From: Rhodobacterales bacterium
GTDB taxonomy: Bacteria; Pseudomonadota; Alphaproteobacteria; Rhodobacterales; Rhodobacteraceae
Direction: 5' to 3'
Assembly (NCBI GenBank): GCA_002746935.1
Contig: PDRW01000043.1
Span: forward strand, 1-55,676
Length of the DNA stretch: 55,676 bases
Of the stretch, positions 1-55,676 are shown piece by piece; the stretch's first letter is position 1; each line of letters opens with the position of its first letter. Position numbers and translations under genes: made by a program. The notes beneath the pieces are model-generated. The model was given only the letters and a program-made list of their open reading frames with translations. It was not told the DNA's origin and ran no database searches.

Positions 1-100
1 AAAGAAACCATGTGTCTCTCAAAACGATGAAAATATCCCTCAGAATAACTCAAAGACCGAGCGCAGCTCATGCAAAGAAAGTGCCGGGGAACGCGGCAAC

Positions 101-835
101 TCAGCTGTAGATCAGCAGTCGGAGCGACAGCGCGAAGAGGGCCGAGAAGATCAGCGTGAAGTACAGTCGTTCGTTCATTACTTTTACCAGCCAGACGCCG
201 AGAAACACCGCCAGCGTTGCCGGGATCGTCAGGATCGCGGCGATCTTCAGGTTGTCCGGGTTGAGTTGGCCGAGGAAGTAATACGGGATCAGCTTTACCG
301 CGTTGATACAGGCGAAGACGATGGTCGAGGTGCCGGCGAAGGTCGCGCGGGGCATCTGTAGCGGCAGGGCATAGACCTGATATGGGGGCGCGCCGGCGTG
401 GCTGACGAAGCTGGTAAAGCCCGTGATCGTGCCCCAGAACAGGCCGGGGCCGATCCGTGCCGGTTGCGGCTCGCCCCTCTGGCGGCGCCCGATCAGGTGG
501 TTCGCGACGAAGGCAAGCCCGATGAGCCCGACCATCCGTGTGACCCATCCTTCGTTGACCCAGGCCGCCGTGGCCCAGCCGATGCCAATGCCGAAAGTGG
601 CCGAGGCGGCGATGATCTTCACCACCCGGCGGTCGAATGCCTTGCGCCAGGCCCAGAGGCCGAACAGATCGGACACCACGAACACCGGCAGCAGCAGCCC
701 TGCCGCAGTGACCGGGCTGATCTGTAGCGCAAGGAGTGGCACCGCGATTGCACCCGCCATCGGCAGCCCCCCTTTGGAAAGCCCGATGGACATCGCCGCG
801 AGCACGGCGAGCAGCCAGAATGTCATGCCGTCCAT
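101..835 (-). CDS. Sulfite exporter TauE/SafE-family permease
   Basis: This is a polytopic inner-membrane protein of 244 residues, the usual length for TauE/SafE (DUF81) permeases, which export sulfite, sulfoacetate or other small organosulfur anions. Near the N terminus is the family's glycine-rich stretch (AMSIGLSKGGLPMAG). About seven hydrophobic segments follow, and the central GFTSFVSHAGAPP motif is the equivalent of the second family repeat. I chose the ATG at 835 because a GGAGAGG sequence lies just upstream; an ATG 24 bases further upstream lacks this and would add a charged leader. It is divergent from mdh and shares no operon with it. The substrate cannot be read from the sequence. 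Confidence 0.85.
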   Translation of the reverse strand: MDGMTFWLLAVLAAMSIGLSKGGLPMAGAIAVPLLALQISPVTAAGLLLPVFVVSDLFGLWAWRKAFDRRVVKIIAASATFGIGIGWATAAWVNEGWVTRMVGLIGLAFVANHLIGRRQRGEPQPARIGPGLFWGTITGFTSFVSHAGAPPYQVYALPLQMPRATFAGTSTIVFACINAVKLIPYYFLGQLNPDNLKIAAILTIPATLAVFLGVWLVKVMNERLYFTLIFSALFALSLRLLIYS

Positions 836-923
836 GTGCCTCTCCGGCCCGGGAAACATCTCTGCGGCGTCGGCACGGCGCAGGCGGGCCTTGCCGCGCT
901 GCCTGCGCTCCCCATGAAATTAG

Positions 924-2006
<1,083 letters not shown>

Positions 2007-2030
2007 TCTGCCACGGGTAAGAACAGCGAA

Positions 2031-2058
2031 AGGCCGGGCGGTTCTGCCCGGCCTTTTT
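2031..2058 (+). terminator. Rho-independent terminator of mdh
   Basis: A 9-bp perfect stem (AGGCCGGGC with GCCCGGCCT, 6-base loop) runs into five T residues, 24 bases after the mdh stop. It suggests mdh can end as its own transcript and that sucC has its own promoter in the 250 bases that follow. Confidence 0.85.
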
Positions 2059-2162
2059 CGTGGGGGCGCCGGGAATGACGTGCCCGGGCGCGATGCCGCA
2101 AGGCAAACCCTTTCCGGCGACTCGGGCGGGCTGCTGCGGCGGCCTGCCGCACCGGAGCGAAG

Positions 2163-2283
2163 GTGATCACAAATTTCAAAGGTGCGATCACAAAAAATGC
2201 CAATCCTTGCGAAAACCGCCCCCCGATGCAGAATTTCGTTTCGAAAATCCGGCTCTTGTGTCAGAACCGTTGCAATCACAAGC
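2163..2283 (+). promoter_or_regulatory. sucC leader with repeated ATCACAA motifs
   Basis: The 250-base gap before sucC holds GATCACAAA at 2165-2173 and again at 2186-2194, exactly 21 bases apart, so on the same face of the helix. A related AATCACAAG occurs at 2274-2282. The phasing fits an operator for a dimeric or tandem-binding regulator of the succinyl-CoA synthetase/oxoglutarate dehydrogenase operon. No regulator can be named, and a -10/-35 pair is not obvious. Confidence 0.35.
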
Positions 2284-2309
2284 AGACGCAACAGCAACGG
2301 GTGAGGCCC

Positions 2310-3503
2310 ATGAACATTCATGAATATCAGGCGAAGGCGCTCCTTCGCAGCTACGGAGCCCCGGTTTCCGATGGTCACGTGGTGATGAAGGCCGAGGAGG
2401 CCAAGACCATCGCCGCCGAGCTTGACGGCCCGATGTGGGTGGTCAAGGCGCAGATCCACGCCGGTGGCCGCGGCAAGGGCTCGTTCAAGGAGCCGGAAGC
2501 GGGCGACAAGGGCGGTGTGCGCCTCGCCAAGTCGATCGGTGAGGCCGCGGAAGAGACCGTCAAGATGCTCGGCCGCACCCTGGTCACGCATCAGACCGGC
2601 CCCGCGGGCAAGCAGGTCAACCGCGTCTATATCGAAGACGGCTCGGGCATCGAGCGTGAGCTTTACCTCGCGCTGCTGGTGGACCGTCAGACCTCGCGCA
2701 TCAGCTTCGTCTGCTCCACCGAAGGCGGCATGGATATCGAGGAGGTTGCCGCCTCCACACCCGAAAAGATCCTGTCGTTCAGCATCGACCCGGTGACCGG
2801 TTATCAGGGCTATCACGGCCGCCGCATCGCCTTCGCCCTCGGCCTGACCGGGATCCAGATCAAGGAATGCGTCCGGCTGATGGGCATCCTCTACAAGCTC
2901 TTCACCGAAAAAGACATGGAGATGCTGGAGATCAACCCGCTGATCGTCACCGACGAGGGCCATCTCAAGGTGCTCGACGCGAAATTCGGCTTCGACGGCA
3001 ACGCGCTCTACCGCAACGAAGACATCCTCGATCTGCGCGACGTGACCGAGGAAGACCCGAAGGAGCTTGAGGCTTCAAAATACGACCTCAACTACATCGC
3101 GCTGGATGGCGAGATCGGCTGCATGGTCAACGGCGCGGGCCTTGCCATGGCGACGATGGACATCATCAAGCTCTACGGCGCGGAACCTGCCAACTTCCTC
3201 GACGTCGGTGGCGGCGCCACCAAGGAGAAGGTGACCGAAGCCTTCAAGATCATCACCTCCGACCCCAATGTGAAGGGCATTCTGGTGAACATCTTCGGCG
3301 GCATCATGCGCTGTGACGTGATCGCCGAAGGCGTGGTTGCCGCGGTGAAGGAAGTGGGCCTGCAGGTGCCGCTGGTGGTGCGCCTCGAAGGCACCAATGT
3401 CGATGAGGGCAAGAAGATCATCAACACCTCCGGCCTGAACGTGATCGCCGCCGACAACCTGTCGGACGGGGCGGAAAAGATCGTGAAGGCGGTGAAGGGC
3501 TGA
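2310..3503 (+). CDS. sucC: Succinyl-CoA synthetase beta subunit (ADP-forming)
   Basis: This is the 397-residue nucleotide-binding subunit of succinyl-CoA synthetase, which couples succinyl-CoA cleavage to ATP or GTP formation. It opens with the family signature [12 protein letters not shown] and has an N-terminal ATP-grasp fold ([14 protein letters not shown]) and a metal-binding LEINPL motif. The C-terminal ligase domain carries FLDVGGGA and [10 protein letters not shown], which contact the alpha subunit and the phosphohistidine. The start at 2310 matches the family; the frame is open for 49 codons upstream but those read as leader. Its partner sucD follows only after an unusual intervening gene (3528-4058). 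Confidence 0.97.
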
Positions 3504-3527
3504 GCTTTGGCAGGCGCTCGTGTTCGG

Positions 3528-4058
3528 ATGGAATTGCAGGAATTCAAGCTCTCTTGGATGAAAATGGCTCGCCTTATGGGAGCCTTTGTCCTGTTGGTCT
3601 TGATGGGCGTGGTTATTGTTTTGTCTCCGGAAATCTACCCATTCGAAAAACGGGTTATGGCCCTTCCGGTGACTTTTGGCCTTGGCCTGGTCTGTCTCTA
3701 TGCGTTGACAAGGGTGTTTCGGATGCCATCGGTTCGATATCGCATCTTTGACAATGGCATCGCGATATACCCGACACGTAAAGAGAAGTTCATTCATTGG
3801 AATGATGTCGAATCCGTATCAGAGCATCAAGGCCAAGTGGATTGGGACGTCAGGCTCAAGTTCACGCAAAAGGCTGCCGCCAATCGCAGTAAATGGGAAG
3901 GGAAGTATTTTGAAGACTTGAATGCGATCCCGCTCAAAGCCTCACACGAAGAGCTATATCGCGCGGTCCGAAATGCGCATGCAGCCTTTCAAGCCAGCCA
4001 AAAAAACAGAAATCTCGACAAACAAGGAGACTCCCGGAATGGCAGTCCTCGTAAATGA
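3528..4058 (+). CDS. Two-helix membrane protein, inserted between sucC and sucD
   Basis: I do not recognise a named family. The 176-residue product has a short N-terminal tail, two hydrophobic helices (about 13-34 and 44-62) and a cytosolic part of about 110 residues. The stretch [12 protein letters not shown] with HWNDVESV looks like the beta-strand pattern of bacterial PH-like (bPH) domains; this is an inference from pattern only. I prefer the ATG at 3528; a TTG at 3507 is in frame but weak. The last 20 bases overlap sucD, and the sucD Shine-Dalgarno AAGGAGA lies inside this gene, so translation is probably coupled. Base composition is lower in G+C than its neighbours (45-53% in sampled 60-base lines), which suggests a late insertion into a core operon. 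Confidence 0.75.
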
Positions 4059-4929
4059 AAACACCAAGGTGATCTGTCAGGGCTTCACCGGCTCGCAGGG
4101 CACCTTCCACTCCGAACAGGCGATCGCCTATGGCACCAAGATGGTCGGGGGCGTGACCCCGGGCAAGGGGGGGCAAAGCCACCTCGATCTGCCGGTGTTC
4201 AACTCGGTGCATGAGGCGAAGGCCAAGACCGGGGCCAATGCCTCGGTGATCTACGTGCCGCCGCCGTTTGCGGCCGATTCCATCCTCGAGGCGATCGACG
4301 CCGAGATGGAGCTGATCGTCTGCATCACCGAGGGCATTCCGGTGCTCGACATGATGACCGTGAAGCGTGCGCTGGCGGATTCGAAATCGCGGCTGATCGG
4401 CCCGAACTGCCCCGGGGTCATCACGCCCGACGCCTGCAAGATCGGCATCATGCCCGGCCATATCCACAAGCGCGGGTCGGTCGGTGTGGTGTCGCGTTCG
4501 GGCACGCTCACCTATGAAGCGGTGAAGCAGACCTCCGACATCGGCCTCGGCCAGTCCACCGCCGTGGGCATCGGCGGCGACCCGATCAAGGGCACCGAAC
4601 ATATCGACGTGCTCGACATGTTCCTCGACGACGACGAGACCCATTCGATCATCATGATCGGCGAGATCGGGGGCTCCGCCGAAGAGGAAGCCGCCGAATT
4701 CCTCGCCGAGCAGAAGAAGAAGGGCCGCTGGAAGCCGGTTGCGGGCTTCATCGCCGGGCGCACGGCGCCTCCGGGCCGCCGCATGGGCCATGCGGGCGCG
4801 ATCGTCGCCGGTGGCAAGGGCGGCGCCGAAGACAAGATCGAGGCGATGAAAGCCGCCGGGATCGTCGTCGCCGACAGCCCCGCGACGCTGGGCGAAGCGG
4901 TTGTGAAGGCGATCGACGCCAGCAAGTAA
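4039..4929 (+). CDS. sucD: Succinyl-CoA synthetase alpha subunit
   Basis: This is the 296-residue CoA-binding subunit of succinyl-CoA synthetase. It has the N-terminal CoA-binding fold ([14 protein letters not shown]), the SRSGTLTYE segment, and the phosphorylated active-site histidine in RRMGHAGA (His251). The start is fixed by family alignment and by AAGGAGA at 4024-4030, which lies inside the upstream membrane-protein gene. sucA follows after a 61-base gap. With sucC it forms the alpha/beta enzyme in the cytoplasm. Confidence 0.97.
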
Positions 4930-4990
4930 AAGATAACGCGCGTCGCCCGGTCCGGTCGGCGCGCGAAATCCATCGGGTCAAGGTATCGCC

Positions 4991-7963
4991 ATGACAGATC
5001 ATTCCCCCAACGACCAATTCAAGGCTTCCAGCTTCATGCAGGGCCACAATGCGGCCTATCTTGAGCAGCTCTATGCCGTTTATGCCCGCGACCCGGAAGC
5101 GGTCGACGCGGCGTGGCGGGCGTTCTTCGCCGGGCTGGGCGATGCGGAAGCGGATGTGACCGCCGAGGCCGCGGGGCCGTCCTGGCTGCGCAGCGACTGG
5201 CCGCCAATGCCCGGTGGCGACTGGGTTCACAGTCTTGATGGACAGTGGCCGGAAGAGGCGCCGAAACCCGAGAAACTGGCCGAGAAGGTCACGGAAAAGG
5301 CCGCGGAAAAGGGCGTGGCGATTTCCGAAGAGCAGGTGAAGCGCGCGGTGCTCGACTCGGTGCGGGCGCTGATGATCATCCGCGCCTACCGCATTCGCGG
5401 CCACCTTGCCGCCGATCTCGACCCGCTGGGGATGACCCACCAGGATCCGCACCCGGAGCTCGATCCGGCCAATTACGGCTTCACCGAAGCCGACATGGAC
5501 CGGCCGATCTTCCTCGACATGGTGCTCGGCCTCGAAATGGCGAGCATGCGCCAGATCGTCGAGATCGTGAAGCGCACCTATTGCGGCACGTTCGCGCTGC
5601 AATACATGCATATCTCCGATCCCGAACAGGCGGGCTGGCTGAAGGAGCGGATCGAAGGATACGGCAAGGAGATCGCTTTCACCCGCAAGGGGCGCCGGGC
5701 GATCCTCAACAAGCTGGTCGAGGCCGAGGGGTTCGAGAAATTCTGCCATGTGAAATTCATGGGCACCAAGCGTTTCGGCCTCGATGGCGCCGAGGCGCTG
5801 GTGCCGGCGATGGAGCAGATCGTCAAGCGCGGCGGCTCGCTGGGGCTGAAGGAGATTGTCATCGGCATGCCGCACCGGGGCCGTCTTTCGGTGCTCGGCA
5901 ATGTGATGTCGAAACCCTACCGCGCGATCCTCAGCGAGTTTCAGGGCGGCAGTTCCACGCCCGATGATGTCGACGGGTCCGGCGATGTGAAATACCACCT
6001 CGGCGCCTCGTCGGACCGCGAGTTCGACGGCAACAAGGTGCATCTGTCGCTGACCGCCAACCCCTCGCATCTCGAAGCGGTCAACCCGGTGGTGCTCGGC
6101 AAGGTGCGTGCCAAGCAGGAACAGCTCGGCGACACCGACCGCACTCAGGTGCTGCCGGTCCTGCTCCATGGCGACGCGGCCTTCGCGGGCCAGGGCGTGG
6201 TGGCGGAGGGGTTCGGGCTTTCCGGCCTCGTCGGCCACCGCACCGGCGGCACCATCCATATCATCGTCAACAACCAGATCGGCTTCACCACCGCGCCGAG
6301 CTTCTCGCGCTCCTCGCCCTACCCGACCGACATTGCGCTGATGGTGGAAGCGCCGATCTTCCATGTCAACGGCGACGATCCGGAAGCGGTGGTCCATGCG
6401 GCCAAGGTGGCGATCGAGTTCCGCCAGAAGTTCCACAAGGACGTGGTCATCGACATGTTCTGCTACCGGCGCTTCGGGCATAACGAGGGCGACGAGCCCA
6501 TGTTCACCAACCCCTTGATGTACAAGAACATCAAGACCCACAAGACCACACTCCAGCTCTATACCGAGCGCCTCGTGGCCGACGGGCTCATCCCCGTGGG
6601 CGAGATCGAGGACATGAAGACCGCCTTCCAGGCGAAGCTGAATGCCGAGTTCAACGCCTCGCAGGATTACAAGCCCAACAAGGCCGACTGGCTCGACGGC
6701 CGCTGGTCGCATATCCGCCGCGAAGGCAAGGATTACCAGCCCGGCCAGACCGCGATTTCCGAAGCGACCCTGCAAGAGGTCGGCGCGGCGCTGACCCGGG
6801 TGCCGGAAGGTTTCGCGATTCACAAGACGGTGCAGCGGATGCTCGGCGCCAAGCAGGAGATGTTCAGGAGCGGCAAGGGGTTCGACTGGGCCACGGGCGA
6901 GGCGCTGGCCTTCGGCTCGCTCCAGCTCGAAGGCTACCCGGTGCGCATCGCCGGCCAGGACGCCACCCGCGGCACCTTCTCGCACCGCCATTCGGCCTTC
7001 ATCAGCCAGGATACCGAGGAGCGTTATTACCCGCTCAACAACATTCGCGAGGAACAGGGGCGCTATGAGGTCATTGACTCGATGCTCTCCGAATATGCGG
7101 TGCTCGGTTTCGAATACGGCTATTCGCTGGCCGAGCCCAATGCGCTGGTGATCTGGGAAGCCCAGTTCGGCGATTTCGCCAATGGCGCGCAGATCATGTT
7201 CGACCAGTTCATCTGTTCGGGCGAGGCGAAATGGCTGCGGATGTCGGGGCTCACGGTGCTGTTGCCCCATGGTTTCGAAGGCCAGGGGCCGGAGCACAGT
7301 TCGGCGCGGCTCGAACGTTATCTGCAACTTTGCGGCAACGAGAACTGGACCGTCGCCAATTGCACCACACCGGCGAACTACTTCCACATCCTGCGCCGGC
7401 AGATGCACCGCAGCTTCCGCAAGCCGCTGATCCTGATGACGCCGAAATCGCTTCTGCGCCACAAGCTGGCGGTCTCGGAGGCCCGGGACTTCACCGACGG
7501 GATGTTCCGCCGCATCCTCTGGGACGATGCCGATGCGCAGCACCGCACCGGCAAGTCGGCGACCGAGCTGGTGGCCGATGACCAGATCAAACGGGTGGTG
7601 ATGTGTTCGGGCAAGGTCTATTACGATCTGCTGGAAGCGCGCGATGCCCGCGGCCTTGACGACATCTACATCATGCGGGTGGAGCAGTTCTATCCGTTCC
7701 CGGCGCTGAGCCTGGTGCGCGAGATGGAGCGCTTCCCCGGGGCGGATGTGGTCTGGGCTCAGGAGGAGCCGAAGAACCAGGGCGCCTGGAGCTTCATCGA
7801 GCCCAATATCGAATGGGTGCTGAAGCGTATCCGCGAGACCGGCACCAGGCCCGCTTACGCAGGCCGTCCGGCCTCCGCCTCACCCGCAACTGGCCTCATG
7901 AGCCAGCACAAGGCACAACAGCAAGCGCTGATCGACGACGCGCTGACGATCAAAGGGAAATGA
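4991..7963 (+). CDS. sucA: 2-oxoglutarate dehydrogenase E1 component
   Basis: This is the thiamine-diphosphate-dependent decarboxylase of the 2-oxoglutarate dehydrogenase complex, 990 residues and full length. The N-terminal SSFMQGHNAAYLEQLY segment is the conserved E2-binding region. The core has IGMPHRGRLSVLGNV, the HGDAAFAGQG motif and the ThDP/Mg region NGDDPEAVVHAAKVA. The C-terminal transketolase domain contains the dehydrogenase E1 motif FSHRHSA and LPHGFEGQGPEHSSARLER. A low-complexity Lys/Glu/Ala stretch (about residues 88-108) links the N-terminal arm to the core. sucB begins three bases after the stop, so the two are translated together. Confidence 0.97.
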   Translation: MTDHSPNDQFKASSFMQGHNAAYLEQLYAVYARDPEAVDAAWRAFFAGLGDAEADVTAEAAGPSWLRSDWPPMPGGDWVHSLDGQWPEEAPKPEKLAEKVTEKAAEKGVAISEEQVKRAVLDSVRALMIIRAYRIRGHLAADLDPLGMTHQDPHPELDPANYGFTEADMDRPIFLDMVLGLEMASMRQIVEIVKRTYCGTFALQYMHISDPEQAGWLKERIEGYGKEIAFTRKGRRAILNKLVEAEGFEKFCHVKFMGTKRFGLDGAEALVPAMEQIVKRGGSLGLKEIVIGMPHRGRLSVLGNVMSKPYRAILSEFQGGSSTPDDVDGSGDVKYHLGASSDREFDGNKVHLSLTANPSHLEAVNPVVLGKVRAKQEQLGDTDRTQVLPVLLHGDAAFAGQGVVAEGFGLSGLVGHRTGGTIHIIVNNQIGFTTAPSFSRSSPYPTDIALMVEAPIFHVNGDDPEAVVHAAKVAIEFRQKFHKDVVIDMFCYRRFGHNEGDEPMFTNPLMYKNIKTHKTTLQLYTERLVADGLIPVGEIEDMKTAFQAKLNAEFNASQDYKPNKADWLDGRWSHIRREGKDYQPGQTAISEATLQEVGAALTRVPEGFAIHKTVQRMLGAKQEMFRSGKGFDWATGEALAFGSLQLEGYPVRIAGQDATRGTFSHRHSAFISQDTEERYYPLNNIREEQGRYEVIDSMLSEYAVLGFEYGYSLAEPNALVIWEAQFGDFANGAQIMFDQFICSGEAKWLRMSGLTVLLPHGFEGQGPEHSSARLERYLQLCGNENWTVANCTTPANYFHILRRQMHRSFRKPLILMTPKSLLRHKLAVSEARDFTDGMFRRILWDDADAQHRTGKSATELVADDQIKRVVMCSGKVYYDLLEARDARGLDDIYIMRVEQFYPFPALSLVREMERFPGADVVWAQEEPKNQGAWSFIEPNIEWVLKRIRETGTRPAYAGRPASASPATGLMSQHKAQQQALIDDALTIKGK

Positions 7964-7966
7964 CCC

Positions 7967-9454
<1,488 letters not shown>

Positions 9455-9457
9455 GCC

Positions 9458-9682
9458 ATGCGCGAGGGCAAGCTCCGGGGCGATGTCGCGGCGATGATGC
9501 CGGACCGCCGGACAAGGCTGAAGATCTGGGCGATCCGCTCGGCGATCGTGATGGTCGCGGCCGGGCTGTTCGTCCGGGCCGGGGTGGCGCCCTGGTTCTT
9601 CTGGGCGGCGCTCGGCTATGTCGGCCTTACCCTGGTGCTCGCCTTCGCGCTGACCCGCCCGGGGTCGGGCGGGCCGGGTTGA
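9458..9682 (+). CDS. Small two-helix membrane protein in the suc operon
   Basis: The 74-residue product begins three bases after the sucB stop, so it is almost certainly cotranscribed and translated. It has a basic N terminus (about ten Arg/Lys in the first 28 residues) and two hydrophobic helices, about 25-43 and 48-66. I do not recognise a function. The position between E2 and E3 genes suggests only co-expression with the oxoglutarate dehydrogenase complex. Confidence 0.7.
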   Translation: MREGKLRGDVAAMMPDRRTRLKIWAIRSAIVMVAAGLFVRAGVAPWFFWAALGYVGLTLVLAFALTRPGSGGPG

Positions 9683-9740
9683 CGGCCTGTCCTGGACGTG
9701 GGGCAGGGTTCTGAACCGGCCGTGAGGCTGTGACACCAAT

Positions 9741-9770
9741 CATGTGCGCATTGTGCACACGGCGTGCACA
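9741..9770. promoter_or_regulatory. Inverted repeat upstream of lpd (candidate operator)
   Basis: TGTGCAC at 9752-9758 and GTGCACA at 9764-9770 form a perfect 7-bp inverted repeat with a 5-base spacer, 44 bases before the lpd start. A third half-site, TGTGCGCA, lies at 9743-9750. No T tract follows, so it is better read as a protein-binding site than as a terminator. The regulator is unknown. Confidence 0.4.
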
Positions 9771-9814
9771 TATCGCGCAAGGCGATGACCGGAATACCGC
9801 CAAAGGAGGATCCA

Positions 9815-11206
9815 ATGGCACAGGAAACCTATGATGTGATCGTGATCGGGGGCGGCCCCGGTGGCTATGTGGCGGCGATCCGCTGTGCCCAGCTCGGCCT
9901 CAGGACGGCCTGCGTGGAGGGCCGCGAGACCCTGGGCGGCACCTGCCTCAATGTGGGCTGCATCCCCTCCAAGGCGCTGTTGCACGCCTCGCACCAGCTG
10001 CATGAAGCGGCGCATCATTTCGCCGCCATGGGGCTCAAGGGCAAGACCCCCTCGGTCGACTGGAAGCAGATGCAGGCCTACAAGGACGACGTGATCGGCC
10101 AGAACACCAGGGGCATCGAATTCCTGTTCAAGAAGAACAAGGTCGACTGGATCAGGGGCTGGGCGACGGTCCCGGCGGCGGGCGAAGTGAAGGTCGGCGA
10201 CCAGAGCTATGGGGCGAAGCACATCATCATCGCTTCCGGCTCCGAACCCTCGACCCTCCCGGGCGTCGAGATCGACGAGAAGGTGGTGGTCAGCTCCACC
10301 GGTGCGCTGTCCTTGCCGAAAGTGCCGAAGTCCATGGTGGTGATCGGTGCCGGTGTGATCGGGCTGGAGCTCGGGTCGGTCTATGCCCGCCTCGGCACAA
10401 GGGTCACGGTGGTGGAATTCCTCGACCACGTCACCCCGGGCATGGATGCCGACATCCAGAAGACCCTGCCGCGGATCCTGAAGAAACAGGGGCTCGAGAT
10501 CGTGCTCGGCGCCGCGGTGCAATCGGTCGAGGCGAAAAAGACCAAGGCCACGGTCAGTTACAAGCTCCGCAAGGACGACAGCGACCACGCGCTGGAAGCG
10601 GATGTGGTGCTGGTGGCAACCGGCCGCAAGCCTTTCACCGAAGGGCTGGGGCTCGCGGCGCTCGGCGTCGAAATGACCCCGCGCGGCCAGATCGCGGCCA
10701 GGGGCGGCCAGACCTCGGTGCCCGGCATCTGGGCGATCGGCGACGTGATCCCCGGCCCGATGCTGGCCCACAAGGCCGAGGACGAGGGCATGATGGTGGC
10801 CGAAAAGATCGCCGGCCAGGCGGGTCATGTGAATTATGACGTGATCCCGGGCGTGATCTACACCACGCCGGAAGTGGCGAGTGTGGGCAAGACCGAAGCC
10901 GAGCTGAAGGAAGCGGGCCGGGCCTACAAGGTCGGCAAGTTCTCGTTCATGGGCAACGGCCGGGCGAAGGCGGCGATGCAGGCGGAGGGTTTCGTGAAGA
11001 TCCTCGCCGACAAGCAGACCGACCGTATTCTCGGCGTCCATATCATCGGCCCGTCGGCGGGCGAGATGATCCACGAGGCCTGTGTGGCGATGGAATTCGG
11101 CGCCGCGGCGGAGGATCTCGCCCGCACCTGCCACGCCCACCCGACCTTCTCGGAAGCGGTGCGCGAGGCGGCGCTGGCCTGCGGCGACGGTGCGATCCAC
11201 GCCTGA
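9815..11206 (+). CDS. lpd: Dihydrolipoyl dehydrogenase (E3)
   Basis: This is the FAD/NAD flavoenzyme that reoxidises dihydrolipoamide for the oxoglutarate dehydrogenase complex and possibly others. The 463 residues have the N-terminal FAD loop ([14 protein letters not shown]), the redox disulfide in [13 protein letters not shown] (Cys44, Cys49), the NAD-binding [12 protein letters not shown] loop, and the C-terminal catalytic pair in HAHPTFSE (His442, Glu447). The start at 9815 is set by AAAGGAGG at 9802-9809. A 133-base gap with an inverted repeat precedes it, so it may also have its own promoter. A strong terminator follows. Confidence 0.97.
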
Positions 11207-11251
11207 ACCGCGGCCCGGCCCGCGCCGGGTGCAGGCGGGCAAGAGCCATAC

Positions 11252-11280
11252 GAAAGGCCGGGGGCGCCCCGGCCTTTCTT
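11252..11280 (+). terminator. Terminator of the suc/lpd operon
   Basis: A perfect 12-bp stem (GAAAGGCCGGGG with CCCCGGCCTTTC, 3-base loop) ends in TTTCTT, 45 bases past the lpd stop. The stem is symmetric enough to stop transcription from either side. Confidence 0.85.
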
Positions 11281-11374
11281 CACTTTCGCGGCATCGGCAT
11301 TTGACAAGCGGCCCGGAAGGCTGAGACTCTGTTGCAGATCCACAGACTCTCTCCTGCACCGAGGAAACCCTGAC

Positions 11375-12811
11375 ATGACCTTCCGACTTGCTGCCCCCCC
11401 GCTGAAATACAGTCTTTCACTGGTCTCCGCCGGGGCTCTGGCCCTTGGCCTCGCGCCCGCGACGCCCGCGCGCGCCGATCTGGGCGAGGTGGTTGCCATC
11501 GGCATCATCGGCACAGCGGTCTATTGCGGTGTCAGCGGCAAATGTACCAGCAAGCCCCAGGCCCGCGCCGGCGGTGGCGGCGGCAGCTATGGCGATGCGA
11601 TTCCGCTCAGCGGTCAGAATGCGATGCTGGTGCAGGGCGGGCTGAAGAGTTTCGGGTTCTATACCGGCGCGATCGACGGGGCCATTGGCAGCGGCACCCG
11701 CAACGCGATCCGTGCCTATCAGGACGCCATCGGCGCACCCCGGACCGGCGTTCTCACCGGCCAGCAGATCAACGATCTTGTCGCGTTGTCGCCGGGCTAT
11801 GTGACCCTTGCGGCGGACGATCCTGCGATGTTCATTTCCGAACTCGCCAATGACCTCGACCGCAACGGCGTGCGGCAATTGCAGGCGGCGCTGAACCAGC
11901 AGGGCTATCCGGCGGGCTCTGTCGACGGTGCCTTCGGCAACCAGACCCGCACCGCGATTGCCAGTTACAAGGCGGCCAACGGGTTGCCGGGCAAGCCGCT
12001 TGCCACCCGGCGGCTGCTGGCTTGGGTGATGGGCTGGGTCGCGCCGGAACCTGCGGGGGCGCATCTCGTTGCCGCGCGCCGGGGTGTGACGCCTCCGGCG
12101 CCCGCCCCGCAACCGGCCGTCATGGTGCCCGCGCCCGCGCCGCAACCGGTGCCACCGGCGGTGATCCCGGATGCGCTGAGCTTCGACATTCTCGGCGTCA
12201 GGCTTGGCATGTCGGAGGCTGACGTCAAAAACGCGCTGACCGTTGCGCTTGGCGAGACGGTGATGTTTGACCGGGCCGGGGTGTCCAGCATAGGGGCGGT
12301 GGACGGGGTGACCCACGGGTTGCTCACCGTGCAGTTCGACTGGCCCCACCCGCCCGCCGAGCAGGTCATGGTGCTGTTCGACGAAGCCCGGCCCGACGCC
12401 GGGGCGCTGGCGGTGTTCCGCCTGGTGCGGATGCCGGACGAGCTTGGCCAGGCGGGGTATGAAACGCAGATGCTGCCCGACATCCTCGCCAATTACGGCG
12501 CGGCGGGCAAGGTCGCGGGCAGGACCATGTGGGTCGGCAAGGCGGCGGCGCGCGGTGGCGATGTGGCGGCCTGTGGTGCGCCGCAGATCAGCGTGGACAC
12601 CGGCGTGACCGACGCCCTGGCGGGGCTCTGGCGCTCCGGTGGCGGGCCGAAGCTCGACGGCGGGTTTGGCAGCGTGAGCGCCGATTGCGGCCAGGTGCTG
12701 AGCGTGGACTTTGCCGGCAATGTGGTCCGTTTCGGCCTCTGGGATTCGGCGGCCTTCGCGGGCGGCGGCGCTGCGGCTCCGGCGGTACAGGCTCCGAAGA
12801 TCAAGTTCTGA
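11375..12811 (+). CDS. Exported protein with two peptidoglycan-binding domains
   Basis: The 478-residue protein has a signal peptide with likely cleavage after ARA near residue 34 and a glycine-rich linker (residues 65-71). Two PG_binding_1-type repeats follow at about 80-130 and 160-210; their landmarks are LKSFGFYTGAIDGAIGSGTRNAIRAYQ and LNQQGYPAGSVDGAFGNQTRTAI respectively, each with the GxxDGxxGxxTRxAI pattern. A Pro/Ala linker leads to a C-terminal domain of about 200 residues starting SFDILGVRLGMSEADV, which resembles a small periplasmic fold but which I cannot name. It is probably anchored non-covalently to the cell wall in the periplasm. GAGGAAA precedes the start. It stands alone between a terminator and a convergent regulator gene. 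Confidence 0.8.
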   Translation: MTFRLAAPPLKYSLSLVSAGALALGLAPATPARADLGEVVAIGIIGTAVYCGVSGKCTSKPQARAGGGGGSYGDAIPLSGQNAMLVQGGLKSFGFYTGAIDGAIGSGTRNAIRAYQDAIGAPRTGVLTGQQINDLVALSPGYVTLAADDPAMFISELANDLDRNGVRQLQAALNQQGYPAGSVDGAFGNQTRTAIASYKAANGLPGKPLATRRLLAWVMGWVAPEPAGAHLVAARRGVTPPAPAPQPAVMVPAPAPQPVPPAVIPDALSFDILGVRLGMSEADVKNALTVALGETVMFDRAGVSSIGAVDGVTHGLLTVQFDWPHPPAEQVMVLFDEARPDAGALAVFRLVRMPDELGQAGYETQMLPDILANYGAAGKVAGRTMWVGKAAARGGDVAACGAPQISVDTGVTDALAGLWRSGGGPKLDGGFGSVSADCGQVLSVDFAGNVVRFGLWDSAAFAGGGAAAPAVQAPKIKF

Positions 12812-12924
12812 CCGCCGCCCATCGGCGGCAACAATGCAAGGCACCAGCCGGGGTGGATCGCCCCGGCGGGGTCGCCTTGGGGTGTCTGTGGCCACCGGCC
12901 CCGGCATTTCCTGCGCTCCGGCCT

Positions 12925-13593
12925 CTACCGCGCCAGCATCTTCAGCCCCTGGGTCACGTCGGTGCGTACCGCAAGGCGCAGCCCCGGTTCGTCGCCCGCC
13001 GAGAGGGCGGCGAGGATCATCCGGTGGTGGCGCTGCAAACCGGAACGGTCGCGCGCCATGTAGAGCGCGCGCATCGTCGGCCCGAGCTGAAGCCAGACCG
13101 TCTCCGCCATGGCCAGCATCGCCGGCGCCTGTGCGCGCAGATAGATCGTGCGGTGAAACTCGAGGTTGGTGCGGATATAGCCCGTCACCTCGTGATTGGC
13201 GACATGTTCGGCGGTCCGCGCATTGACGGCTCTGAGCCGGTCGATCAGCGCCATATGGGCCCGGGGCAGGGCGCGGGCGGCCAGTTCGGGTTCGAGCAGG
13301 GCGCGCAGGCTGGTGAGTTCCTCGATCCGGTCGGGGGTAAGCTCCGGCGTGGAGATCCGCCCGGAGGCCGAGAGACTCAGCGCCCCTTCGGCAACCAGCC
13401 GCCGAACCGCCTCGCGCACCGGGGTCATCGAAACGTTGAAGCTTTTCGCCAGCCCGCGCAACGTCAGCATCAGCCCGGGTTCAAGCTCGCCAAACATGAT
13501 CCGGGCCCTGAGCGTGCGGAAAACGCGTTCATGGGCGGCGAGGGTGGTATCGTGCGCGGTGAGGGGGGTGGCCTGGACCGGTTGTGACAACAT
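12925..13593 (-). CDS. GntR-family (FadR/FCD type) transcriptional regulator
   Basis: The 222-residue protein has an N-terminal winged helix with the typical GntR sequence (RIMFGELEPG, LAKSFNVSMTPVREAVRRLVAEG) and a C-terminal all-helical FCD ligand-binding domain with the metal-ligand pattern around EFHRTIY and HHRMI. FCD regulators usually sense organic acids. No likely target gene is adjacent: the neighbours are a convergent exported protein and, 31 bases upstream, the end of a metallohydrolase gene on the same strand. Target and effector are unknown. Confidence 0.88.
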   Translation of the reverse strand: MLSQPVQATPLTAHDTTLAAHERVFRTLRARIMFGELEPGLMLTLRGLAKSFNVSMTPVREAVRRLVAEGALSLSASGRISTPELTPDRIEELTSLRALLEPELAARALPRAHMALIDRLRAVNARTAEHVANHEVTGYIRTNLEFHRTIYLRAQAPAMLAMAETVWLQLGPTMRALYMARDRSGLQRHHRMILAALSAGDEPGLRLAVRTDVTQGLKMLAR

Positions 13594-13624
13594 GAGGCCA
13601 GAATGTGATCACGGGCCCCCGCCG

Positions 13625-14323
13625 TCAATCGCGAAAGCGGTAGCGGTGCAGCGCCTCGCCCTTTTGCCTGAGCCAGCGTTTCGGTGCCTCGTAGCCGGGG
13701 CAGGTGCGGGCGACGGTGGCCCAGAAGGCGCGGGAATGGTTCATCTCCAGCAGATGCGCCACCTCATGGGCGGCGACATAATCGAGCACCTCCGGCGGGG
13801 CCATGATCAGCCGCCATGAGAACATCAGATCGCCCTTCGCCGAGCAGGATCCCCAGCGCGAGCGGGTGTCGCGCAGGGTCAGTTTCTTCGGGCTGACGCC
13901 GAGGGTGGTGGCATGGCGGTCGACCGCTTCGGCCAGCGCCCCCCGGGCCTCGGCCTTGAGAAAGGCCAGCAGCCGCGCCGGGCTGCGCTCCGGGTCGCGG
14001 CCGGGCAGCTCGATGGTGCCGCCCACACGCCGCACGCCGCGCCCCGGGCCGGTGACGATCTGGTGGTCGACACCGGCAAAGGGCAGCACCCCGCCCGGCA
14101 TCGGCCGTTCCGCGCCGGGGCGGTCGGCGAGCTGGCGGCGGATCCATTCGGCCTTGTCTTCGGCAAAGCCGAGCGCATGGCGGCGCGAGGCGCCCTCAGG
14201 CAAAGTGAGCGTCACCCGGCCATCGAGCCGCGACACCCTGAGCGACAGCCGGCGTGCCCGCGCCGACGGCCGGATGTCGAGCGCGATCGGTGGATCGCCG
14301 GGAAGGATGACCTGTTCGCCCAT
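13625..14323 (-). CDS. YgjP/WLM-type M48-like metal-dependent hydrolase
   Basis: The 232-residue protein belongs to the DUF45/YgjP zincin-like family. It has the family's TRSRWGSCS motif (about 153-161), the zinc-binding HEVAH at 186-190 and the following MNHSRAFW, with His196 as the likely third ligand. In E. coli, YgjP has been linked to UTP hydrolysis; that function is only suggested here. The start at 14323 (MGEQVILPGD) is chosen because the frame upstream reads as the antisense of the divergent FYDLN-acid gene. It is divergent from 14480-14806 across a 156-base gap. Confidence 0.85.
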   Translation of the reverse strand: MGEQVILPGDPPIALDIRPSARARRLSLRVSRLDGRVTLTLPEGASRRHALGFAEDKAEWIRRQLADRPGAERPMPGGVLPFAGVDHQIVTGPGRGVRRVGGTIELPGRDPERSPARLLAFLKAEARGALAEAVDRHATTLGVSPKKLTLRDTRSRWGSCSAKGDLMFSWRLIMAPPEVLDYVAAHEVAHLLEMNHSRAFWATVARTCPGYEAPKRWLRQKGEALHRYRFRD

Positions 14324-14479
14324 GGTCGCCGATGTCCTGTTTCCGAGCGCCTGCTGCCCCTGTCCGGCGGGCTTCCCCCGGTGTTTGCCACAGGCTCGGA
14401 AAGCCTTTGACAGGCCCCCGCTTGTGTGGCAAGTGCCGCAAATCTCGCAGATGGACGTGATGACGAAAAGGGGTTTTCC

Positions 14480-14806
14480 ATGCCCAAGGAAGAATGGGGC
14501 ACCAAGCGCGTTTGCCCTGAAACCGGCAAGCGGTTCTACGATCTCGGACGCGACCCGGTGGTCAGCCCCTATACCGGGAAGGTGGTGGAGCTCGACACCG
14601 GCAAGACCACCCGCACCATGGTGGCCGACAAGGCCGACAAGGAATCGGAAAAGAAAAAGGAGGTCGAGGACGATCTGATCGACACCGACGACCTCGCAGA
14701 AGACGAAACGGCGGATGTGGATATCGAAGACGATGTGCTCGACGATGACGATGACGACGTTTCGCTCGAAGAGATAGCTGACGTCGCCGCACCGGACGAC
14801 GACTGA
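14480..14806 (+). CDS. TIGR02300-type FYDLN acid domain protein
   Basis: The 108-residue protein starts with a conserved zinc-ribbon-like half (WGTKRVCPETGKRFYDLGRDP, then VSPYTG) and ends in an extremely acidic tail; residues 69-108 are mostly Asp and Glu. This is the alphaproteobacterial FYDLN-acid family, whose function is unknown. Only one cysteine (in RVCPETG) is present, so it cannot alone form a four-Cys zinc site. The ATG at 14480 follows AAAGGGG. A hairpin after the stop may end its transcript. Confidence 0.88.
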   Translation: MPKEEWGTKRVCPETGKRFYDLGRDPVVSPYTGKVVELDTGKTTRTMVADKADKESEKKKEVEDDLIDTDDLAEDETADVDIEDDVLDDDDDDVSLEEIADVAAPDDD

Positions 14807-14827
14807 ACCCAACGCCTGAGCTTTACC

Positions 14828-14862
14828 AGGGCCGGGCCGCCTTTCCGGGCGGTCTGGCCCTT
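14828..14862 (+). terminator. Probable terminator after the FYDLN-acid gene
   Basis: AGGGCC-G-GGCCGCC pairs with GGGCGG-T-CTGGCCCT across a short TTTCC loop, followed by TTCTGG. The stem is long and G+C-rich, but the T tract is weak. Confidence 0.5.
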
Positions 14863-15078
14863 CTGGTTTGCGGCTGGGACGGACCGCCCGGCGTTTGGCC
14901 GACGCCAGCACGAGGGCTCCCCACCCCCCGCGCGCACGCTGCGCCGTTCTTTCAGCAGACCGATCGCCGCGCCGTCAGATCGCCGCAAAATCCGCGCAGA
15001 GGCCGTCGGTTTTCGCTTGCAACACCCCCGCCGCTCGCCTAAATACCCCGCACACGGCCCAGGCGGCCGTGCCCGGAT

Positions 15079-15154
<76 letters not shown>

Positions 15155-15319
15155 GATCCGCTGTCTTTTGTGAAATCCCTGCCTTTTCTGCAAATGTCAT
15201 TTCTGCGAGCCGGAAGAAGCAATGCGATTTGCACTCTGGTCTTGTGCCCTCGGGACCGTGCCGCCGCCCGCGAAAGAATCGCATTGATATTCCCGCCGTT
15301 TTGAGCGCAAAGTTGCGGC

Positions 15320-15504
15320 GATGGTGACCGGGTGCGGCGACGCGGCCGGTCTGAAATGGGAACACGGTGCGGTGCCGCGAGGTACCAATGCCGTGACTGC
15401 CCCCGCAACTGTAGGCGGCAAGTGGGCTGCACATGCCACTGGGTCGAGGCGACCCGGGAAGGCGCAGCGCAACGTTCGAGCCGCGAGTCAGGAGACCTGC
15501 CATC
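15320..15504 (+). promoter_or_regulatory. Cobalamin (AdoCbl) riboswitch upstream of a metal/corrin uptake operon
   Basis: The element has the conserved cobalamin-riboswitch landmarks in order: GGGAACACGGTG, GCCGTGACTGCCCCCGCAACTGT (B12 box region), GCCACTGGG, CGGGAAGGCGC, and GAGCCGCGAGTCAGGAGACCTGCC. The closing helix P1 is GATGG (15320-15324) with CCATC (15500-15504). A GGCGCC-TT-GGCGCC hairpin at 15508-15521 follows without a T run, so it may control ribosome access rather than termination. It leads into 15568-21244, which therefore should be switched off by adenosylcobalamin. Confidence 0.95.
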
Positions 15505-15567
15505 CCGGGCGCCTTGGCGCCGGTAGTTCAACTTTGTCCGGGCGGGGTGTCCCGGGGGAGAGGCGAG

Positions 15568-15672
15568 ATGGACGACAGGGCCTTCACCTGTGACATGACC
15601 GGTTCCCCGTGCGCCTGCGCTGTTCTGCGGAGGGCGGAATGGGGTCTGATATTCATCCGGGCGACAGGCTGA
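15568..15672 (+). CDS. Candidate 34-residue Cys-containing leader peptide
   Basis: A short frame starts at an ATG 14 bases after a GGGGGAG sequence and is the first good start after the riboswitch. It encodes 34 residues with three cysteines in a CDMTGSPCAC cluster and ends 34 bases inside the next gene, which starts at 15639. The arrangement would allow translational coupling. There is no homology evidence, so it may be chance; coding status needs conservation data. Confidence 0.3.
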   Translation: MDDRAFTCDMTGSPCACAVLRRAEWGLIFIRATG

Positions 15673-16433
15673 CCCCGGCCGCGCAGGGCGTGGCGGTGCT
15701 GTTTGTCGTATCGGCTTACACCCTCAGCCGGGGGGCGCTGGCGCGGCTGGAGGCTGCGGCTCTGGCCTCCGTGCCGGGGGCGGTGCGGTTGATCCGGCTT
15801 GAGGAGACCGGGCCGGACCTTCTGACCACCCTGGACCAGATGCGCGCCGAGGGGCACCGGCGGATCCGGGTGCAGCCCTTCGGCTTTCCCTTTCCCGAGA
15901 GCCTGCTGGCCTGGCTGCCCGGGGTGCTGGCCCACTGGCGCGCCCGCGGCAATACTGACACCGAGGTCAGCCTCGGCCCGGACCCGGGGCGCGACGCCGC
16001 CGCGCTGCAAGCTTTCGCCACGGTGGCGCTGGCGGGGGAGGCGCGCCCGGTCGAGGGCACGCGCCCGAGCCTCGGCAAGCCGGGCTGGACCCTGCCGCCG
16101 GATTTCGACTTCCACCTTCTGGTCTGCACCGGTCCGCGCTGCGCGATCCATGGCGCTGCCGCGTTCCTGCAAATGCTGAAGGCCGAACTCGCCGCCGCCG
16201 GGCTCACCGAACGCTGCCTGATCACCCGCACCGGCTGCATCTACCCCTGCAACAAGGGGCCGGTGCTGACGCTCTATCCGCAGGGCGGGTGGTATCGGCT
16301 GCCCGACCTTGCCGCCACCCGCCGCTTCGTGCGCGAGGTGCTGGCCGGGGGCGGCGTGGCGGAAGAGCTGAAATTTCACACCAGCGGGGCACCCCGCGCA
16401 ACCCATCCACCCCAACAGGAGAAAACTTCATGA
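15639..16433 (+). CDS. CbiX-like domain fused to a [2Fe-2S] ferredoxin domain
   Basis: The C-terminal part (about 158-235) is a thioredoxin-like [2Fe-2S] ferredoxin, with cysteines in LVCTGPRC (163, 168) and TGCIYPC (200, 204) followed by KGPVLTLYP. The N-terminal 150 residues (VAVLFVVSAYT, RIRVQPFGFPFPESLLAWLP) look like one half of a CbiX-type sirohydrochlorin chelatase; this is an inference from pattern. I start at ATG 15639, preceded by GGAGGGCGG; the in-frame GTG at 15609 is weaker. The gene is the first full gene under a cobalamin riboswitch and overlaps the next gene's start by four bases, so a role in cobalt handling or corrin synthesis is likely. Confidence 0.75.
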   Translation: MGSDIHPGDRLTPAAQGVAVLFVVSAYTLSRGALARLEAAALASVPGAVRLIRLEETGPDLLTTLDQMRAEGHRRIRVQPFGFPFPESLLAWLPGVLAHWRARGNTDTEVSLGPDPGRDAAALQAFATVALAGEARPVEGTRPSLGKPGWTLPPDFDFHLLVCTGPRCAIHGAAAFLQMLKAELAAAGLTERCLITRTGCIYPCNKGPVLTLYPQGGWYRLPDLAATRRFVREVLAGGGVAEELKFHTSGAPRATHPPQQEKTS

Positions 16434-17950
16434 AACTCAAGACCCTGGCGCTCACCAGCGCGCTTGCCCTGATGGCACTTCCGGCGCTGGCCGATGACGT
16501 CATTCACATGGCCACCAGCTTCAAGATCCGCTCGATGGACCCGGTGAAACAGGGCTTCTGGATGCAGGAATTCGGCCAGGGCGAGCTGCTCATGCAATTC
16601 CAGCCCGACGGGTCGATCCAGCCCTGGCTGGCCGAGAAGCTCGAGCGCACCGACGACACCACCTGGGTCATCACCCTGCGCGACGGCGTGACCTTCCAGA
16701 ACGGCAAGCCGATGGATGTGCCCGCCGTGCTCGCCGCCATCGCCTATCACCGTGAGCGCAACACCGGCACGCAGGCGGTGCTGCCGGAGGAGGCCGAATT
16801 CGTCCAGACCGGCGAGCACGAGATCACGGTCAACACCGGCGTGCCGGTGCCGGAGCTGCCCAACATCCTCGCCCATGAAAGCCGGCTGATGATCATCGAC
16901 GTCGAGCCGGTGCTGGCCGCGGGCGAAGACTATGAGGCGCTGGAGGGGGCGGGCATCCATACCGGGCCCTACAAGCTGGTAAGCCTCGACGACCAGCACA
17001 TGGTCGCCGAACGTTATGACGGCTACTGGCGCGGCAAGCCGGCGATGGCCGGGGTCGATCTGCGCTTCGTCACCGATCCCAACGCCCGGATTCTCGCGGT
17101 GCAGAACGGTGAGGTCGATATCGCGCTCTATCCGCCCACCGCCGCCGCGCCGGTCTTTGCGGTGACGCCGAACCTCAACCTCGCGCTCGGGCCGATTTCG
17201 ACCGGCGGCTTCGTCGGCTTCATGGATGTGAAGGACGGCGCCTTCGAAGAGATCGCCGTGCGCCGTGCGGTGATGCTGGCGATGGATTACGACGAGATCG
17301 CCGATGAGGTGTTCCACAAGGCCAAGGCGCCCGCGACCTCGCTCTACAACCCCAACTTCCCCTGGACGGTGGCGAATTATCGCACCGATGTGGACGAGGC
17401 CAATGCGCTGCTCGACGCCGCCGGCTGGGTGCGCGACGGCGACAGCCGCAGCCGCGACGGCGAGGAGCTGAAGATCACCATCATGATCTATCCGCAGCAG
17501 CCCGACCTCGTGCCGCTGTCCAACGCGATGCAATCCTATCTGACCGCGATCGGCGTCGGTTCCGAGGTGATTTCGGTCGACAGCATCACCGAAGCGGCGA
17601 TGAACGATCTGGTCGAGTGGGATCTCGCGATCACCGCCACCGGCACCGCCACGGTGGGCGCGGTGAGCGGCTTCCTCAACCAATATGTCGCCTGCGGTGC
17701 CTCGCGGAACTATGGCGATTACTGCAACGACCGGGTGCAGGAGCTGATCGAGACCCTTGGGGTCACTGTCGATGAGGCCAAACGGATCGAGCTTCTGAAG
17801 GAGATCCAGCAGATCGTCACCATCGACGATCCTTATCTGTTCAACCTGACGATCCTGATCGAACGTGCGCTGGTGAGCGACGCGTGGTCGGATTACGTCC
17901 CGGCGGTGGCGTGGAACCACATCAAATGGGACACGGCCCCGAACAAGTGA
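16430..17950 (+). CDS. Family-5 ABC transporter solute-binding protein, B12-regulated
   Basis: The 506-residue periplasmic protein has a classic signal peptide (MKLKTLALTSALALMALPALA, cut before DDVIHM). The SBP_bac_5 fold matches dipeptide/nickel-type binding proteins: LAEKLERTDDTTWVITLRDGVTFQNG near the start and the GPYKLVSLDDQHMVAERYDGYW motif. Its placement under a cobalamin riboswitch and beside a CbiX-like protein points to cobalt, a cobalt chelate or a corrin precursor rather than peptides. The substrate is inferred from context only. The four-base overlaps on both sides make one operon. Confidence 0.88.
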   Translation: MKLKTLALTSALALMALPALADDVIHMATSFKIRSMDPVKQGFWMQEFGQGELLMQFQPDGSIQPWLAEKLERTDDTTWVITLRDGVTFQNGKPMDVPAVLAAIAYHRERNTGTQAVLPEEAEFVQTGEHEITVNTGVPVPELPNILAHESRLMIIDVEPVLAAGEDYEALEGAGIHTGPYKLVSLDDQHMVAERYDGYWRGKPAMAGVDLRFVTDPNARILAVQNGEVDIALYPPTAAAPVFAVTPNLNLALGPISTGGFVGFMDVKDGAFEEIAVRRAVMLAMDYDEIADEVFHKAKAPATSLYNPNFPWTVANYRTDVDEANALLDAAGWVRDGDSRSRDGEELKITIMIYPQQPDLVPLSNAMQSYLTAIGVGSEVISVDSITEAAMNDLVEWDLAITATGTATVGAVSGFLNQYVACGASRNYGDYCNDRVQELIETLGVTVDEAKRIELLKEIQQIVTIDDPYLFNLTILIERALVSDAWSDYVPAVAWNHIKWDTAPNK

Positions 17951-18921
17951 GCCGGGGCGTGCATATCCTGAAGCGCGGCGGGTTTGCCCTCGCCGCGCTC
18001 ACCCGCATCGCTCAGGCGGTGCTGACGGCGCTGGCCGCCAGTGTCATCGTCTGGGCGCTGCTGCCGCTGGCGCCGGGCGACGTGGCCACCCGGGTGCTGC
18101 TGGCGCGCGGGGTGCAGGAATATACCGATGCCGAACGCCTCGCCACCGAGATCGAGCTTGGCCTCGACAAGCCGCTGCCGCTGCAATTCGTCCATTGGCT
18201 GGGGCGGGTGTTTCAGGGTGATTTCGGCCAGAGCTTCACCAGCCAGGCGCCGGTGACGCAGGAAGTGCTCGACCGGCTCCCGGCGACGCTGATGCTGCTC
18301 GGGCTGGCGCTGGTGTTTTCGATCGTGTTTTCGCTGATCCTCGCGCTCGTCGCCGCCGCCTTCCGCGACCGCTGGCCCGACCGGGCGATCCGGCTCTATA
18401 CCCGGATCGGCGCGGCGCTGCCGACCTTCGTCTTTGCCCTGCTCGGGCTGACCTTCGTGGTGGTGGGGCTGAAACTCGGGCGGGTGCTGTCGGAGGCCAC
18501 ATGGGGCGCGGCGCTGATCCCCGCCTTCATCATCGGCCTCGACCGCGCCGCGAGCTGGACCCAGCTGCTCCGCGCCGGGCTGCTGGAGGCGATGGCCAGC
18601 GGCCATGCGGAGGTGGCCCGCGCCCGCGGCGCCTCCGAGCGGCGGATCCTGCTGCGCCACGCCCTGCCCAACGCGATCCTGCCCTTTCTCACCGCCATCG
18701 GCATCAGCATCGGCGCGCTGGTGGGCGGGGCGCCGCTGATCGAGGCAATCTTCACCTGGCCCGGGCTCGGTGCCTATCTGCTGGAGGCGCTTTCGGCGCG
18801 CAACTATCCGGTGATCCAGGCCTATGTGCTGATCGCCGCGCTTTCATATGTGGCCGCGGCGCTGCTGGTCGACCTCGCGGCGCTGGCGATCGACCCGCGG
18901 CTCAGGGAGGGGCCGACATGA
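17947..18921 (+). CDS. DppB/NikB-type ABC transporter permease
   Basis: The 324-residue membrane protein has about six helices and the BPD_transp_1 EAA loop (HAEVARARGASERRILLRHALPNA). Its long N-terminal periplasmic loop (LAPGDVATRVLLARGVQEY...) is typical of the first permease of Dpp/Opp/Nik systems. The GTG at 17947 overlaps the stop of the binding-protein gene (GTGA), so I prefer it over an upstream frame extension. It pairs with the permease encoded at 18918. Confidence 0.9.
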   Translation: MSRGVHILKRGGFALAALTRIAQAVLTALAASVIVWALLPLAPGDVATRVLLARGVQEYTDAERLATEIELGLDKPLPLQFVHWLGRVFQGDFGQSFTSQAPVTQEVLDRLPATLMLLGLALVFSIVFSLILALVAAAFRDRWPDRAIRLYTRIGAALPTFVFALLGLTFVVVGLKLGRVLSEATWGAALIPAFIIGLDRAASWTQLLRAGLLEAMASGHAEVARARGASERRILLRHALPNAILPFLTAIGISIGALVGGAPLIEAIFTWPGLGAYLLEALSARNYPVIQAYVLIAALSYVAAALLVDLAALAIDPRLREGPT

Positions 18922-19796
18922 GCCTGATCGACATCACCCGGCCGGTCGCCCTGCCACGCGCCGCCGACCGGCATATCCTCGGGCGGCTCTGGCGGCACCG
19001 GTCAGGGCGCGCCGGGTTGCTGCTCGGGCTGGCGCTGGTTCTCTTTGCCCTTGTGGGGGCCTTCTGGACCCCGGAGCCGCCCAATCTGCCCAATTACGCC
19101 AACGCCCTGAAACCGCCGGGCCTCGCGCATCCTTTCGGCACCGACGCCACCGGCCGCGACGTGTTGAGCCGCACCATGGACGGGGCGCACCGCTCCATCG
19201 GCGCGGCGCTTCTGGTGCTCGGCGCGGTGTTTGCCATCGGGCTCATGGTCGGGGCGCTCGCGGGGCTTGCCGGCGGGCTCACCGACACGCTGCTGATGCG
19301 GCTGACCGACATCGCCATGACCCTGCCCGGGCTGGTGCTCGCCTTCGCGGTGCTTGGCCTGCTTGGTCCCGGTTTCGTCAACCTGCTGGTGGCGCTGATC
19401 ATCGCCGACTGGGCGTGGTATGCCCGGCTGGCGCGTTCGCTGGCGCTGGGCGCGCGCCACAAGCCGCATGTGATCGCCGCCGAGATGGCGGGGATTTCGC
19501 GGGCGCGGATCATCCTTGGCCATATCCTGCCCGGCGTGGCGCTTCAGGTGGGGATCGTCGCGAGCCTCGCGCTTGGCGGCATGATCGGGGCGATTTCGGG
19601 GTTTTCCTTCCTCGGGCTCGGGGTGCAGCCGCCGCATGCGGAATGGGGGGCGCTGCTGGCGGAATCGCGGCTCTATTTCGCGCTGGCGCCATGGCTGCTG
19701 TTTGCGCCCGCGGGGCTGATCTTTCTTGCGGTGCTCTCGGCCAACATGGTCGGCAATGCGTTGCGCGACGTTGCCGGCGGGGAGGCGGGAGCATGA
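18918..19796 (+). CDS. DppC/NikC-type ABC transporter permease
   Basis: The 292-residue membrane protein is the second permease of the system. It has the N-terminal helix and the HPFGTDATGRDVLSR motif typical of DppC-type proteins, then the permease core with the EAA loop (HVIAAEMAGISRARIILGHILPG). The ATG at 18918 overlaps the upstream stop by four bases, and the ATPase gene begins in its last codons. Confidence 0.92.
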   Translation: MSLIDITRPVALPRAADRHILGRLWRHRSGRAGLLLGLALVLFALVGAFWTPEPPNLPNYANALKPPGLAHPFGTDATGRDVLSRTMDGAHRSIGAALLVLGAVFAIGLMVGALAGLAGGLTDTLLMRLTDIAMTLPGLVLAFAVLGLLGPGFVNLLVALIIADWAWYARLARSLALGARHKPHVIAAEMAGISRARIILGHILPGVALQVGIVASLALGGMIGAISGFSFLGLGVQPPHAEWGALLAESRLYFALAPWLLFAPAGLIFLAVLSANMVGNALRDVAGGEAGA

Positions 19797-21244
19797 GCGG
19801 TATGACTGGCCTGCACCCGGCGCTGGAAGCGGAAAACCTCGCCATCCGCTATCCGGACGGCACCATGCCGGTGCAGGATGTGAGCTTCAACGTCGCCCCG
19901 GGCGAGTGCTTTGCCCTCGTCGGCGGGTCGGGTTCGGGCAAATCGACCATTGCGCGCGCGCTTCTCGGGCTGCATGGGTCTGGCACTGCGGTCTCGGGGA
20001 AGCTGGTTCTTGGCGGTGAAGACATGGCGGGCGCCGGTGCCGGGACATGGCGGCGCATGCGCGGGCGCGAGGTCGGCTTCGTTGCGCAGAACCCGTGGGA
20101 AAGCTGCGACCCGCTGCGTCCGGTCCGCGACCATGTGGCCGAGGCCTGGCGCTGCCATGGGCTGGCCGTGGGCTGGGACGAGATCGCGGCGCGGCTTGAC
20201 CGTCTCGGTGTGCCCGCCGCCGCCGCCCGGATGCGCCAGCATCCGCACACCTGGAGCGGTGGCATGCTGCAACGCGCGTCCATCGCCGCGGCCAGCGCGC
20301 TTGCGCCGCCGGTGCTCATCGCCGACGAACCCACCAGCGCGCTCGATGCCGACCGGGCGCAATCGGTGCTCGACGTGCTGCGTGGCCTAGGCTGTGCGCT
20401 GGTGCTGATCAGCCATGACATCGACCTCGTCCTCGGCAATGCCGACCGGATCGGGGTGTTGCACGGTGGCCGGCTGGTGGAGCAGGGGCCGCCGGAGCAC
20501 TTGCGGCAAAGCCCGGCGCATGACGAGACCCGGCGTCTGCTCGAAGCCCTCGCCCCCCTGCCGGTGCGGCGCAAGACCGGCGCGGAAGAGCCGCTGTTGC
20601 GGCTTGCGGGGATCTCGGTGAGCTATGAGCACGGGCGGGTCAGGGCGTTGCAGGATGCGGGGCTCGAGATCGGCGCGGGCGAGATTGTCGGGGTGCAGGG
20701 GCCGTCGGGCTGCGGGAAGTCGACGCTGCTGCGCATCGCCATGGGGCTGGAACGCCCGGCCTCCGGCGATGTCTGGCGGGCCGACGCGCTCCGGCGCACC
20801 GGCGCGGTGCTGCCGGTGTTTCAGGATCCGGTGGGAAGCCTCGTGCCGCACTGGCCGGTCTGGCGGTCGATCGCCGAGCCGCTGACCGCCCGGGGTCTGC
20901 CGCGCCTGCCGGTGGCGAAGCGGCGGGCGGCGGCGCTGGCGGCGATGGCCAAGGTCGGGCTCGACAGCATCGACCCCGAGGCGCGGCCCGCGGAGCTGTC
21001 CATCGGCCAGTGCCAGCGCGCTGCCGTGGCGCGGGCGACCATCACCCGGCCGCCGCTGATCGTTGCCGACGAGCCCACCAGCGCCCTCGACAGCGTCTCG
21101 ACCCGTCAGGTCAGCGTGCTGCTGGCGGAGGCCGCCGGGGCCGGTGCGGGGGTTCTGGTGGTGAGCCACGACAGCGCGTTCATGCGCCGTCTGGCCGACC
21201 GGGTGGTGCGGATGGAGGCGGGCCGGACGCTGGATGTTGCGTGA
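19793..21244 (+). CDS. Fused double ABC ATPase (DppD-DppF type)
   Basis: The 483-residue protein joins two ATPase domains that separate proteins supply in Dpp systems. Domain 1 has GGSGSGKST, the WSGGMLQRA signature and IADEPTSALD. Domain 2 has GPSGCGKST, a degenerate LSIGQCQRA signature and VADEPTSALD. Both Walker sites look intact. The signature motifs deviate from LSGGQ, as often seen in this class. It energises the transporter encoded just upstream and is the last gene of the B12-regulated operon. Confidence 0.9.
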   Translation: MSGMTGLHPALEAENLAIRYPDGTMPVQDVSFNVAPGECFALVGGSGSGKSTIARALLGLHGSGTAVSGKLVLGGEDMAGAGAGTWRRMRGREVGFVAQNPWESCDPLRPVRDHVAEAWRCHGLAVGWDEIAARLDRLGVPAAAARMRQHPHTWSGGMLQRASIAAASALAPPVLIADEPTSALDADRAQSVLDVLRGLGCALVLISHDIDLVLGNADRIGVLHGGRLVEQGPPEHLRQSPAHDETRRLLEALAPLPVRRKTGAEEPLLRLAGISVSYEHGRVRALQDAGLEIGAGEIVGVQGPSGCGKSTLLRIAMGLERPASGDVWRADALRRTGAVLPVFQDPVGSLVPHWPVWRSIAEPLTARGLPRLPVAKRRAAALAAMAKVGLDSIDPEARPAELSIGQCQRAAVARATITRPPLIVADEPTSALDSVSTRQVSVLLAEAAGAGAGVLVVSHDSAFMRRLADRVVRMEAGRTLDVA

Positions 21245-21297
21245 CCCGGGGGCGTGACCCGGGGCGGGGCGGGCCGTGGCAAGGAGGTGAAGACGTG

Positions 21298-21329
21298 AAA
21301 AAGCCGCCGGGCGCGGAGCCGGCGGCTTT
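21298..21329. terminator. Bidirectional terminator between convergent operons
   Basis: AAAAAGCCGCCGG pairs with CCGGCGGCTTT across an 8-base loop. The T run is five residues on the minus strand and three on the plus strand, so it can end both the B12-regulated operon (stop 21244) and the frc operon (ends at 21400). Confidence 0.8.
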
Positions 21330-21340
21330 GCTGTTATTCC

Positions 21341-21364
21341 GGTAGTCCGGATTTCCGGACTACC
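21341..21364. repeat. Palindromic intergenic element, copy 1
   Basis: GGTAGTCCGG and CCGGACTACC form a perfect 10-bp stem with loop ATTT. The core TAGTCCGG-N4-CCGGACTA recurs at 35268-35289 in another 3-prime intergenic region. Further CCGGACTTCCGG-like sequence follows to about 21382. It may be a REP-type dispersed palindrome. Confidence 0.6.
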
Positions 21365-21399
21365 AGACTTCCGGACTTCCGGCCCCCCGCCAAACGCCC

Positions 21400-22182
21400 T
21401 CAGGCGGCCTCCTCCGCGGGCGGCTCCTTGGCGCCGGTCATGAAGGCCACCGCGTCCGACATGGTGTAATCCTTCGGCGAGATGGTGCAGAGCCGTTCGC
21501 CAAGCCGATGCACATGGATCCGGTCGGCCACCTCGAACACATGCGGCATGTTGTGCGAGATCAGCACCACCGGCATGCCGCGGTCGCGCACCTGCTGGAT
21601 CAGCTCCAGCACCTTGCGGCTTTCCTTGACGCCGAGCGCCGCGGTGGGTTCGTCGAGGATGATCACCTTGGAGCCGAAAGCCGCGGCGCGGGCCACCGCC
21701 ACGCCCTGACGCTGGCCGCCCGAGAGGGTCTCGACCGACTGGGCGATGTTCTGGATCGTCATCAGCCCGAGCTCGGTGAGCTTCTCGCGGGCAAAGCGGT
21801 TCATCTCCGCCCGGTCGAGCTGTTTGAACACCGTGCCGAGCACGCCCTTCTTGCGGATCTCGCGGCCCATGAACATGTTGTCGGCGATGGAGAGCGCCGG
21901 GCTCAGCGCGAGGGTCTGATAGACCGTCTCGATCCCCTGTTTGCGCGCGTCCAGCGGCGAGGAAAACGACACCTCCCTGCCGTCGAGCCAGACCTTGCCG
22001 GCGTCCGGCCTGAGCGCGCCCGAGAGCGTCTTGATCATCACCGACTTGCCCGCCCCGTTGTCGCCGATCACCGCCAGCACCTCGCCGGGGTAGAGATCGA
22101 AATCGCAATTGTTGAGGGCGGTCACCTTGCCGAAGCGTTTCACCAGGCCACGGGCCTTGAGGATGGGCTCTTGCGAGGTCAT
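21400..22182 (-). CDS. frcA: Sugar ABC transporter ATPase (FrcA type)
   Basis: The 260-residue single-domain ATPase has the Walker A loop GDNGAGKS, the signature LSGGQRQG and Walker B VIILDEPTAAL, then the H-loop region LISHN. Single-domain ATPases of this kind pair with FrcB/FrcC systems, unlike the double-domain RbsA type. The ATG at 22182 overlaps the permease stop by four bases. Fructose is inferred from the FrcBCA likeness, with other monosaccharides possible. Confidence 0.85.
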   Translation of the reverse strand: MTSQEPILKARGLVKRFGKVTALNNCDFDLYPGEVLAVIGDNGAGKSVMIKTLSGALRPDAGKVWLDGREVSFSSPLDARKQGIETVYQTLALSPALSIADNMFMGREIRKKGVLGTVFKQLDRAEMNRFAREKLTELGLMTIQNIAQSVETLSGGQRQGVAVARAAAFGSKVIILDEPTAALGVKESRKVLELIQQVRDRGMPVVLISHNMPHVFEVADRIHVHRLGERLCTISPKDYTMSDAVAFMTGAKEPPAEEAA

Positions 22183-23252
22183 GTCGAAACCTTTCTGATC
22201 CACTGGTCGATGGCCACGGCCACGATGACGAGCACGCCGATGAGCATGTAGGTCAGCTGTGGCTCGTTGCTGAGCATCCGCAGGCCGAGTTCGAACACGC
22301 CGACGATCAGCGCGCCGAAGAACATCCCCATGATCGAGCCGCGCCCGCCAAACAGCGAGATCCCCCCGATCACCACCGCGGTGATCGACTGGATATTGCC
22401 GAGGTCGCCGGTGGAGGCCGCCGGGATCACCGAGCCGTAACGGCCGATCATTGCCCAGCCGGCGACGGCGGTGAAGAACCCGGCCAGCGCATAGACCTGA
22501 ATGAGTTGCCGCTTCACCTGCACACCGGCAAGCTCCGCCGCTTCAGGGTCGTCGCCGACCGCATAGGTGTGGCGGCCCCAGGCGGTCTGGCGCAGCACAT
22601 AGGCCATGATGAAGACGATGGCGATCAGCAGCACCACCGCCAGCGTCATCGTGGTGGTCCCGACCTTGAAGGAGGTGCCCCAGAATTGCAGGATTGGCGC
22701 GTGTTTGGCGATATCCTGGCTGCGGATCGTCTCGTTGGCGGAATACATGAAGTTGGCCGCCAGAACGATCTGCCAGGTGCCCAGCGTGACGATGAAGGGC
22801 GGCAGCTTGACCCGTGCCACCAGCCAGCCGTTGACCGCCCCGAGCGCCGTGCCAATGGCAAGACCGATCAGGATCGAGAGCGCCGGGTGGATGCCGTAGC
22901 GGAAGGTGAACTGGCCCATGATGACCGAGGAAAACACCGCAAAGGCGCCGACCGAGAGGTCGATCCCGGCGGTCAGGATCACCAGCGACTGGGCGACGCC
23001 GAGAATGCCGACAACGGTGATCTGCTGCATGATGAGCGTGAGCGTTCCGGCGCGGAAGAAGTTTTCTTCGAGGATGCCGAAGACGATCAGCGACGTGGCC
23101 AGAACGATCATCGGCACCAGCGACGGTGTGCCGTGGAGCACGTTCTGGAAACGGCGCAGGGCGCCGGTCTCTTCCTCGAATTCGGCAACGTTTGCCGCTG
23201 CGTCGTCAAGGGTCTTCTCGAACTCCGCACCCCTGAATCCGGTTTCTGACAT
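22179..23252 (-). CDS. frcC: Sugar ABC transporter permease (FrcC type)
   Basis: The 357-residue membrane protein belongs to the BPD_transp_2 family of monosaccharide permeases. A charged, Glu-rich N-terminal cytosolic segment (residues 1-35) precedes eight or more helices. Markers are GIDLSVGAFAVFSSV and the conserved cytosolic loop TYAVGDDPEAAELAGVQV, together with GGISLFGGRGSI. The start at 23252 (MSETGF) is chosen because the upstream frame is Arg/Pro-rich leader. It is the middle gene of the frc operon. Confidence 0.87.
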   Translation of the reverse strand: MSETGFRGAEFEKTLDDAAANVAEFEEETGALRRFQNVLHGTPSLVPMIVLATSLIVFGILEENFFRAGTLTLIMQQITVVGILGVAQSLVILTAGIDLSVGAFAVFSSVIMGQFTFRYGIHPALSILIGLAIGTALGAVNGWLVARVKLPPFIVTLGTWQIVLAANFMYSANETIRSQDIAKHAPILQFWGTSFKVGTTTMTLAVVLLIAIVFIMAYVLRQTAWGRHTYAVGDDPEAAELAGVQVKRQLIQVYALAGFFTAVAGWAMIGRYGSVIPAASTGDLGNIQSITAVVIGGISLFGGRGSIMGMFFGALIVGVFELGLRMLSNEPQLTYMLIGVLVIVAVAIDQWIRKVST

Positions 23253-23342
23253 GTTTGTCCCCTCCTCGTTTCGCCGGGGACGTCTCCGCGCCCCGCGGAA
23301 AACCTTTGCCGGAAGCCCCGAGGCCCCGGGCGTCATGATGAA

Positions 23343-23362
23343 GGGGCGGCGGATGCCGCCCC
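23343..23362 (-). other. Stem-loop between frcB and frcC
   Basis: GGGGCGGC pairs with GCCGCCCC around a 4-base loop in the 132-base gap after the binding-protein gene. Such stems commonly stabilise or attenuate the transcript so that the binding protein is made in excess over the permease. No long T run follows, so full termination is unlikely. Confidence 0.5.
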
Positions 23363-23384
23363 CTCGTGGACCAGGATCAGATGA

Positions 23385-24395
23385 TCAGCCCCAGCAAAGC
23401 TTGAGGCCTTCCTCGGACGAGATCGACTCGACGCCGTCGACCGGCATGTCGGTGATCAGCTGCACGCCGGTGTCGAAGAAATCCTTGCCTTCGGTGGCCT
23501 GCGGCTTGGTGCCTTCGGCGGCCCATGCGGCGATCGCTTCGATGCCCTTGGCCGCCATCTCCAGCGGATACTGCTGCGAGGTCGCGCCGATCACGCCGTC
23601 GGCGACGTTGCGCACACCGGGGCAGCCGCCGTCGACCGAAACCACCAGCACCTCGTCCTGGCGGCCCATCGCCTTCAGCGCTTCATAGGCGCCAGCGGCG
23701 GCGGGTTCGTTGATCGTGTAGACGACATTGATCTCCGAATTGGTGATGAGGAGGTTTTCCATCGCCTTGCGGCCGCCTTCCTCGTTGCCCTGGGTCACGT
23801 CATGGCCGACGATCCGCGGGTCGGTCTCGTCGCCCCACTTGTTCGGGTCGCCAAGGTCGATGCCGAAGCCATCAAGGAAGCCCTGGTCGCGCAGCACGCC
23901 GACGGTGGGCTGGCTGACATGGGCGTCGAGCATGGCGATCTTGGCGGTGGCGGCGCCTTCACCGAGCTTGGCGGCGGCCCATCTGCCGATCAGCTGGCCG
24001 GCGACGAAGTTGTCGGTGGCGAAGGTCATGTCGGCGGCGTCGATCGGATCGAGCGGGGTGTCGAGCGCGATCACCAGCAGGCCGGCTTCACGGGCCTTTT
24101 GCACCAGCGGCACGATGCCCTTGGTGTCGGAGGCGGTCAGCAGGATGCCGCTGGCGCCATCGGCGATGCAGGTTTCGATCGCCGCGACCTGGGATTCGTT
24201 GTCGCCGTCGACCTTGCCGGCATAGGCCTTGAGCTCGATGCCAAGCTCCTCGGCCTTGGCTGCGGCGCCTTCACGCATCTTGACGAAGAACGGGTTGGTA
24301 TCGGTCTTGGTGATCAGGCAGGCACTGGTGCCGGCAAGACCCGCGGTTGCGGTGGCGGCAAGTACCATGGCCGAAGACAAAAGAAGCTTGTGCAT
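23385..24395 (-). CDS. frcB: Sugar ABC transporter periplasmic binding protein (FrcB type)
   Basis: The 336-residue protein has a signal peptide ([19 protein letters not shown]) and a Peripla_BP_4 fold. Markers are [13 protein letters not shown] at the mature start, [24 protein letters not shown] and [17 protein letters not shown]. These match FrcB-like fructose/ribose/mannose binders. The first gene of frcBCA, it is followed by a stem-loop before the permease gene, and it is divergent from the ROK regulator across a 184-base region with an AT-rich inverted repeat. Confidence 0.87.
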
Positions 24396-24514
24396 GTGTT
24401 CCTCCCAGAACTCTGTTGAGCATATCTGACCCGGCGGAAGAGGTTTCCCCGGCCCGGACCCGCATGGCCCCATGCGGGTTCAGCACCAAGGGAACGCTAT
24501 TCGGGCCAGTCTGT

Positions 24515-24542
24515 CAATAAATAAATAAAGTTGATTTATTAA
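24515..24542. promoter_or_regulatory. Candidate ROK-regulator operator
   Basis: In the frcB-frcR gap an AT-rich island contains AATAAAT (24516-24522 and again 24520-24526) and the inverted partner ATTTATT (24534-24540). The TTATT/AATAA arms resemble NagC/Mlc-type operators, which ROK regulators bind. It stands out sharply in otherwise G+C-rich DNA. Confidence 0.55.
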
Positions 24543-24579
24543 CTCACGGTGCCATGATCCGGGCGCGGGAGGAATGGCC

Positions 24580-25791
24580 ATGGCCGGCGCTGCCGGAGGT
24601 GTGAAAGCATCGGTTTTTTCGGGTGGCGTGAACCAGAGCGGGGTTCGCGACCATAACGAACGCCTGATCCTGTCGCTGCTGCATCGCCGTGGTGCCAGCT
24701 CCGGCGCCGAGGTGGCGCGGCGGATCGGCCTGTCGCCGCAAACGGTCTCGAACATCCTGCGCAAGCTTGAGGCCGACGGGCTGCTCAGGCGCGGCGAGCC
24801 GGTGCGCGGCCGGGTCGGCAAACCCTCGATCCCGATGGAGCTGAACCCCGACGGGGTGCTTTCGATCGGCATGAAGATCGGGCGGCGCAGTTCGGACCTT
24901 CTGCTGGTCGATTTCGCCGGCCAGGTGCGCCAGCAGATCCATGTCACCCATGCCTATCCGAAGCCCGAAAAGGTATTCGGCTTTCTCGAACAGGGGCTCG
25001 CCACGCTGATCGGCAGTCTTGCCCCGAAGATACGCGGGCGGGTCTGCGGCCTTGGCCTCGGCACCCCGTTCGAACTCTGGCAATGGAACGGCCATGCGGG
25101 CGCATCGGCAGCGGAGGCGCGCGACTGGAAAGATGTCGATTTTGCCGCCGAAGTGGCACGGTTCAGCGATCTGCCGGTCTTCGTGGTCAACGACGCCACC
25201 GCCGCCTGCCATGCCGAACATCTCTACGGGCGTGGCAAGAATATCCGCGACTATGCCTATTTCTTCATCGGCTCCTTCATCGGCGGCGGTGTGGTGCTCA
25301 ACGGCTCGGTGTTCGAGGGCAACCAGGGCAATGCCGGGGCGCTGGGCTCGATGCGCGCCACCGGGCCGCTGGGCGAGGCGCAACAGCTGATCGACGTGGC
25401 TTCGATCCATCTGCTGGAAAAACGGGTGACCGACGCGGGCGCGGATCCGGCGGGGCTGTGGGAGATGCCGCAGGACTGGAGCGGGCTGAAGCGCTATGTC
25501 AGGCCGTGGATCGGCCAGACCGCACAGGAGCTTGCCAAGGCCTCGCTGTCGATCTGCTCGGTGATCGATTTCGAAGCGATCCTGATCGACGGCGCCTTCC
25601 CGGTCGGGGTGCGCGACGCGCTGGTCAAGCGCACCCGGCGCTATCTGGTGAACCAGGACAAGCGCGGGCTGATCCCGCCTGCGATCGAGGCGGGTGCCGT
25701 CGGTCCGAACGCCCGTGGCATCGGGGCCGCCAGCGTGCCGGTGTTTCGCCAGTTCATGCTTGACACCAATGCCGGTCTGGCTGCGGTCTGA
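24580..25791 (+). CDS. frcR: ROK-family transcriptional regulator of the frc operon
   Basis: The 403-residue protein has an N-terminal winged helix (AEVARRIGLSPQTVSNILRKLEADGLL) and a C-terminal sugar-kinase-like ROK domain (GLGLGTPFELW, FFIGSFIGGGVVLNGSVFEGNQGNAGALGSM). The zinc-binding CxCGxxGC motif of typical ROK repressors is absent; the region after NAGALG has no cysteines. I prefer ATG 24580, seven bases after GGGAGGA, over ATG 24574. It is divergent from frcB and probably represses frcBCA when sugar is absent. The name is from context. Confidence 0.82.
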   Translation: MAGAAGGVKASVFSGGVNQSGVRDHNERLILSLLHRRGASSGAEVARRIGLSPQTVSNILRKLEADGLLRRGEPVRGRVGKPSIPMELNPDGVLSIGMKIGRRSSDLLLVDFAGQVRQQIHVTHAYPKPEKVFGFLEQGLATLIGSLAPKIRGRVCGLGLGTPFELWQWNGHAGASAAEARDWKDVDFAAEVARFSDLPVFVVNDATAACHAEHLYGRGKNIRDYAYFFIGSFIGGGVVLNGSVFEGNQGNAGALGSMRATGPLGEAQQLIDVASIHLLEKRVTDAGADPAGLWEMPQDWSGLKRYVRPWIGQTAQELAKASLSICSVIDFEAILIDGAFPVGVRDALVKRTRRYLVNQDKRGLIPPAIEAGAVGPNARGIGAASVPVFRQFMLDTNAGLAAV

Positions 25792-25821
25792 CCGGAGGGA
25801 TGCAGCCGGGCGCGGCGCTCC

Positions 25822-26745
25822 TCAGCCCGGAACGTCTCCCGCCTGAAAGGCCCGCGCCGAGCGCAACACATAGTCGATCAGATTGCGCACCGCCGGCACA
25901 CGGGTGCGCCCCGGCGGAAACACGGCGAAGACCTCGACATTGCCCGCAGACCAGCCGGGCAGGATGGCGACGGTATCGCCGCCGCGCACCCACACCTTGT
26001 CCGCAAGCGAGGGCAGCAACGCGACCCCCGCGCCGGCGGAGATCAGGCCGAGTGTGACCGCCGGGTCGGTCACGGTGACCACCGGGTCGGTCCCCATGAC
26101 GATCCGGCCTCCCTTGCCGTCGGTGAGCACCCAGTCGGGCGGGGTGCCGATCGTGCCGATCCACACCCGGGGCAGGGTGGCGACCACGTCCGGGTCGGTG
26201 AGGTCGAAACGGCTGGCAAAACCGGCGGGGCCGTAAAGCTTCATCGGGCTTTCGGCGATCTTGCGGGCCACCAGATAGGGCTCCGCCGGGCGGTCGACGC
26301 GCAGCACCAGGTCGATGTCTTCCGCCAGCGGGTCGGGGTCGGCGCTGGTGATCTCGATGCGCGGATGCACCTTCGGAAAGTCGCGCACCATCTGTGCCAG
26401 CACCGGGGCGAGGTAAAGATGCCCCACCAGCGCATTGGTGGCGATGCGGATGGTGCCGCCGGGTTCGCGGCTGGCCGCACGCAGAATCTCGTCGGCCCGT
26501 GCCCCGGCGGAAGCCGCGTCGCGGGCCGCTTCGAACAGCGCTTCCCCCGCATGGGTCAGCCGCACCCCGGTGCCGATCCGGTCGACAAGCGGCGTGCCCG
26601 CCTGGGCTTCCAGACGTGCAAGCGCGCGAGAGAGTGTGGCTTTCGACAGGCCGAACCGGCGTGCCGCCGCGCTGATGCCACCGGAATCGGCGACGCAGAA
26701 GAAGCAGCGCAGATCGTCAAGGCCGGTGGCATTGGTGAAAGACAT
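25822..26745 (-). CDS. LysR-family regulator next to an RND efflux operon
   Basis: The 307-residue protein has the N-terminal LysR helix-turn-helix (FFCVADSGGISAAARRFGLSKATLSRALARLEAQ) and a C-terminal periplasmic-binding-like effector domain (GTIRIATNALVGHLYLAPVLAQM). It is divergent from the RND adaptor gene, the usual position of a local activator or repressor. The start at 26745 (MSFTNATG) is used; 24 upstream codons in frame look like leader. Confidence 0.88.
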   Translation of the reverse strand: MSFTNATGLDDLRCFFCVADSGGISAAARRFGLSKATLSRALARLEAQAGTPLVDRIGTGVRLTHAGEALFEAARDAASAGARADEILRAASREPGGTIRIATNALVGHLYLAPVLAQMVRDFPKVHPRIEITSADPDPLAEDIDLVLRVDRPAEPYLVARKIAESPMKLYGPAGFASRFDLTDPDVVATLPRVWIGTIGTPPDWVLTDGKGGRIVMGTDPVVTVTDPAVTLGLISAGAGVALLPSLADKVWVRGGDTVAILPGWSAGNVEVFAVFPPGRTRVPAVRNLIDYVLRSARAFQAGDVPG

Positions 26746-26770
26746 TTCTTGTCCGCAGCGCGTTGCAAAA

Positions 26771-26817
26771 TTGAAACGATACGTTCCATATCTGCGGCTT
26801 TCCGGGAGCCGTTTCAA
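26771..26817. promoter_or_regulatory. Divergent LysR/RND control region with inverted repeat
   Basis: TTGAAACG (26771-26778) and CGTTTCAA (26810-26817) are inverted and 31 bases apart. An inner GAAACG-ATA-CGTTCC overlaps the first arm. The spacing suits a LysR tetramer contacting two sites. The exact promoter positions are not clear. Confidence 0.35.
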
Positions 26818-26907
26818 GCCCTAGATCAGGGGCGCCGGGGCGCGCGGGCGGCGTGTCCCGGTTTGCAGGCCCGGACGCGCGGTCCGGCATAATGATGGGA
26901 CAAGATC

Positions 26908-27981
26908 ATGCGACATATTCTGGGCGCGGCGGCGGCCGTGCTGGTCTTCGCGCTTTCGGCCCCGGCCGCCTGGGCCGACACCGCAACCGGCGCGGCGGAG
27001 GCAGCGGACAGCGCACTGAAACCGGTCAAGCTGATGGTGGTTGACAGCGGCGAAAACCTGTTCGAACGCCGGTTCTTCGGCAAGGTCGCGGCGCGGCGCA
27101 CGGTCGATCTTGCGTTTCAGGTTGCCGGCCGGATCGAGGAATTTCCGGTCGCCGAGGGGGCGATGATCGAGAAGGGCAGCCTGATCGCCCGGCTCGACCT
27201 GCGCCGTTACCAGCTCGCGCTGCATCAGGCCGAGCTGCAACGCGCCCAGGCCGAACGCGACGTGGCCCGCTACCGCCAGCTCGAGGGCAGCACCATCAGC
27301 CAGGTGAACCTCGCCGACGCCGAGACCCGTGCCGCGCTGGCGGTGGTGGCGGAGGAAAACGCCGCCGTGAACCTTGAAGACGCCACCCTACTCGCGCCGT
27401 TCGATGCGCTGGTGGCCCTGCGCACGGTGGAAAACTACACCACCGTCGCCGCCGGTACCCCGGTGGTGCGGCTGCACGACATGTCGGAAATCCGGGTCGA
27501 GATCGACGTGCCGGAGGTTCTGGCCCAGCAGGCGCGGATGGACGAGTTGACCATCGAGGCGCGGTTTCAGACCTCGCCGGAGAGCTATCCGATGGAGCTG
27601 CGCGAAGTGGTCGCCCAGACCAGTGCCATCGGCCAGACCTACCGCGTGGTGCTCGGCATGGAGCCGCCGGAAGGGCTGCTGCTGCTGCCCGGCGCTTCGG
27701 CGACGGTGACCGCCAGCCAGCCGAACGACAGGCCTTATCCGCTGGTGCCGGCCTCCGGCATCCGCATCGACAATGACGGCAGCACCCATGTTTTCGTCTT
27801 CGAGCCCACCGGTGCCGAGACCGGAACGCTCACCCGGCGTGAGGTGACGGTTAAGCCCACCGCGACCGGTGAGGTCAGGGTGGTGTCGGGGCTGGAAGAC
27901 GGCGAAGAGATCGTCATGGCCGGGGTCGGCGAGGTGGTGGACGGTGGCCGCTACCGCCGCTTCACCGGCTTCGACAAGTGA
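26908..27981 (+). CDS. RND efflux periplasmic adaptor (membrane fusion protein)
   Basis: The 357-residue exported protein has a signal peptide ending near AWA, a biotinyl-lipoyl-like barrel split around a short coiled-coil hairpin (RYQLALHQAELQRAQAERDVARYRQL, residues about 95-150), then beta-barrel and membrane-proximal domains (ATVTASQPNDRPYPLVPASGI). It links the inner-membrane pump to an outer-membrane channel. No outer-membrane factor gene is nearby, so a channel encoded elsewhere is probably shared. The pump gene starts 10 bases later. Confidence 0.88.
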   Translation: MRHILGAAAAVLVFALSAPAAWADTATGAAEAADSALKPVKLMVVDSGENLFERRFFGKVAARRTVDLAFQVAGRIEEFPVAEGAMIEKGSLIARLDLRRYQLALHQAELQRAQAERDVARYRQLEGSTISQVNLADAETRAALAVVAEENAAVNLEDATLLAPFDALVALRTVENYTTVAAGTPVVRLHDMSEIRVEIDVPEVLAQQARMDELTIEARFQTSPESYPMELREVVAQTSAIGQTYRVVLGMEPPEGLLLLPGASATVTASQPNDRPYPLVPASGIRIDNDGSTHVFVFEPTGAETGTLTRREVTVKPTATGEVRVVSGLEDGEEIVMAGVGEVVDGGRYRRFTGFDK

Positions 27982-27991
27982 GGCCGGGCCG

Positions 27992-30900
27992 ATGACCATC
28001 GCCGAAAACGCCATCGACCGGCCGATCTATACCTGGATCATCATGCTCACCTGCCTTCTTGGCGGCATCTGGGGCTATATGGAAGTCGGCCGGCTCGAAG
28101 ACCCGGCCTTCACCATCAAACAGGCCACCATCGTCACCACCTACCCAGGCGCCACCGCCGAACAGGTGGCCGCCGAGGTCTCGGGGCCGATCGAAAGCGA
28201 GATCCAGAACATGGGCGAGGTCGACAAGGTGGTGTCGATGAACCGCCCCAATGTCTCGATCATCGAAGTGCATATCGACACCGGCGTCAATGTCGCGAAG
28301 CTGCCCCAGGTCTGGACCGATCTGCGCAACCGTGTCGCCGATGCGGAGCTCCCGGCAGGCGCCGGTACGCCCTTCGTCAACGACCGCTATGGCGATGTCT
28401 TCGGGATGTATTACGCGGTGACCGCCGAGGGGTTCAGCGATGCCGAAAAGCACGACCTCGCCATGCTGCTCCGGCGCGAGTTGCGCGCCGTGGACGGGGT
28501 CGCCGATGTGCAGGTGGACGGCCTGCCCGACGAGGCGATCGTGGTCGACATGGACATTGCCCGCTCGGTCACCATGAACGTGCCGCCGCTGGCGCTGATC
28601 GGCGCCCTCGCCAAGGCCGATGTGGTTTCCTATTCCGGCGCGGTCGAGGGCGAGACCACCCGCACACTCGTGCAGCGGCCGCAAGGCGACGACAGCGTTG
28701 CCGCCATCGCCGGGCTGACCCTCGGGGTCGGCGGGCGGATCGTCAGGATGACCGATGTCGCCGAGGTCCGCCGGATGCGCCGCGACAATCCGCAGCTGAT
28801 CGTCCGTCAGGACGGGGTCGAGGCCTTCACCCTCGCGGTCGCGGGCATGTCGACCGAAAACGCCGTCACGGTCGGCGAACGGGTCGATGCGGCGCTGGCG
28901 GGGCTGGCGCCCGAGATCCCCGTCGGGGTCGAGATCGTGCCGATCTACCAGCAGCACGCGCTGGTCGACAAGGCGGTGAACGGCTTTCTCGTCAGCCTCG
29001 TCACCTCCGTCGCCATCGTGATCCTGGTGCTCGGCCTGTTCATGGGGCCGCGTGCCGCGGTGGTGGTCGGGGCGACGCTGCTGCTCACCGTGGTGGGCTC
29101 GGTCCTGTTCATGCATTTCTTCACCATCGAGTTCGAACGGGTCTCGCTCGGGGCGCTGATCATGGCGATGGGGATGCTGGTCGACAATGCCATCGTGGTG
29201 GCCGAAAACATGCAGATCGCCATGCTCCACGGGCGCACCGGCCGCGAGGCCGCGGGCGATGCCACGAGGCGCACGCAGATGCCGCTGCTGGGCGCCACGC
29301 TGATCGCCATCATGGCCTTCGCCGCCATCGGCTTCAGCCCGGACATGACCGGCGAATATCTCGCCTCGCTGTTCGCGGTGATCGCGATTTCGCTGACACT
29401 CTCCTGGGTGCTGGCGATCACCGTCACGCCTTACCTCGCCAACCGGCTGTTCAAGGTGGACAACCGCGCCAGCGATGCCGCCTATGGCGGGCCGCTGTTC
29501 CGGGCCTATGGTGCTGTGCTCCGGCTGTCGCTCCGGCTGCGCTGGCTGGTGGTGGTCGGGCTCGTGGCGGTGACGGTGCTGTGCTACGACGCCTTCACCC
29601 GGCTGCCGCAACAGCTGTTCCCCGACAGCACCACGCCCCTGTTCTATGCGCATCTGAAACTGCCGCAGGGGGCGTCGATCCACGAGACCTCCGACCAGAT
29701 CGCCAGGCTCGAAAGCTTCCTTGCCGGACAGGAGGAAGTGACCTCCACCACCGCTTTCGTGGGGCAGGGGGCGGCGCGGTTCACGCTTGCCTATCAGTCC
29801 GAGAAGCCGAACCCGACCTATGGGTTCCTGATCGTGCAGACCGAAGTGCTGGAGCAGATCGAACCGCTGATCGGGGCGTTGAACGCCTTTGTCGCGGAGC
29901 AGATCCCCGAGGCCGAATTCCGCACCCGGCGGATCGCGCTCGGGCCGTCGGCGGAGACCGATGTCGAGGTCCGGATCTCGGGGGCCGACCCGAAGGTGCT
30001 GCGCGACCTCGCCGATGAGGTGATCGCGGTGATGAACGCGGCGAGCGACAAGATCGGCCGCATCCGCACCAACTGGCGTGAGCAGGAGCTGGTGCTGCGT
30101 CCGGTCTATGCAACCGACCGCGCCCAGTCCGCCGGGATCGACCAGGACGACATCGCCCAGACGCTGCTGTTCGCCACCGACGGCGCCCCCGTGGGCACCT
30201 ACCGCGAGGCCGAACGGCAGATCCCGATCCTGCTGCGCAACAACCCCGGCGCCGGGCTCGCGCTGGTCGACCATCTGGTCTATTCGGGCTCCGGCGCCTA
30301 TGTGCCGCTGGAACAGGTGATCGACGGTTTCGAATTCCTGCCGGAAAACACGCTGGTCTGGCGTCACAACCGCGAATTGACCATCACCGTCGGGGCCGAT
30401 GCGGCGCGCGGCGTGCTGCCCGCCACCCTTCAACGCGAGGTCCAGCCCGCGGTCGAGGCGATGGATCTGCCGATCGGCTATGGGATCGAATGGGGCGGGG
30501 ATTATGAAAACGCCAATGACGCGGTGGTCGGCGTGATCGGGCAATTGCCGGGCACCGCGGTGGTGATGGTGCTGATCTCGGTGCTGCTGTTCAACGCCAT
30601 GCGCCAGCCACTGATCATCTGGCTGCTGGTGCCGATGGCGGTGAACGGCGTGGTGGTCGGGCTCGGCTTTGCCGACCTGCCCTTCACCTTTGCCTCGCTG
30701 CTCGGGCTGTTGTCGCTCTCGGGGATGCTGATCAAGAACGGCATCGTGCTGGTGGAAGAGATCGACCTGGTGCGCGAGGAAGGCGCGGGGCTTGACGACG
30801 CCATCGTGCAGGCCTCCACCTCGCGGCTGAGGCCGGTGTTCCTCGCCGCCGCCACCACCATCCTCGGCATGTCGCCCCTGCTGTTCGACGCCTTCTTCGT

Positions 30901-31060
30901 GTCGATGGCGGTGACGATCATGGGCGGGCTGGCCTTCGCCACGGTGCTTACGCTGGTGGCCGCGCCGGTGTTCTACCACATCTTCTTCCACCGCGAGGAG
31001 ATGCGCAGAACCAGCGGCGCTTCAAAACCGGAGGGCGCGCCGGGTCATATCCCATCGTGA
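27992..31060 (+). CDS. RND efflux pump permease
   Basis: The 1022-residue protein is a full-length AcrB/HAE-type resistance-nodulation-division pump with twelve membrane helices and two large periplasmic loops. The helix-4 proton-relay motif reads GMLVDNAIVVAENM, with Asn in place of the second Asp of AcrB; this DN form occurs in a subset of RND pumps. The helix-10 lysine is kept in MLIKNGIVLVEE. The substrate is not predictable. A repeat-rich gap of about 140 bases follows before the convergent metal transporter operon. Confidence 0.92.
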   Translation: MTIAENAIDRPIYTWIIMLTCLLGGIWGYMEVGRLEDPAFTIKQATIVTTYPGATAEQVAAEVSGPIESEIQNMGEVDKVVSMNRPNVSIIEVHIDTGVNVAKLPQVWTDLRNRVADAELPAGAGTPFVNDRYGDVFGMYYAVTAEGFSDAEKHDLAMLLRRELRAVDGVADVQVDGLPDEAIVVDMDIARSVTMNVPPLALIGALAKADVVSYSGAVEGETTRTLVQRPQGDDSVAAIAGLTLGVGGRIVRMTDVAEVRRMRRDNPQLIVRQDGVEAFTLAVAGMSTENAVTVGERVDAALAGLAPEIPVGVEIVPIYQQHALVDKAVNGFLVSLVTSVAIVILVLGLFMGPRAAVVVGATLLLTVVGSVLFMHFFTIEFERVSLGALIMAMGMLVDNAIVVAENMQIAMLHGRTGREAAGDATRRTQMPLLGATLIAIMAFAAIGFSPDMTGEYLASLFAVIAISLTLSWVLAITVTPYLANRLFKVDNRASDAAYGGPLFRAYGAVLRLSLRLRWLVVVGLVAVTVLCYDAFTRLPQQLFPDSTTPLFYAHLKLPQGASIHETSDQIARLESFLAGQEEVTSTTAFVGQGAARFTLAYQSEKPNPTYGFLIVQTEVLEQIEPLIGALNAFVAEQIPEAEFRTRRIALGPSAETDVEVRISGADPKVLRDLADEVIAVMNAASDKIGRIRTNWREQELVLRPVYATDRAQSAGIDQDDIAQTLLFATDGAPVGTYREAERQIPILLRNNPGAGLALVDHLVYSGSGAYVPLEQVIDGFEFLPENTLVWRHNRELTITVGADAARGVLPATLQREVQPAVEAMDLPIGYGIEWGGDYENANDAVVGVIGQLPGTAVVMVLISVLLFNAMRQPLIIWLLVPMAVNGVVVGLGFADLPFTFASLLGLLSLSGMLIKNGIVLVEEIDLVREEGAGLDDAIVQASTSRLRPVFLAAATTILGMSPLLFDAFFVSMAVTIMGGLAFATVLTLVAAPVFYHIFFHREEMRRTSGASKPEGAPGHIPS

Positions 31061-31080
31061 TCCGGCGCAACTCCGGCCCG

Positions 31081-31159
31081 GCTTGCACCACCCGCCCGTG
31101 GTGCAAGCCACTTTACCAGCCCGTGGTGCAAGCCACTTTACCAGCCCGTGGTGCAAGCC
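31081..31159. repeat. 25-bp tandem repeat with alternative hairpins
   Basis: A 25-base unit beginning GCCCGTGGTGCAAGCC starts at 31094, 31119 and 31144 (two full copies and a partial third). Just before it, GCTTGCACCAC (31081-31091) is a perfect inverted match to GTGGTGCAAGC in every copy, so one left arm can pair with any of three right arms. It sits between two convergent operons and may end transcription from either side, although the only T run is CTTTT after the last copy. Confidence 0.7.
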
Positions 31160-31202
31160 TTTTGCTGTTGAGGGTTTGCAGAGCTTGCGGGTCTTGCCGG
31201 GC

Positions 31203-31853
31203 TCACACCCGCACCAGAACCCCGTCGGTCAACTCGCAGGTGTCCGGCGCCACCGCCGCGCGGAACGCCGGGGTGTGGCTCACCAGCAGCATCGCCTGCG
31301 GCAGCCCGGTGAGGATCTCCACCAGCCGGGCCTCGTTGCGGGTGTCGAGCGCGTTGGTGGGCTCGTCGAGCAACAACACCTCCGGTTCCATCGCCAGCAC
31401 CGTCGCCAGTGTCACCAGCCGCTTCTCGCCGCCGGAAAGATGATGGGTGATGCGGTCGCGCAGATGGGTGAGCGCCAGCCGGGCCAGAATGTCATCGACG
31501 ATCGCCAGCGCCTCGTCGCGCGACTTGCCGAGGTTCAGTGGCCCGAAAGCGATGTCTTCGGCCACGGTGGGGCTGAACAACTGGTCGTCCGGATCCTGAA
31601 ACACGAAGCCCACCCGGCGGCGCACCTCATGAAAATCCGCCTCCTCCCGGCGCGGCTTGCCGAAGGCGACCACTTCGCCCGATGTGGGCGTCAGCAGGCC
31701 GACGATCATGCGCAGCAGCGTCGATTTCCCCGCTCCGTTGGCGCCGGCGATCGACAGCCGCTCGCCTGCTGACAGGCTCAGCGACGCGCCTTTGAGCAGC
31801 GGCGCATGGCCGGGATAGCCGAAGGCGATGTCGGACAGTTCAAGCAGGGGCAC
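31203..31853 (-). CDS. nikO: ECF metal transporter ATPase (NikO/CbiO type)
   Basis: The ATPase of about 216 residues energises an ECF-type metal uptake system. It has Walker A GANGAGKST, the Q-loop VFQDPDDQLFSPTV that marks the CbiO/NikO class, the signature HLSGGEKR and Walker B LLLDEPTNALD. I prefer GTG 31853, seven bases after GGAG; an in-frame TTG at 31859 is too close to that site. It overlaps the end of nikQ. The C terminus is short compared with the usual CbiO of about 270 residues. Confidence 0.88.
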   Translation of the reverse strand: MPLLELSDIAFGYPGHAPLLKGASLSLSAGERLSIAGANGAGKSTLLRMIVGLLTPTSGEVVAFGKPRREEADFHEVRRRVGFVFQDPDDQLFSPTVAEDIAFGPLNLGKSRDEALAIVDDILARLALTHLRDRITHHLSGGEKRLVTLATVLAMEPEVLLLDEPTNALDTRNEARLVEILTGLPQAMLLVSHTPAFRAAVAPDTCELTDGVLVRV

Positions 31854-32628
31854 GGGCAATCTCCAGAACGATGAGCGCCGCCAGCAGCAGCGCGAAGCCG
31901 GCGCCGAAGGCGATGTCCGCCGGGGTCAGGCGGAACTGGCGGATCAGCACGAAACGGCCGTTGAAGCCCCGGCATTTCATCGCTTCGAGGATGCGCTCGG
32001 AGCGTTCGACCGCGCGCACCAGCATCATGCCGACGAGATAGCCGTAGCTGCGGTAGGTGTGCCAGTTGCTGCCCGGCCGGAAGCCGCGCACCTTCATCGC
32101 CGCGATCAGACGGCGGTTTTCCTCGCGCAGCACTTCGATGTAGCGCACGGTGAACACCAGCAGGTGCACGAGGCGCTCCGGCAACCGGAGCGCGTTCAGC
32201 GCGTGGCCCATGGTCACCGCCTCCATCGAGCCCACCAGACACATCAGCGCCAGCGCCACCGCATTGGCGGTCAGGGCGATTTCGATGCCCTGAAACAGGC
32301 CCTCGCGGCTGGCGGCGAAACCCCAGATCGTGAACAGCGGGGTGCCGGGCACGGTGAAGGGCAGAAGCAGCAGAATGAACAGGATGAACCCGTCCATCGA
32401 GGCCATCTGCTTCAGCGTGCGCCGGGGCGGCAGGCCGGAGAAGGGCAGCAGTGCGACGGCGGCGGCGAAGGCGAGGGTGAGCACCAGAAGGTCGGAGAGC
32501 GCGACCACGCAGATGGCGAAGACGAGGGCGAGCACGATGCGCAGACGTTCGTCGCGCGCCGTGATCGCCCCGCTCTCCGTTCTGCCCGCCGCAGCAGGCC
32601 CGACGGTGCTATCCGACGCCCCGCCCAA
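31840..32628 (-). CDS. nikQ: ECF metal transporter transmembrane protein (NikQ/CbiQ type)
   Basis: The 262-residue protein is the energy-coupling membrane subunit. It has about five or six helices and two cytosolic coupling motifs, AMKVRGFR and AMKCRGF, whose Ala-Arg-Gly cores dock in the ATPase. The first possible start is TTG 32628, three bases after the nikL stop; no good ATG is found near it, so the exact start is uncertain. It overlaps nikO by 14 bases. Confidence 0.85.
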   Translation of the reverse strand: MGGASDSTVGPAAAGRTESGAITARDERLRIVLALVFAICVVALSDLLVLTLAFAAAVALLPFSGLPPRRTLKQMASMDGFILFILLLLPFTVPGTPLFTIWGFAASREGLFQGIEIALTANAVALALMCLVGSMEAVTMGHALNALRLPERLVHLLVFTVRYIEVLREENRRLIAAMKVRGFRPGSNWHTYRSYGYLVGMMLVRAVERSERILEAMKCRGFNGRFVLIRQFRLTPADIAFGAGFALLLAALIVLEIARAPA

Positions 32629-32631
32629 GCC

Positions 32632-33219
32632 TCAGCCCTGGAACCGCCGCCGCGCGACGAAGTAGAAGCCGAGCCCGAACAGCCCGATGATATAGCCGAT
32701 GCCGCCAAGCACGGTCTGGAAGCTGTTGTGCTCCTTGTAGGCGGAGATCTCCTGGCGCAGCGGCCGGATCTCTTCGTGCACCGCTTCGGCGATGGCGAGG
32801 CGTTCCTCGGTGGTCAGCGAGGCCACGGTGACACCGCCGGCGCCGGGCGCGGCGGCCGGCGTGCCGGCTTCCGCCGCGGCAAGCTCCTCGCCCACGGCGA
32901 TGATCTTCGCCACCTCTTCGGCGCTCATCGTTGCCTCGGCCACATGCCCCGCCCCGAGATCGGCGCGGAACTGATGCGCGACCGGCGTCGTCGGCGTGTA
33001 GAGGAAGAACCCGTCATCGTCGGTTACCGCCTCGCCGAGCTTGTTGCCCTCGGGATCAAAGACCTCGACGGTCTCGCTGACGGCCATGTCGCCGTTGGAA
33101 AATCCCAGCTCGCCCTCGATCTTGTCGCCCGAGGGGAAGATGCCGAACACCACCTTGTGGGCCGCCGCGGGCAGCGGCGCGAGGATGAGCGCGGCGAGCA
33201 ATGCAATGATGCGCAGCAT
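32632..33219 (-). CDS. nikL: ECF metal transporter auxiliary protein NikL
   Basis: The 195-residue protein has a signal peptide ending AAA, so the mature chain would start with histidine (HKVVFGIFPSGDKIEG). An extracytoplasmic domain resembling a carboxypeptidase-regulatory fold is followed by an Ala/Pro/Gly linker, a helical segment and one C-terminal membrane helix (GGIGYIIGLFGLGFYFVARR). The layout matches NikL, a small component of NikKMLQO systems. It lies between nikM and nikQ with three-base gaps. Confidence 0.75.
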   Translation of the reverse strand: MLRIIALLAALILAPLPAAAHKVVFGIFPSGDKIEGELGFSNGDMAVSETVEVFDPEGNKLGEAVTDDDGFFLYTPTTPVAHQFRADLGAGHVAEATMSAEEVAKIIAVGEELAAAEAGTPAAAPGAGGVTVASLTTEERLAIAEAVHEEIRPLRQEISAYKEHNSFQTVLGGIGYIIGLFGLGFYFVARRRFQG

Positions 33220-33222
33220 CGG

Positions 33223-33834
33223 TCAGACTCCTTGAATGGTGCCGAACAGGTCGGGTTTGACCTGGCGGACAAGATAGACGGCGGCACCGGTGAGCAGCGC
33301 CTCGATGACGATCACCGGGATATGGGTAAGGAACACCAGCTTGGCCTGGGGCAGGAATTCTTTTCCGCTGAGAGCCAGCGCGGCTGCCACGAAAGCCGTG
33401 GTCAGCACGATCGCCAGCCCGCCGCCGATCCCGCCCCAAAACGCGCTCTCGTCCGGGGTGCCACGGGCGATCGGCCCGCGGAACAGATACCACACGATCA
33501 CCGCCGGCCCGGCGATATTGAGCGTGTTGACCCCCAGCACGGTGACGCCGCCGAAACCGAAGAACACCGCCTGAAGCAACAGCCCCACGAACAGCGCCGG
33601 GAAGGCGGCCCAGCCGAGCACCAGCCCGGCAAGACCGTTGAGAATCAGATGCACCGAGGAGAAGCCGATCGGCACATGCACCAGCGAAGCCACGAAGAAG
33701 CTCGCCGAGAGCACCCCCGTGGCGGGGATGCGTTCGAGGGTGAGGTCTTTCAGCCCGCGCGCGATGCCGCCGGCGGCGAGCACCGCGCCGCCGATCACCA
33801 CGGGGTTGGACAGGGCACCGTCAGGGATATGCAT
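33223..33834 (-). CDS. nikM: ECF metal transporter substrate-capture protein (NikM/CbiM type)
   Basis: The 203-residue membrane protein starts MHIPDG, the CbiM/NikM signature in which the N-terminal amine and His2 bind Co or Ni. A second conserved histidine lies in SSVHLILNGLAGL. About seven helices follow. It binds the metal; whether cobalt or nickel cannot be decided from this sequence. It follows the DUF4198 gene by six bases. Confidence 0.9.
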   Translation of the reverse strand: MHIPDGALSNPVVIGGAVLAAGGIARGLKDLTLERIPATGVLSASFFVASLVHVPIGFSSVHLILNGLAGLVLGWAAFPALFVGLLLQAVFFGFGGVTVLGVNTLNIAGPAVIVWYLFRGPIARGTPDESAFWGGIGGGLAIVLTTAFVAAALALSGKEFLPQAKLVFLTHIPVIVIEALLTGAAVYLVRQVKPDLFGTIQGV

Positions 33835-33840
33835 GGATGG

Positions 33841-34626
33841 TTACTCCAGATCGTAGGCACGAATCCAGATCACCGCGTCCTGACTGAGCTCCTTGCCCTC
33901 ATACTCGGTCACGGGTCCGGAACCGAGCGCCGCAAAGCCCCAGTGCCCGGCGCGCGGCACGGCGAAGGAGAAGTAACCATCCTTGTCGGAGATCGCGACC
34001 ACGGCGCCGCCGGGCATGGTGCCGACGCTGGGGGCGGTGGTGGAGCCGGTCTTCATGTCGGGCTCGGAGGCCACGTATTCGATTTCGATCTCGGCGCCGG
34101 CCACCGGTTCGCCATTGGCGACCACACGGCCCGCGAAGTTGGACCCGGCGATGATGTTGTAGGGCTTCGACAGCGGGATGATTTCGGTGGGCAGGCCGAC
34201 GGGCGTATCCCAGTCGGTGGGCATCTCGTTGCGGTTCAGGAAAGACTTCGTGATCTGCTGGATGTAGATGTCTTCCGATTCCTCATAATAAGGCGCGGGC
34301 ACGGTAACGACCACATAGTCGCCCGACCGCTTGACCGGCACGGTCGCGTCATAGGCGATGGCCTCGTTTTCGGCGCCCTTGAAGGTGGTTTCGACCAGAC
34401 GGCCGGAGAGGTCGGTTTTCTCGCCGTTGTGGATCATGAAGAATTCCTGCGGCATGCCCATGTCCATCACATGGCCGTTCTCGAACGGATGCCAGAAGAT
34501 CAGCTTCATCGGCACATCGCCGGGATTCGCGATCTGGGTGTCTCCGGTGTATTGCAGGAGGAAATGCGCGCTGGCTGTGGCCGGCAATGCAATGGCCGCG
34601 GCGGCGGCGAGCAGGAGGGTTTTCAT
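33841..34626 (-). CDS. nikK: Periplasmic DUF4198 protein, NikK-type metal-uptake component
   Basis: The 261-residue protein has a signal peptide ending ASA, giving a mature N terminus that begins with histidine (HFLLQYTGD). The DUF4198 body contains HPFENGHVMDMGMP (His/Met rich) and a C-terminal beta-sandwich (GYFSFAVPRAGHWGFAALG). DUF4198 proteins are the first gene of NikKMLQO-type operons, as here. It probably hands metal to NikM in the periplasm. It is the first gene after the cobalamin riboswitch at 34770-34959. Confidence 0.8.
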   Translation of the reverse strand: MKTLLLAAAAAIALPATASAHFLLQYTGDTQIANPGDVPMKLIFWHPFENGHVMDMGMPQEFFMIHNGEKTDLSGRLVETTFKGAENEAIAYDATVPVKRSGDYVVVTVPAPYYEESEDIYIQQITKSFLNRNEMPTDWDTPVGLPTEIIPLSKPYNIIAGSNFAGRVVANGEPVAGAEIEIEYVASEPDMKTGSTTAPSVGTMPGGAVVAISDKDGYFSFAVPRAGHWGFAALGSGPVTEYEGKELSQDAVIWIRAYDLE

Positions 34627-34745
34627 GTCAGTCCCCTTTCAGATGTGCGGGCAATGTGCCCCGCGGACGAAAGGACGGACGGGATGTGAGGCGCGATGGC
34701 GCAAGGGCACACATCGGGCCAGACGCTCACCCCGGCGTCCGGTGC

Positions 34746-34765
34746 GAAAGACCCGGTAATCCGGG
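34746..34765 (-). terminator. Possible riboswitch-linked terminator hairpin
   Basis: Read on the minus strand, CCCGG-ATTA-CCGGG is followed by TCTTTC, directly after the riboswitch and 120 bases before nikK. It could be the expression platform. The stem is only 5 bp and the T run is broken, so control of translation remains possible. Confidence 0.4.
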
Positions 34766-34769
34766 CCCT

Positions 34770-34959
34770 GTGACGGCAGGTCTCCTGGCTCGCGGGTCCG
34801 GGCGCTGGCCGGCCTTCCCGGGTCTCCCCAGTGGCATGTCGGCCTCGCTCTCCGCTCACAGTTGCGGGGGCAGCCACGGAGTCGGCGCCTGATGGCTACA
34901 CCTCACCGTGTTCCCTTTTGCTCCCGCCGCGCCAGGTCGGGCGCAGCGGAACCGTTCAC
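34770..34959 (-). promoter_or_regulatory. Cobalamin riboswitch upstream of nikKMLQO
   Basis: On the minus strand the conserved landmarks appear in order: AAAAGGGAACACGGTGAGG, GGCTGCCCCCGCAACTGTGAGCGG, ATGCCACTGGGG, CCGGGAAGGCCGG and GCGAGCCAGGAGACCTGCCG. The outer helix is GTGAACGG with CCGTCAC. It is separate from, and diverged from, the riboswitch at 15320-15504. It places the metal transporter under adenosylcobalamin control. The 5-prime stretch from 34960 to 35263 holds no gene I can support. Confidence 0.94.
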
Positions 34960-35263
34960 GAAGGCTTGGTGTCAGCGTGGGCGGGCGGTGTCAAGTCCGG
35001 CTGACAGGGGTGGCGCGGGGAAGCTGCGAAATGCGGGCGGGGGCGGATGTGTCAGGCCGGGGGGGGCTGACGGGCTCCTGACCGCGCGTGGGCAGGAAAG
35101 GGGGGGGCCGGACTGCGGGGCCTCGGGTGTTCTGCCCCCGGAAGAAGGGCGTTTCGGGCAGAGCCGTGCTTGTCTCCGGGCCGGTTGACAAACCGTCAGC
35201 GCAGTGGTGGCGTCATGGTTTTTCAGCCTGTTATGAGTTGAAATAAAAGGATGAATCCGGAAT

Positions 35264-35293
35264 TCCATTAGTCCGGTATTCCGGACTAATGGA
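35264..35293. repeat. Palindromic intergenic element, copy 2
   Basis: TCCATTAGTCCGG and CCGGACTAATGGA form a perfect 13-bp stem around TATT. The core TAGTCCGG-N4-CCGGACTA is shared with the element at 21341-21364. It lies downstream of hynL, 80 bases before that gene's terminator. No T run follows on either strand, so it is not a simple terminator. Confidence 0.65.
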
Positions 35294-35370
35294 TTCTCTT
35301 CCACCGGGAAACGCGATGCCCCTGCGCGGTCTTCAGCAACACACGAAACCCCCGCTCACACCCTGCCGAA

Positions 35371-35407
35371 CCAAAGAAAACGGGCCACGTCCCGGTGACG
35401 CGGCCCG
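35371..35407 (-). terminator. Terminator of the hydrogenase operon
   Basis: On the minus strand CGGGCCGCGTC pairs with GACGTGGCCCG (one G-U pair) around ACCGG and runs into TTTTCTTT, 25 bases after the hynL stop. Confidence 0.85.
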
Positions 35408-35431
35408 CCTTTTCGTCAACCAGGGAGGAGG

Positions 35432-37153
35432 TCAGCTGATCTGGATCTGCATCTGCTTCTCGCCGTCCTCGCCGACCATATGCACCGCGCAGGCGATGCA
35501 GGGGTCGAAGCTGTGGATGGTGCGCAGGATCTCGAGCGGCTGTTCCGGCACCGCGAGATTGTGGCCCTTGAGCGCGGCCTCGTAGGGGCCGGCGGCGCCG
35601 GTTTCGTCGCGGGGGCCGGCGTTCCACGTGGTGGGCACGATCGCCTGGTAATTGGCGATCTTGCGGTTCTCGATCACGATCCAGTGGCCGAGCGCCCCGC
35701 GCGGGGCCTCCATATAGCCCGCCCCTCTCGCATGTTTCGGCCAGGTCGAAGGATCCCACAGGGTGTTGTTGTGGGTCTTCAGGTCGCCGGTGGCGATATT
35801 GGCGATCAGATCGTTGTACCAGCCGCGCATCCAGTCGAGGACGATCTTGGTCTCCAGCGTCCGGGCGGCGGTGCGGCCGAGGGTGGAGTAGAGCGCCTCG
35901 ATCGGCACGTCGAGGGTTGCCAGCGTCGAATCCACCAGCTCCTGCGTATGGGGCTCGCCTGAGGCGTAGAGCATGAGCACCCGGGCGAGCGGCCCCACTT
36001 CCATCGCCTTGCCCTTCCAGCGCGGCGACTTCATCCAGGAATAGCCCTTGTCGACGTCGAGCTGCTCATAGGGCGGTTTCGGGCCGTCATAGGCAAGCTC
36101 GGTCTCGCCGGCATAGGGATGCAGCCCGGTACCGGGGCCGCTTTGATACTTGTACCAGGCGTGGTCGACATATTCCTCGATCTCGCCGTCGGTATGCAGA
36201 TCCACCTCGTGGATCGTCGACAGGTCGCGGTCGAGGATCACCCCGCGCGGCACCAGGAAGCTCGACGGATCCCAGTAATTGCCATTGGTGGGGAAGTCGC
36301 CATAGGTCAGGAAATTGCCTACGCCTTCGCCCATCGCGCCCCAGTCCTTGTAGAAGGAGGCGATCGCCAGCGTGTCGGGCAGATAGGCCTGATTCACGAA
36401 GGCTTCCATCTTGTCGATCACGTTGGAGACCTCGGCGAGGTCTTCCATGGTCAGCCCGCCATCGGCATTGGGGTCGATCGGGCAGGGCACGCCGCCGACG
36501 AGGAAGTTGGGGTGCGGGTTCTTGCCGCCGAAGATCGTGTGCAGCTTGACCGCATCCCGCTGCCAGGCGAGCGCGTCGAGGTAATGGGCGACCGCCATCA
36601 GGTTGGCTTCCGGCGGCAGCTTGTATTCGGGATGCCCCCAGTAGCCATTGGCGAAGATGCCGAGCTGGCCCTGTTCGACGAAGACCTTCAGCTTTGTCTT
36701 CACATCGGCGAAATAGCCCGGGCTCGACCGCGGGTAGTTCGACAGCGATTGCGCGAGTTCCGAGGTGGCCTTGGGGTCGGCGTCGAGGGCCGACACCACG
36801 TCGACCCAGTCGAGCGCGTGCAGGTGGTAGAAGTGCATCACATGGTCATGCACATATTGTGCCGCGATCATCAGGTTGCGGATCAGCTGGGCGTTTTTCG
36901 GGATCTCGATCTTCAGCGCATCCTCCACCGAGCGCACCGAGGCCATGCCGTGCACCAGAGTGCAGACGCCGCAGATGCGCTGGGCGAAGGCCCAGGCGTC
37001 GCGCGGGTCGCGGTCCTTTAGGATGATCTCGATGCCGCGCACCATGGTGCCGGAGCTGTAGGCTTCGGCGATCTTCGCGCCCTCCATCTGCGCTTCGATG
37101 CGCAGGTGGCCTTCGATCCGGGTGATCGGGTCAACGACCAGTCTCTTGTTCAT
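35432..37153 (-). CDS. hynL: [NiFe] hydrogenase large subunit, Isp type
   Basis: The 573-residue subunit carries the NiFe(CN)2CO site. Ligand motifs are intact: RIEGH at 12-16, RICGVC with Cys61 and Cys64, and DPCIACAVH with Cys552, Cys555 and His558. A 15-residue tail (559-573) follows His558 and should be removed by the HynD endopeptidase. Operon order hynS-isp1-isp2-hynL places it with group 1e (Isp1-type) hydrogenases known from purple sulfur bacteria. It starts in a four-base overlap with isp2 and ends at a strong terminator. The protein should be carried across the membrane with the Tat-exported small subunit. Confidence 0.94.
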   Translation of the reverse strand: MNKRLVVDPITRIEGHLRIEAQMEGAKIAEAYSSGTMVRGIEIILKDRDPRDAWAFAQRICGVCTLVHGMASVRSVEDALKIEIPKNAQLIRNLMIAAQYVHDHVMHFYHLHALDWVDVVSALDADPKATSELAQSLSNYPRSSPGYFADVKTKLKVFVEQGQLGIFANGYWGHPEYKLPPEANLMAVAHYLDALAWQRDAVKLHTIFGGKNPHPNFLVGGVPCPIDPNADGGLTMEDLAEVSNVIDKMEAFVNQAYLPDTLAIASFYKDWGAMGEGVGNFLTYGDFPTNGNYWDPSSFLVPRGVILDRDLSTIHEVDLHTDGEIEEYVDHAWYKYQSGPGTGLHPYAGETELAYDGPKPPYEQLDVDKGYSWMKSPRWKGKAMEVGPLARVLMLYASGEPHTQELVDSTLATLDVPIEALYSTLGRTAARTLETKIVLDWMRGWYNDLIANIATGDLKTHNNTLWDPSTWPKHARGAGYMEAPRGALGHWIVIENRKIANYQAIVPTTWNAGPRDETGAAGPYEAALKGHNLAVPEQPLEILRTIHSFDPCIACAVHMVGEDGEKQMQIQIS

Positions 37154-38427
37154 TTCCCCTCTCCTTCGTCGTCAAGGTATTCGGCCATCATCTCGGTGAG
37201 ACCGGCCACTTCGATATCGTCCATCTCGTTGATTTCGAGCTGGTCTTCGAGAGTGGAATGGCAGAAGGCGCACATGGTGACGATCTTCTCGGGGGCCACG
37301 TCCTGGATCTGCTTCTTCTTGCGGCCAAAGGCCTTTTCCTGAAGTTCGCTGGCGCGCTGGTTGGCACCGACCCCGCCGCCGCCGGAGCAGCACCAGTTCA
37401 TCACGCCGGCATCTTCGGTCTCGATGAAATTGTCGGCCACCATGCCCAGCAGGTTTCGCGGTTCCTGGATGATGCCGCCGCGGCGGGCCACCTGGCAGGG
37501 GTCGTGGAAGGTGATCCGGGCATGGTCCTTCTCGCCGTTGACCTTGAGCTTGCCCTCGGCGCGGAAACGGTCGATCAGCTCGATGATATGCAGCACCTCG
37601 AACGGGTATTCCTTGCCGAGCAGGTTCGGGCCTTCCCAGCGGATCGCCTGAAAGGCATGGCCGCATTCGGGCGAGATCATCCCCTTGACGCCAAGCTCCT
37701 CGGCCACGTCCACCAGACGTTTCACCAGGTTCGCGGCGACGTCGCGGTTGCCGAGCTGGATGCCGACATTGGTGGCCTCGAAGCCCTTGGTCGAGATCGT
37801 CCAGCTTTCGCCGGCCTGATCCATGATCCGCGCCACCGAAACGATCATCTCCTCACCGGAGGCGATCTCGTGCGAAGAGAGGTTCAGCATCCAGTTCACG
37901 CCGGGCTTGTCGACGTTGATCTTGAGCCCGGTGATCTTCTCGGCCTGTTCGATGCGTTTGGTGAGGGCCTTGGTGAGGTTGCCCATGGGCGAGGTGCCGT
38001 CGGTATGGCGCACGGCGGCGCCCATCAGTTCCTTTGGCCCGTGACCGGAAGCCGACATACCTTCGCGCATCTTGCGGATCATCAGGGTGATGTCGTTGCC
38101 CACCGGGCAGACCAGCGAGCAGCGGCCACAGAGCGAGCAACTGTCATAGACCAGGTCTTCCCATTCGGTGAGCATCTCGTCATCGACCGTCCTGCCGAGG
38201 CCGAGCATCGACTTCACCTTGCCGATCAGGGTGAATTCGTTCTCCCAGATCCGCTTCATCGGTTCGAGCTTGTGGATCGGGGTGTAACGTGCGTCGCCGG
38301 TTTCCTTGTAGAACAGGCAGGCCTCGGCGCAGAGGCCGCAGCTCACGCAGGAGGTGAAGAAGCTCGCCACCGGCGCGTCGATCTCCTCACGCAGGGCGTT
38401 GAGGCCCCGTTCGAGTGTCGCGGTCAT
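37150..38427 (-). CDS. isp2: Isp2: HdrD/DsrK-like iron-sulfur protein
   Basis: The 425-residue protein is cytosolic and resembles heterodisulfide reductase HdrD and DsrK. Two [4Fe-4S] ferredoxin motifs are CVSCGLCAEAC (Cys27, 30, 33, 37) and CSLCGRCSLVC (Cys97, 100, 103, 107). A complete CCG domain has Cys311 (HDPC), Cys346/347 (WCC) and Cys386/389 (CAFC), as in the noncubane cluster sites. The first CCG repeat is reduced to a lone Cys255 (SPECGHAF). It probably accepts electrons from Isp1 and passes them to a thiol or sulfur carrier. It overlaps isp1 by 41 bases. Confidence 0.9.
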   Translation of the reverse strand: MTATLERGLNALREEIDAPVASFFTSCVSCGLCAEACLFYKETGDARYTPIHKLEPMKRIWENEFTLIGKVKSMLGLGRTVDDEMLTEWEDLVYDSCSLCGRCSLVCPVGNDITLMIRKMREGMSASGHGPKELMGAAVRHTDGTSPMGNLTKALTKRIEQAEKITGLKINVDKPGVNWMLNLSSHEIASGEEMIVSVARIMDQAGESWTISTKGFEATNVGIQLGNRDVAANLVKRLVDVAEELGVKGMISPECGHAFQAIRWEGPNLLGKEYPFEVLHIIELIDRFRAEGKLKVNGEKDHARITFHDPCQVARRGGIIQEPRNLLGMVADNFIETEDAGVMNWCCSGGGGVGANQRASELQEKAFGRKKKQIQDVAPEKIVTMCAFCHSTLEDQLEINEMDDIEVAGLTEMMAEYLDDEGEGK

Positions 38428-39025
38428 GCATCAGCTTGGTAAAGGGGAAAGCCACCATCAGCAGTTCGGCGGTGAGGATATGGATGCCCATCCACAGGGT
38501 CGCGTCGACGCCGAACACCCGGTTGACGGCGATATAGCCGGTGATCAGCGGCAGCACCGAGAGCACCAGCACCAGCCAGTCGTCGAAACGGGTGAGCGCC
38601 TTGCGGACGGGGTCGGTCGTGCGGGTGTAAGCCAGGGCGATCGCGGCGATCACGCTGAGCGCGGCGGCGGTTTCGATCAGCGCCTTGTTGAAGTCGAACC
38701 ATGACAGGCCGATCAGGCTGTCGATCAGCGCGATATGCGCGCCGAGAAACAGAAACGCGATGAAGAAGCCGAGGTGAAACACATAGCCCGCCACATAGGT
38801 GACGGGGGCCTCTTTCATCATGCCCTTGCGGGCGAGGGAGCGCGAGAAGATCGTTTTCAGCCCCTGTGCCACCGGGTTGCCCTTGGGCCTGGCGAAATCC
38901 TTCTTGCGGCCGAGAATCAGGATCTCGATCACCCGCAGCAGAATGCCGCCGACCATGATCACCAGGGCGATGTTGAAGGCGGGCCCCCGGACCCACATCA
39001 GGAAGTCGAAATAGGCGTTGTTCAT
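38387..39025 (-). CDS. isp1: Isp1: NarI/DsrM-like membrane cytochrome b
   Basis: The 212-residue protein has about five membrane helices and resembles the gamma subunit of nitrate reductase (NarI) and DsrM. Histidines in membrane segments (YVFHLGFF, LGAHIAL, GIHILTAE) are candidate haem b ligands. It should receive electrons from HynS and link the hydrogenase to quinone and/or Isp2. The start overlaps the hynS stop by four bases. Isp1-Isp2 pairs define the group 1e hydrogenases. Confidence 0.9.
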   Translation of the reverse strand: MNNAYFDFLMWVRGPAFNIALVIMVGGILLRVIEILILGRKKDFARPKGNPVAQGLKTIFSRSLARKGMMKEAPVTYVAGYVFHLGFFIAFLFLGAHIALIDSLIGLSWFDFNKALIETAAALSVIAAIALAYTRTTDPVRKALTRFDDWLVLVLSVLPLITGYIAVNRVFGVDATLWMGIHILTAELLMVAFPFTKLMHDRDTRTGPQRPA

Positions 39026-40113
39026 GATTTTCTCTCCAGATCATGCGCATCGACAACCTCGTGCGCCTTCTCTGCCCTGGATCTGGTCGACCGGGCCAGG
39101 GCACCGCCCGCGGCGCCGAGCGCGGCGCCGGCGGCGATGGCGGCATAGCCCGCCTGGCGGTAATCGCCCGCGGGGGCCGACAGCGGCTTGTAGAAGCCGC
39201 CGTTGTCCCAGAAATCGGGTTCGGTGCAGCCGAGGCAGGGGTGGCCGGCCTGAATCGGGAAGGAGACGCCGTCGTTCCACTTCACCGTGGCGCAGACCGA
39301 TTTGGTGGTCGGGCCCTTGCAGCCGAGCTTGTAGAGGCACCAGCCCTTGCGCGCGCCTTCGTCGTCGAAGGTTTCGGCGAATTTGCCCTTGTCGTAGAAC
39401 GGGCGGCGGTAGCAGCGGTCGTGGATGGTTTCGCCGAAAAACGCCTTCGGCCGCCCGAGCTCGTCGAGTTCGACCGACTCGAGCCCGAGGGCGAGGATCT
39501 GGGCGATCACGCTGGTCATCACGATCGGGATCGGCGGGCAGCCGGGGATGTTGATGATCGGCTTGTCGGTGATGATCTCGCTGACGCCGACCGCGCCGGT
39601 CGGGTCCGGCTGCGCCTGCGGCAGCCCGCCATAGGCGGCGCAGGTGCCGACGGCGATGATCGCCGCTGCGCCCTTGGCGGTGTCCTTCAGCATCTCGAGG
39701 TTGGAGATGCCGGCGACGCAGCTGAACTCCGGGCGCTCGACCGGGATCGAGCCATCAACGATCACCACATATTTGCCCCATTGTTCCTTCATCGCATGTT
39801 CACGCGCTTCCTCCGCGGCGTGGCCCGACGCGGCCTGAAGGGTGTGGTGGTAGTCCAGCGAGATCGCGTTGAAGATCAGGTCTTCGAGCGTCGGCGCGTG
39901 CGACCGGGTGATCGCCTCGGTGCAGCCGGTGCATTCCTGGAAGCTGAGCCAGATCACCGAAGTGCGCGCGTTTTCGAGCGCGTAGGCGAATTTCGGGGCC
40001 AGTGCCGGGGGCAGGGCAAGGGCGCTGGTGAGCGAGGCACAGTATTTCATGAAGCCCCTTCGGCTCACCCCATGGGCGCGCATCAACTCCGGTAGCATGG
40101 GTTTGTCTGCCAT
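39022..40113 (-). CDS. hynS: [NiFe] hydrogenase small subunit with Tat signal
   Basis: The 363-residue subunit carries three Fe-S clusters. A twin-arginine signal (SRRGFMK, Arg18-Arg19) directs folded export. Proximal cluster ligands are Cys61, Cys64, Cys158 and Cys192; distal ligands are His231, Cys234, Cys259 and Cys265; the medial cluster has Cys274, Cys293 and Cys296 with Pro286 in place of a fourth Cys, typical of a [3Fe-4S] centre. No extra cysteines mark an O2-tolerant proximal cluster. A short Ala/Gly-rich hydrophobic segment (about 321-340) may anchor the C terminus. hupH lies 18 bases upstream. Confidence 0.94.
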   Translation of the reverse strand: MADKPMLPELMRAHGVSRRGFMKYCASLTSALALPPALAPKFAYALENARTSVIWLSFQECTGCTEAITRSHAPTLEDLIFNAISLDYHHTLQAASGHAAEEAREHAMKEQWGKYVVIVDGSIPVERPEFSCVAGISNLEMLKDTAKGAAAIIAVGTCAAYGGLPQAQPDPTGAVGVSEIITDKPIINIPGCPPIPIVMTSVIAQILALGLESVELDELGRPKAFFGETIHDRCYRRPFYDKGKFAETFDDEGARKGWCLYKLGCKGPTTKSVCATVKWNDGVSFPIQAGHPCLGCTEPDFWDNGGFYKPLSAPAGDYRQAGYAAIAAGAALGAAGGALARSTRSRAEKAHEVVDAHDLERKS

Positions 40114-40131
40114 TTCGCTCCTCCGTGGGGG

Positions 40132-40566
40132 TTATTTCGACTTGCTGCGGGCCGCAAGATGGGCCTCCAGCCGGGCGAGCCCGTCGCGGGCATCCGGGAT
40201 CTGGGTTTTCAGGATCTCGGGCACGAATGTGATTTCGACGAAGCGCGACAGCGTCTCGCCGTTCTGGTCGTAGTGGTCGACCCGCCAGACGCCCGGCGTG
40301 CCGGTCTCCACCACCTGACTGGTGCCGAGCACCGTTATCGTGGCGCGGATCTCGCCCTCGCCGAGCGCGGCGTCGAGCGCCCGCTCGTCGCCGGCGCTGA
40401 AGGGCAAGGCGCCGAGGTCGATGATTGTCGGCGCGCCGGTGTCGAGCAGCCGGGCCAGCGCGGTTGCGATCTCTCTCAGCACCGGGCCGGCATTGCCGGT
40501 CGGAACATGCGCCCGAAGCTCCTGGAGCGAATTCACCTGCCCCGATGTCTTCCGATCAGCGCTCAC
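40132..40566 (-). CDS. HupH/HyaF-like hydrogenase maturation protein
   Basis: The 144-residue protein matches the C-terminal half of HupH/HyaF (HupH_C): VLREIATALARLLDTGAPTIIDLGALPFSAGDERAL and GVWRVDHYDQNGETLSRFVEITFVP. Full HupH proteins are about twice as long, so this is a short form. Such proteins help assemble the Fe-S-containing small subunit. It is the first gene of the hydrogenase operon, and an FNR-type box lies 87 bases upstream. Confidence 0.82.
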   Translation of the reverse strand: MSADRKTSGQVNSLQELRAHVPTGNAGPVLREIATALARLLDTGAPTIIDLGALPFSAGDERALDAALGEGEIRATITVLGTSQVVETGTPGVWRVDHYDQNGETLSRFVEITFVPEILKTQIPDARDGLARLEAHLAARSKSK

Positions 40567-40652
40567 GCCTGCCTCCTCAGATCAGCCTCTTGCCAAAACC
40601 GGACCGCCTGGTTTCGGCTGGCAATACCTGCCAACCGGCGGCCGCTGCCGTC

Positions 40653-40666
40653 TTGATCTGAGTCAA
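40653..40666 (-). promoter_or_regulatory. FNR/FnrL-type box upstream of the hydrogenase operon
   Basis: TTGATCTGAGTCAA matches the family consensus TTGAY-N4-RTCAA exactly and is close to a perfect palindrome. It sits in the 210-base gap between hynD and hupH, on the upstream side of hupH, where it would act as an activating or repressing site. It suggests that O2 availability sets hydrogenase expression. Confidence 0.7.
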
Positions 40667-40776
40667 TCCATATTGAAATTCCGATGCTTGCATAGAAGCA
40701 AATGGTCGCACCGGGGTGGAAAACCTGAGTGTTTTTATCCAGTTAAGCCGCGCTTTGCCGGCCTGCCCGGGGGATG

Positions 40777-41259
40777 TCAGCCGCGCCAGCGGGCGGCGAT
40801 CTCGAACACCGCTTCGATGGCGGCCGGCACCGCTTCGGCCACCGCAGGGGTCATCGCCTCGCCAACCCCGAGATGCGCGGGCTGTACCCCCACCAGCGCC
40901 CGTTTGTCGGGCATCGCGCCGCGCAGGCGCAGCCCGTCGAGCATGTCGTCAAGCCCGATGTCATGCGGGTTGCGGCCGCGGGTGCGCAGGAAACGGTCCA
41001 TCTCCGTGCCTTCGAACACCTGCACGGCACCGGCGTGTTGCCTGAGCCAGGCGGCGTCGATCACGATCATCGCATCCGAGTCCTCCATCTCCACCAGCAG
41101 CGTGAGGCCCATGGTGCCGCCGTCGAGGGCACGGATACCCAGCGCCTCTGCCCGCGGGTCGCGCGCCACCGCTTCGGCGACGCGAACGCCGACCTGTTCG
41201 TCGGTGAGCAGGGTGTTGCCAAGGCCGAGAACCAGGATGTTTGTGCGGTTGTCTTTCAT
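40777..41259 (-). CDS. hynD: Hydrogenase maturation endopeptidase (HynD/HupD type)
   Basis: The 160-residue protease removes the C-terminal tail of the large subunit after nickel insertion. It has the family N terminus VLGLGNTLLTDEQVG. By alignment with HybD the nickel ligands should be Glu21, Asp68 (VIDAA) and His99 (NPHD). It lies upstream of and codirectional with the hydrogenase operon, but a 210-base gap with an FNR box separates them, so it probably has its own promoter. Confidence 0.9.
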   Translation of the reverse strand: MKDNRTNILVLGLGNTLLTDEQVGVRVAEAVARDPRAEALGIRALDGGTMGLTLLVEMEDSDAMIVIDAAWLRQHAGAVQVFEGTEMDRFLRTRGRNPHDIGLDDMLDGLRLRGAMPDKRALVGVQPAHLGVGEAMTPAVAEAVPAAIEAVFEIAARWRG

Positions 41260-41605
41260 GGCCCCTTGTTACCCGCGGGCGGCGCGCAGCGGCAAGACGC
41301 GGGGAGCGCGACAGGTTGTAGCCGGGCGGAAGGGCCGGCTTCGGCCGGAGCAAGCGGGGCGAAACGGCGGAGAATCGTTCACGAATCGGGCGCAATCATT
41401 CGGGGCTGGCGCGATTGCTCCGAATCGGGACAGTTTTCCATCACAACTTCAACATTTTTGCTGGTTCTCGCCCGAGATTCGCCCGTTTGGGGGGCAAGGT
41501 TTTCTGCGCGGTGGGGCGGAGAAGGAGACGGAAACGAAATCCGCGGAGCAATCCGCATCGCCCCGCTGCTCACGAAATGGGGCCACTTGGGAGAGGCTGA
41601 ATGCC
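41260..41605. other. Divergent gap between hynD and the cysteine peptidase gene
   Basis: No gene is supported in these 346 bases. GCAATC (41391-41396) and GATTGC (41412-41417) are inverted, and ATTCGG (41399-41404) and CCGAAT (41420-41425) form a second overlapping pair. They may be regulatory sites for either divergent gene. No clear promoter hexamers were found. Confidence 0.3.
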
Positions 41606-42214
41606 ATGAGGCGTTTATCAGCCGGACGCGTGCGCGCGCTGCTTGTGCACGCGCCGGTGTTATATTGGGCGAGCGCCATCGCCCTTCTTCTTGCCAGCGC
41701 GCCCCAGGGCGCAAATGCTGCCAGCGATCTGTTTCTCAGGCCCCGTGGGGGGGCGCCGGCGCCCTCTGGTGCGCAGACCCTTTGCCAGACCTATTCCTGG
41801 GCCTGTGCCCGTGGTGCGGGCGTCTCCGGGGAAGAGGCCATGCGGCGGGTGATCGCGGTCAACCGGCAGGTCAACACGTCGGTCCATGCGATCGACGACG
41901 ACCAGCAATACGGCGTGAGCGAATACTGGGCGCTGCCGACCGCAACCGGCGGCGATTGTGAGGATTTTGCGCTGCTCAAGAAGCGCGAACTGGTGGCCCA
42001 GGGGGTTGATCCGCGCAGCCTGCTGATCGCCACCGTGCTCGACCGCGGCCGCAACCCTCATGCGGTGCTGGTATTCCGCTCCGACAGAGGCGATCTGGTG
42101 CTCGACAACCTTACCGACCAGGTCCGCAACTGGCGTGAAACCCGCTATGTGTTTCTTCAGATGCAGGATCCCGACCGCCCGACGGGCTGGGTGAACGTGT
42201 TTACCAGCGGGTGA
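41606..42214 (+). CDS. Bacterial transglutaminase-like cysteine peptidase (BTLCP)
   Basis: The 202-residue protein has an N-terminal hydrophobic signal (about residues 16-38) and a BTLCP domain. The catalytic triad is Cys118 (GGDCEDFA), His152 (RNPHAVL) and Asp167 (LVLDNLT). BTLCP proteins are predicted periplasmic peptidases, some of which (LapG) cleave a large adhesin, usually next to a lapD and an RTX adhesin. An RTX-type protein gene lies 2.4 kb downstream but no lapD is seen. I chose ATG 41606; an ATG at 41601 is out of frame. Confidence 0.85.
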   Translation: MRRLSAGRVRALLVHAPVLYWASAIALLLASAPQGANAASDLFLRPRGGAPAPSGAQTLCQTYSWACARGAGVSGEEAMRRVIAVNRQVNTSVHAIDDDQQYGVSEYWALPTATGGDCEDFALLKKRELVAQGVDPRSLLIATVLDRGRNPHAVLVFRSDRGDLVLDNLTDQVRNWRETRYVFLQMQDPDRPTGWVNVFTSG

Positions 42215-42252
42215 GTTGCCGTTGATCTCTGGTTGACGGGGGGCTGAAAAGA

Positions 42253-42281
42253 GCACGGCGCGCCGGTTGGGCGCGCCGCTC
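42253..42281. terminator. Terminator between convergent genes
   Basis: GAG-CA-CGGCGCGC and GCGCGCCG-CTC form a strong stem with a 7-base loop. The T run is better on the minus strand (CTCTTTT), so it mainly ends the Gly-rich gene at 42313, and may also stop the BTLCP transcript. Confidence 0.65.
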
Positions 42282-42312
42282 CTGTTCTTGGCAGAGCCGG
42301 GCCGGTTCCGGC

Positions 42313-42969
42313 TCAATCCGGCTTAGCAACCGCAGTCCCAGTCGCCGTCATTGCCGCCCCAGCCGATGCCGTCGTCGTCATCGTTGTTGCCGCCGCCGCC
42401 GTTATCGCCGCCGCCGTTGTCGCCGCCGCCGTTGTCGCCGCCGCCGTTGTCGCCGCCGCCGTTGTCGCCGCCGCCGTTCCATTGCCGCCGCCGCCGTTGC
42501 CGCCGCCGCCGTTGCCGCCGCCGCCGCCGCCGCCGTTATCGCCGCCGCCGTTGCGGTCGCGGTCATGGTCGTCGTCGTCGTTCCAGTTGTGGGATCCGTT
42601 GCTGCCACCGAAGCCGCCGTTGCCGGTCGATGCGGTCTGCACGTTACTCAAAGCGCGGGCAAACCCCGGGCATTGCTGGTCAGTGTCCCGCAGGATCACC
42701 TCGAACAGCCGGTGCTTGCGGATGTATTGCAGCATCTGTACCGAAACGACGCGGCAGCCACAGAAGTGGTCGACGACGCCCCGGTAATTCGCCGCAATGT
42801 CCAGATCGAGATCAAGCGCACGGCGGGTAAGCTGCAAGTTGCACTCTTCCACGGGCCTGTCGAGCCCGAGAGAGGCGAGGGTGGTTTCTGCCTGTGCGGG
42901 GCCGTTGGTTGCCACCAGCGAAGCCGCGACAACAAGACTCCCGAAGAGTCCCTTCATAGTGTTACTCAT
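42313..42969 (-). CDS. Exported protein with Gly/Asn/Asp repeats, apparently frameshifted
   Basis: The 218-residue uninterrupted frame has a signal peptide (cut after AQA), a Cys-containing domain of about 80 residues (VEECNLQLTRRALDLDL, HFCGCRVVSV, QQCPGF) and a low-complexity tail. The tail reads NGGGDNGGGG... and then changes to TAAATTAAA... after residue about 163. Reading one base over from there restores GDNGGG repeats and ends GNDGDWDCGC with a TAA at 42323-42325. The switch is explained by one missing base between 42478 and 42479. It may be a mutation, a slip in the repeat or an assembly error. The function is not recognised. Confidence 0.7.
   Translation of the reverse strand: MSNTMKGLFGSLVVAASLVATNGPAQAETTLASLGLDRPVEECNLQLTRRALDLDLDIAANYRGVVDHFCGCRVVSVQMLQYIRKHRLFEVILRDTDQQCPGFARALSNVQTASTGNGGFGGSNGSHNWNDDDDHDRDRNGGGDNGGGGGGGNGGGGNGGGGNGTAAATTAAATTAAATTAAATTAAAITAAAATTMTTTASAGAAMTATGTAVAKPD
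42401..42475. repeat. Five 15-bp repeats inside the Gly-rich gene
   Basis: The unit GTTGTCGCCGCCGCC occurs five times in a row (the first has GTTATC). Read as minus-strand codons each unit gives Asp-Asn-Gly-Gly-Gly. The suspected frameshift lies just beyond it at 42478. The repeat is long and near-identical, a good substrate for slippage and copy-number change. Confidence 0.85.
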
Positions 42970-43448
42970 GTCTACACCTCATGGTACTCATATCTGCTCC
43001 TCAACACCGACAAGCCCTTATGCCAGCCTGCGGATTTTCTGGTTTGTTATTGACCCCATTGTAGCGCCAAACACGGCCGTCCGGGAGGCAGCGGCAAAAT
43101 ATTAATTCCGCTGAAGTGTCCATATCGAACATTCCCGGCTGTATAGCCGGGGGGAACCCAATATCTGGGGGCTCAGAGTTGACTTTATCCTACATTTCGT
43201 GGGGGTTTGTGTTGGCATTGGGCAACAGTCAGGCATGCTCCCAGCCACTTTTGCCTGTGGCAGAACACACACAGTTCGGCAAAACCGGAGCGGCGCTTCG
43301 CAACCCTGCGGGAAAGCAGAATGCTCCGGGGAGCGAATCCGGCGAGGGAAACGGAGCCGCGCTTGCGTCAGATCATTGCGCCGCTGGCGGCGGCATGTCA
43401 ACGCATTGCCAGTTCCACAGGCGGGAGTCCCCCCGCGAAAGGCGCGCC
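42970..43448. other. 479-base divergent intergenic region
   Basis: No gene, RNA or clear operator is supported here. It is less G+C-rich than average near 42990-43120 and must hold the promoters of the Gly-rich gene and the EEP-family gene. Several short open frames cross it without good ribosome sites. Confidence 0.4.
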
Positions 43449-44501
43449 ATGGCCCGCATTGCCACCTACAATGTCGAGTGGTTCAACGCGTTGTTCGACG
43501 ATGAAAGCTGCCTGCTCGACGACAACGCATGGTCGTCCCGCCAGGGTGTGCGGCGGCACGATCAGCTTGCCGCGCTCGGCATCGTCTTCACCGCGCTCGA
43601 CGCCGATGCGGTGATGGTGATCGAGGCCCCCGACGACAACCGCAAACGCTCCACCACCCGGGCGCTGGAAAGCTTTGCCGCCGCCTTCGGGCTCAGAACC
43701 CGCAAGGCGCTTCTGGGGTTTCGCAACCAGACCCAGCAGGAAATCGCCCTGCTCTACGATCCCGATGTGTTCTCCGCCAGACACGATCCGCTGGGCGAGG
43801 AGACCGGCAAGAAAGGGGCGCGCGATGCGCCGCGGTTCGACGGGGTGTTCCGTTTCGATCTCGATACCGATGCCAGCCCCGAGCTCATCACCTTCTCGAA
43901 GCCGCCGCTCGAGGTCGATCTGAGCTATCGCGCTACGGGGGCGCATCTGCGGCTTGTCGGGGTGCATGTGAAATCCAAGGCGCCGATCGGGGCGAGGAGC
44001 GCCGACGAAGTCATCCGGCTGGCGATCCAGAACCGGCGCAAACAGCTTGCCCAATGCGTCTGGCTGCGCCAGCGGGTCGACCAGTATCTTGCGGCCGGTA
44101 TGCCGCTGGTGGTGCTGGGCGATCTCAACGATGGCCCCGGGCTCGACGAATACGAAAAGCTGTTTGGCCGGTCGGGGGTCGAGATCGTGCTGGGCGAAAA
44201 CGGCCACGAGCCGCTCCATGATCCCCATGCCCGCATGGTGCTGAGCCGCCGGGGCGGGGCAAGGCCGGCTACCGCGCGGTTCTATCTGCATCACGAAAAA
44301 CGCTACATCCAGGCGTTGCTGGACTATGTGATGATTTCAGGCCGGTTGCGCCGGGGCACGGCCCCCAGGTGGCGGATCTGGCATCCGTTCGACGATCCGG
44401 CCTGCTACCACCGGCCAGAGTTGCGCGAGGCCCTGCTTGCGGCGTCGGATCATTTCCCGGTCTCGGTCGACCTTGATCTGGGGGTGTTGCACGCCAGCTA
44501 G
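43449..44501 (+). CDS. Endonuclease/exonuclease/phosphatase-family protein
   Basis: The 350-residue protein has the EEP fold. The N-terminal RIATYNVEWFN motif matches the metal-binding Asn region, VMVIEA corresponds to the catalytic Glu, VHVKSKAP and VVLGDLNDGPG to the His and Asp/Asn sites, and SDHFPVSVDL to the C-terminal catalytic Asp-His. All key motifs appear intact. It has no obvious signal peptide at the chosen ATG 43449; 111 upstream codons in frame lack one too. The substrate is unknown. Confidence 0.8.
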   Translation: MARIATYNVEWFNALFDDESCLLDDNAWSSRQGVRRHDQLAALGIVFTALDADAVMVIEAPDDNRKRSTTRALESFAAAFGLRTRKALLGFRNQTQQEIALLYDPDVFSARHDPLGEETGKKGARDAPRFDGVFRFDLDTDASPELITFSKPPLEVDLSYRATGAHLRLVGVHVKSKAPIGARSADEVIRLAIQNRRKQLAQCVWLRQRVDQYLAAGMPLVVLGDLNDGPGLDEYEKLFGRSGVEIVLGENGHEPLHDPHARMVLSRRGGARPATARFYLHHEKRYIQALLDYVMISGRLRRGTAPRWRIWHPFDDPACYHRPELREALLAASDHFPVSVDLDLGVLHAS

Positions 44502-44625
44502 GGTTTTGGTGTCGGGCATCGCCCTGAGGTTGTGCGGCGCAGCTTTCAGGCGTAATTCGGTCAACAAAACCAATACCGGCAGGTGTATTGTTGCCGAGAT
44601 CGGGACAACAGCGAGGAGGGGCAAT

Positions 44626-46566
44626 ATGGGTGCCGTCATCATCGACACGGATCAGACCGGCCAGTACCGGATTGGTGCAGGCGGTTTCGTCTTGCTGACG
44701 GAAGAGGCCGCGCTCACTGTCGCGGATACGATCGCCCCGGGCTTCCTCGCCGATACCGACGAGACCTTCACGCTGACCGTTCACGGGCAGGTCCGCACTT
44801 TCGGCGCGGCGGTGTCGATGGGGCTCACGGGCGGCAGCGACAGGCTCGGCGCGCTCACGGTGGGCGAAACCGGGCTGCTCCAGGCGCTGACCGATGCCGC
44901 GGTCGAGGTGCAGCGCTCCGGCACCCGGATCGACAATGACGGGGCGATCTACGGTGGCCATGCGGGCATTGCCTATGGCGCGGGAGTGGTGAGCGGGCTG
45001 CTGTCCAACAGCGGCCGCATCGTCTCGCTGCTGAACAGCGGCATTGCCGCGGCCGGCGGGCAGGGGGACGCAACGGCGGGTCTGTTCCGGATTGTCAACA
45101 CCGGCCGTATCGAGGCGGCGCGGGACGGGGTGTCGGTGAGCCACGAGAGCCTTGATCTGACCAATCGGGGCGAAATCGTCGCTGCGGACAGCGGTATTGC
45201 GGTCAGCGACGATCCGGGCGCGGGCAACGGCCTGACGCTGGTCAATTCCGGCCTGATCCAGGGCGGGGACGCGGCCGTTGACGCAACCGGGCAGGCCGAT
45301 GCCCTGACCAACAGCGGCACCCTGCAAGGGGCGGTGCGCCTGGGCGGGGGCGACAACGGCTTTGTCAATTCCGGGACGGTCACCGGCACGGTCTCGGCGG
45401 GCACGGGGGCCGACAGGCTGGAAAACACCGGTGTGGCCGCGGCGCTGGCGCTTGGCGACGGCGCCAACGGCGTGACCAATGCGGGCCGCATCGCCAGCCT
45501 CGCCACCGGCAGCGGCAAAGATGCTTTCACCAACGAAAGGGCAGGGGTCGTGACCGGCACGGTCACGCTCGGCGGTGGCGCGGATCGTGTCGTCAACCAC
45601 GGCACCCTGTCTGCGGGGCTGGACCTCGGGGAAGGTGACGACAGGCTGATTTCCAGCGGGACCATCACCGGCACCGTCGTTCTTGGCGAGGGCAGCAACC
45701 GGGTGCGGATCACCGGCGAGCTGTTTGGCGACCTGCTCGCGGGCGATGGCCGGGATATTGCCAACCTCCACGGCCATGTCGGCGGCAACATCCGCCTCGG
45801 GGGCGGCGCCGACCGGCTGCACAGCGGTGGCGTGATCACCGGCGAGGTTGACCTCGGCACCGGTGACGACGTGCTGCGGCTGGGGCCAGGGGCCACCGCC
45901 CCGCTGGACCGGATCGACGGTGGCGCCGGGTCCGACAGGCTGCTCACCTTCGTTGCCGTGGAAGACGTGTTCAACTTCGAGCTTGTCGACCTCAAGGGCA
46001 ATGCCGATCTGTCTTTCACCGGCGATGACCTGGCCTGCACCATCCATGGCAACAGCGGGGCCAACGAGATCGACGGCGGCGGCGGGCCCGATACGCTGTC
46101 TGGCTGGAACGGGGCCGATACCCTGATCGGTGGCTGGGGGCACGACACGCTCCATGGCGGGCGCGGTGCCGATACGCTGATCGGCGGCAAGGGCAACGAC
46201 AGGCTGCACGGCGGGCGCGGCCATGACGTGCTTGTGGGCGGGCGCGGTGCCGACAGGCTGATCGGTGGCAACGGGCGGGACGTGTTCGCCTACGACACCG
46301 CTGCCGACAGCCGGATGCAGACGCCCGATGTGATCCTCGGCTTTCAGCGCGGGCTCGACGTGATTGATCTTTCGGAGGTGGCGGAGGGCGGGATCAACTG
46401 GCTCGGCAAGACGTTCTTCACCGGGTCCGGCGCTGCGGAAGCGCGCTTCAACGCTGATGAAAACGGCGCCTGGATCCGGGTCGATGCCGATGGTGACGGC
46501 CGGGTCGACATGAACATCGTGCTGCCGGGTGTCGACGCCCTTTCGGCCTCCGACTTCCTGTTCTGA
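44626..46566 (+). CDS. RTX-type protein with N-terminal beta-helix-like repeats
   Basis: The 646-residue protein has no N-terminal signal. Residues about 100-440 are imperfect repeats of the form xxNSGxIxG...LGxGxD (for example FVNSGTVTGTV), which suggest a right-handed beta-helix. From about 475 to 560 there are at least six GGxGxDxL nonapeptides (GGRGADTLIGGKGNDRL), the calcium-binding beta-roll. The C terminus ends in a typical type I secretion tail (VDALSASDFLF). No secretion ATPase or adaptor genes are nearby. GAGGAGGGG precedes the ATG at 44626. It is probably secreted; its activity is unknown. Confidence 0.85.
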   Translation: MGAVIIDTDQTGQYRIGAGGFVLLTEEAALTVADTIAPGFLADTDETFTLTVHGQVRTFGAAVSMGLTGGSDRLGALTVGETGLLQALTDAAVEVQRSGTRIDNDGAIYGGHAGIAYGAGVVSGLLSNSGRIVSLLNSGIAAAGGQGDATAGLFRIVNTGRIEAARDGVSVSHESLDLTNRGEIVAADSGIAVSDDPGAGNGLTLVNSGLIQGGDAAVDATGQADALTNSGTLQGAVRLGGGDNGFVNSGTVTGTVSAGTGADRLENTGVAAALALGDGANGVTNAGRIASLATGSGKDAFTNERAGVVTGTVTLGGGADRVVNHGTLSAGLDLGEGDDRLISSGTITGTVVLGEGSNRVRITGELFGDLLAGDGRDIANLHGHVGGNIRLGGGADRLHSGGVITGEVDLGTGDDVLRLGPGATAPLDRIDGGAGSDRLLTFVAVEDVFNFELVDLKGNADLSFTGDDLACTIHGNSGANEIDGGGGPDTLSGWNGADTLIGGWGHDTLHGGRGADTLIGGKGNDRLHGGRGHDVLVGGRGADRLIGGNGRDVFAYDTAADSRMQTPDVILGFQRGLDVIDLSEVAEGGINWLGKTFFTGSGAAEARFNADENGAWIRVDADGDGRVDMNIVLPGVDALSASDFLF

Positions 46567-46604
46567 CCCTTTGCAAACCGCCTGTCCCCACCCATATCTC
46601 TCTC

Positions 46605-46952
46605 ATGACCAGACCGACAGCCTCCCGCCCCGCCCTTCGTTCTGCCGCGCTTGCGCTCGCAATCGCCCTTGTTGCCACGCCGCTGGCCGCGGACAGCAGC
46701 GAAACCTCCCCCTCCAACCCGGAGCTTGCCGAGGGGGTCGAGATGCTGTCGGAGGGCTTCAGGAAGATGTTCCGCGGGCTCATGGACGAGCTGGAACCGG
46801 CGGGCGAGGCGGCAGAGCAGGGGTGGAACGATCTTGTCGACTGGCTGGGCGATCTCTCGGCCTACGAGGCGCCGGAGCAATTGCCGAACGGCGACATCAT
46901 CATCCGCCGCAAGCCTGATGCAGAACTGCCTGAGCCGCACACCGATCTCTGA
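46605..46952 (+). CDS. Small exported protein
   Basis: The 115-residue protein has a signal peptide (cut after LAA near residue 29) and a mature part of about 86 residues with an amphipathic helical stretch (EGVEMLSEGFRKMFRGLMDELEP), a WNDLVDWLGDLSAYEAP segment and PNGDIIIRRKP. There is no ATP-binding motif. Function is not recognised. It lies 38 bases after the RTX gene and converges on ppx. Confidence 0.7.
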   Translation: MTRPTASRPALRSAALALAIALVATPLAADSSETSPSNPELAEGVEMLSEGFRKMFRGLMDELEPAGEAAEQGWNDLVDWLGDLSAYEAPEQLPNGDIIIRRKPDAELPEPHTDL

Positions 46953-46982
46953 CCCCGGTCCGCCGCTCACCCGGCCCGAACG

Positions 46983-48518
46983 CTACCGCCGCCGTGTGAC
47001 CACCGTATCGGCCTCAAGCGCCTGGGCCAGCGCCTGAAACCGGTTCCGCGCCACCTCGCCATACAAATCCGAGGCCCCCGGCATCACCGTCAGATGCAAC
47101 TCGCGCTTTTTCGGCCGCCACAGCAATTGCGCCTGTTCGGCGGGTCTGGTCATCGACAGCATCGCCCCGAAGCGCATTGCCTTGCCGAGCACCTCGGCGC
47201 GGGTCTGTTCCGCTTCCGGCAGCACCGCAAACATCTCCGCCAGATGGGATTTCGCCCGGCTGTTCTTGTAGCGGTGCAGGAGCGCCAGCCCGAGAAACAC
47301 CCGTTCCTCATGGGTGAGCCCGCCAAGATTGGCCCGGGTCGCGGTCTGGAAGGCATCTTCGTGGCGGTAATCCGGGTGCCCGCGCCAGCTTACATCGTGC
47401 AACAGGCAGGCGGCCTTGACGATCCGGAGCCGCGCGGGGCTGGCGCGATTGTAAAGCGGACGCAGAAACGCGAAGAGTTCGGCGCCGAAACCGGGCAGGC
47501 GCGCGTCTTTCTGCTCGATGAACCGGCAGGCCTCGATCAGCGGATCGCGTGAGCGCAGCCGCGCGGGCATCTGTTCATAGAGCAGCCCTTCGCGGATGCC
47601 ATAGGCCGAGATCGCAATCTCCTTCGGGCGGAAGGTCTGGATCAGCCGTTTCAGCACCTGCGAGGCCACCGGCACCAGGTTCATCCGTCCGGCGGAGGTG
47701 GCGGTTTCGGCGCGCAGCGCTTCAAGGTCGGACCGTTCGATCCAGTCGAGGGTTTTCTTCAGGCCCTTCGGGGTCATGCGGTATTCGTGCAGCACATGGA
47801 GCGGATAGCCCCGGCGCAGCATGTCGAGCCTGGCGATCGCCCGCCAGGAGCCGCCGACGAGATAGAGCCGCTTGTGGCCGGTGCCGACCTCGGCCGCGAG
47901 CCCCTCCATCACCGTCCTGATATGGGCCTTCAGCGCCTTCTTGCCCCCCTTGAGGCTTTGCAGCTTCAAAGGCCCGAGCCCGGAGGTGACCCGCTTGCCG
48001 ACCTTGCCGCCGCCGATCCGGGCCAGCTCCATCGAGGCGCCGCCGATATCGCACATCAGCCCATGGGCTTCCGGCCAGCCGAGCAGCACCCCCTGCGCCG
48101 ACAGCCGCGCCTCCTCCTCGCCGTCGATGACGAAAAGCCGGATGCCGGTTTCCTTTTCGACCTGATCGCGGAAGGCCGGGCCGTCCTTTGCGTCGCGCAC
48201 CGCGGCGGTGGCGACGGCGGAGAGCGGCGGCAGGTTCATCGCCCTGGCCACCAGCCTGAAGCGGCGGATGGCGGTCAGGGCGCGGGCCCTGCCCTCGGGG
48301 TTGAGCCTGCCGGTCTCGCCGAGCCCGGCGCCGAGGCCGCAGAGCACCTTTTCATTGAAGAAATAGGCCGGGCTGCGGGCGGCGCCATCAAACACCACGA
48401 GGCGCACCGAGTTCGAGCCGACGTCGAGCACGCCGACGCGGCTGAGCGCCCGGGCGTCCGGGTCTTCGAACAGCGGGCGGCCGAACGGCCCGCAATCGCG
48501 ATCGTCATTGGCGTCCAT
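46983..48518 (-). CDS. ppx: Ppx/GppA-family exopolyphosphatase
   Basis: The 511-residue protein is an actin-fold phosphatase that hydrolyses polyphosphate or pppGpp. It has the N-terminal phosphate loop DVGSNSVRLVVFDG and GGASMELARIGGG, and a C-terminal HD-like region (CLLHDVSWRGHPDYRHEDA). It follows ppk1 with a 94-base gap on the same strand, the common pairing of polyphosphate synthesis and breakdown. Confidence 0.92.
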   Translation of the reverse strand: MDANDDRDCGPFGRPLFEDPDARALSRVGVLDVGSNSVRLVVFDGAARSPAYFFNEKVLCGLGAGLGETGRLNPEGRARALTAIRRFRLVARAMNLPPLSAVATAAVRDAKDGPAFRDQVEKETGIRLFVIDGEEEARLSAQGVLLGWPEAHGLMCDIGGASMELARIGGGKVGKRVTSGLGPLKLQSLKGGKKALKAHIRTVMEGLAAEVGTGHKRLYLVGGSWRAIARLDMLRRGYPLHVLHEYRMTPKGLKKTLDWIERSDLEALRAETATSAGRMNLVPVASQVLKRLIQTFRPKEIAISAYGIREGLLYEQMPARLRSRDPLIEACRFIEQKDARLPGFGAELFAFLRPLYNRASPARLRIVKAACLLHDVSWRGHPDYRHEDAFQTATRANLGGLTHEERVFLGLALLHRYKNSRAKSHLAEMFAVLPEAEQTRAEVLGKAMRFGAMLSMTRPAEQAQLLWRPKKRELHLTVMPGASDLYGEVARNRFQALAQALEADTVVTRRR

Positions 48519-48612
48519 GATTCCCCCGCAGCCTTTGCGGCCCGGTTATGGCAAGCAGACCCTGCCCGGGTCAATCGGCCACAACGGGTCCGGGCGGGGT
48601 GCGGCCCCCGCC

Positions 48613-50829
48613 TCAGTCGTGGCTGTGGGTCAGCTCCGGCACATCCGCCGCCCCCGCCGAGCCGCGGCCCGAGAGCGAGGGGTTCTCCATGAAGAACCGG
48701 TGGCAGTTGAACGGCTGGTCGAGCGCGGTGAGGTCGGGGCGCAGGAAGCTGCCGTCGGGCTGCATCACCCAGGACTGCGCCACGTCATGCAGGTTTGCCG
48801 CCATGATCTGACTGACGATCTGCGCCTTCACCGTGTCGTTCTTGACCTCGACGAGGGTTTCCACCCGGCGGTTGAGGTTGCGGCCCATCCAGTCGGCCGA
48901 AGAGATATAGACCCGCGCCGCGCGGGACGGCAGCCCCTGACCGTTGCCGAAACAGACGATCCGGCTGTGTTCGAGAAACCGCCCGACGATCGACTTCACC
49001 CGGATATTCTCGCTGAGCCCCCTGATCCCGGGCCGCACCCCGCAGATGCCACGCACCACGAGGGTGATCTTCACCCCGTGCCGGGAGGCGTCATACAGGG
49101 CCTCGATCACGTCCTTCTCGATCAGCGAATTCATCTTCGCCCAGATCTCCGCCGGCCGCCCGGCCTCGGCATGGCGCGCCTCTTCCGCGATCCGCTCGAT
49201 CAGGGTCGATTTCAGTGTCATCGGCGAGATTGCCAGGCTTTCGAGCTTGTCGGGCTGGGCATAGCCCGACAGATAGTTGAACACCCGCGTGGCATCGCGC
49301 CCCAGCGCCAGATCGCAGGTGAACAGCGACAAATCGGTGTAGATCTTCGCGGTGATCGGATGATAATTGCCGGTGCCGAAATGGGTGTAGGTCACCAGTT
49401 CGTCGCCCTCGCGGCGCACCACGGTCGAGATCTTGGCGTGGGTCTTGTAATGCATGAAGCCGTAGACCACATGGGCGCCGGAGCGTTCCAGCCGCCGCGA
49501 CTGGCGGATATTGGCGGCCTCGTCGAACCGGGCCTTGAGCTCCACCAGCGCGGTGACAGACTTGCCCGCCTCCGCCGCCTCGCAGAGCGCCGAGACGATC
49601 GGCGAATTGCGGCTGGTGCGGTAGAGCGTCTGCTTGATCGCCACCACGTCCGGGTCCTGCGCCGCCTGTTCGAGGAAACGCACCACCAGATCGAAGGTTT
49701 CGTAAGGATGGTGCAGCAGCATGTCCTTCTGGCGGATCGCGGCGAACATGTCGCCGTTGTGGTCCTCGAGCCGCTCCGGCACCCGCGGCACATAGGACGG
49801 CCAGAGCAGATCGGGGCGTTCGTCGAGCACCAGCTCGCTGAGATCCGCCTTGCCGATAAGCCCGGCGATCTCGACCACCTCGTCATCCGACACATGCAGC
49901 TCGCGGCGGATCATCCGGGCGAGGTTCTCGGGGGCATGGGCGCTGATCTGGAGCCGGATCACATCGCCCCGGCGGCGCCGTTTCAGCGCGGTCTCAAACT
50001 CGCGCACCAGATCTTCGGCCTCGTCTTCGACCTCCATGTCGCTGTCGCGCAGCACCCGGAAGGCGCAATTGCCGGTGAGCTCGTAGCCCGGGAACAGCTT
50101 GCCGATGAACATCAGCAGCAGGTCTTCGAGCGGCAGGAACCGCGCCTGCCCGGGGCCCGCGGGCAGCCGCACGAACCGGTCGATCTGCGCCGGGATCGGC
50201 AGCAGCGCCTGAAGGCGCCGGCCATTGTCGGCGCGGGTGAGCTCCAGCGCCAGCGCGAAGCCGGTGTTGGGGATGAACGGGAAGGGGTGCGCCGGGTCGA
50301 CCGCGAGCGGCGACAGCACCGGGAAGACCTGCCGCAGGAACACGTCTTCGAGGTAATCGAAATCGCTCTCGGCGAGGCTGTCGCGGTTGCACAGCACGAT
50401 GCCCTCGGCGCGCATCTCGCCCAGAAGCCCGCGGAACACCTCATGCTGATGCGCCATCAGGCGCCGCGCGTCGGCGTGGATCTTCACCAGTTGCTCGGGC
50501 GCGGTCAGCCCGTCGATCGAGGTGGTGGAACTGCCCTCATGCGCCAGTTCGCGCAGCCCCGCGACCCGGACGGTGTAGAATTCGTCGAGATTGGTGGCCG
50601 AGATCGAGACGAACCGCAGCCGTTCGAGCAGCGGCACCCGGGGGTTTTCGGCTTCTTCCAGCACCCGCCAGTTGAAGCTGAGCCAGCTGAGCTCGCGGTT
50701 GAAGAACCGCTTCGCCCCGGCGGTGTCTTCGGGCGGCAACTCCACCGGCTCGGGGAAGGTGGCCTTGAGGAAATCGGGTTCGATATCCGGGCGGGCGGGG
50801 AGGTTGCCGGGGGTGTCGGGCTGGGTCAT
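48613..50829 (-). CDS. ppk1: Polyphosphate kinase 1
   Basis: The 738-residue enzyme makes polyphosphate from ATP. The N domain starts FFNRELSWLSFNWRVLEEA; the head domain follows; the catalytic domains have the phosphorylated-histidine region GFMHYKTHAKI and THFGTGNYHP, then SADWMGRNLNRRVE near the C terminus. The length is normal. It lies between hdaA and ppx on the same strand. Confidence 0.96.
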   Translation of the reverse strand: MTQPDTPGNLPARPDIEPDFLKATFPEPVELPPEDTAGAKRFFNRELSWLSFNWRVLEEAENPRVPLLERLRFVSISATNLDEFYTVRVAGLRELAHEGSSTTSIDGLTAPEQLVKIHADARRLMAHQHEVFRGLLGEMRAEGIVLCNRDSLAESDFDYLEDVFLRQVFPVLSPLAVDPAHPFPFIPNTGFALALELTRADNGRRLQALLPIPAQIDRFVRLPAGPGQARFLPLEDLLLMFIGKLFPGYELTGNCAFRVLRDSDMEVEDEAEDLVREFETALKRRRRGDVIRLQISAHAPENLARMIRRELHVSDDEVVEIAGLIGKADLSELVLDERPDLLWPSYVPRVPERLEDHNGDMFAAIRQKDMLLHHPYETFDLVVRFLEQAAQDPDVVAIKQTLYRTSRNSPIVSALCEAAEAGKSVTALVELKARFDEAANIRQSRRLERSGAHVVYGFMHYKTHAKISTVVRREGDELVTYTHFGTGNYHPITAKIYTDLSLFTCDLALGRDATRVFNYLSGYAQPDKLESLAISPMTLKSTLIERIAEEARHAEAGRPAEIWAKMNSLIEKDVIEALYDASRHGVKITLVVRGICGVRPGIRGLSENIRVKSIVGRFLEHSRIVCFGNGQGLPSRAARVYISSADWMGRNLNRRVETLVEVKNDTVKAQIVSQIMAANLHDVAQSWVMQPDGSFLRPDLTALDQPFNCHRFFMENPSLSGRGSAGAADVPELTHSHD

Positions 50830-50966
50830 GGGTCGGATCCCGTCTCTGGTTGGGGCTGTGTCACAAGAAATATGCGCCCGGGCGGGGGGGGCTGTCCAGC
50901 GGGGCAGGCGGTTTCGCCCGCGCGTGGCTTTTGGGAAGGCCTTTGGAAAAGGCGTTGGCAGCGGGT

Positions 50967-51641
50967 TCAGGTTTCGGCGCCGAACAGCACCCGCCCGGCC
51001 AGCTCCACGCTCACCTTGCTGCCCTCTGCCAGCGCCGCCGCGTCGAGCCGGGCGACCGCCTCGCCCGCCGCCGCCAGCGAACGGTCGAGACGCCGGGTAA
51101 GATAGCTCACCACCCGCGGGCTGACCCCGATCTGGCGGTCGGCGAAGAGCTTGACGATCACCGCCGCCAGCAGCGCGTCGTCGGGCGGGTCGATGCGCAC
51201 CAGCCGGGTGCCGGACATGCGGCTTTCAAGGTCGGGCAGGGTGAGCCCCCAGCGCCCCGGCGCGTCGCGCGCGGTGAGGAGCAGGTGTCCGCCCGCGGCG
51301 AGCACGAGATTGTGCAGATGAAACGCCGCCTGTTCGCGGGTGGGGTCTCCGGCGAGGGTGTCGGCGCCTTCGAGGGCGATGTTGTGCCCCTCAAGGGCGG
51401 CAAGGCCGGTGCCGTCCAGCCTGCGCGCCTCGACCACCTCGGCCCCCGCAAGCCCGGCCCAGACCTGAACCAGATGGCTCTTGCCCGCCCCCTCCGGCCC
51501 CACCAGCAAGAGCTTGCGCCCCGGCCAGCCCTGCCATTGCTCGATGGCGTCGAGCGCGGAGGCATTGCTGTCGGAGACGAAGAAATCGCCCCGTCCCCGT
51601 GCCGTGCGGTGGGGGAGGTCGAAGGCCAGTTGCCGTGCCAT
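50967..51641 (-). CDS. hdaA: DnaA-related replication regulator HdaA
   Basis: The 224-residue protein resembles the AAA+ part of DnaA and lacks its DNA-binding domain IV. It has an early clamp-binding-like segment (MARQLAFDLPHR), the Walker A GPEGAGKS and the sensor region LLLTARDAPGRWGL. Such proteins inactivate DnaA together with the sliding clamp. The ATG at 51641 is one base past the perM stop. The genes perM-hdaA-ppk1-ppx form a conserved block in Rhodobacteraceae. Confidence 0.85.
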   Translation of the reverse strand: MARQLAFDLPHRTARGRGDFFVSDSNASALDAIEQWQGWPGRKLLLVGPEGAGKSHLVQVWAGLAGAEVVEARRLDGTGLAALEGHNIALEGADTLAGDPTREQAAFHLHNLVLAAGGHLLLTARDAPGRWGLTLPDLESRMSGTRLVRIDPPDDALLAAVIVKLFADRQIGVSPRVVSYLTRRLDRSLAAAGEAVARLDAAALAEGSKVSVELAGRVLFGAET

Positions 51642-51642
51642 C

Positions 51643-52797
51643 TCAGCCCGCACCCGTCTCGGTGTTGGTATCGGGGCCGTCATCGGCGCTGGCATCGGGG
51701 CCGTCATCGGCGCCCGCATCGGGCGCGCCGGCCACGGCCTGCTGCGCCGCCTTGCCCTGATACAAAAGCCCCTCCTGATAGCGTTCCAGCAGGAACCGCA
51801 CCAGCACGCCGATCACCGCCGCCACCGGCACCGCCACCAGCATGCCGACGAAGCCGAACAGCGAGCCGAAGGCCGACAGCGCGAAGATCAGCCAGACCGG
51901 ATGCAGCCCGACCGACTGCCCGACAAGGTTGGGCGACAGGATATTGCCCTCGATGAACTGGCCGAAGAAGAACACCGCCGCCACCGCGACGATCCACCAC
52001 CATTCGCCCCAGAACTGGAATACCGCCAGCCCGATCGACAGCGCCCCGCCAACCAGCGCGCCGATATAGGGGATGAAGGTCAGAAGCCCTGCGGTGGCGC
52101 CGATCACCAGACCGAAGTTGAGCCCGATCAGCATCAGGGCGATGGCGTAGAAGGCGCCAAGGATCATGCAGACGGTCAGCTGGCCGCGCACGAAGCTGGC
52201 GAGGGTCTGGTCGATCTGACGGGCAATCTCGCGGATCGCCGGGGCATGGTCGCGCGGCAGAAGCTCGTCGACCGCGGCCACGGCGCGGTCCCAGTCGTAA
52301 AGCATGTAGAACGAGACCACCGGCACGATCACAACCAGCATCACCACGTTGAAAACCCCCATGGCCGAGCTGAACAGGGCATTGACCAGCTCGCCGCCGC
52401 GCTCCTGCACCCAGGCGCCAAGCTCGCTCAGCGACTGGCGCAGGGTGCTGTCCTCGTCCATCAGCGAGGGGAACCGTTCTGTGAGAAAGGTCTGGGCGTC
52501 TTCGGCGAGTTTCGGCGCGTGGTTGACCAGCTGTGCCGCCTGCGCGACCAGCGAGGGCACCACAAGCAGCACCAGCAGCACGAAGACCAGCACCCCGACA
52601 AGAGAGATCAGGATAGTCGCACCCAGCCGCGTCATGCCCCAGTCTTCCAGCCGGTCGGCGATCGGGTCGAGGAAATAGGCCAGCGCCCCCCCGATCACGA
52701 AGGGCAGGATCACGTCGCCCAGCACCCAGAGCAGGAGCAGAAAGGCCACCGCGGCGAGCGACCAGTAGCGAAGTTGCAGCGACACGGGCAGGGCCAT
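51643..52797 (-). CDS. AI-2E/PerM-family transporter
   Basis: The 384-residue membrane protein has about eight helices and the family pattern with an early hydrophobic pair ([27 protein letters not shown]), a soluble loop of about 90 residues and the conserved [12 protein letters not shown] repetitive Ala/Asp/Gly-rich C-terminal tail (about 355-384, [15 protein letters not shown]) is a local extra. Substrates of this family are varied and cannot be told here. hdaA follows immediately. Confidence 0.88.
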
Positions 52798-52976
52798 CGG
52801 GCGTCCTCGGGGTTGGGATCTTGCGGCAGTTTGCCGGTTTGCGCGCCGGTTGCAAGCTGGTCTCCGGTGGCGCCGCCGCGTCTGAGTATTTGCACCAGGA
52901 AAAGGGGGCGGGCTTGCCGGGGGGGAGAGGCTCGGCTAGTGAGGCGGGCGACGTGAAACAAAGCTGCGAGGCTCCC

Positions 52977-54317
52977 ATGCGCCTGTCCCGCTATTTCCTG
53001 CCGGTTCTGAAGGAAAACCCCGCCGAGGCGCAGATCGCCTCGCATAGGCTGATGCTGAGGGCGGGGATGATCAAGCAGCAGCAGGCGGGGATCTATTCCT
53101 GGCTGCCGCTGGGCTTCAAGGTGCTGCGCAAGATCGAGACCATCGTCCATGAAGAGCAGATCCGCGCCGGCCATGTGCCGATGCTGATGCCGACGCTGCA
53201 ACCGGCCGATCTGTGGCGCGAGTCGGGCCGTTATGACGATTATGGCGAGGAGATGCTGCGGATCACCGACCGGCACGGGCGCGACATGCTCTATGGCCCC
53301 ACCAACGAGGAGATGATCACCGACATCTTCCGGTCCCATGTGGGCAGCTACAAGGATCTGCCGCTCACGCTCTACCACATCCAGTGGAAATTCCGCGACG
53401 AGGTGCGGCCGCGTTTCGGGGTGATGCGGGGGCGTGAGTTCTTCATGAAGGACGGCTACAATTTCGACCTCACCTATGAAGACGCTCTGCACGCCTACAA
53501 CCGCCACATGGTGAGCTATCTGCGCACCTATGAGCGCATGGGGCTGAAAGCGATCCCGATGCGCGCGGCCGCCGGGCCGATCGGCGGCGACAATACCCAT
53601 GAGTTTCTGGTGCTGGCCGAGACCGGCGAATCGGAAGTGTTCTACGATGCCGCGATCACCGATCTGACCCTGGGCGACCGCGAGATCGACTTCGATGACC
53701 GCGACCAGATCGCCGGGATCTGCACCGAATGGACCACGCCCTATGCCCGCACCGACGAGACCCATGACGAGGGCGTGTTCGCCGGGGTGCCGGAGGAGCG
53801 CCGCAAGACCTCGCGCGGCATCGAGGTCGGGCAGATCTTCTACTTCGGCACCAAGTATTCCGAGCCCATGGGCGCGGTGGTGCAGGATGCCGAGGGCAAC
53901 AAGGTGCCGGTCCATATGGGTTCCCATGGGATCGGCGTGTCGCGGCTGGTGGGGGCAATCATCGAGGCCAGCCACGATGAGGCCGGCATCATCTGGCCCG
54001 AGGGAGTGACGCCGTTCCACGCCGGGATCGTCAACCTGCGCCAGGGCGACGCGGCGACCGACGCGGCCTGCGAGGCGCTTTACACGGCGCTGGAAGGCGC
54101 GGGGCTCGAGCCGCTCTATGATGACCGTCCCGAGCGCGCCGGGGCCAAATTCGCCACCATGGACCTGATCGGCCTGCCCTGGCGGATCACCGTCGGCCCG
54201 CGGGGCCTGAAAAACGGCGTGGTGGAGCTGACCTCGCGCCGCACCGGCGAGTCGGAAGAGCTGACACCCGAGGCGGCGGTGGCGCGGCTGGTGGAGATCT
54301 ACGCGGATCATCGCTGA
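52977..54317 (+). CDS. proS: Prolyl-tRNA synthetase (short form without editing domain)
   Basis: The 446-residue class II enzyme charges tRNA-Pro. Motif 1 is near the N-terminal ESGRY-region, motif 2 is in [23 protein letters not shown], and motif 3 near [13 protein letters not shown]. The insertion that edits Ala-tRNA in the bacterial long form (about 570 residues) is absent, as usual in alphaproteobacteria. The ATG at 52977 is chosen by the MRLSRYFLP family start. Confidence 0.95.
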
Positions 54318-54318
54318 C

Positions 54319-54819
54319 ATGCGCGGCACCGGCCCGGCGCCTGCCCCTGCGTCTGGCCCTTTGCCCGGCCCGGCGTCCGGCCTCGCCTACGGGTTTGCCT
54401 TCGTCGCCTTCCTGGCGCACAGTCTCGAGGAAGTGTTCGGCGGCCTGCCCGCCTGGGCGGAAGCGCGGGGGAGCGGTGTGACCGAGGCGCAATTCGCCAC
54501 CGCCGCCTGTGGCCTTGCCTGCGCGGCCGGGGCGCTGCTTCTGTTCGGGTGGATCCGCCCGCTGCTCATACCGCTTCAGATCGCTGTTGCCATGCTCGCA
54601 GGCGCCTTTCTGGCCAATGCGCTGTCGCATCTCCTGGGCAGCCTTCTCGCCCGTGCGGTCATGCCCGGGCTGTGGACCGGGCTCTGCCTGCTCGGGCCCG
54701 GCGCCGGCTGGCTGCTCACCTGCCTGCCGCTCGCGGCGCGCACCAAAGCGCGTGCCGCGCTCGCAGGTGCAGGGTTGATGCCGCTGCTGGCGGCGGGGGC
54801 CCTCTGGCTCGCCGCCTGA
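54319..54819 (+). CDS. HXXEE-type membrane protein
   Basis: The 166-residue protein has a Pro/Gly/Ala-rich N terminus, four or more hydrophobic segments and a HSLEE motif (residues about 34-38) that matches the HXXEE family. The HXXEE family is of unknown function, with a His-Glu pair that could bind metal. It begins one base after proS, so it is probably in the same transcript. Confidence 0.7.
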   Translation: MRGTGPAPAPASGPLPGPASGLAYGFAFVAFLAHSLEEVFGGLPAWAEARGSGVTEAQFATAACGLACAAGALLLFGWIRPLLIPLQIAVAMLAGAFLANALSHLLGSLLARAVMPGLWTGLCLLGPGAGWLLTCLPLAARTKARAALAGAGLMPLLAAGALWLAA

Positions 54820-54917
54820 GCGACCGCCCGCGCCCGGCCCGCCCTGTCCCTCCTGCCCCTTGACCGTCCCGCCCGCGGCCCCCATCCTCGGGGCAAAATG
54901 AAAAACACGAGGCAGAG

Positions 54918-55400
54918 ATGCGGATCCTGGCAACGGCAGGGGCGGTAGCGGGCGCGGTGGCGCTTTCGCAATTCCCGGAGTTTTCCCAGCAATATGTGCA
55001 GCGCCTGTCGGGTGCGGTCGACGAATTGCGCGCCGTCACCATCGCCTTCGACAGCGCCGCGCGGATCGGCGGGCTCAGCCGCGAAGACGCGCTGGGCGAG
55101 TTGCGCGGCAGCGAATTCGGCGACCGGTTTTCCGACGACATGCGCGGCCGGATCCACCGCTACGAACGGCTCAACGCCGACTACCAGGCGCTCGCCAGCG
55201 CCGCGCCCCTGCAACGGCTCTCCCGTGCCTGGCACATCCGCGATGCCGAGCTGGTCAGCCGGACGTGGGAGGATTTCCGCCCCGCCGTGCCGGTCACCAC
55301 CGAAGGGCTGACCTTCGCGGGGATCGGATACGCTGGCGGCTGGCTGCTGGTCTCGCTCGTGCTCGCCGTAGTGTTCAGGCGCCGTTTGCGCTGGGCCTGA
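54918..55400 (+). CDS. DUF2937-family protein
   Basis: The 160-residue protein has an N-terminal hydrophobic stretch, a soluble middle with RLSGAVDELRAVTIAFDSAARIGGLSREDAL and a C-terminal helix (AGGWLLVSLVLAVVF). This pattern fits DUF2937, of unknown function. It lies 98 bases after the HXXEE gene. Confidence 0.7.
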   Translation: MRILATAGAVAGAVALSQFPEFSQQYVQRLSGAVDELRAVTIAFDSAARIGGLSREDALGELRGSEFGDRFSDDMRGRIHRYERLNADYQALASAAPLQRLSRAWHIRDAELVSRTWEDFRPAVPVTTEGLTFAGIGYAGGWLLVSLVLAVVFRRRLRWA

Positions 55401-55471
55401 ACCCTTGGGGGACCGGGCTGCCGGCGCGGCTTTGGCATATAGCGTTTGACGAAATACCTGACACAAAAAGC

Positions 55472-55543
55472 ATCACCTAAAGCGTTGAAATTTTTGATTT
55501 CAGGCAGCGTTAGGTGATTCAGGTTTTTCGCATAACGCTTTAG
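55472..55543. repeat. Nested inverted repeats near the IS630 end
   Basis: ATCACCTAA (55472-55480) pairs with TTAGGTGAT (55510-55518), and TGAAAT with ATTTCA inside it. CTAAAGCGTT (55477-55486) is also inverted to AACGCTTTAG (55534-55543), so two folds compete. The AT-rich stretch precedes the transposase start and probably includes the left end of the insertion sequence, whose exact border I cannot fix. Confidence 0.55.
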
Positions 55544-55632
55544 AGTTATTCCCGATCAGGCTGAATCGTTGGATTCCCAAGTGCGGCGATTTCTGATTCC
55601 CTTTGTCGTATTCCAGGCAGGAGGATGGCGAG

Positions 55633-55676
55633 ATGGGGCGACCGTATTCACACGATCTGCGGGCGCGGTTTGTAGC
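55633..55676 (+). mobile_element. IS630-family transposase, first codons only
   Basis: The frame MGRPYSHDLRARFV matches the start of IS630-family transposases (MGRPYSxDLRxRV). GGAGG lies 11 bases upstream. The window ends after 14 codons, so the element is cut off and its integrity unknown. Confidence 0.8.

Follow-up and report, generated by a model that had tools for sequence, protein, structure and literature searches.

To our knowledge, the electron acceptor of the Isp-type hydrogenases is still open. The heterodisulfide reductase/[NiFe] hydrogenase HdrABC-MvhAGD (5odc) is soluble and flavin-bifurcating and has two non-cubane clusters. Desulfovibrio vulgaris, which hosts the soluble FlxABCD-HdrABC, has DsrAB. 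For this Hdr-type complex DsrC serves as a redox carrier outside sulfite reduction, and the DsrMK(JOP) system of sulfate reducers and sulfur oxidisers reduces DsrC trisulfide (both PMC10504309). The HydSL (HynSL) hydrogenase of Thiocapsa bogorovii has been linked to H2-dependent elemental sulfur reduction; in Thiocapsa, dark H2-dependent S0 reduction is its sole known major function, and Isp2 has been described as resembling heterodisulfide reductases (PMC10892978). For the symbiont of Riftia, PMC11636981 describes an increase of a group 1e hydrogenase under sulfide and oxygen limitation and its association with genes of the rTCA cycle and of denitrification.

We analysed a 55,676-nucleotide stretch of a Rhodobacterales genome (the window), whose minus strand carries the operon hupD-hupH-hynS-isp1-isp2-hynL with all genes intact in the ORF listing (Table 1). 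Its gene set and order are identical to those of HydSL with Isp1-Isp2 in T. roseopersicina/bogorovii, and HynL at the T. roseopersicina locus is 73% identical to that of the window. T. bogorovii is reported also to have dsrABEFHCMKLJOPNRS (PMC10892978), whereas the window genome has a dsrB remnant and no DsrK above the cut-off. The locus resembles DsrMK(JOP)-DsrC in combining a membrane b cytochrome with a CCG Fe-S protein; it differs in its proposed donor, periplasmic H2, in an Isp2 that scores below the DsrK cut-off and in the lack of DsrAB. Isp1 is closest to TmcC and HmcE, and Isp2 is near TmcB and HmcF, of the Tmc and Hmc complexes of Desulfovibrio, but the operon includes the hydrogenase, has no cytochrome c gene and gives scores below the Tmc/Hmc cut-offs. 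Unlike FlxABCD-HdrABC, this is a membrane hydrogenase, and unlike HdrABC-MvhAGD, it has an Isp2 with one full CCG domain and a membrane b cytochrome as partner.

Table 1. Hydrogenase operon and neighbouring probable nickel-uptake genes in the window
Feature	Position	Strand	Evidence
hynL, [NiFe] hydrogenase large subunit, 573 aa	35432..37153	-	PF00374 NiFeSe_Hases 785 bits
isp2, DsrK/TmcB/HmcF-like Fe-S protein, 425 aa	37150..38427	-	two 4Fe-4S motifs, one full CCG domain
isp1, b-type cytochrome membrane anchor, 212 aa	38387..39025	-	TmcC/HmcE-like, below cut-offs; hydrophobic segments
hynS, small subunit with twin-arginine signal, 363 aa	39022..40113	-	TIGR00391 hydA 400.9 bits, cut-off 179.5
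hupH, hydrogenase expression protein	40132..40566	-	PF04809 HupH_C 100 bits
hupD, maturation endopeptidase	40777..41259	-	PF01750 70.4 bits; TIGR00072 118.2 bits, cut-off 47.45
DUF4198 protein, first gene of probable nickel-uptake group	33841..34626	-	PF10670 170.6 bits
CbiM/NikM-like ECF substrate protein	33223..33834	-	PF01891 178.8 bits; NF004905 278 bits, cut-off 173
NikL-family nickel/cobalt ECF subunit	32632..33219	-	NF058648 196.8 bits, cut-off 100
CbiQ-like ECF T component	31840..32628	-	TIGR02454 131.4 bits, cut-off 111.8
CbiO-like ATP-binding component	31203..31859	-	PF00005 118 bits; TIGR01166 cbiO 186.3, below 211.8 cut-off

An earlier note on this DNA, made from the sequence, had given a tight spacing, which the gene coordinates reproduce exactly: an 18-base gap, then overlaps of 4, 41 and 4 bases. 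The span 35432..41259 also takes in hupD, which its gene order did not name. Motif inspection agreed with it that the catalytic and Fe-S ligands are intact in both subunits: HynL has RICGVC starting at residue 59 and DPCIACAVH starting at 550, and HynS has SRRGFMK (twin-arginine), CTGC and CLGC, i.e. the Ni-Fe ligand motifs and Tat signal of a group 1e enzyme. The two ferredoxin (4Fe-4S) motifs and the one full CCG domain claimed for Isp2 were found again with Pfam and by inspection. Isp1 had been called NarI/DsrM-like, which is not what the profiles say: no Pfam match was obtained at E 0.001, and the closest NCBIfam models are TmcC (115.7 bits, cut-off 240) and HmcE (94.5 bits, cut-off 275). 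Its His 84, 97, 182 and 200 are identical in 74 of 74 rows. The hyp genes do sit outside the window, as had been supposed; elsewhere in the genome we found hypD on contig C83, next to hypC and hypE, and hypF on contig C46. The five-gene group at 31203..34626 is probably for nickel uptake.

Gene order and the HynL tree both support the proposed assignment to the Isp-type, or group 1e, hydrogenases. The genes isp1 and isp2 are encoded together with the structural genes in the order hynS-isp1-isp2-hynL. Our scan of relatives kept 80 named loci; in 76 of them the retrieved stretch also encodes Isp2, and in the other four hynL is at a contig edge. Isp2 is present in all 10 Rhodobacteraceae loci with HynL of at least 66% identity and in none of 20 loci, taken with 1.5 kb flanks, whose HynL is about 55% identical. 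In the tree of 94 rows, of which the label groups cover 24, one side holds the window enzyme together with the Isp rows of Thiocapsa, Thiothrix and the Alphaproteobacteria, and four rows at 55-56%, which we take to be group 1d-like HupL, make up the opposite side (support 100). The window HynL falls among 20 alphaproteobacterial rows that form a clade (SH-aLRT 95), and its nearest row (L020) is 90% identical over 530 tree columns, or 83% as the best search segment. An occurrence in Rhodobacterales, judged remarkable beforehand, is not exceptional, as the 80 loci include several Rhodobacteraceae genera. Among 394 sampled Rhodobacteraceae genomes, 10 encode a full-length HynL of at least 66% identity; G347, whose HynL is divided into two segments (65% and 48%), was excluded from these ten; it carries DsrC as well as a split dsrB. 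The hydrogenase operon alone is ordinary; its genomic company is not.

Isp2 scores 210.8 bits with the DsrK model NF045796 (cut-off 400) and has hydrogenase genes as neighbours, which sets it apart from DsrK; it is also near the NCBIfam models TmcB and HmcF, with scores below their cut-offs. Residues 176-420 of the predicted structure fold like HdrB, with matches including 5odc_B; Isp2 has the ligands and, by prediction, the fold of an HdrB-type CCG protein. The fold matches listed contained nothing named DsrK or Isp2, an observation that carries no weight. Columns C310, C345, C346, C385 and C388 (numbering without Met1) are invariant in 46 rows. The five CCG Cys are kept in 89 of 89 rows of Isp2/GlpC' type, a set that includes duplicates, the N-terminally cut L015 and L046 and two rows of one GlpC' gene; a loss of the CCG site in the low-identity Isp2 group was thereby rejected. 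The one difference is at the extra Cys255, which is Ser in 6 of the 89 rows.

The window genome also carries a dsrE-F-H-C run, with all four frames open and catalytic Cys intact, including Cys78 of DsrE. Its DsrC (PF04358 family) scores 159.2 bits with TIGR03342 (cut-off 53.5), ends in QACKIAGLPKPTGCV with both Cys of a true DsrC and clusters with 47 further rows that have both Cys (duplicates counted). Immediately upstream of dsrE, 31 codons from the 3' end of dsrB survive as a remnant, and the dsrB search gave no match in this genome; dsrAB is thus judged absent from that search and the remnant, in a genome 83.9% complete. A dsrM remnant was sought downstream of dsrC (10.0-11.0 kb of L090) and none was seen; the rows returned were antisense opposite dsrE, and the long L126 rows were dropped as antisense frames opposite dsrE. 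The DsrK profile matched only two proteins of the genome, neither above the cut-off: Isp2 and an unusual GlpC (GlpC'). GlpC', on contig C65, fails the GlpC models PRK11168 (39.1, cut-off 278) and TIGR03379 (34.0 bits, cut-off 279.9), and its best model is HmcF (185.6 bits, below the 750 cut-off), while the adjoining GlpA, GlpB and GlpK score above cut-off. In PMC7787665, the one open-licence paper found for DsrC with GlpC, the name "GlpC" is given to a protein encoded beside an Isp-type hydrogenase.

We then compared the occurrence of these genes. Exactly 3 of the 394 Rhodobacteraceae genomes, the window genome among them, have DsrC without dsrB (dsrB search at E up to 1e-20); all three belong to the 10 with full-length HynL of at least 66% identity, and they are exactly the three that carry GlpC'. 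A strict rule that GlpC' means no dsrAB holds in these 394 genomes and is broken by G013, outside them, which has both. The co-occurrence tests took genomes as independent, though related species are not, and with the window genome omitted their values become weaker yet still small. Of the distinct alphaproteobacterial genomes, all 17 whose Isp2 is at least 55% identical have DsrC, versus 1 of the 7 with Isp2 of at most 38%. A rule that every Isp hydrogenase needs DsrC fails, as 6 of 24 distinct alphaproteobacterial group 1e genomes have none (4 of 18 plus 3 of 10, one genome, G064, which is also that of L068, being counted in both sets); Isp2 of these genomes still has the CCG ligands. Physical linkage is seen in relatives: dsrE2-tusA-dsrEFHC directly follows hynL in three Tropicimonas loci and one of Aliiruegeria (L010, L012, L014 and L016), the sulfur-delivery genes of Tropicimonas being dsrEFH, tusA, dsrE2 and those for a rhodanese and YeeE, and a DsrC-like gene lies one gene downstream of hynL in L046, L054 and L073. 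In Sideroxydans (L059, L063, L065) and Thiocapsa/Thiorhodococcus (L039, L045), genes of the DsrC family also occur close to hynL, but their products are missing one or both of the C-terminal Cys and were therefore excluded as support. Against a shared role, the hydrogenase, dsr and glp parts of the window genome sit on separate contigs (C91, C38 and C65). G274, another of the three genomes with DsrC and no dsrB, has an Isp2 of only 38% identity and a HynL on a long, deep branch, and its dsrEFHC adjoins glpABC', not the hydrogenase. DsrC without dsrAB is also found, with the genes in new clusters, in a second DsrC lineage (Tropicimonas, G274). Among the titles and abstract starts listed for the open-licence literature, none described DsrC together with an Isp hydrogenase in genomes lacking dsrAB; subscription DsrC reviews may cover part of this.

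The second Cys of DsrC is found, with few exceptions, only where DsrAB is also present, according to PMC3397948; keeping a two-Cys DsrC without DsrAB therefore suggests another partner. We propose, with about even confidence, that electrons from H2 pass via Isp1 to the CCG centre of Isp2 and reduce DsrC-bound sulfur to sulfide. The hydrogenase would span the membrane, with HynSL splitting H2 in the periplasm and electrons crossing via the Isp1 hemes to a cytoplasmic Isp2. The single CCG (non-cubane Fe-S) centre of Isp2 would contact and reduce a DsrC disulfide, trisulfide or persulfide, releasing H2S and restoring the DsrC thiols. DsrEFH would load sulfane sulfur onto DsrC, in Tropicimonas probably via TusA and DsrE2, and GlpABC with its DsrK/HmcF-like C subunit may be a second electron entry, from glycerol 3-phosphate. 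As dsrAB is gone, DsrC cannot hand sulfur on for conversion to sulfite, and the pathway would therefore be expected to operate in the direction of sulfur reduction. That H2 may feed a thiol or sulfur carrier had been guessed in the earlier note from the domains; the DsrC genes, their linkage and their co-occurrence strengthen it, and the reaction itself and its direction are what we infer. The known function of Thiocapsa HydSL counts in its favour, and the pattern of the Riftia symbiont, which gives no hint of sulfur reduction, counts against it.

The enzyme might instead be a plain uptake hydrogenase, HynSL feeding the quinone pool through Isp1 for respiration, with Isp2 as a relay or regulatory protein and DsrC unrelated. 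The four identical His of Isp1 are as expected of a two-heme b cytochrome, and the group 1e genomes without DsrC imply that the enzyme works without it somewhere. This leaves the conservation of the CCG ligands and the DsrC linkage unexplained, and we consider it unlikely, though worth real weight. Electrons could also flow in reverse, GlpABC' oxidising glycerol 3-phosphate and reducing DsrC as a soluble thiol shuttle, while the Isp hydrogenase vents H2 and no sulfur chemistry takes place. Forming H2 from glycerol 3-phosphate is energetically uphill by standard potentials, and such a flow would make the sulfur-delivery genes superfluous, both dsrEFH here and tusA, dsrE2, rhodanese and YeeE in Tropicimonas. 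It is therefore improbable, even though GlpC' occurs, among the 394 genomes, in exactly the DsrC-bearing ones without dsrB and D. vulgaris DsrC interacts with FlxABCD-HdrABC in fermentative growth (PMC10504309).

Two further readings give the dsr genes no role with the hydrogenase. DsrEFH-DsrC might form tRNA 2-thiouridine like TusBCDE of E. coli, in the company of the hydrogenase by chance: TIGR03342 spans both TusE and DsrC, and the TIGR models for DsrE, DsrF and DsrH double as those for TusD, TusC and TusB. This is very improbable, as 365 of the 394 Rhodobacteraceae genomes give no match to PF04358, so that tRNA thiolation seems not to need DsrC; moreover, the TusE model PRK11508 gives 132.6, below its cut-off of 191, and both C-terminal Cys are present in this DsrC, although proteins of organisms without DsrAB usually lack them (PMC3397948). 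Slightly less credible still is that dsrEFHC is a dying, functionless remnant of a lost sulfur-oxidation pathway. The dsrB remnant does indicate decay at the locus, but the four intact genes, and the same state in the second DsrC lineage with its new clusters, argue against it.

More broadly, reduction of DsrC-bound sulfur by H2 may belong to a Dsr pathway without DsrAB, a tentative view to which we give somewhat less than even confidence. DsrC would be a cytoplasmic hub reduced by Isp2 (from H2) and by GlpC' (from glycerol 3-phosphate), with sulfane sulfur as electron acceptor in heterotrophic marine Rhodobacteraceae, and the pathway would have arisen at least twice, dsrEFHC being kept or acquired without dsrAB. 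Strains without dsrAB that have DsrC and the hydrogenase offer a clean test, since an H2-dependent redox change of DsrC there would not come from sulfite chemistry. If the proposal is true, dsrC without dsrAB is more than a marker of tRNA thiolation, and some marine Rhodobacteraceae could form sulfide from sulfur using H2 or glycerol, while escaping surveys based on dsrAB.

The genome carrying the window (2.81 Mb, 94 contigs, 83.9% complete; the window comprises contig C91 in full) encodes hupD, hupH, hynS, isp1, isp2 and hynL on the minus strand of the window, and Pfam and NCBIfam confirmed these gene families. On re-reading the sequence, the gene spacing of the earlier note matched exactly, the ligand motifs it had called intact in HynL and HynS are kept, and Isp2 does contain two 4Fe-4S motifs and one full CCG domain (non-cubane Fe-S centre). 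The five CCG cysteines are conserved in all 89 rows of the Isp2 comparison; some of these are duplicates, two are truncated at the N-terminus, and two represent a single gene for GlpC' (a DsrK/HmcF-like protein in place of GlpC beside glpA-glpB). The four Isp1 histidines are identical in all 74 rows compared. Because HynS carries a twin-arginine motif, the catalytic half should be periplasmic. Oxygen-tolerant [NiFe] hydrogenases have an extra cysteine at the proximal motif; in HynS this motif is CTGC, without it. Of the hyp genes, expected outside the window, four are indeed elsewhere: hypD lies between hypC and hypE on contig C83, and hypF on C46. About 0.8 kb downstream of hynL, on the same strand, is a nickel/cobalt ECF transporter group, with NikL above its cut-off.

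Two other reading frames of the window were recorded. A small protein (42313-42969) with an Asn/Gly-rich repeat, an Ala/Thr-rich tail and no Pfam match may owe its change of composition to a shifted reading frame. A long frame (44437-46566) combines RTX calcium-binding repeats with a serralysin-type C-terminal domain (PF00353, PF08548), and the Pfam scan gave no match to a catalytic domain.

We then considered the range of the hydrogenase, whose occurrence in an apparent Rhodobacterales genome had been called notable. It proved not to be exceptional there. The best 80 of at least 588 HynL loci in named genomes include several genera of the family (the list comprises Marimonas, Maritimibacter, Aliiruegeria, Tropicimonas, Sinirhodobacter and Celeribacter, together with Thiocapsa, Thiothrix and gill symbionts). 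In the HynL tree (94 rows), the window pairs with locus L020 inside an alphaproteobacterial clade of 20 (SH-aLRT 95). From 394 genomes of the same family, one sampled per species, 70 have some HynL match and 10 a full-length HynL at ≥66% identity; the next full-length HynL is at 56%, except for a two-piece match in G347. Isp2 lies beside hynL in all 10 family loci at ≥66%, versus none of 20 loci near 55%. By itself, the hydrogenase is therefore of a known kind within a known range.

With a profile built here, a DsrC-family gene was found in the fetched stretch of 13 of these best 80 of at least 588 loci, for a roughly estimated chance expectation of about one. In three Tropicimonas loci and one Aliiruegeria locus (L010, L012, L014, L016), the genes after hynL are dsrE2, tusA, dsrE, dsrF, dsrH and dsrC. 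Next come a short protein, whose CxxCH motif was spotted by eye and whose cytochrome match was weak and under the cut-off, then a YeeE-type sulfur transporter, a rhodanese and hypC-A-B-D; the family scan of these proteins used the L016 copies. No dsrB over cut-off was found in the L012, L014 and L016 genomes, the three searched of the four. In three gammaproteobacterial loci (L046, L054, L073), a DsrC-like gene with several C-terminal cysteines lies one gene after hynL, and in L041 a DsrC-family gene lies about 1 kb before hupH. The genes of L039, L045, L059, L063 and L065 lack one or both C-terminal cysteines and were dropped as support. Similar proteins of about 150 aa are encoded after hynL in L046, L054, L073, L040 and L041; the Pfam scan of the L046 copy gave no match.

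Features located in the window, its genome and related loci
Feature	Locus or contig	Coordinates	Position	Profile, score and cut-off
NikL, CbiM, CbiQ, an ATPase and a DUF4198 protein	window	31203-34626	hynL strand	
hypC	C83		beside hypD	TIGR00074, 87.1 bits, cut-off 48
hypE	C83		beside hypD	TIGR02124, 412.3 bits, cut-off 251.6
dsrB 3' end remnant	L090 (own genome, C38)	8395-8487	immediately upstream of dsrE	
cysG, divergent	C38		upstream of dsrB remnant	NF007922, 534.6 bits, cut-off 400
glpA-glpB with DsrK/HmcF-like protein in GlpC position	L091 (own genome, C65)	6340-11964		
same	L202	3882-8046	adjoins dsrE2-tusA and dsrEFHC	
same	L208	9672-14010		
~150 aa protein	L046; L054; L073	2893-3345; 10876-11328; 11783-12235	just before DsrC-like gene	
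~150 aa protein	L040; L041	11274-11726; 5775-6230	after hynL	
hdrB-, hdrA-, hdrC- and hdrB-like genes, GcvH-like protein, dsrE2, tusA	L203 (G220:C7)	77-6750	upstream of hupD	

In the genome of the window, the single PF04358 match is a DsrC with both C-terminal cysteines, encoded last in a dsrE-dsrF-dsrH-dsrC run on C38 whose E, F and H products score above their cut-offs. DsrE retains Cys78, which carries the sulfur in A. vinosum (PMC3397948). No dsrB match was obtained in this 83.9% complete genome. The 31 codons directly upstream of dsrE correspond to the C-terminal region of DsrB from G013, another group 1e genome (74%, E 2.6e-10); beyond them and a few codons after, L090 has no DsrB match. 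Judging from this remnant, dsrB is cut away and not merely lost in binning. Moreover, the nearest kin of HynL, DsrC and GlpC', on three contigs, is each time G013 among the rows compared, which argues against a binning error.

A DsrK profile matched only Isp2 and the GlpC' gene of C65 in this genome. The latter is grouped with glpK, glpA and glpB (all three above cut-off), and its product scores as HmcF/TmcB/DsrK-like, not as GlpC, below every cut-off. In L016, glpC'-glpA-glpB is located about 1.5 kb upstream of hupH; glpC' shares a contig with hynL in the L012 genome and is on a separate contig in the L014 genome. Among 49 group 1e genomes searched (a subset of those of the 80 loci), four have GlpC': three Tropicimonas and G013, which also has dsrAB.

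From the alphaproteobacterial group 1e set (19 loci, 18 genomes searched), 14 genomes have DsrC and 11 a dsrB over cut-off. In the family, DsrC is found in 29 of 394 genomes and dsrB (E up to 1e-20) in 26. The genomes with DsrC and no dsrB match are the own genome (G000), G025 (that of L012) and G274, all within the ten with HynL at ≥66%, and these are also the only three of the 394 with GlpC' (E up to 1e-40). Excluding the own genome, chance would place both others among the nine of 393 with a probability of 4.7e-4 and would give the identical GlpC' pair with one of 1.3e-5, if genomes are independent, which is not fully true. Once the 1e and family sets were merged and four shared genomes removed, 18 of 24 distinct alphaproteobacterial group 1e genomes have DsrC: all 17 whose Isp2 shows ≥55% identity, and one of seven (G274) at ≤38%. 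In the DsrC tree (69 rows; short alignment, many forks unresolved), the own DsrC groups with that of G013 (96/91), apart from those of Tropicimonas and G274, which group together (86/93). DsrC without dsrAB therefore probably arose at least twice.

We propose that H2 would be split outside the cell, with electrons passing through Isp1 to Isp2 on the inner side, where the CCG centre would reduce a DsrC disulfide or trisulfide. DsrEFH would deliver sulfane sulfur to DsrC, as demonstrated for A. vinosum (PMC3397948) and cable bacteria (PMC13293266), and the sulfur would leave as H2S. We infer a reductive direction because dsrB is absent and because PMC10892978 names H2-dependent sulfur reduction in the dark as the one major role known for Thiocapsa HydSL. 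The Riftia symbiont counts against this mechanism: according to PMC11636981, its group 1e hydrogenase reacts to limitation of sulfide and oxygen and is associated with rTCA carbon fixation and nitrate reduction. As for the second DsrC cysteine, PMC3397948 confines it, with few exceptions, to organisms also having DsrAB. By gene content, the genomes studied here add to these exceptions; retention of this cysteine would be explained by a DsrK-like Isp2 or GlpC'.

Finally, G220 has an Isp hydrogenase and no DsrC. Its locus (L203), with the order hynS-isp1-hynL-isp2, carries, immediately before the hydrogenase operon, an hdr-like/GcvH-like set with dsrE2 and tusA that resembles the sHdr-lipoate-protein sulfur system. 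Found at this one locus among those compared, the arrangement hints at a possibly wider association of Isp hydrogenases with cytoplasmic sulfur carriers.
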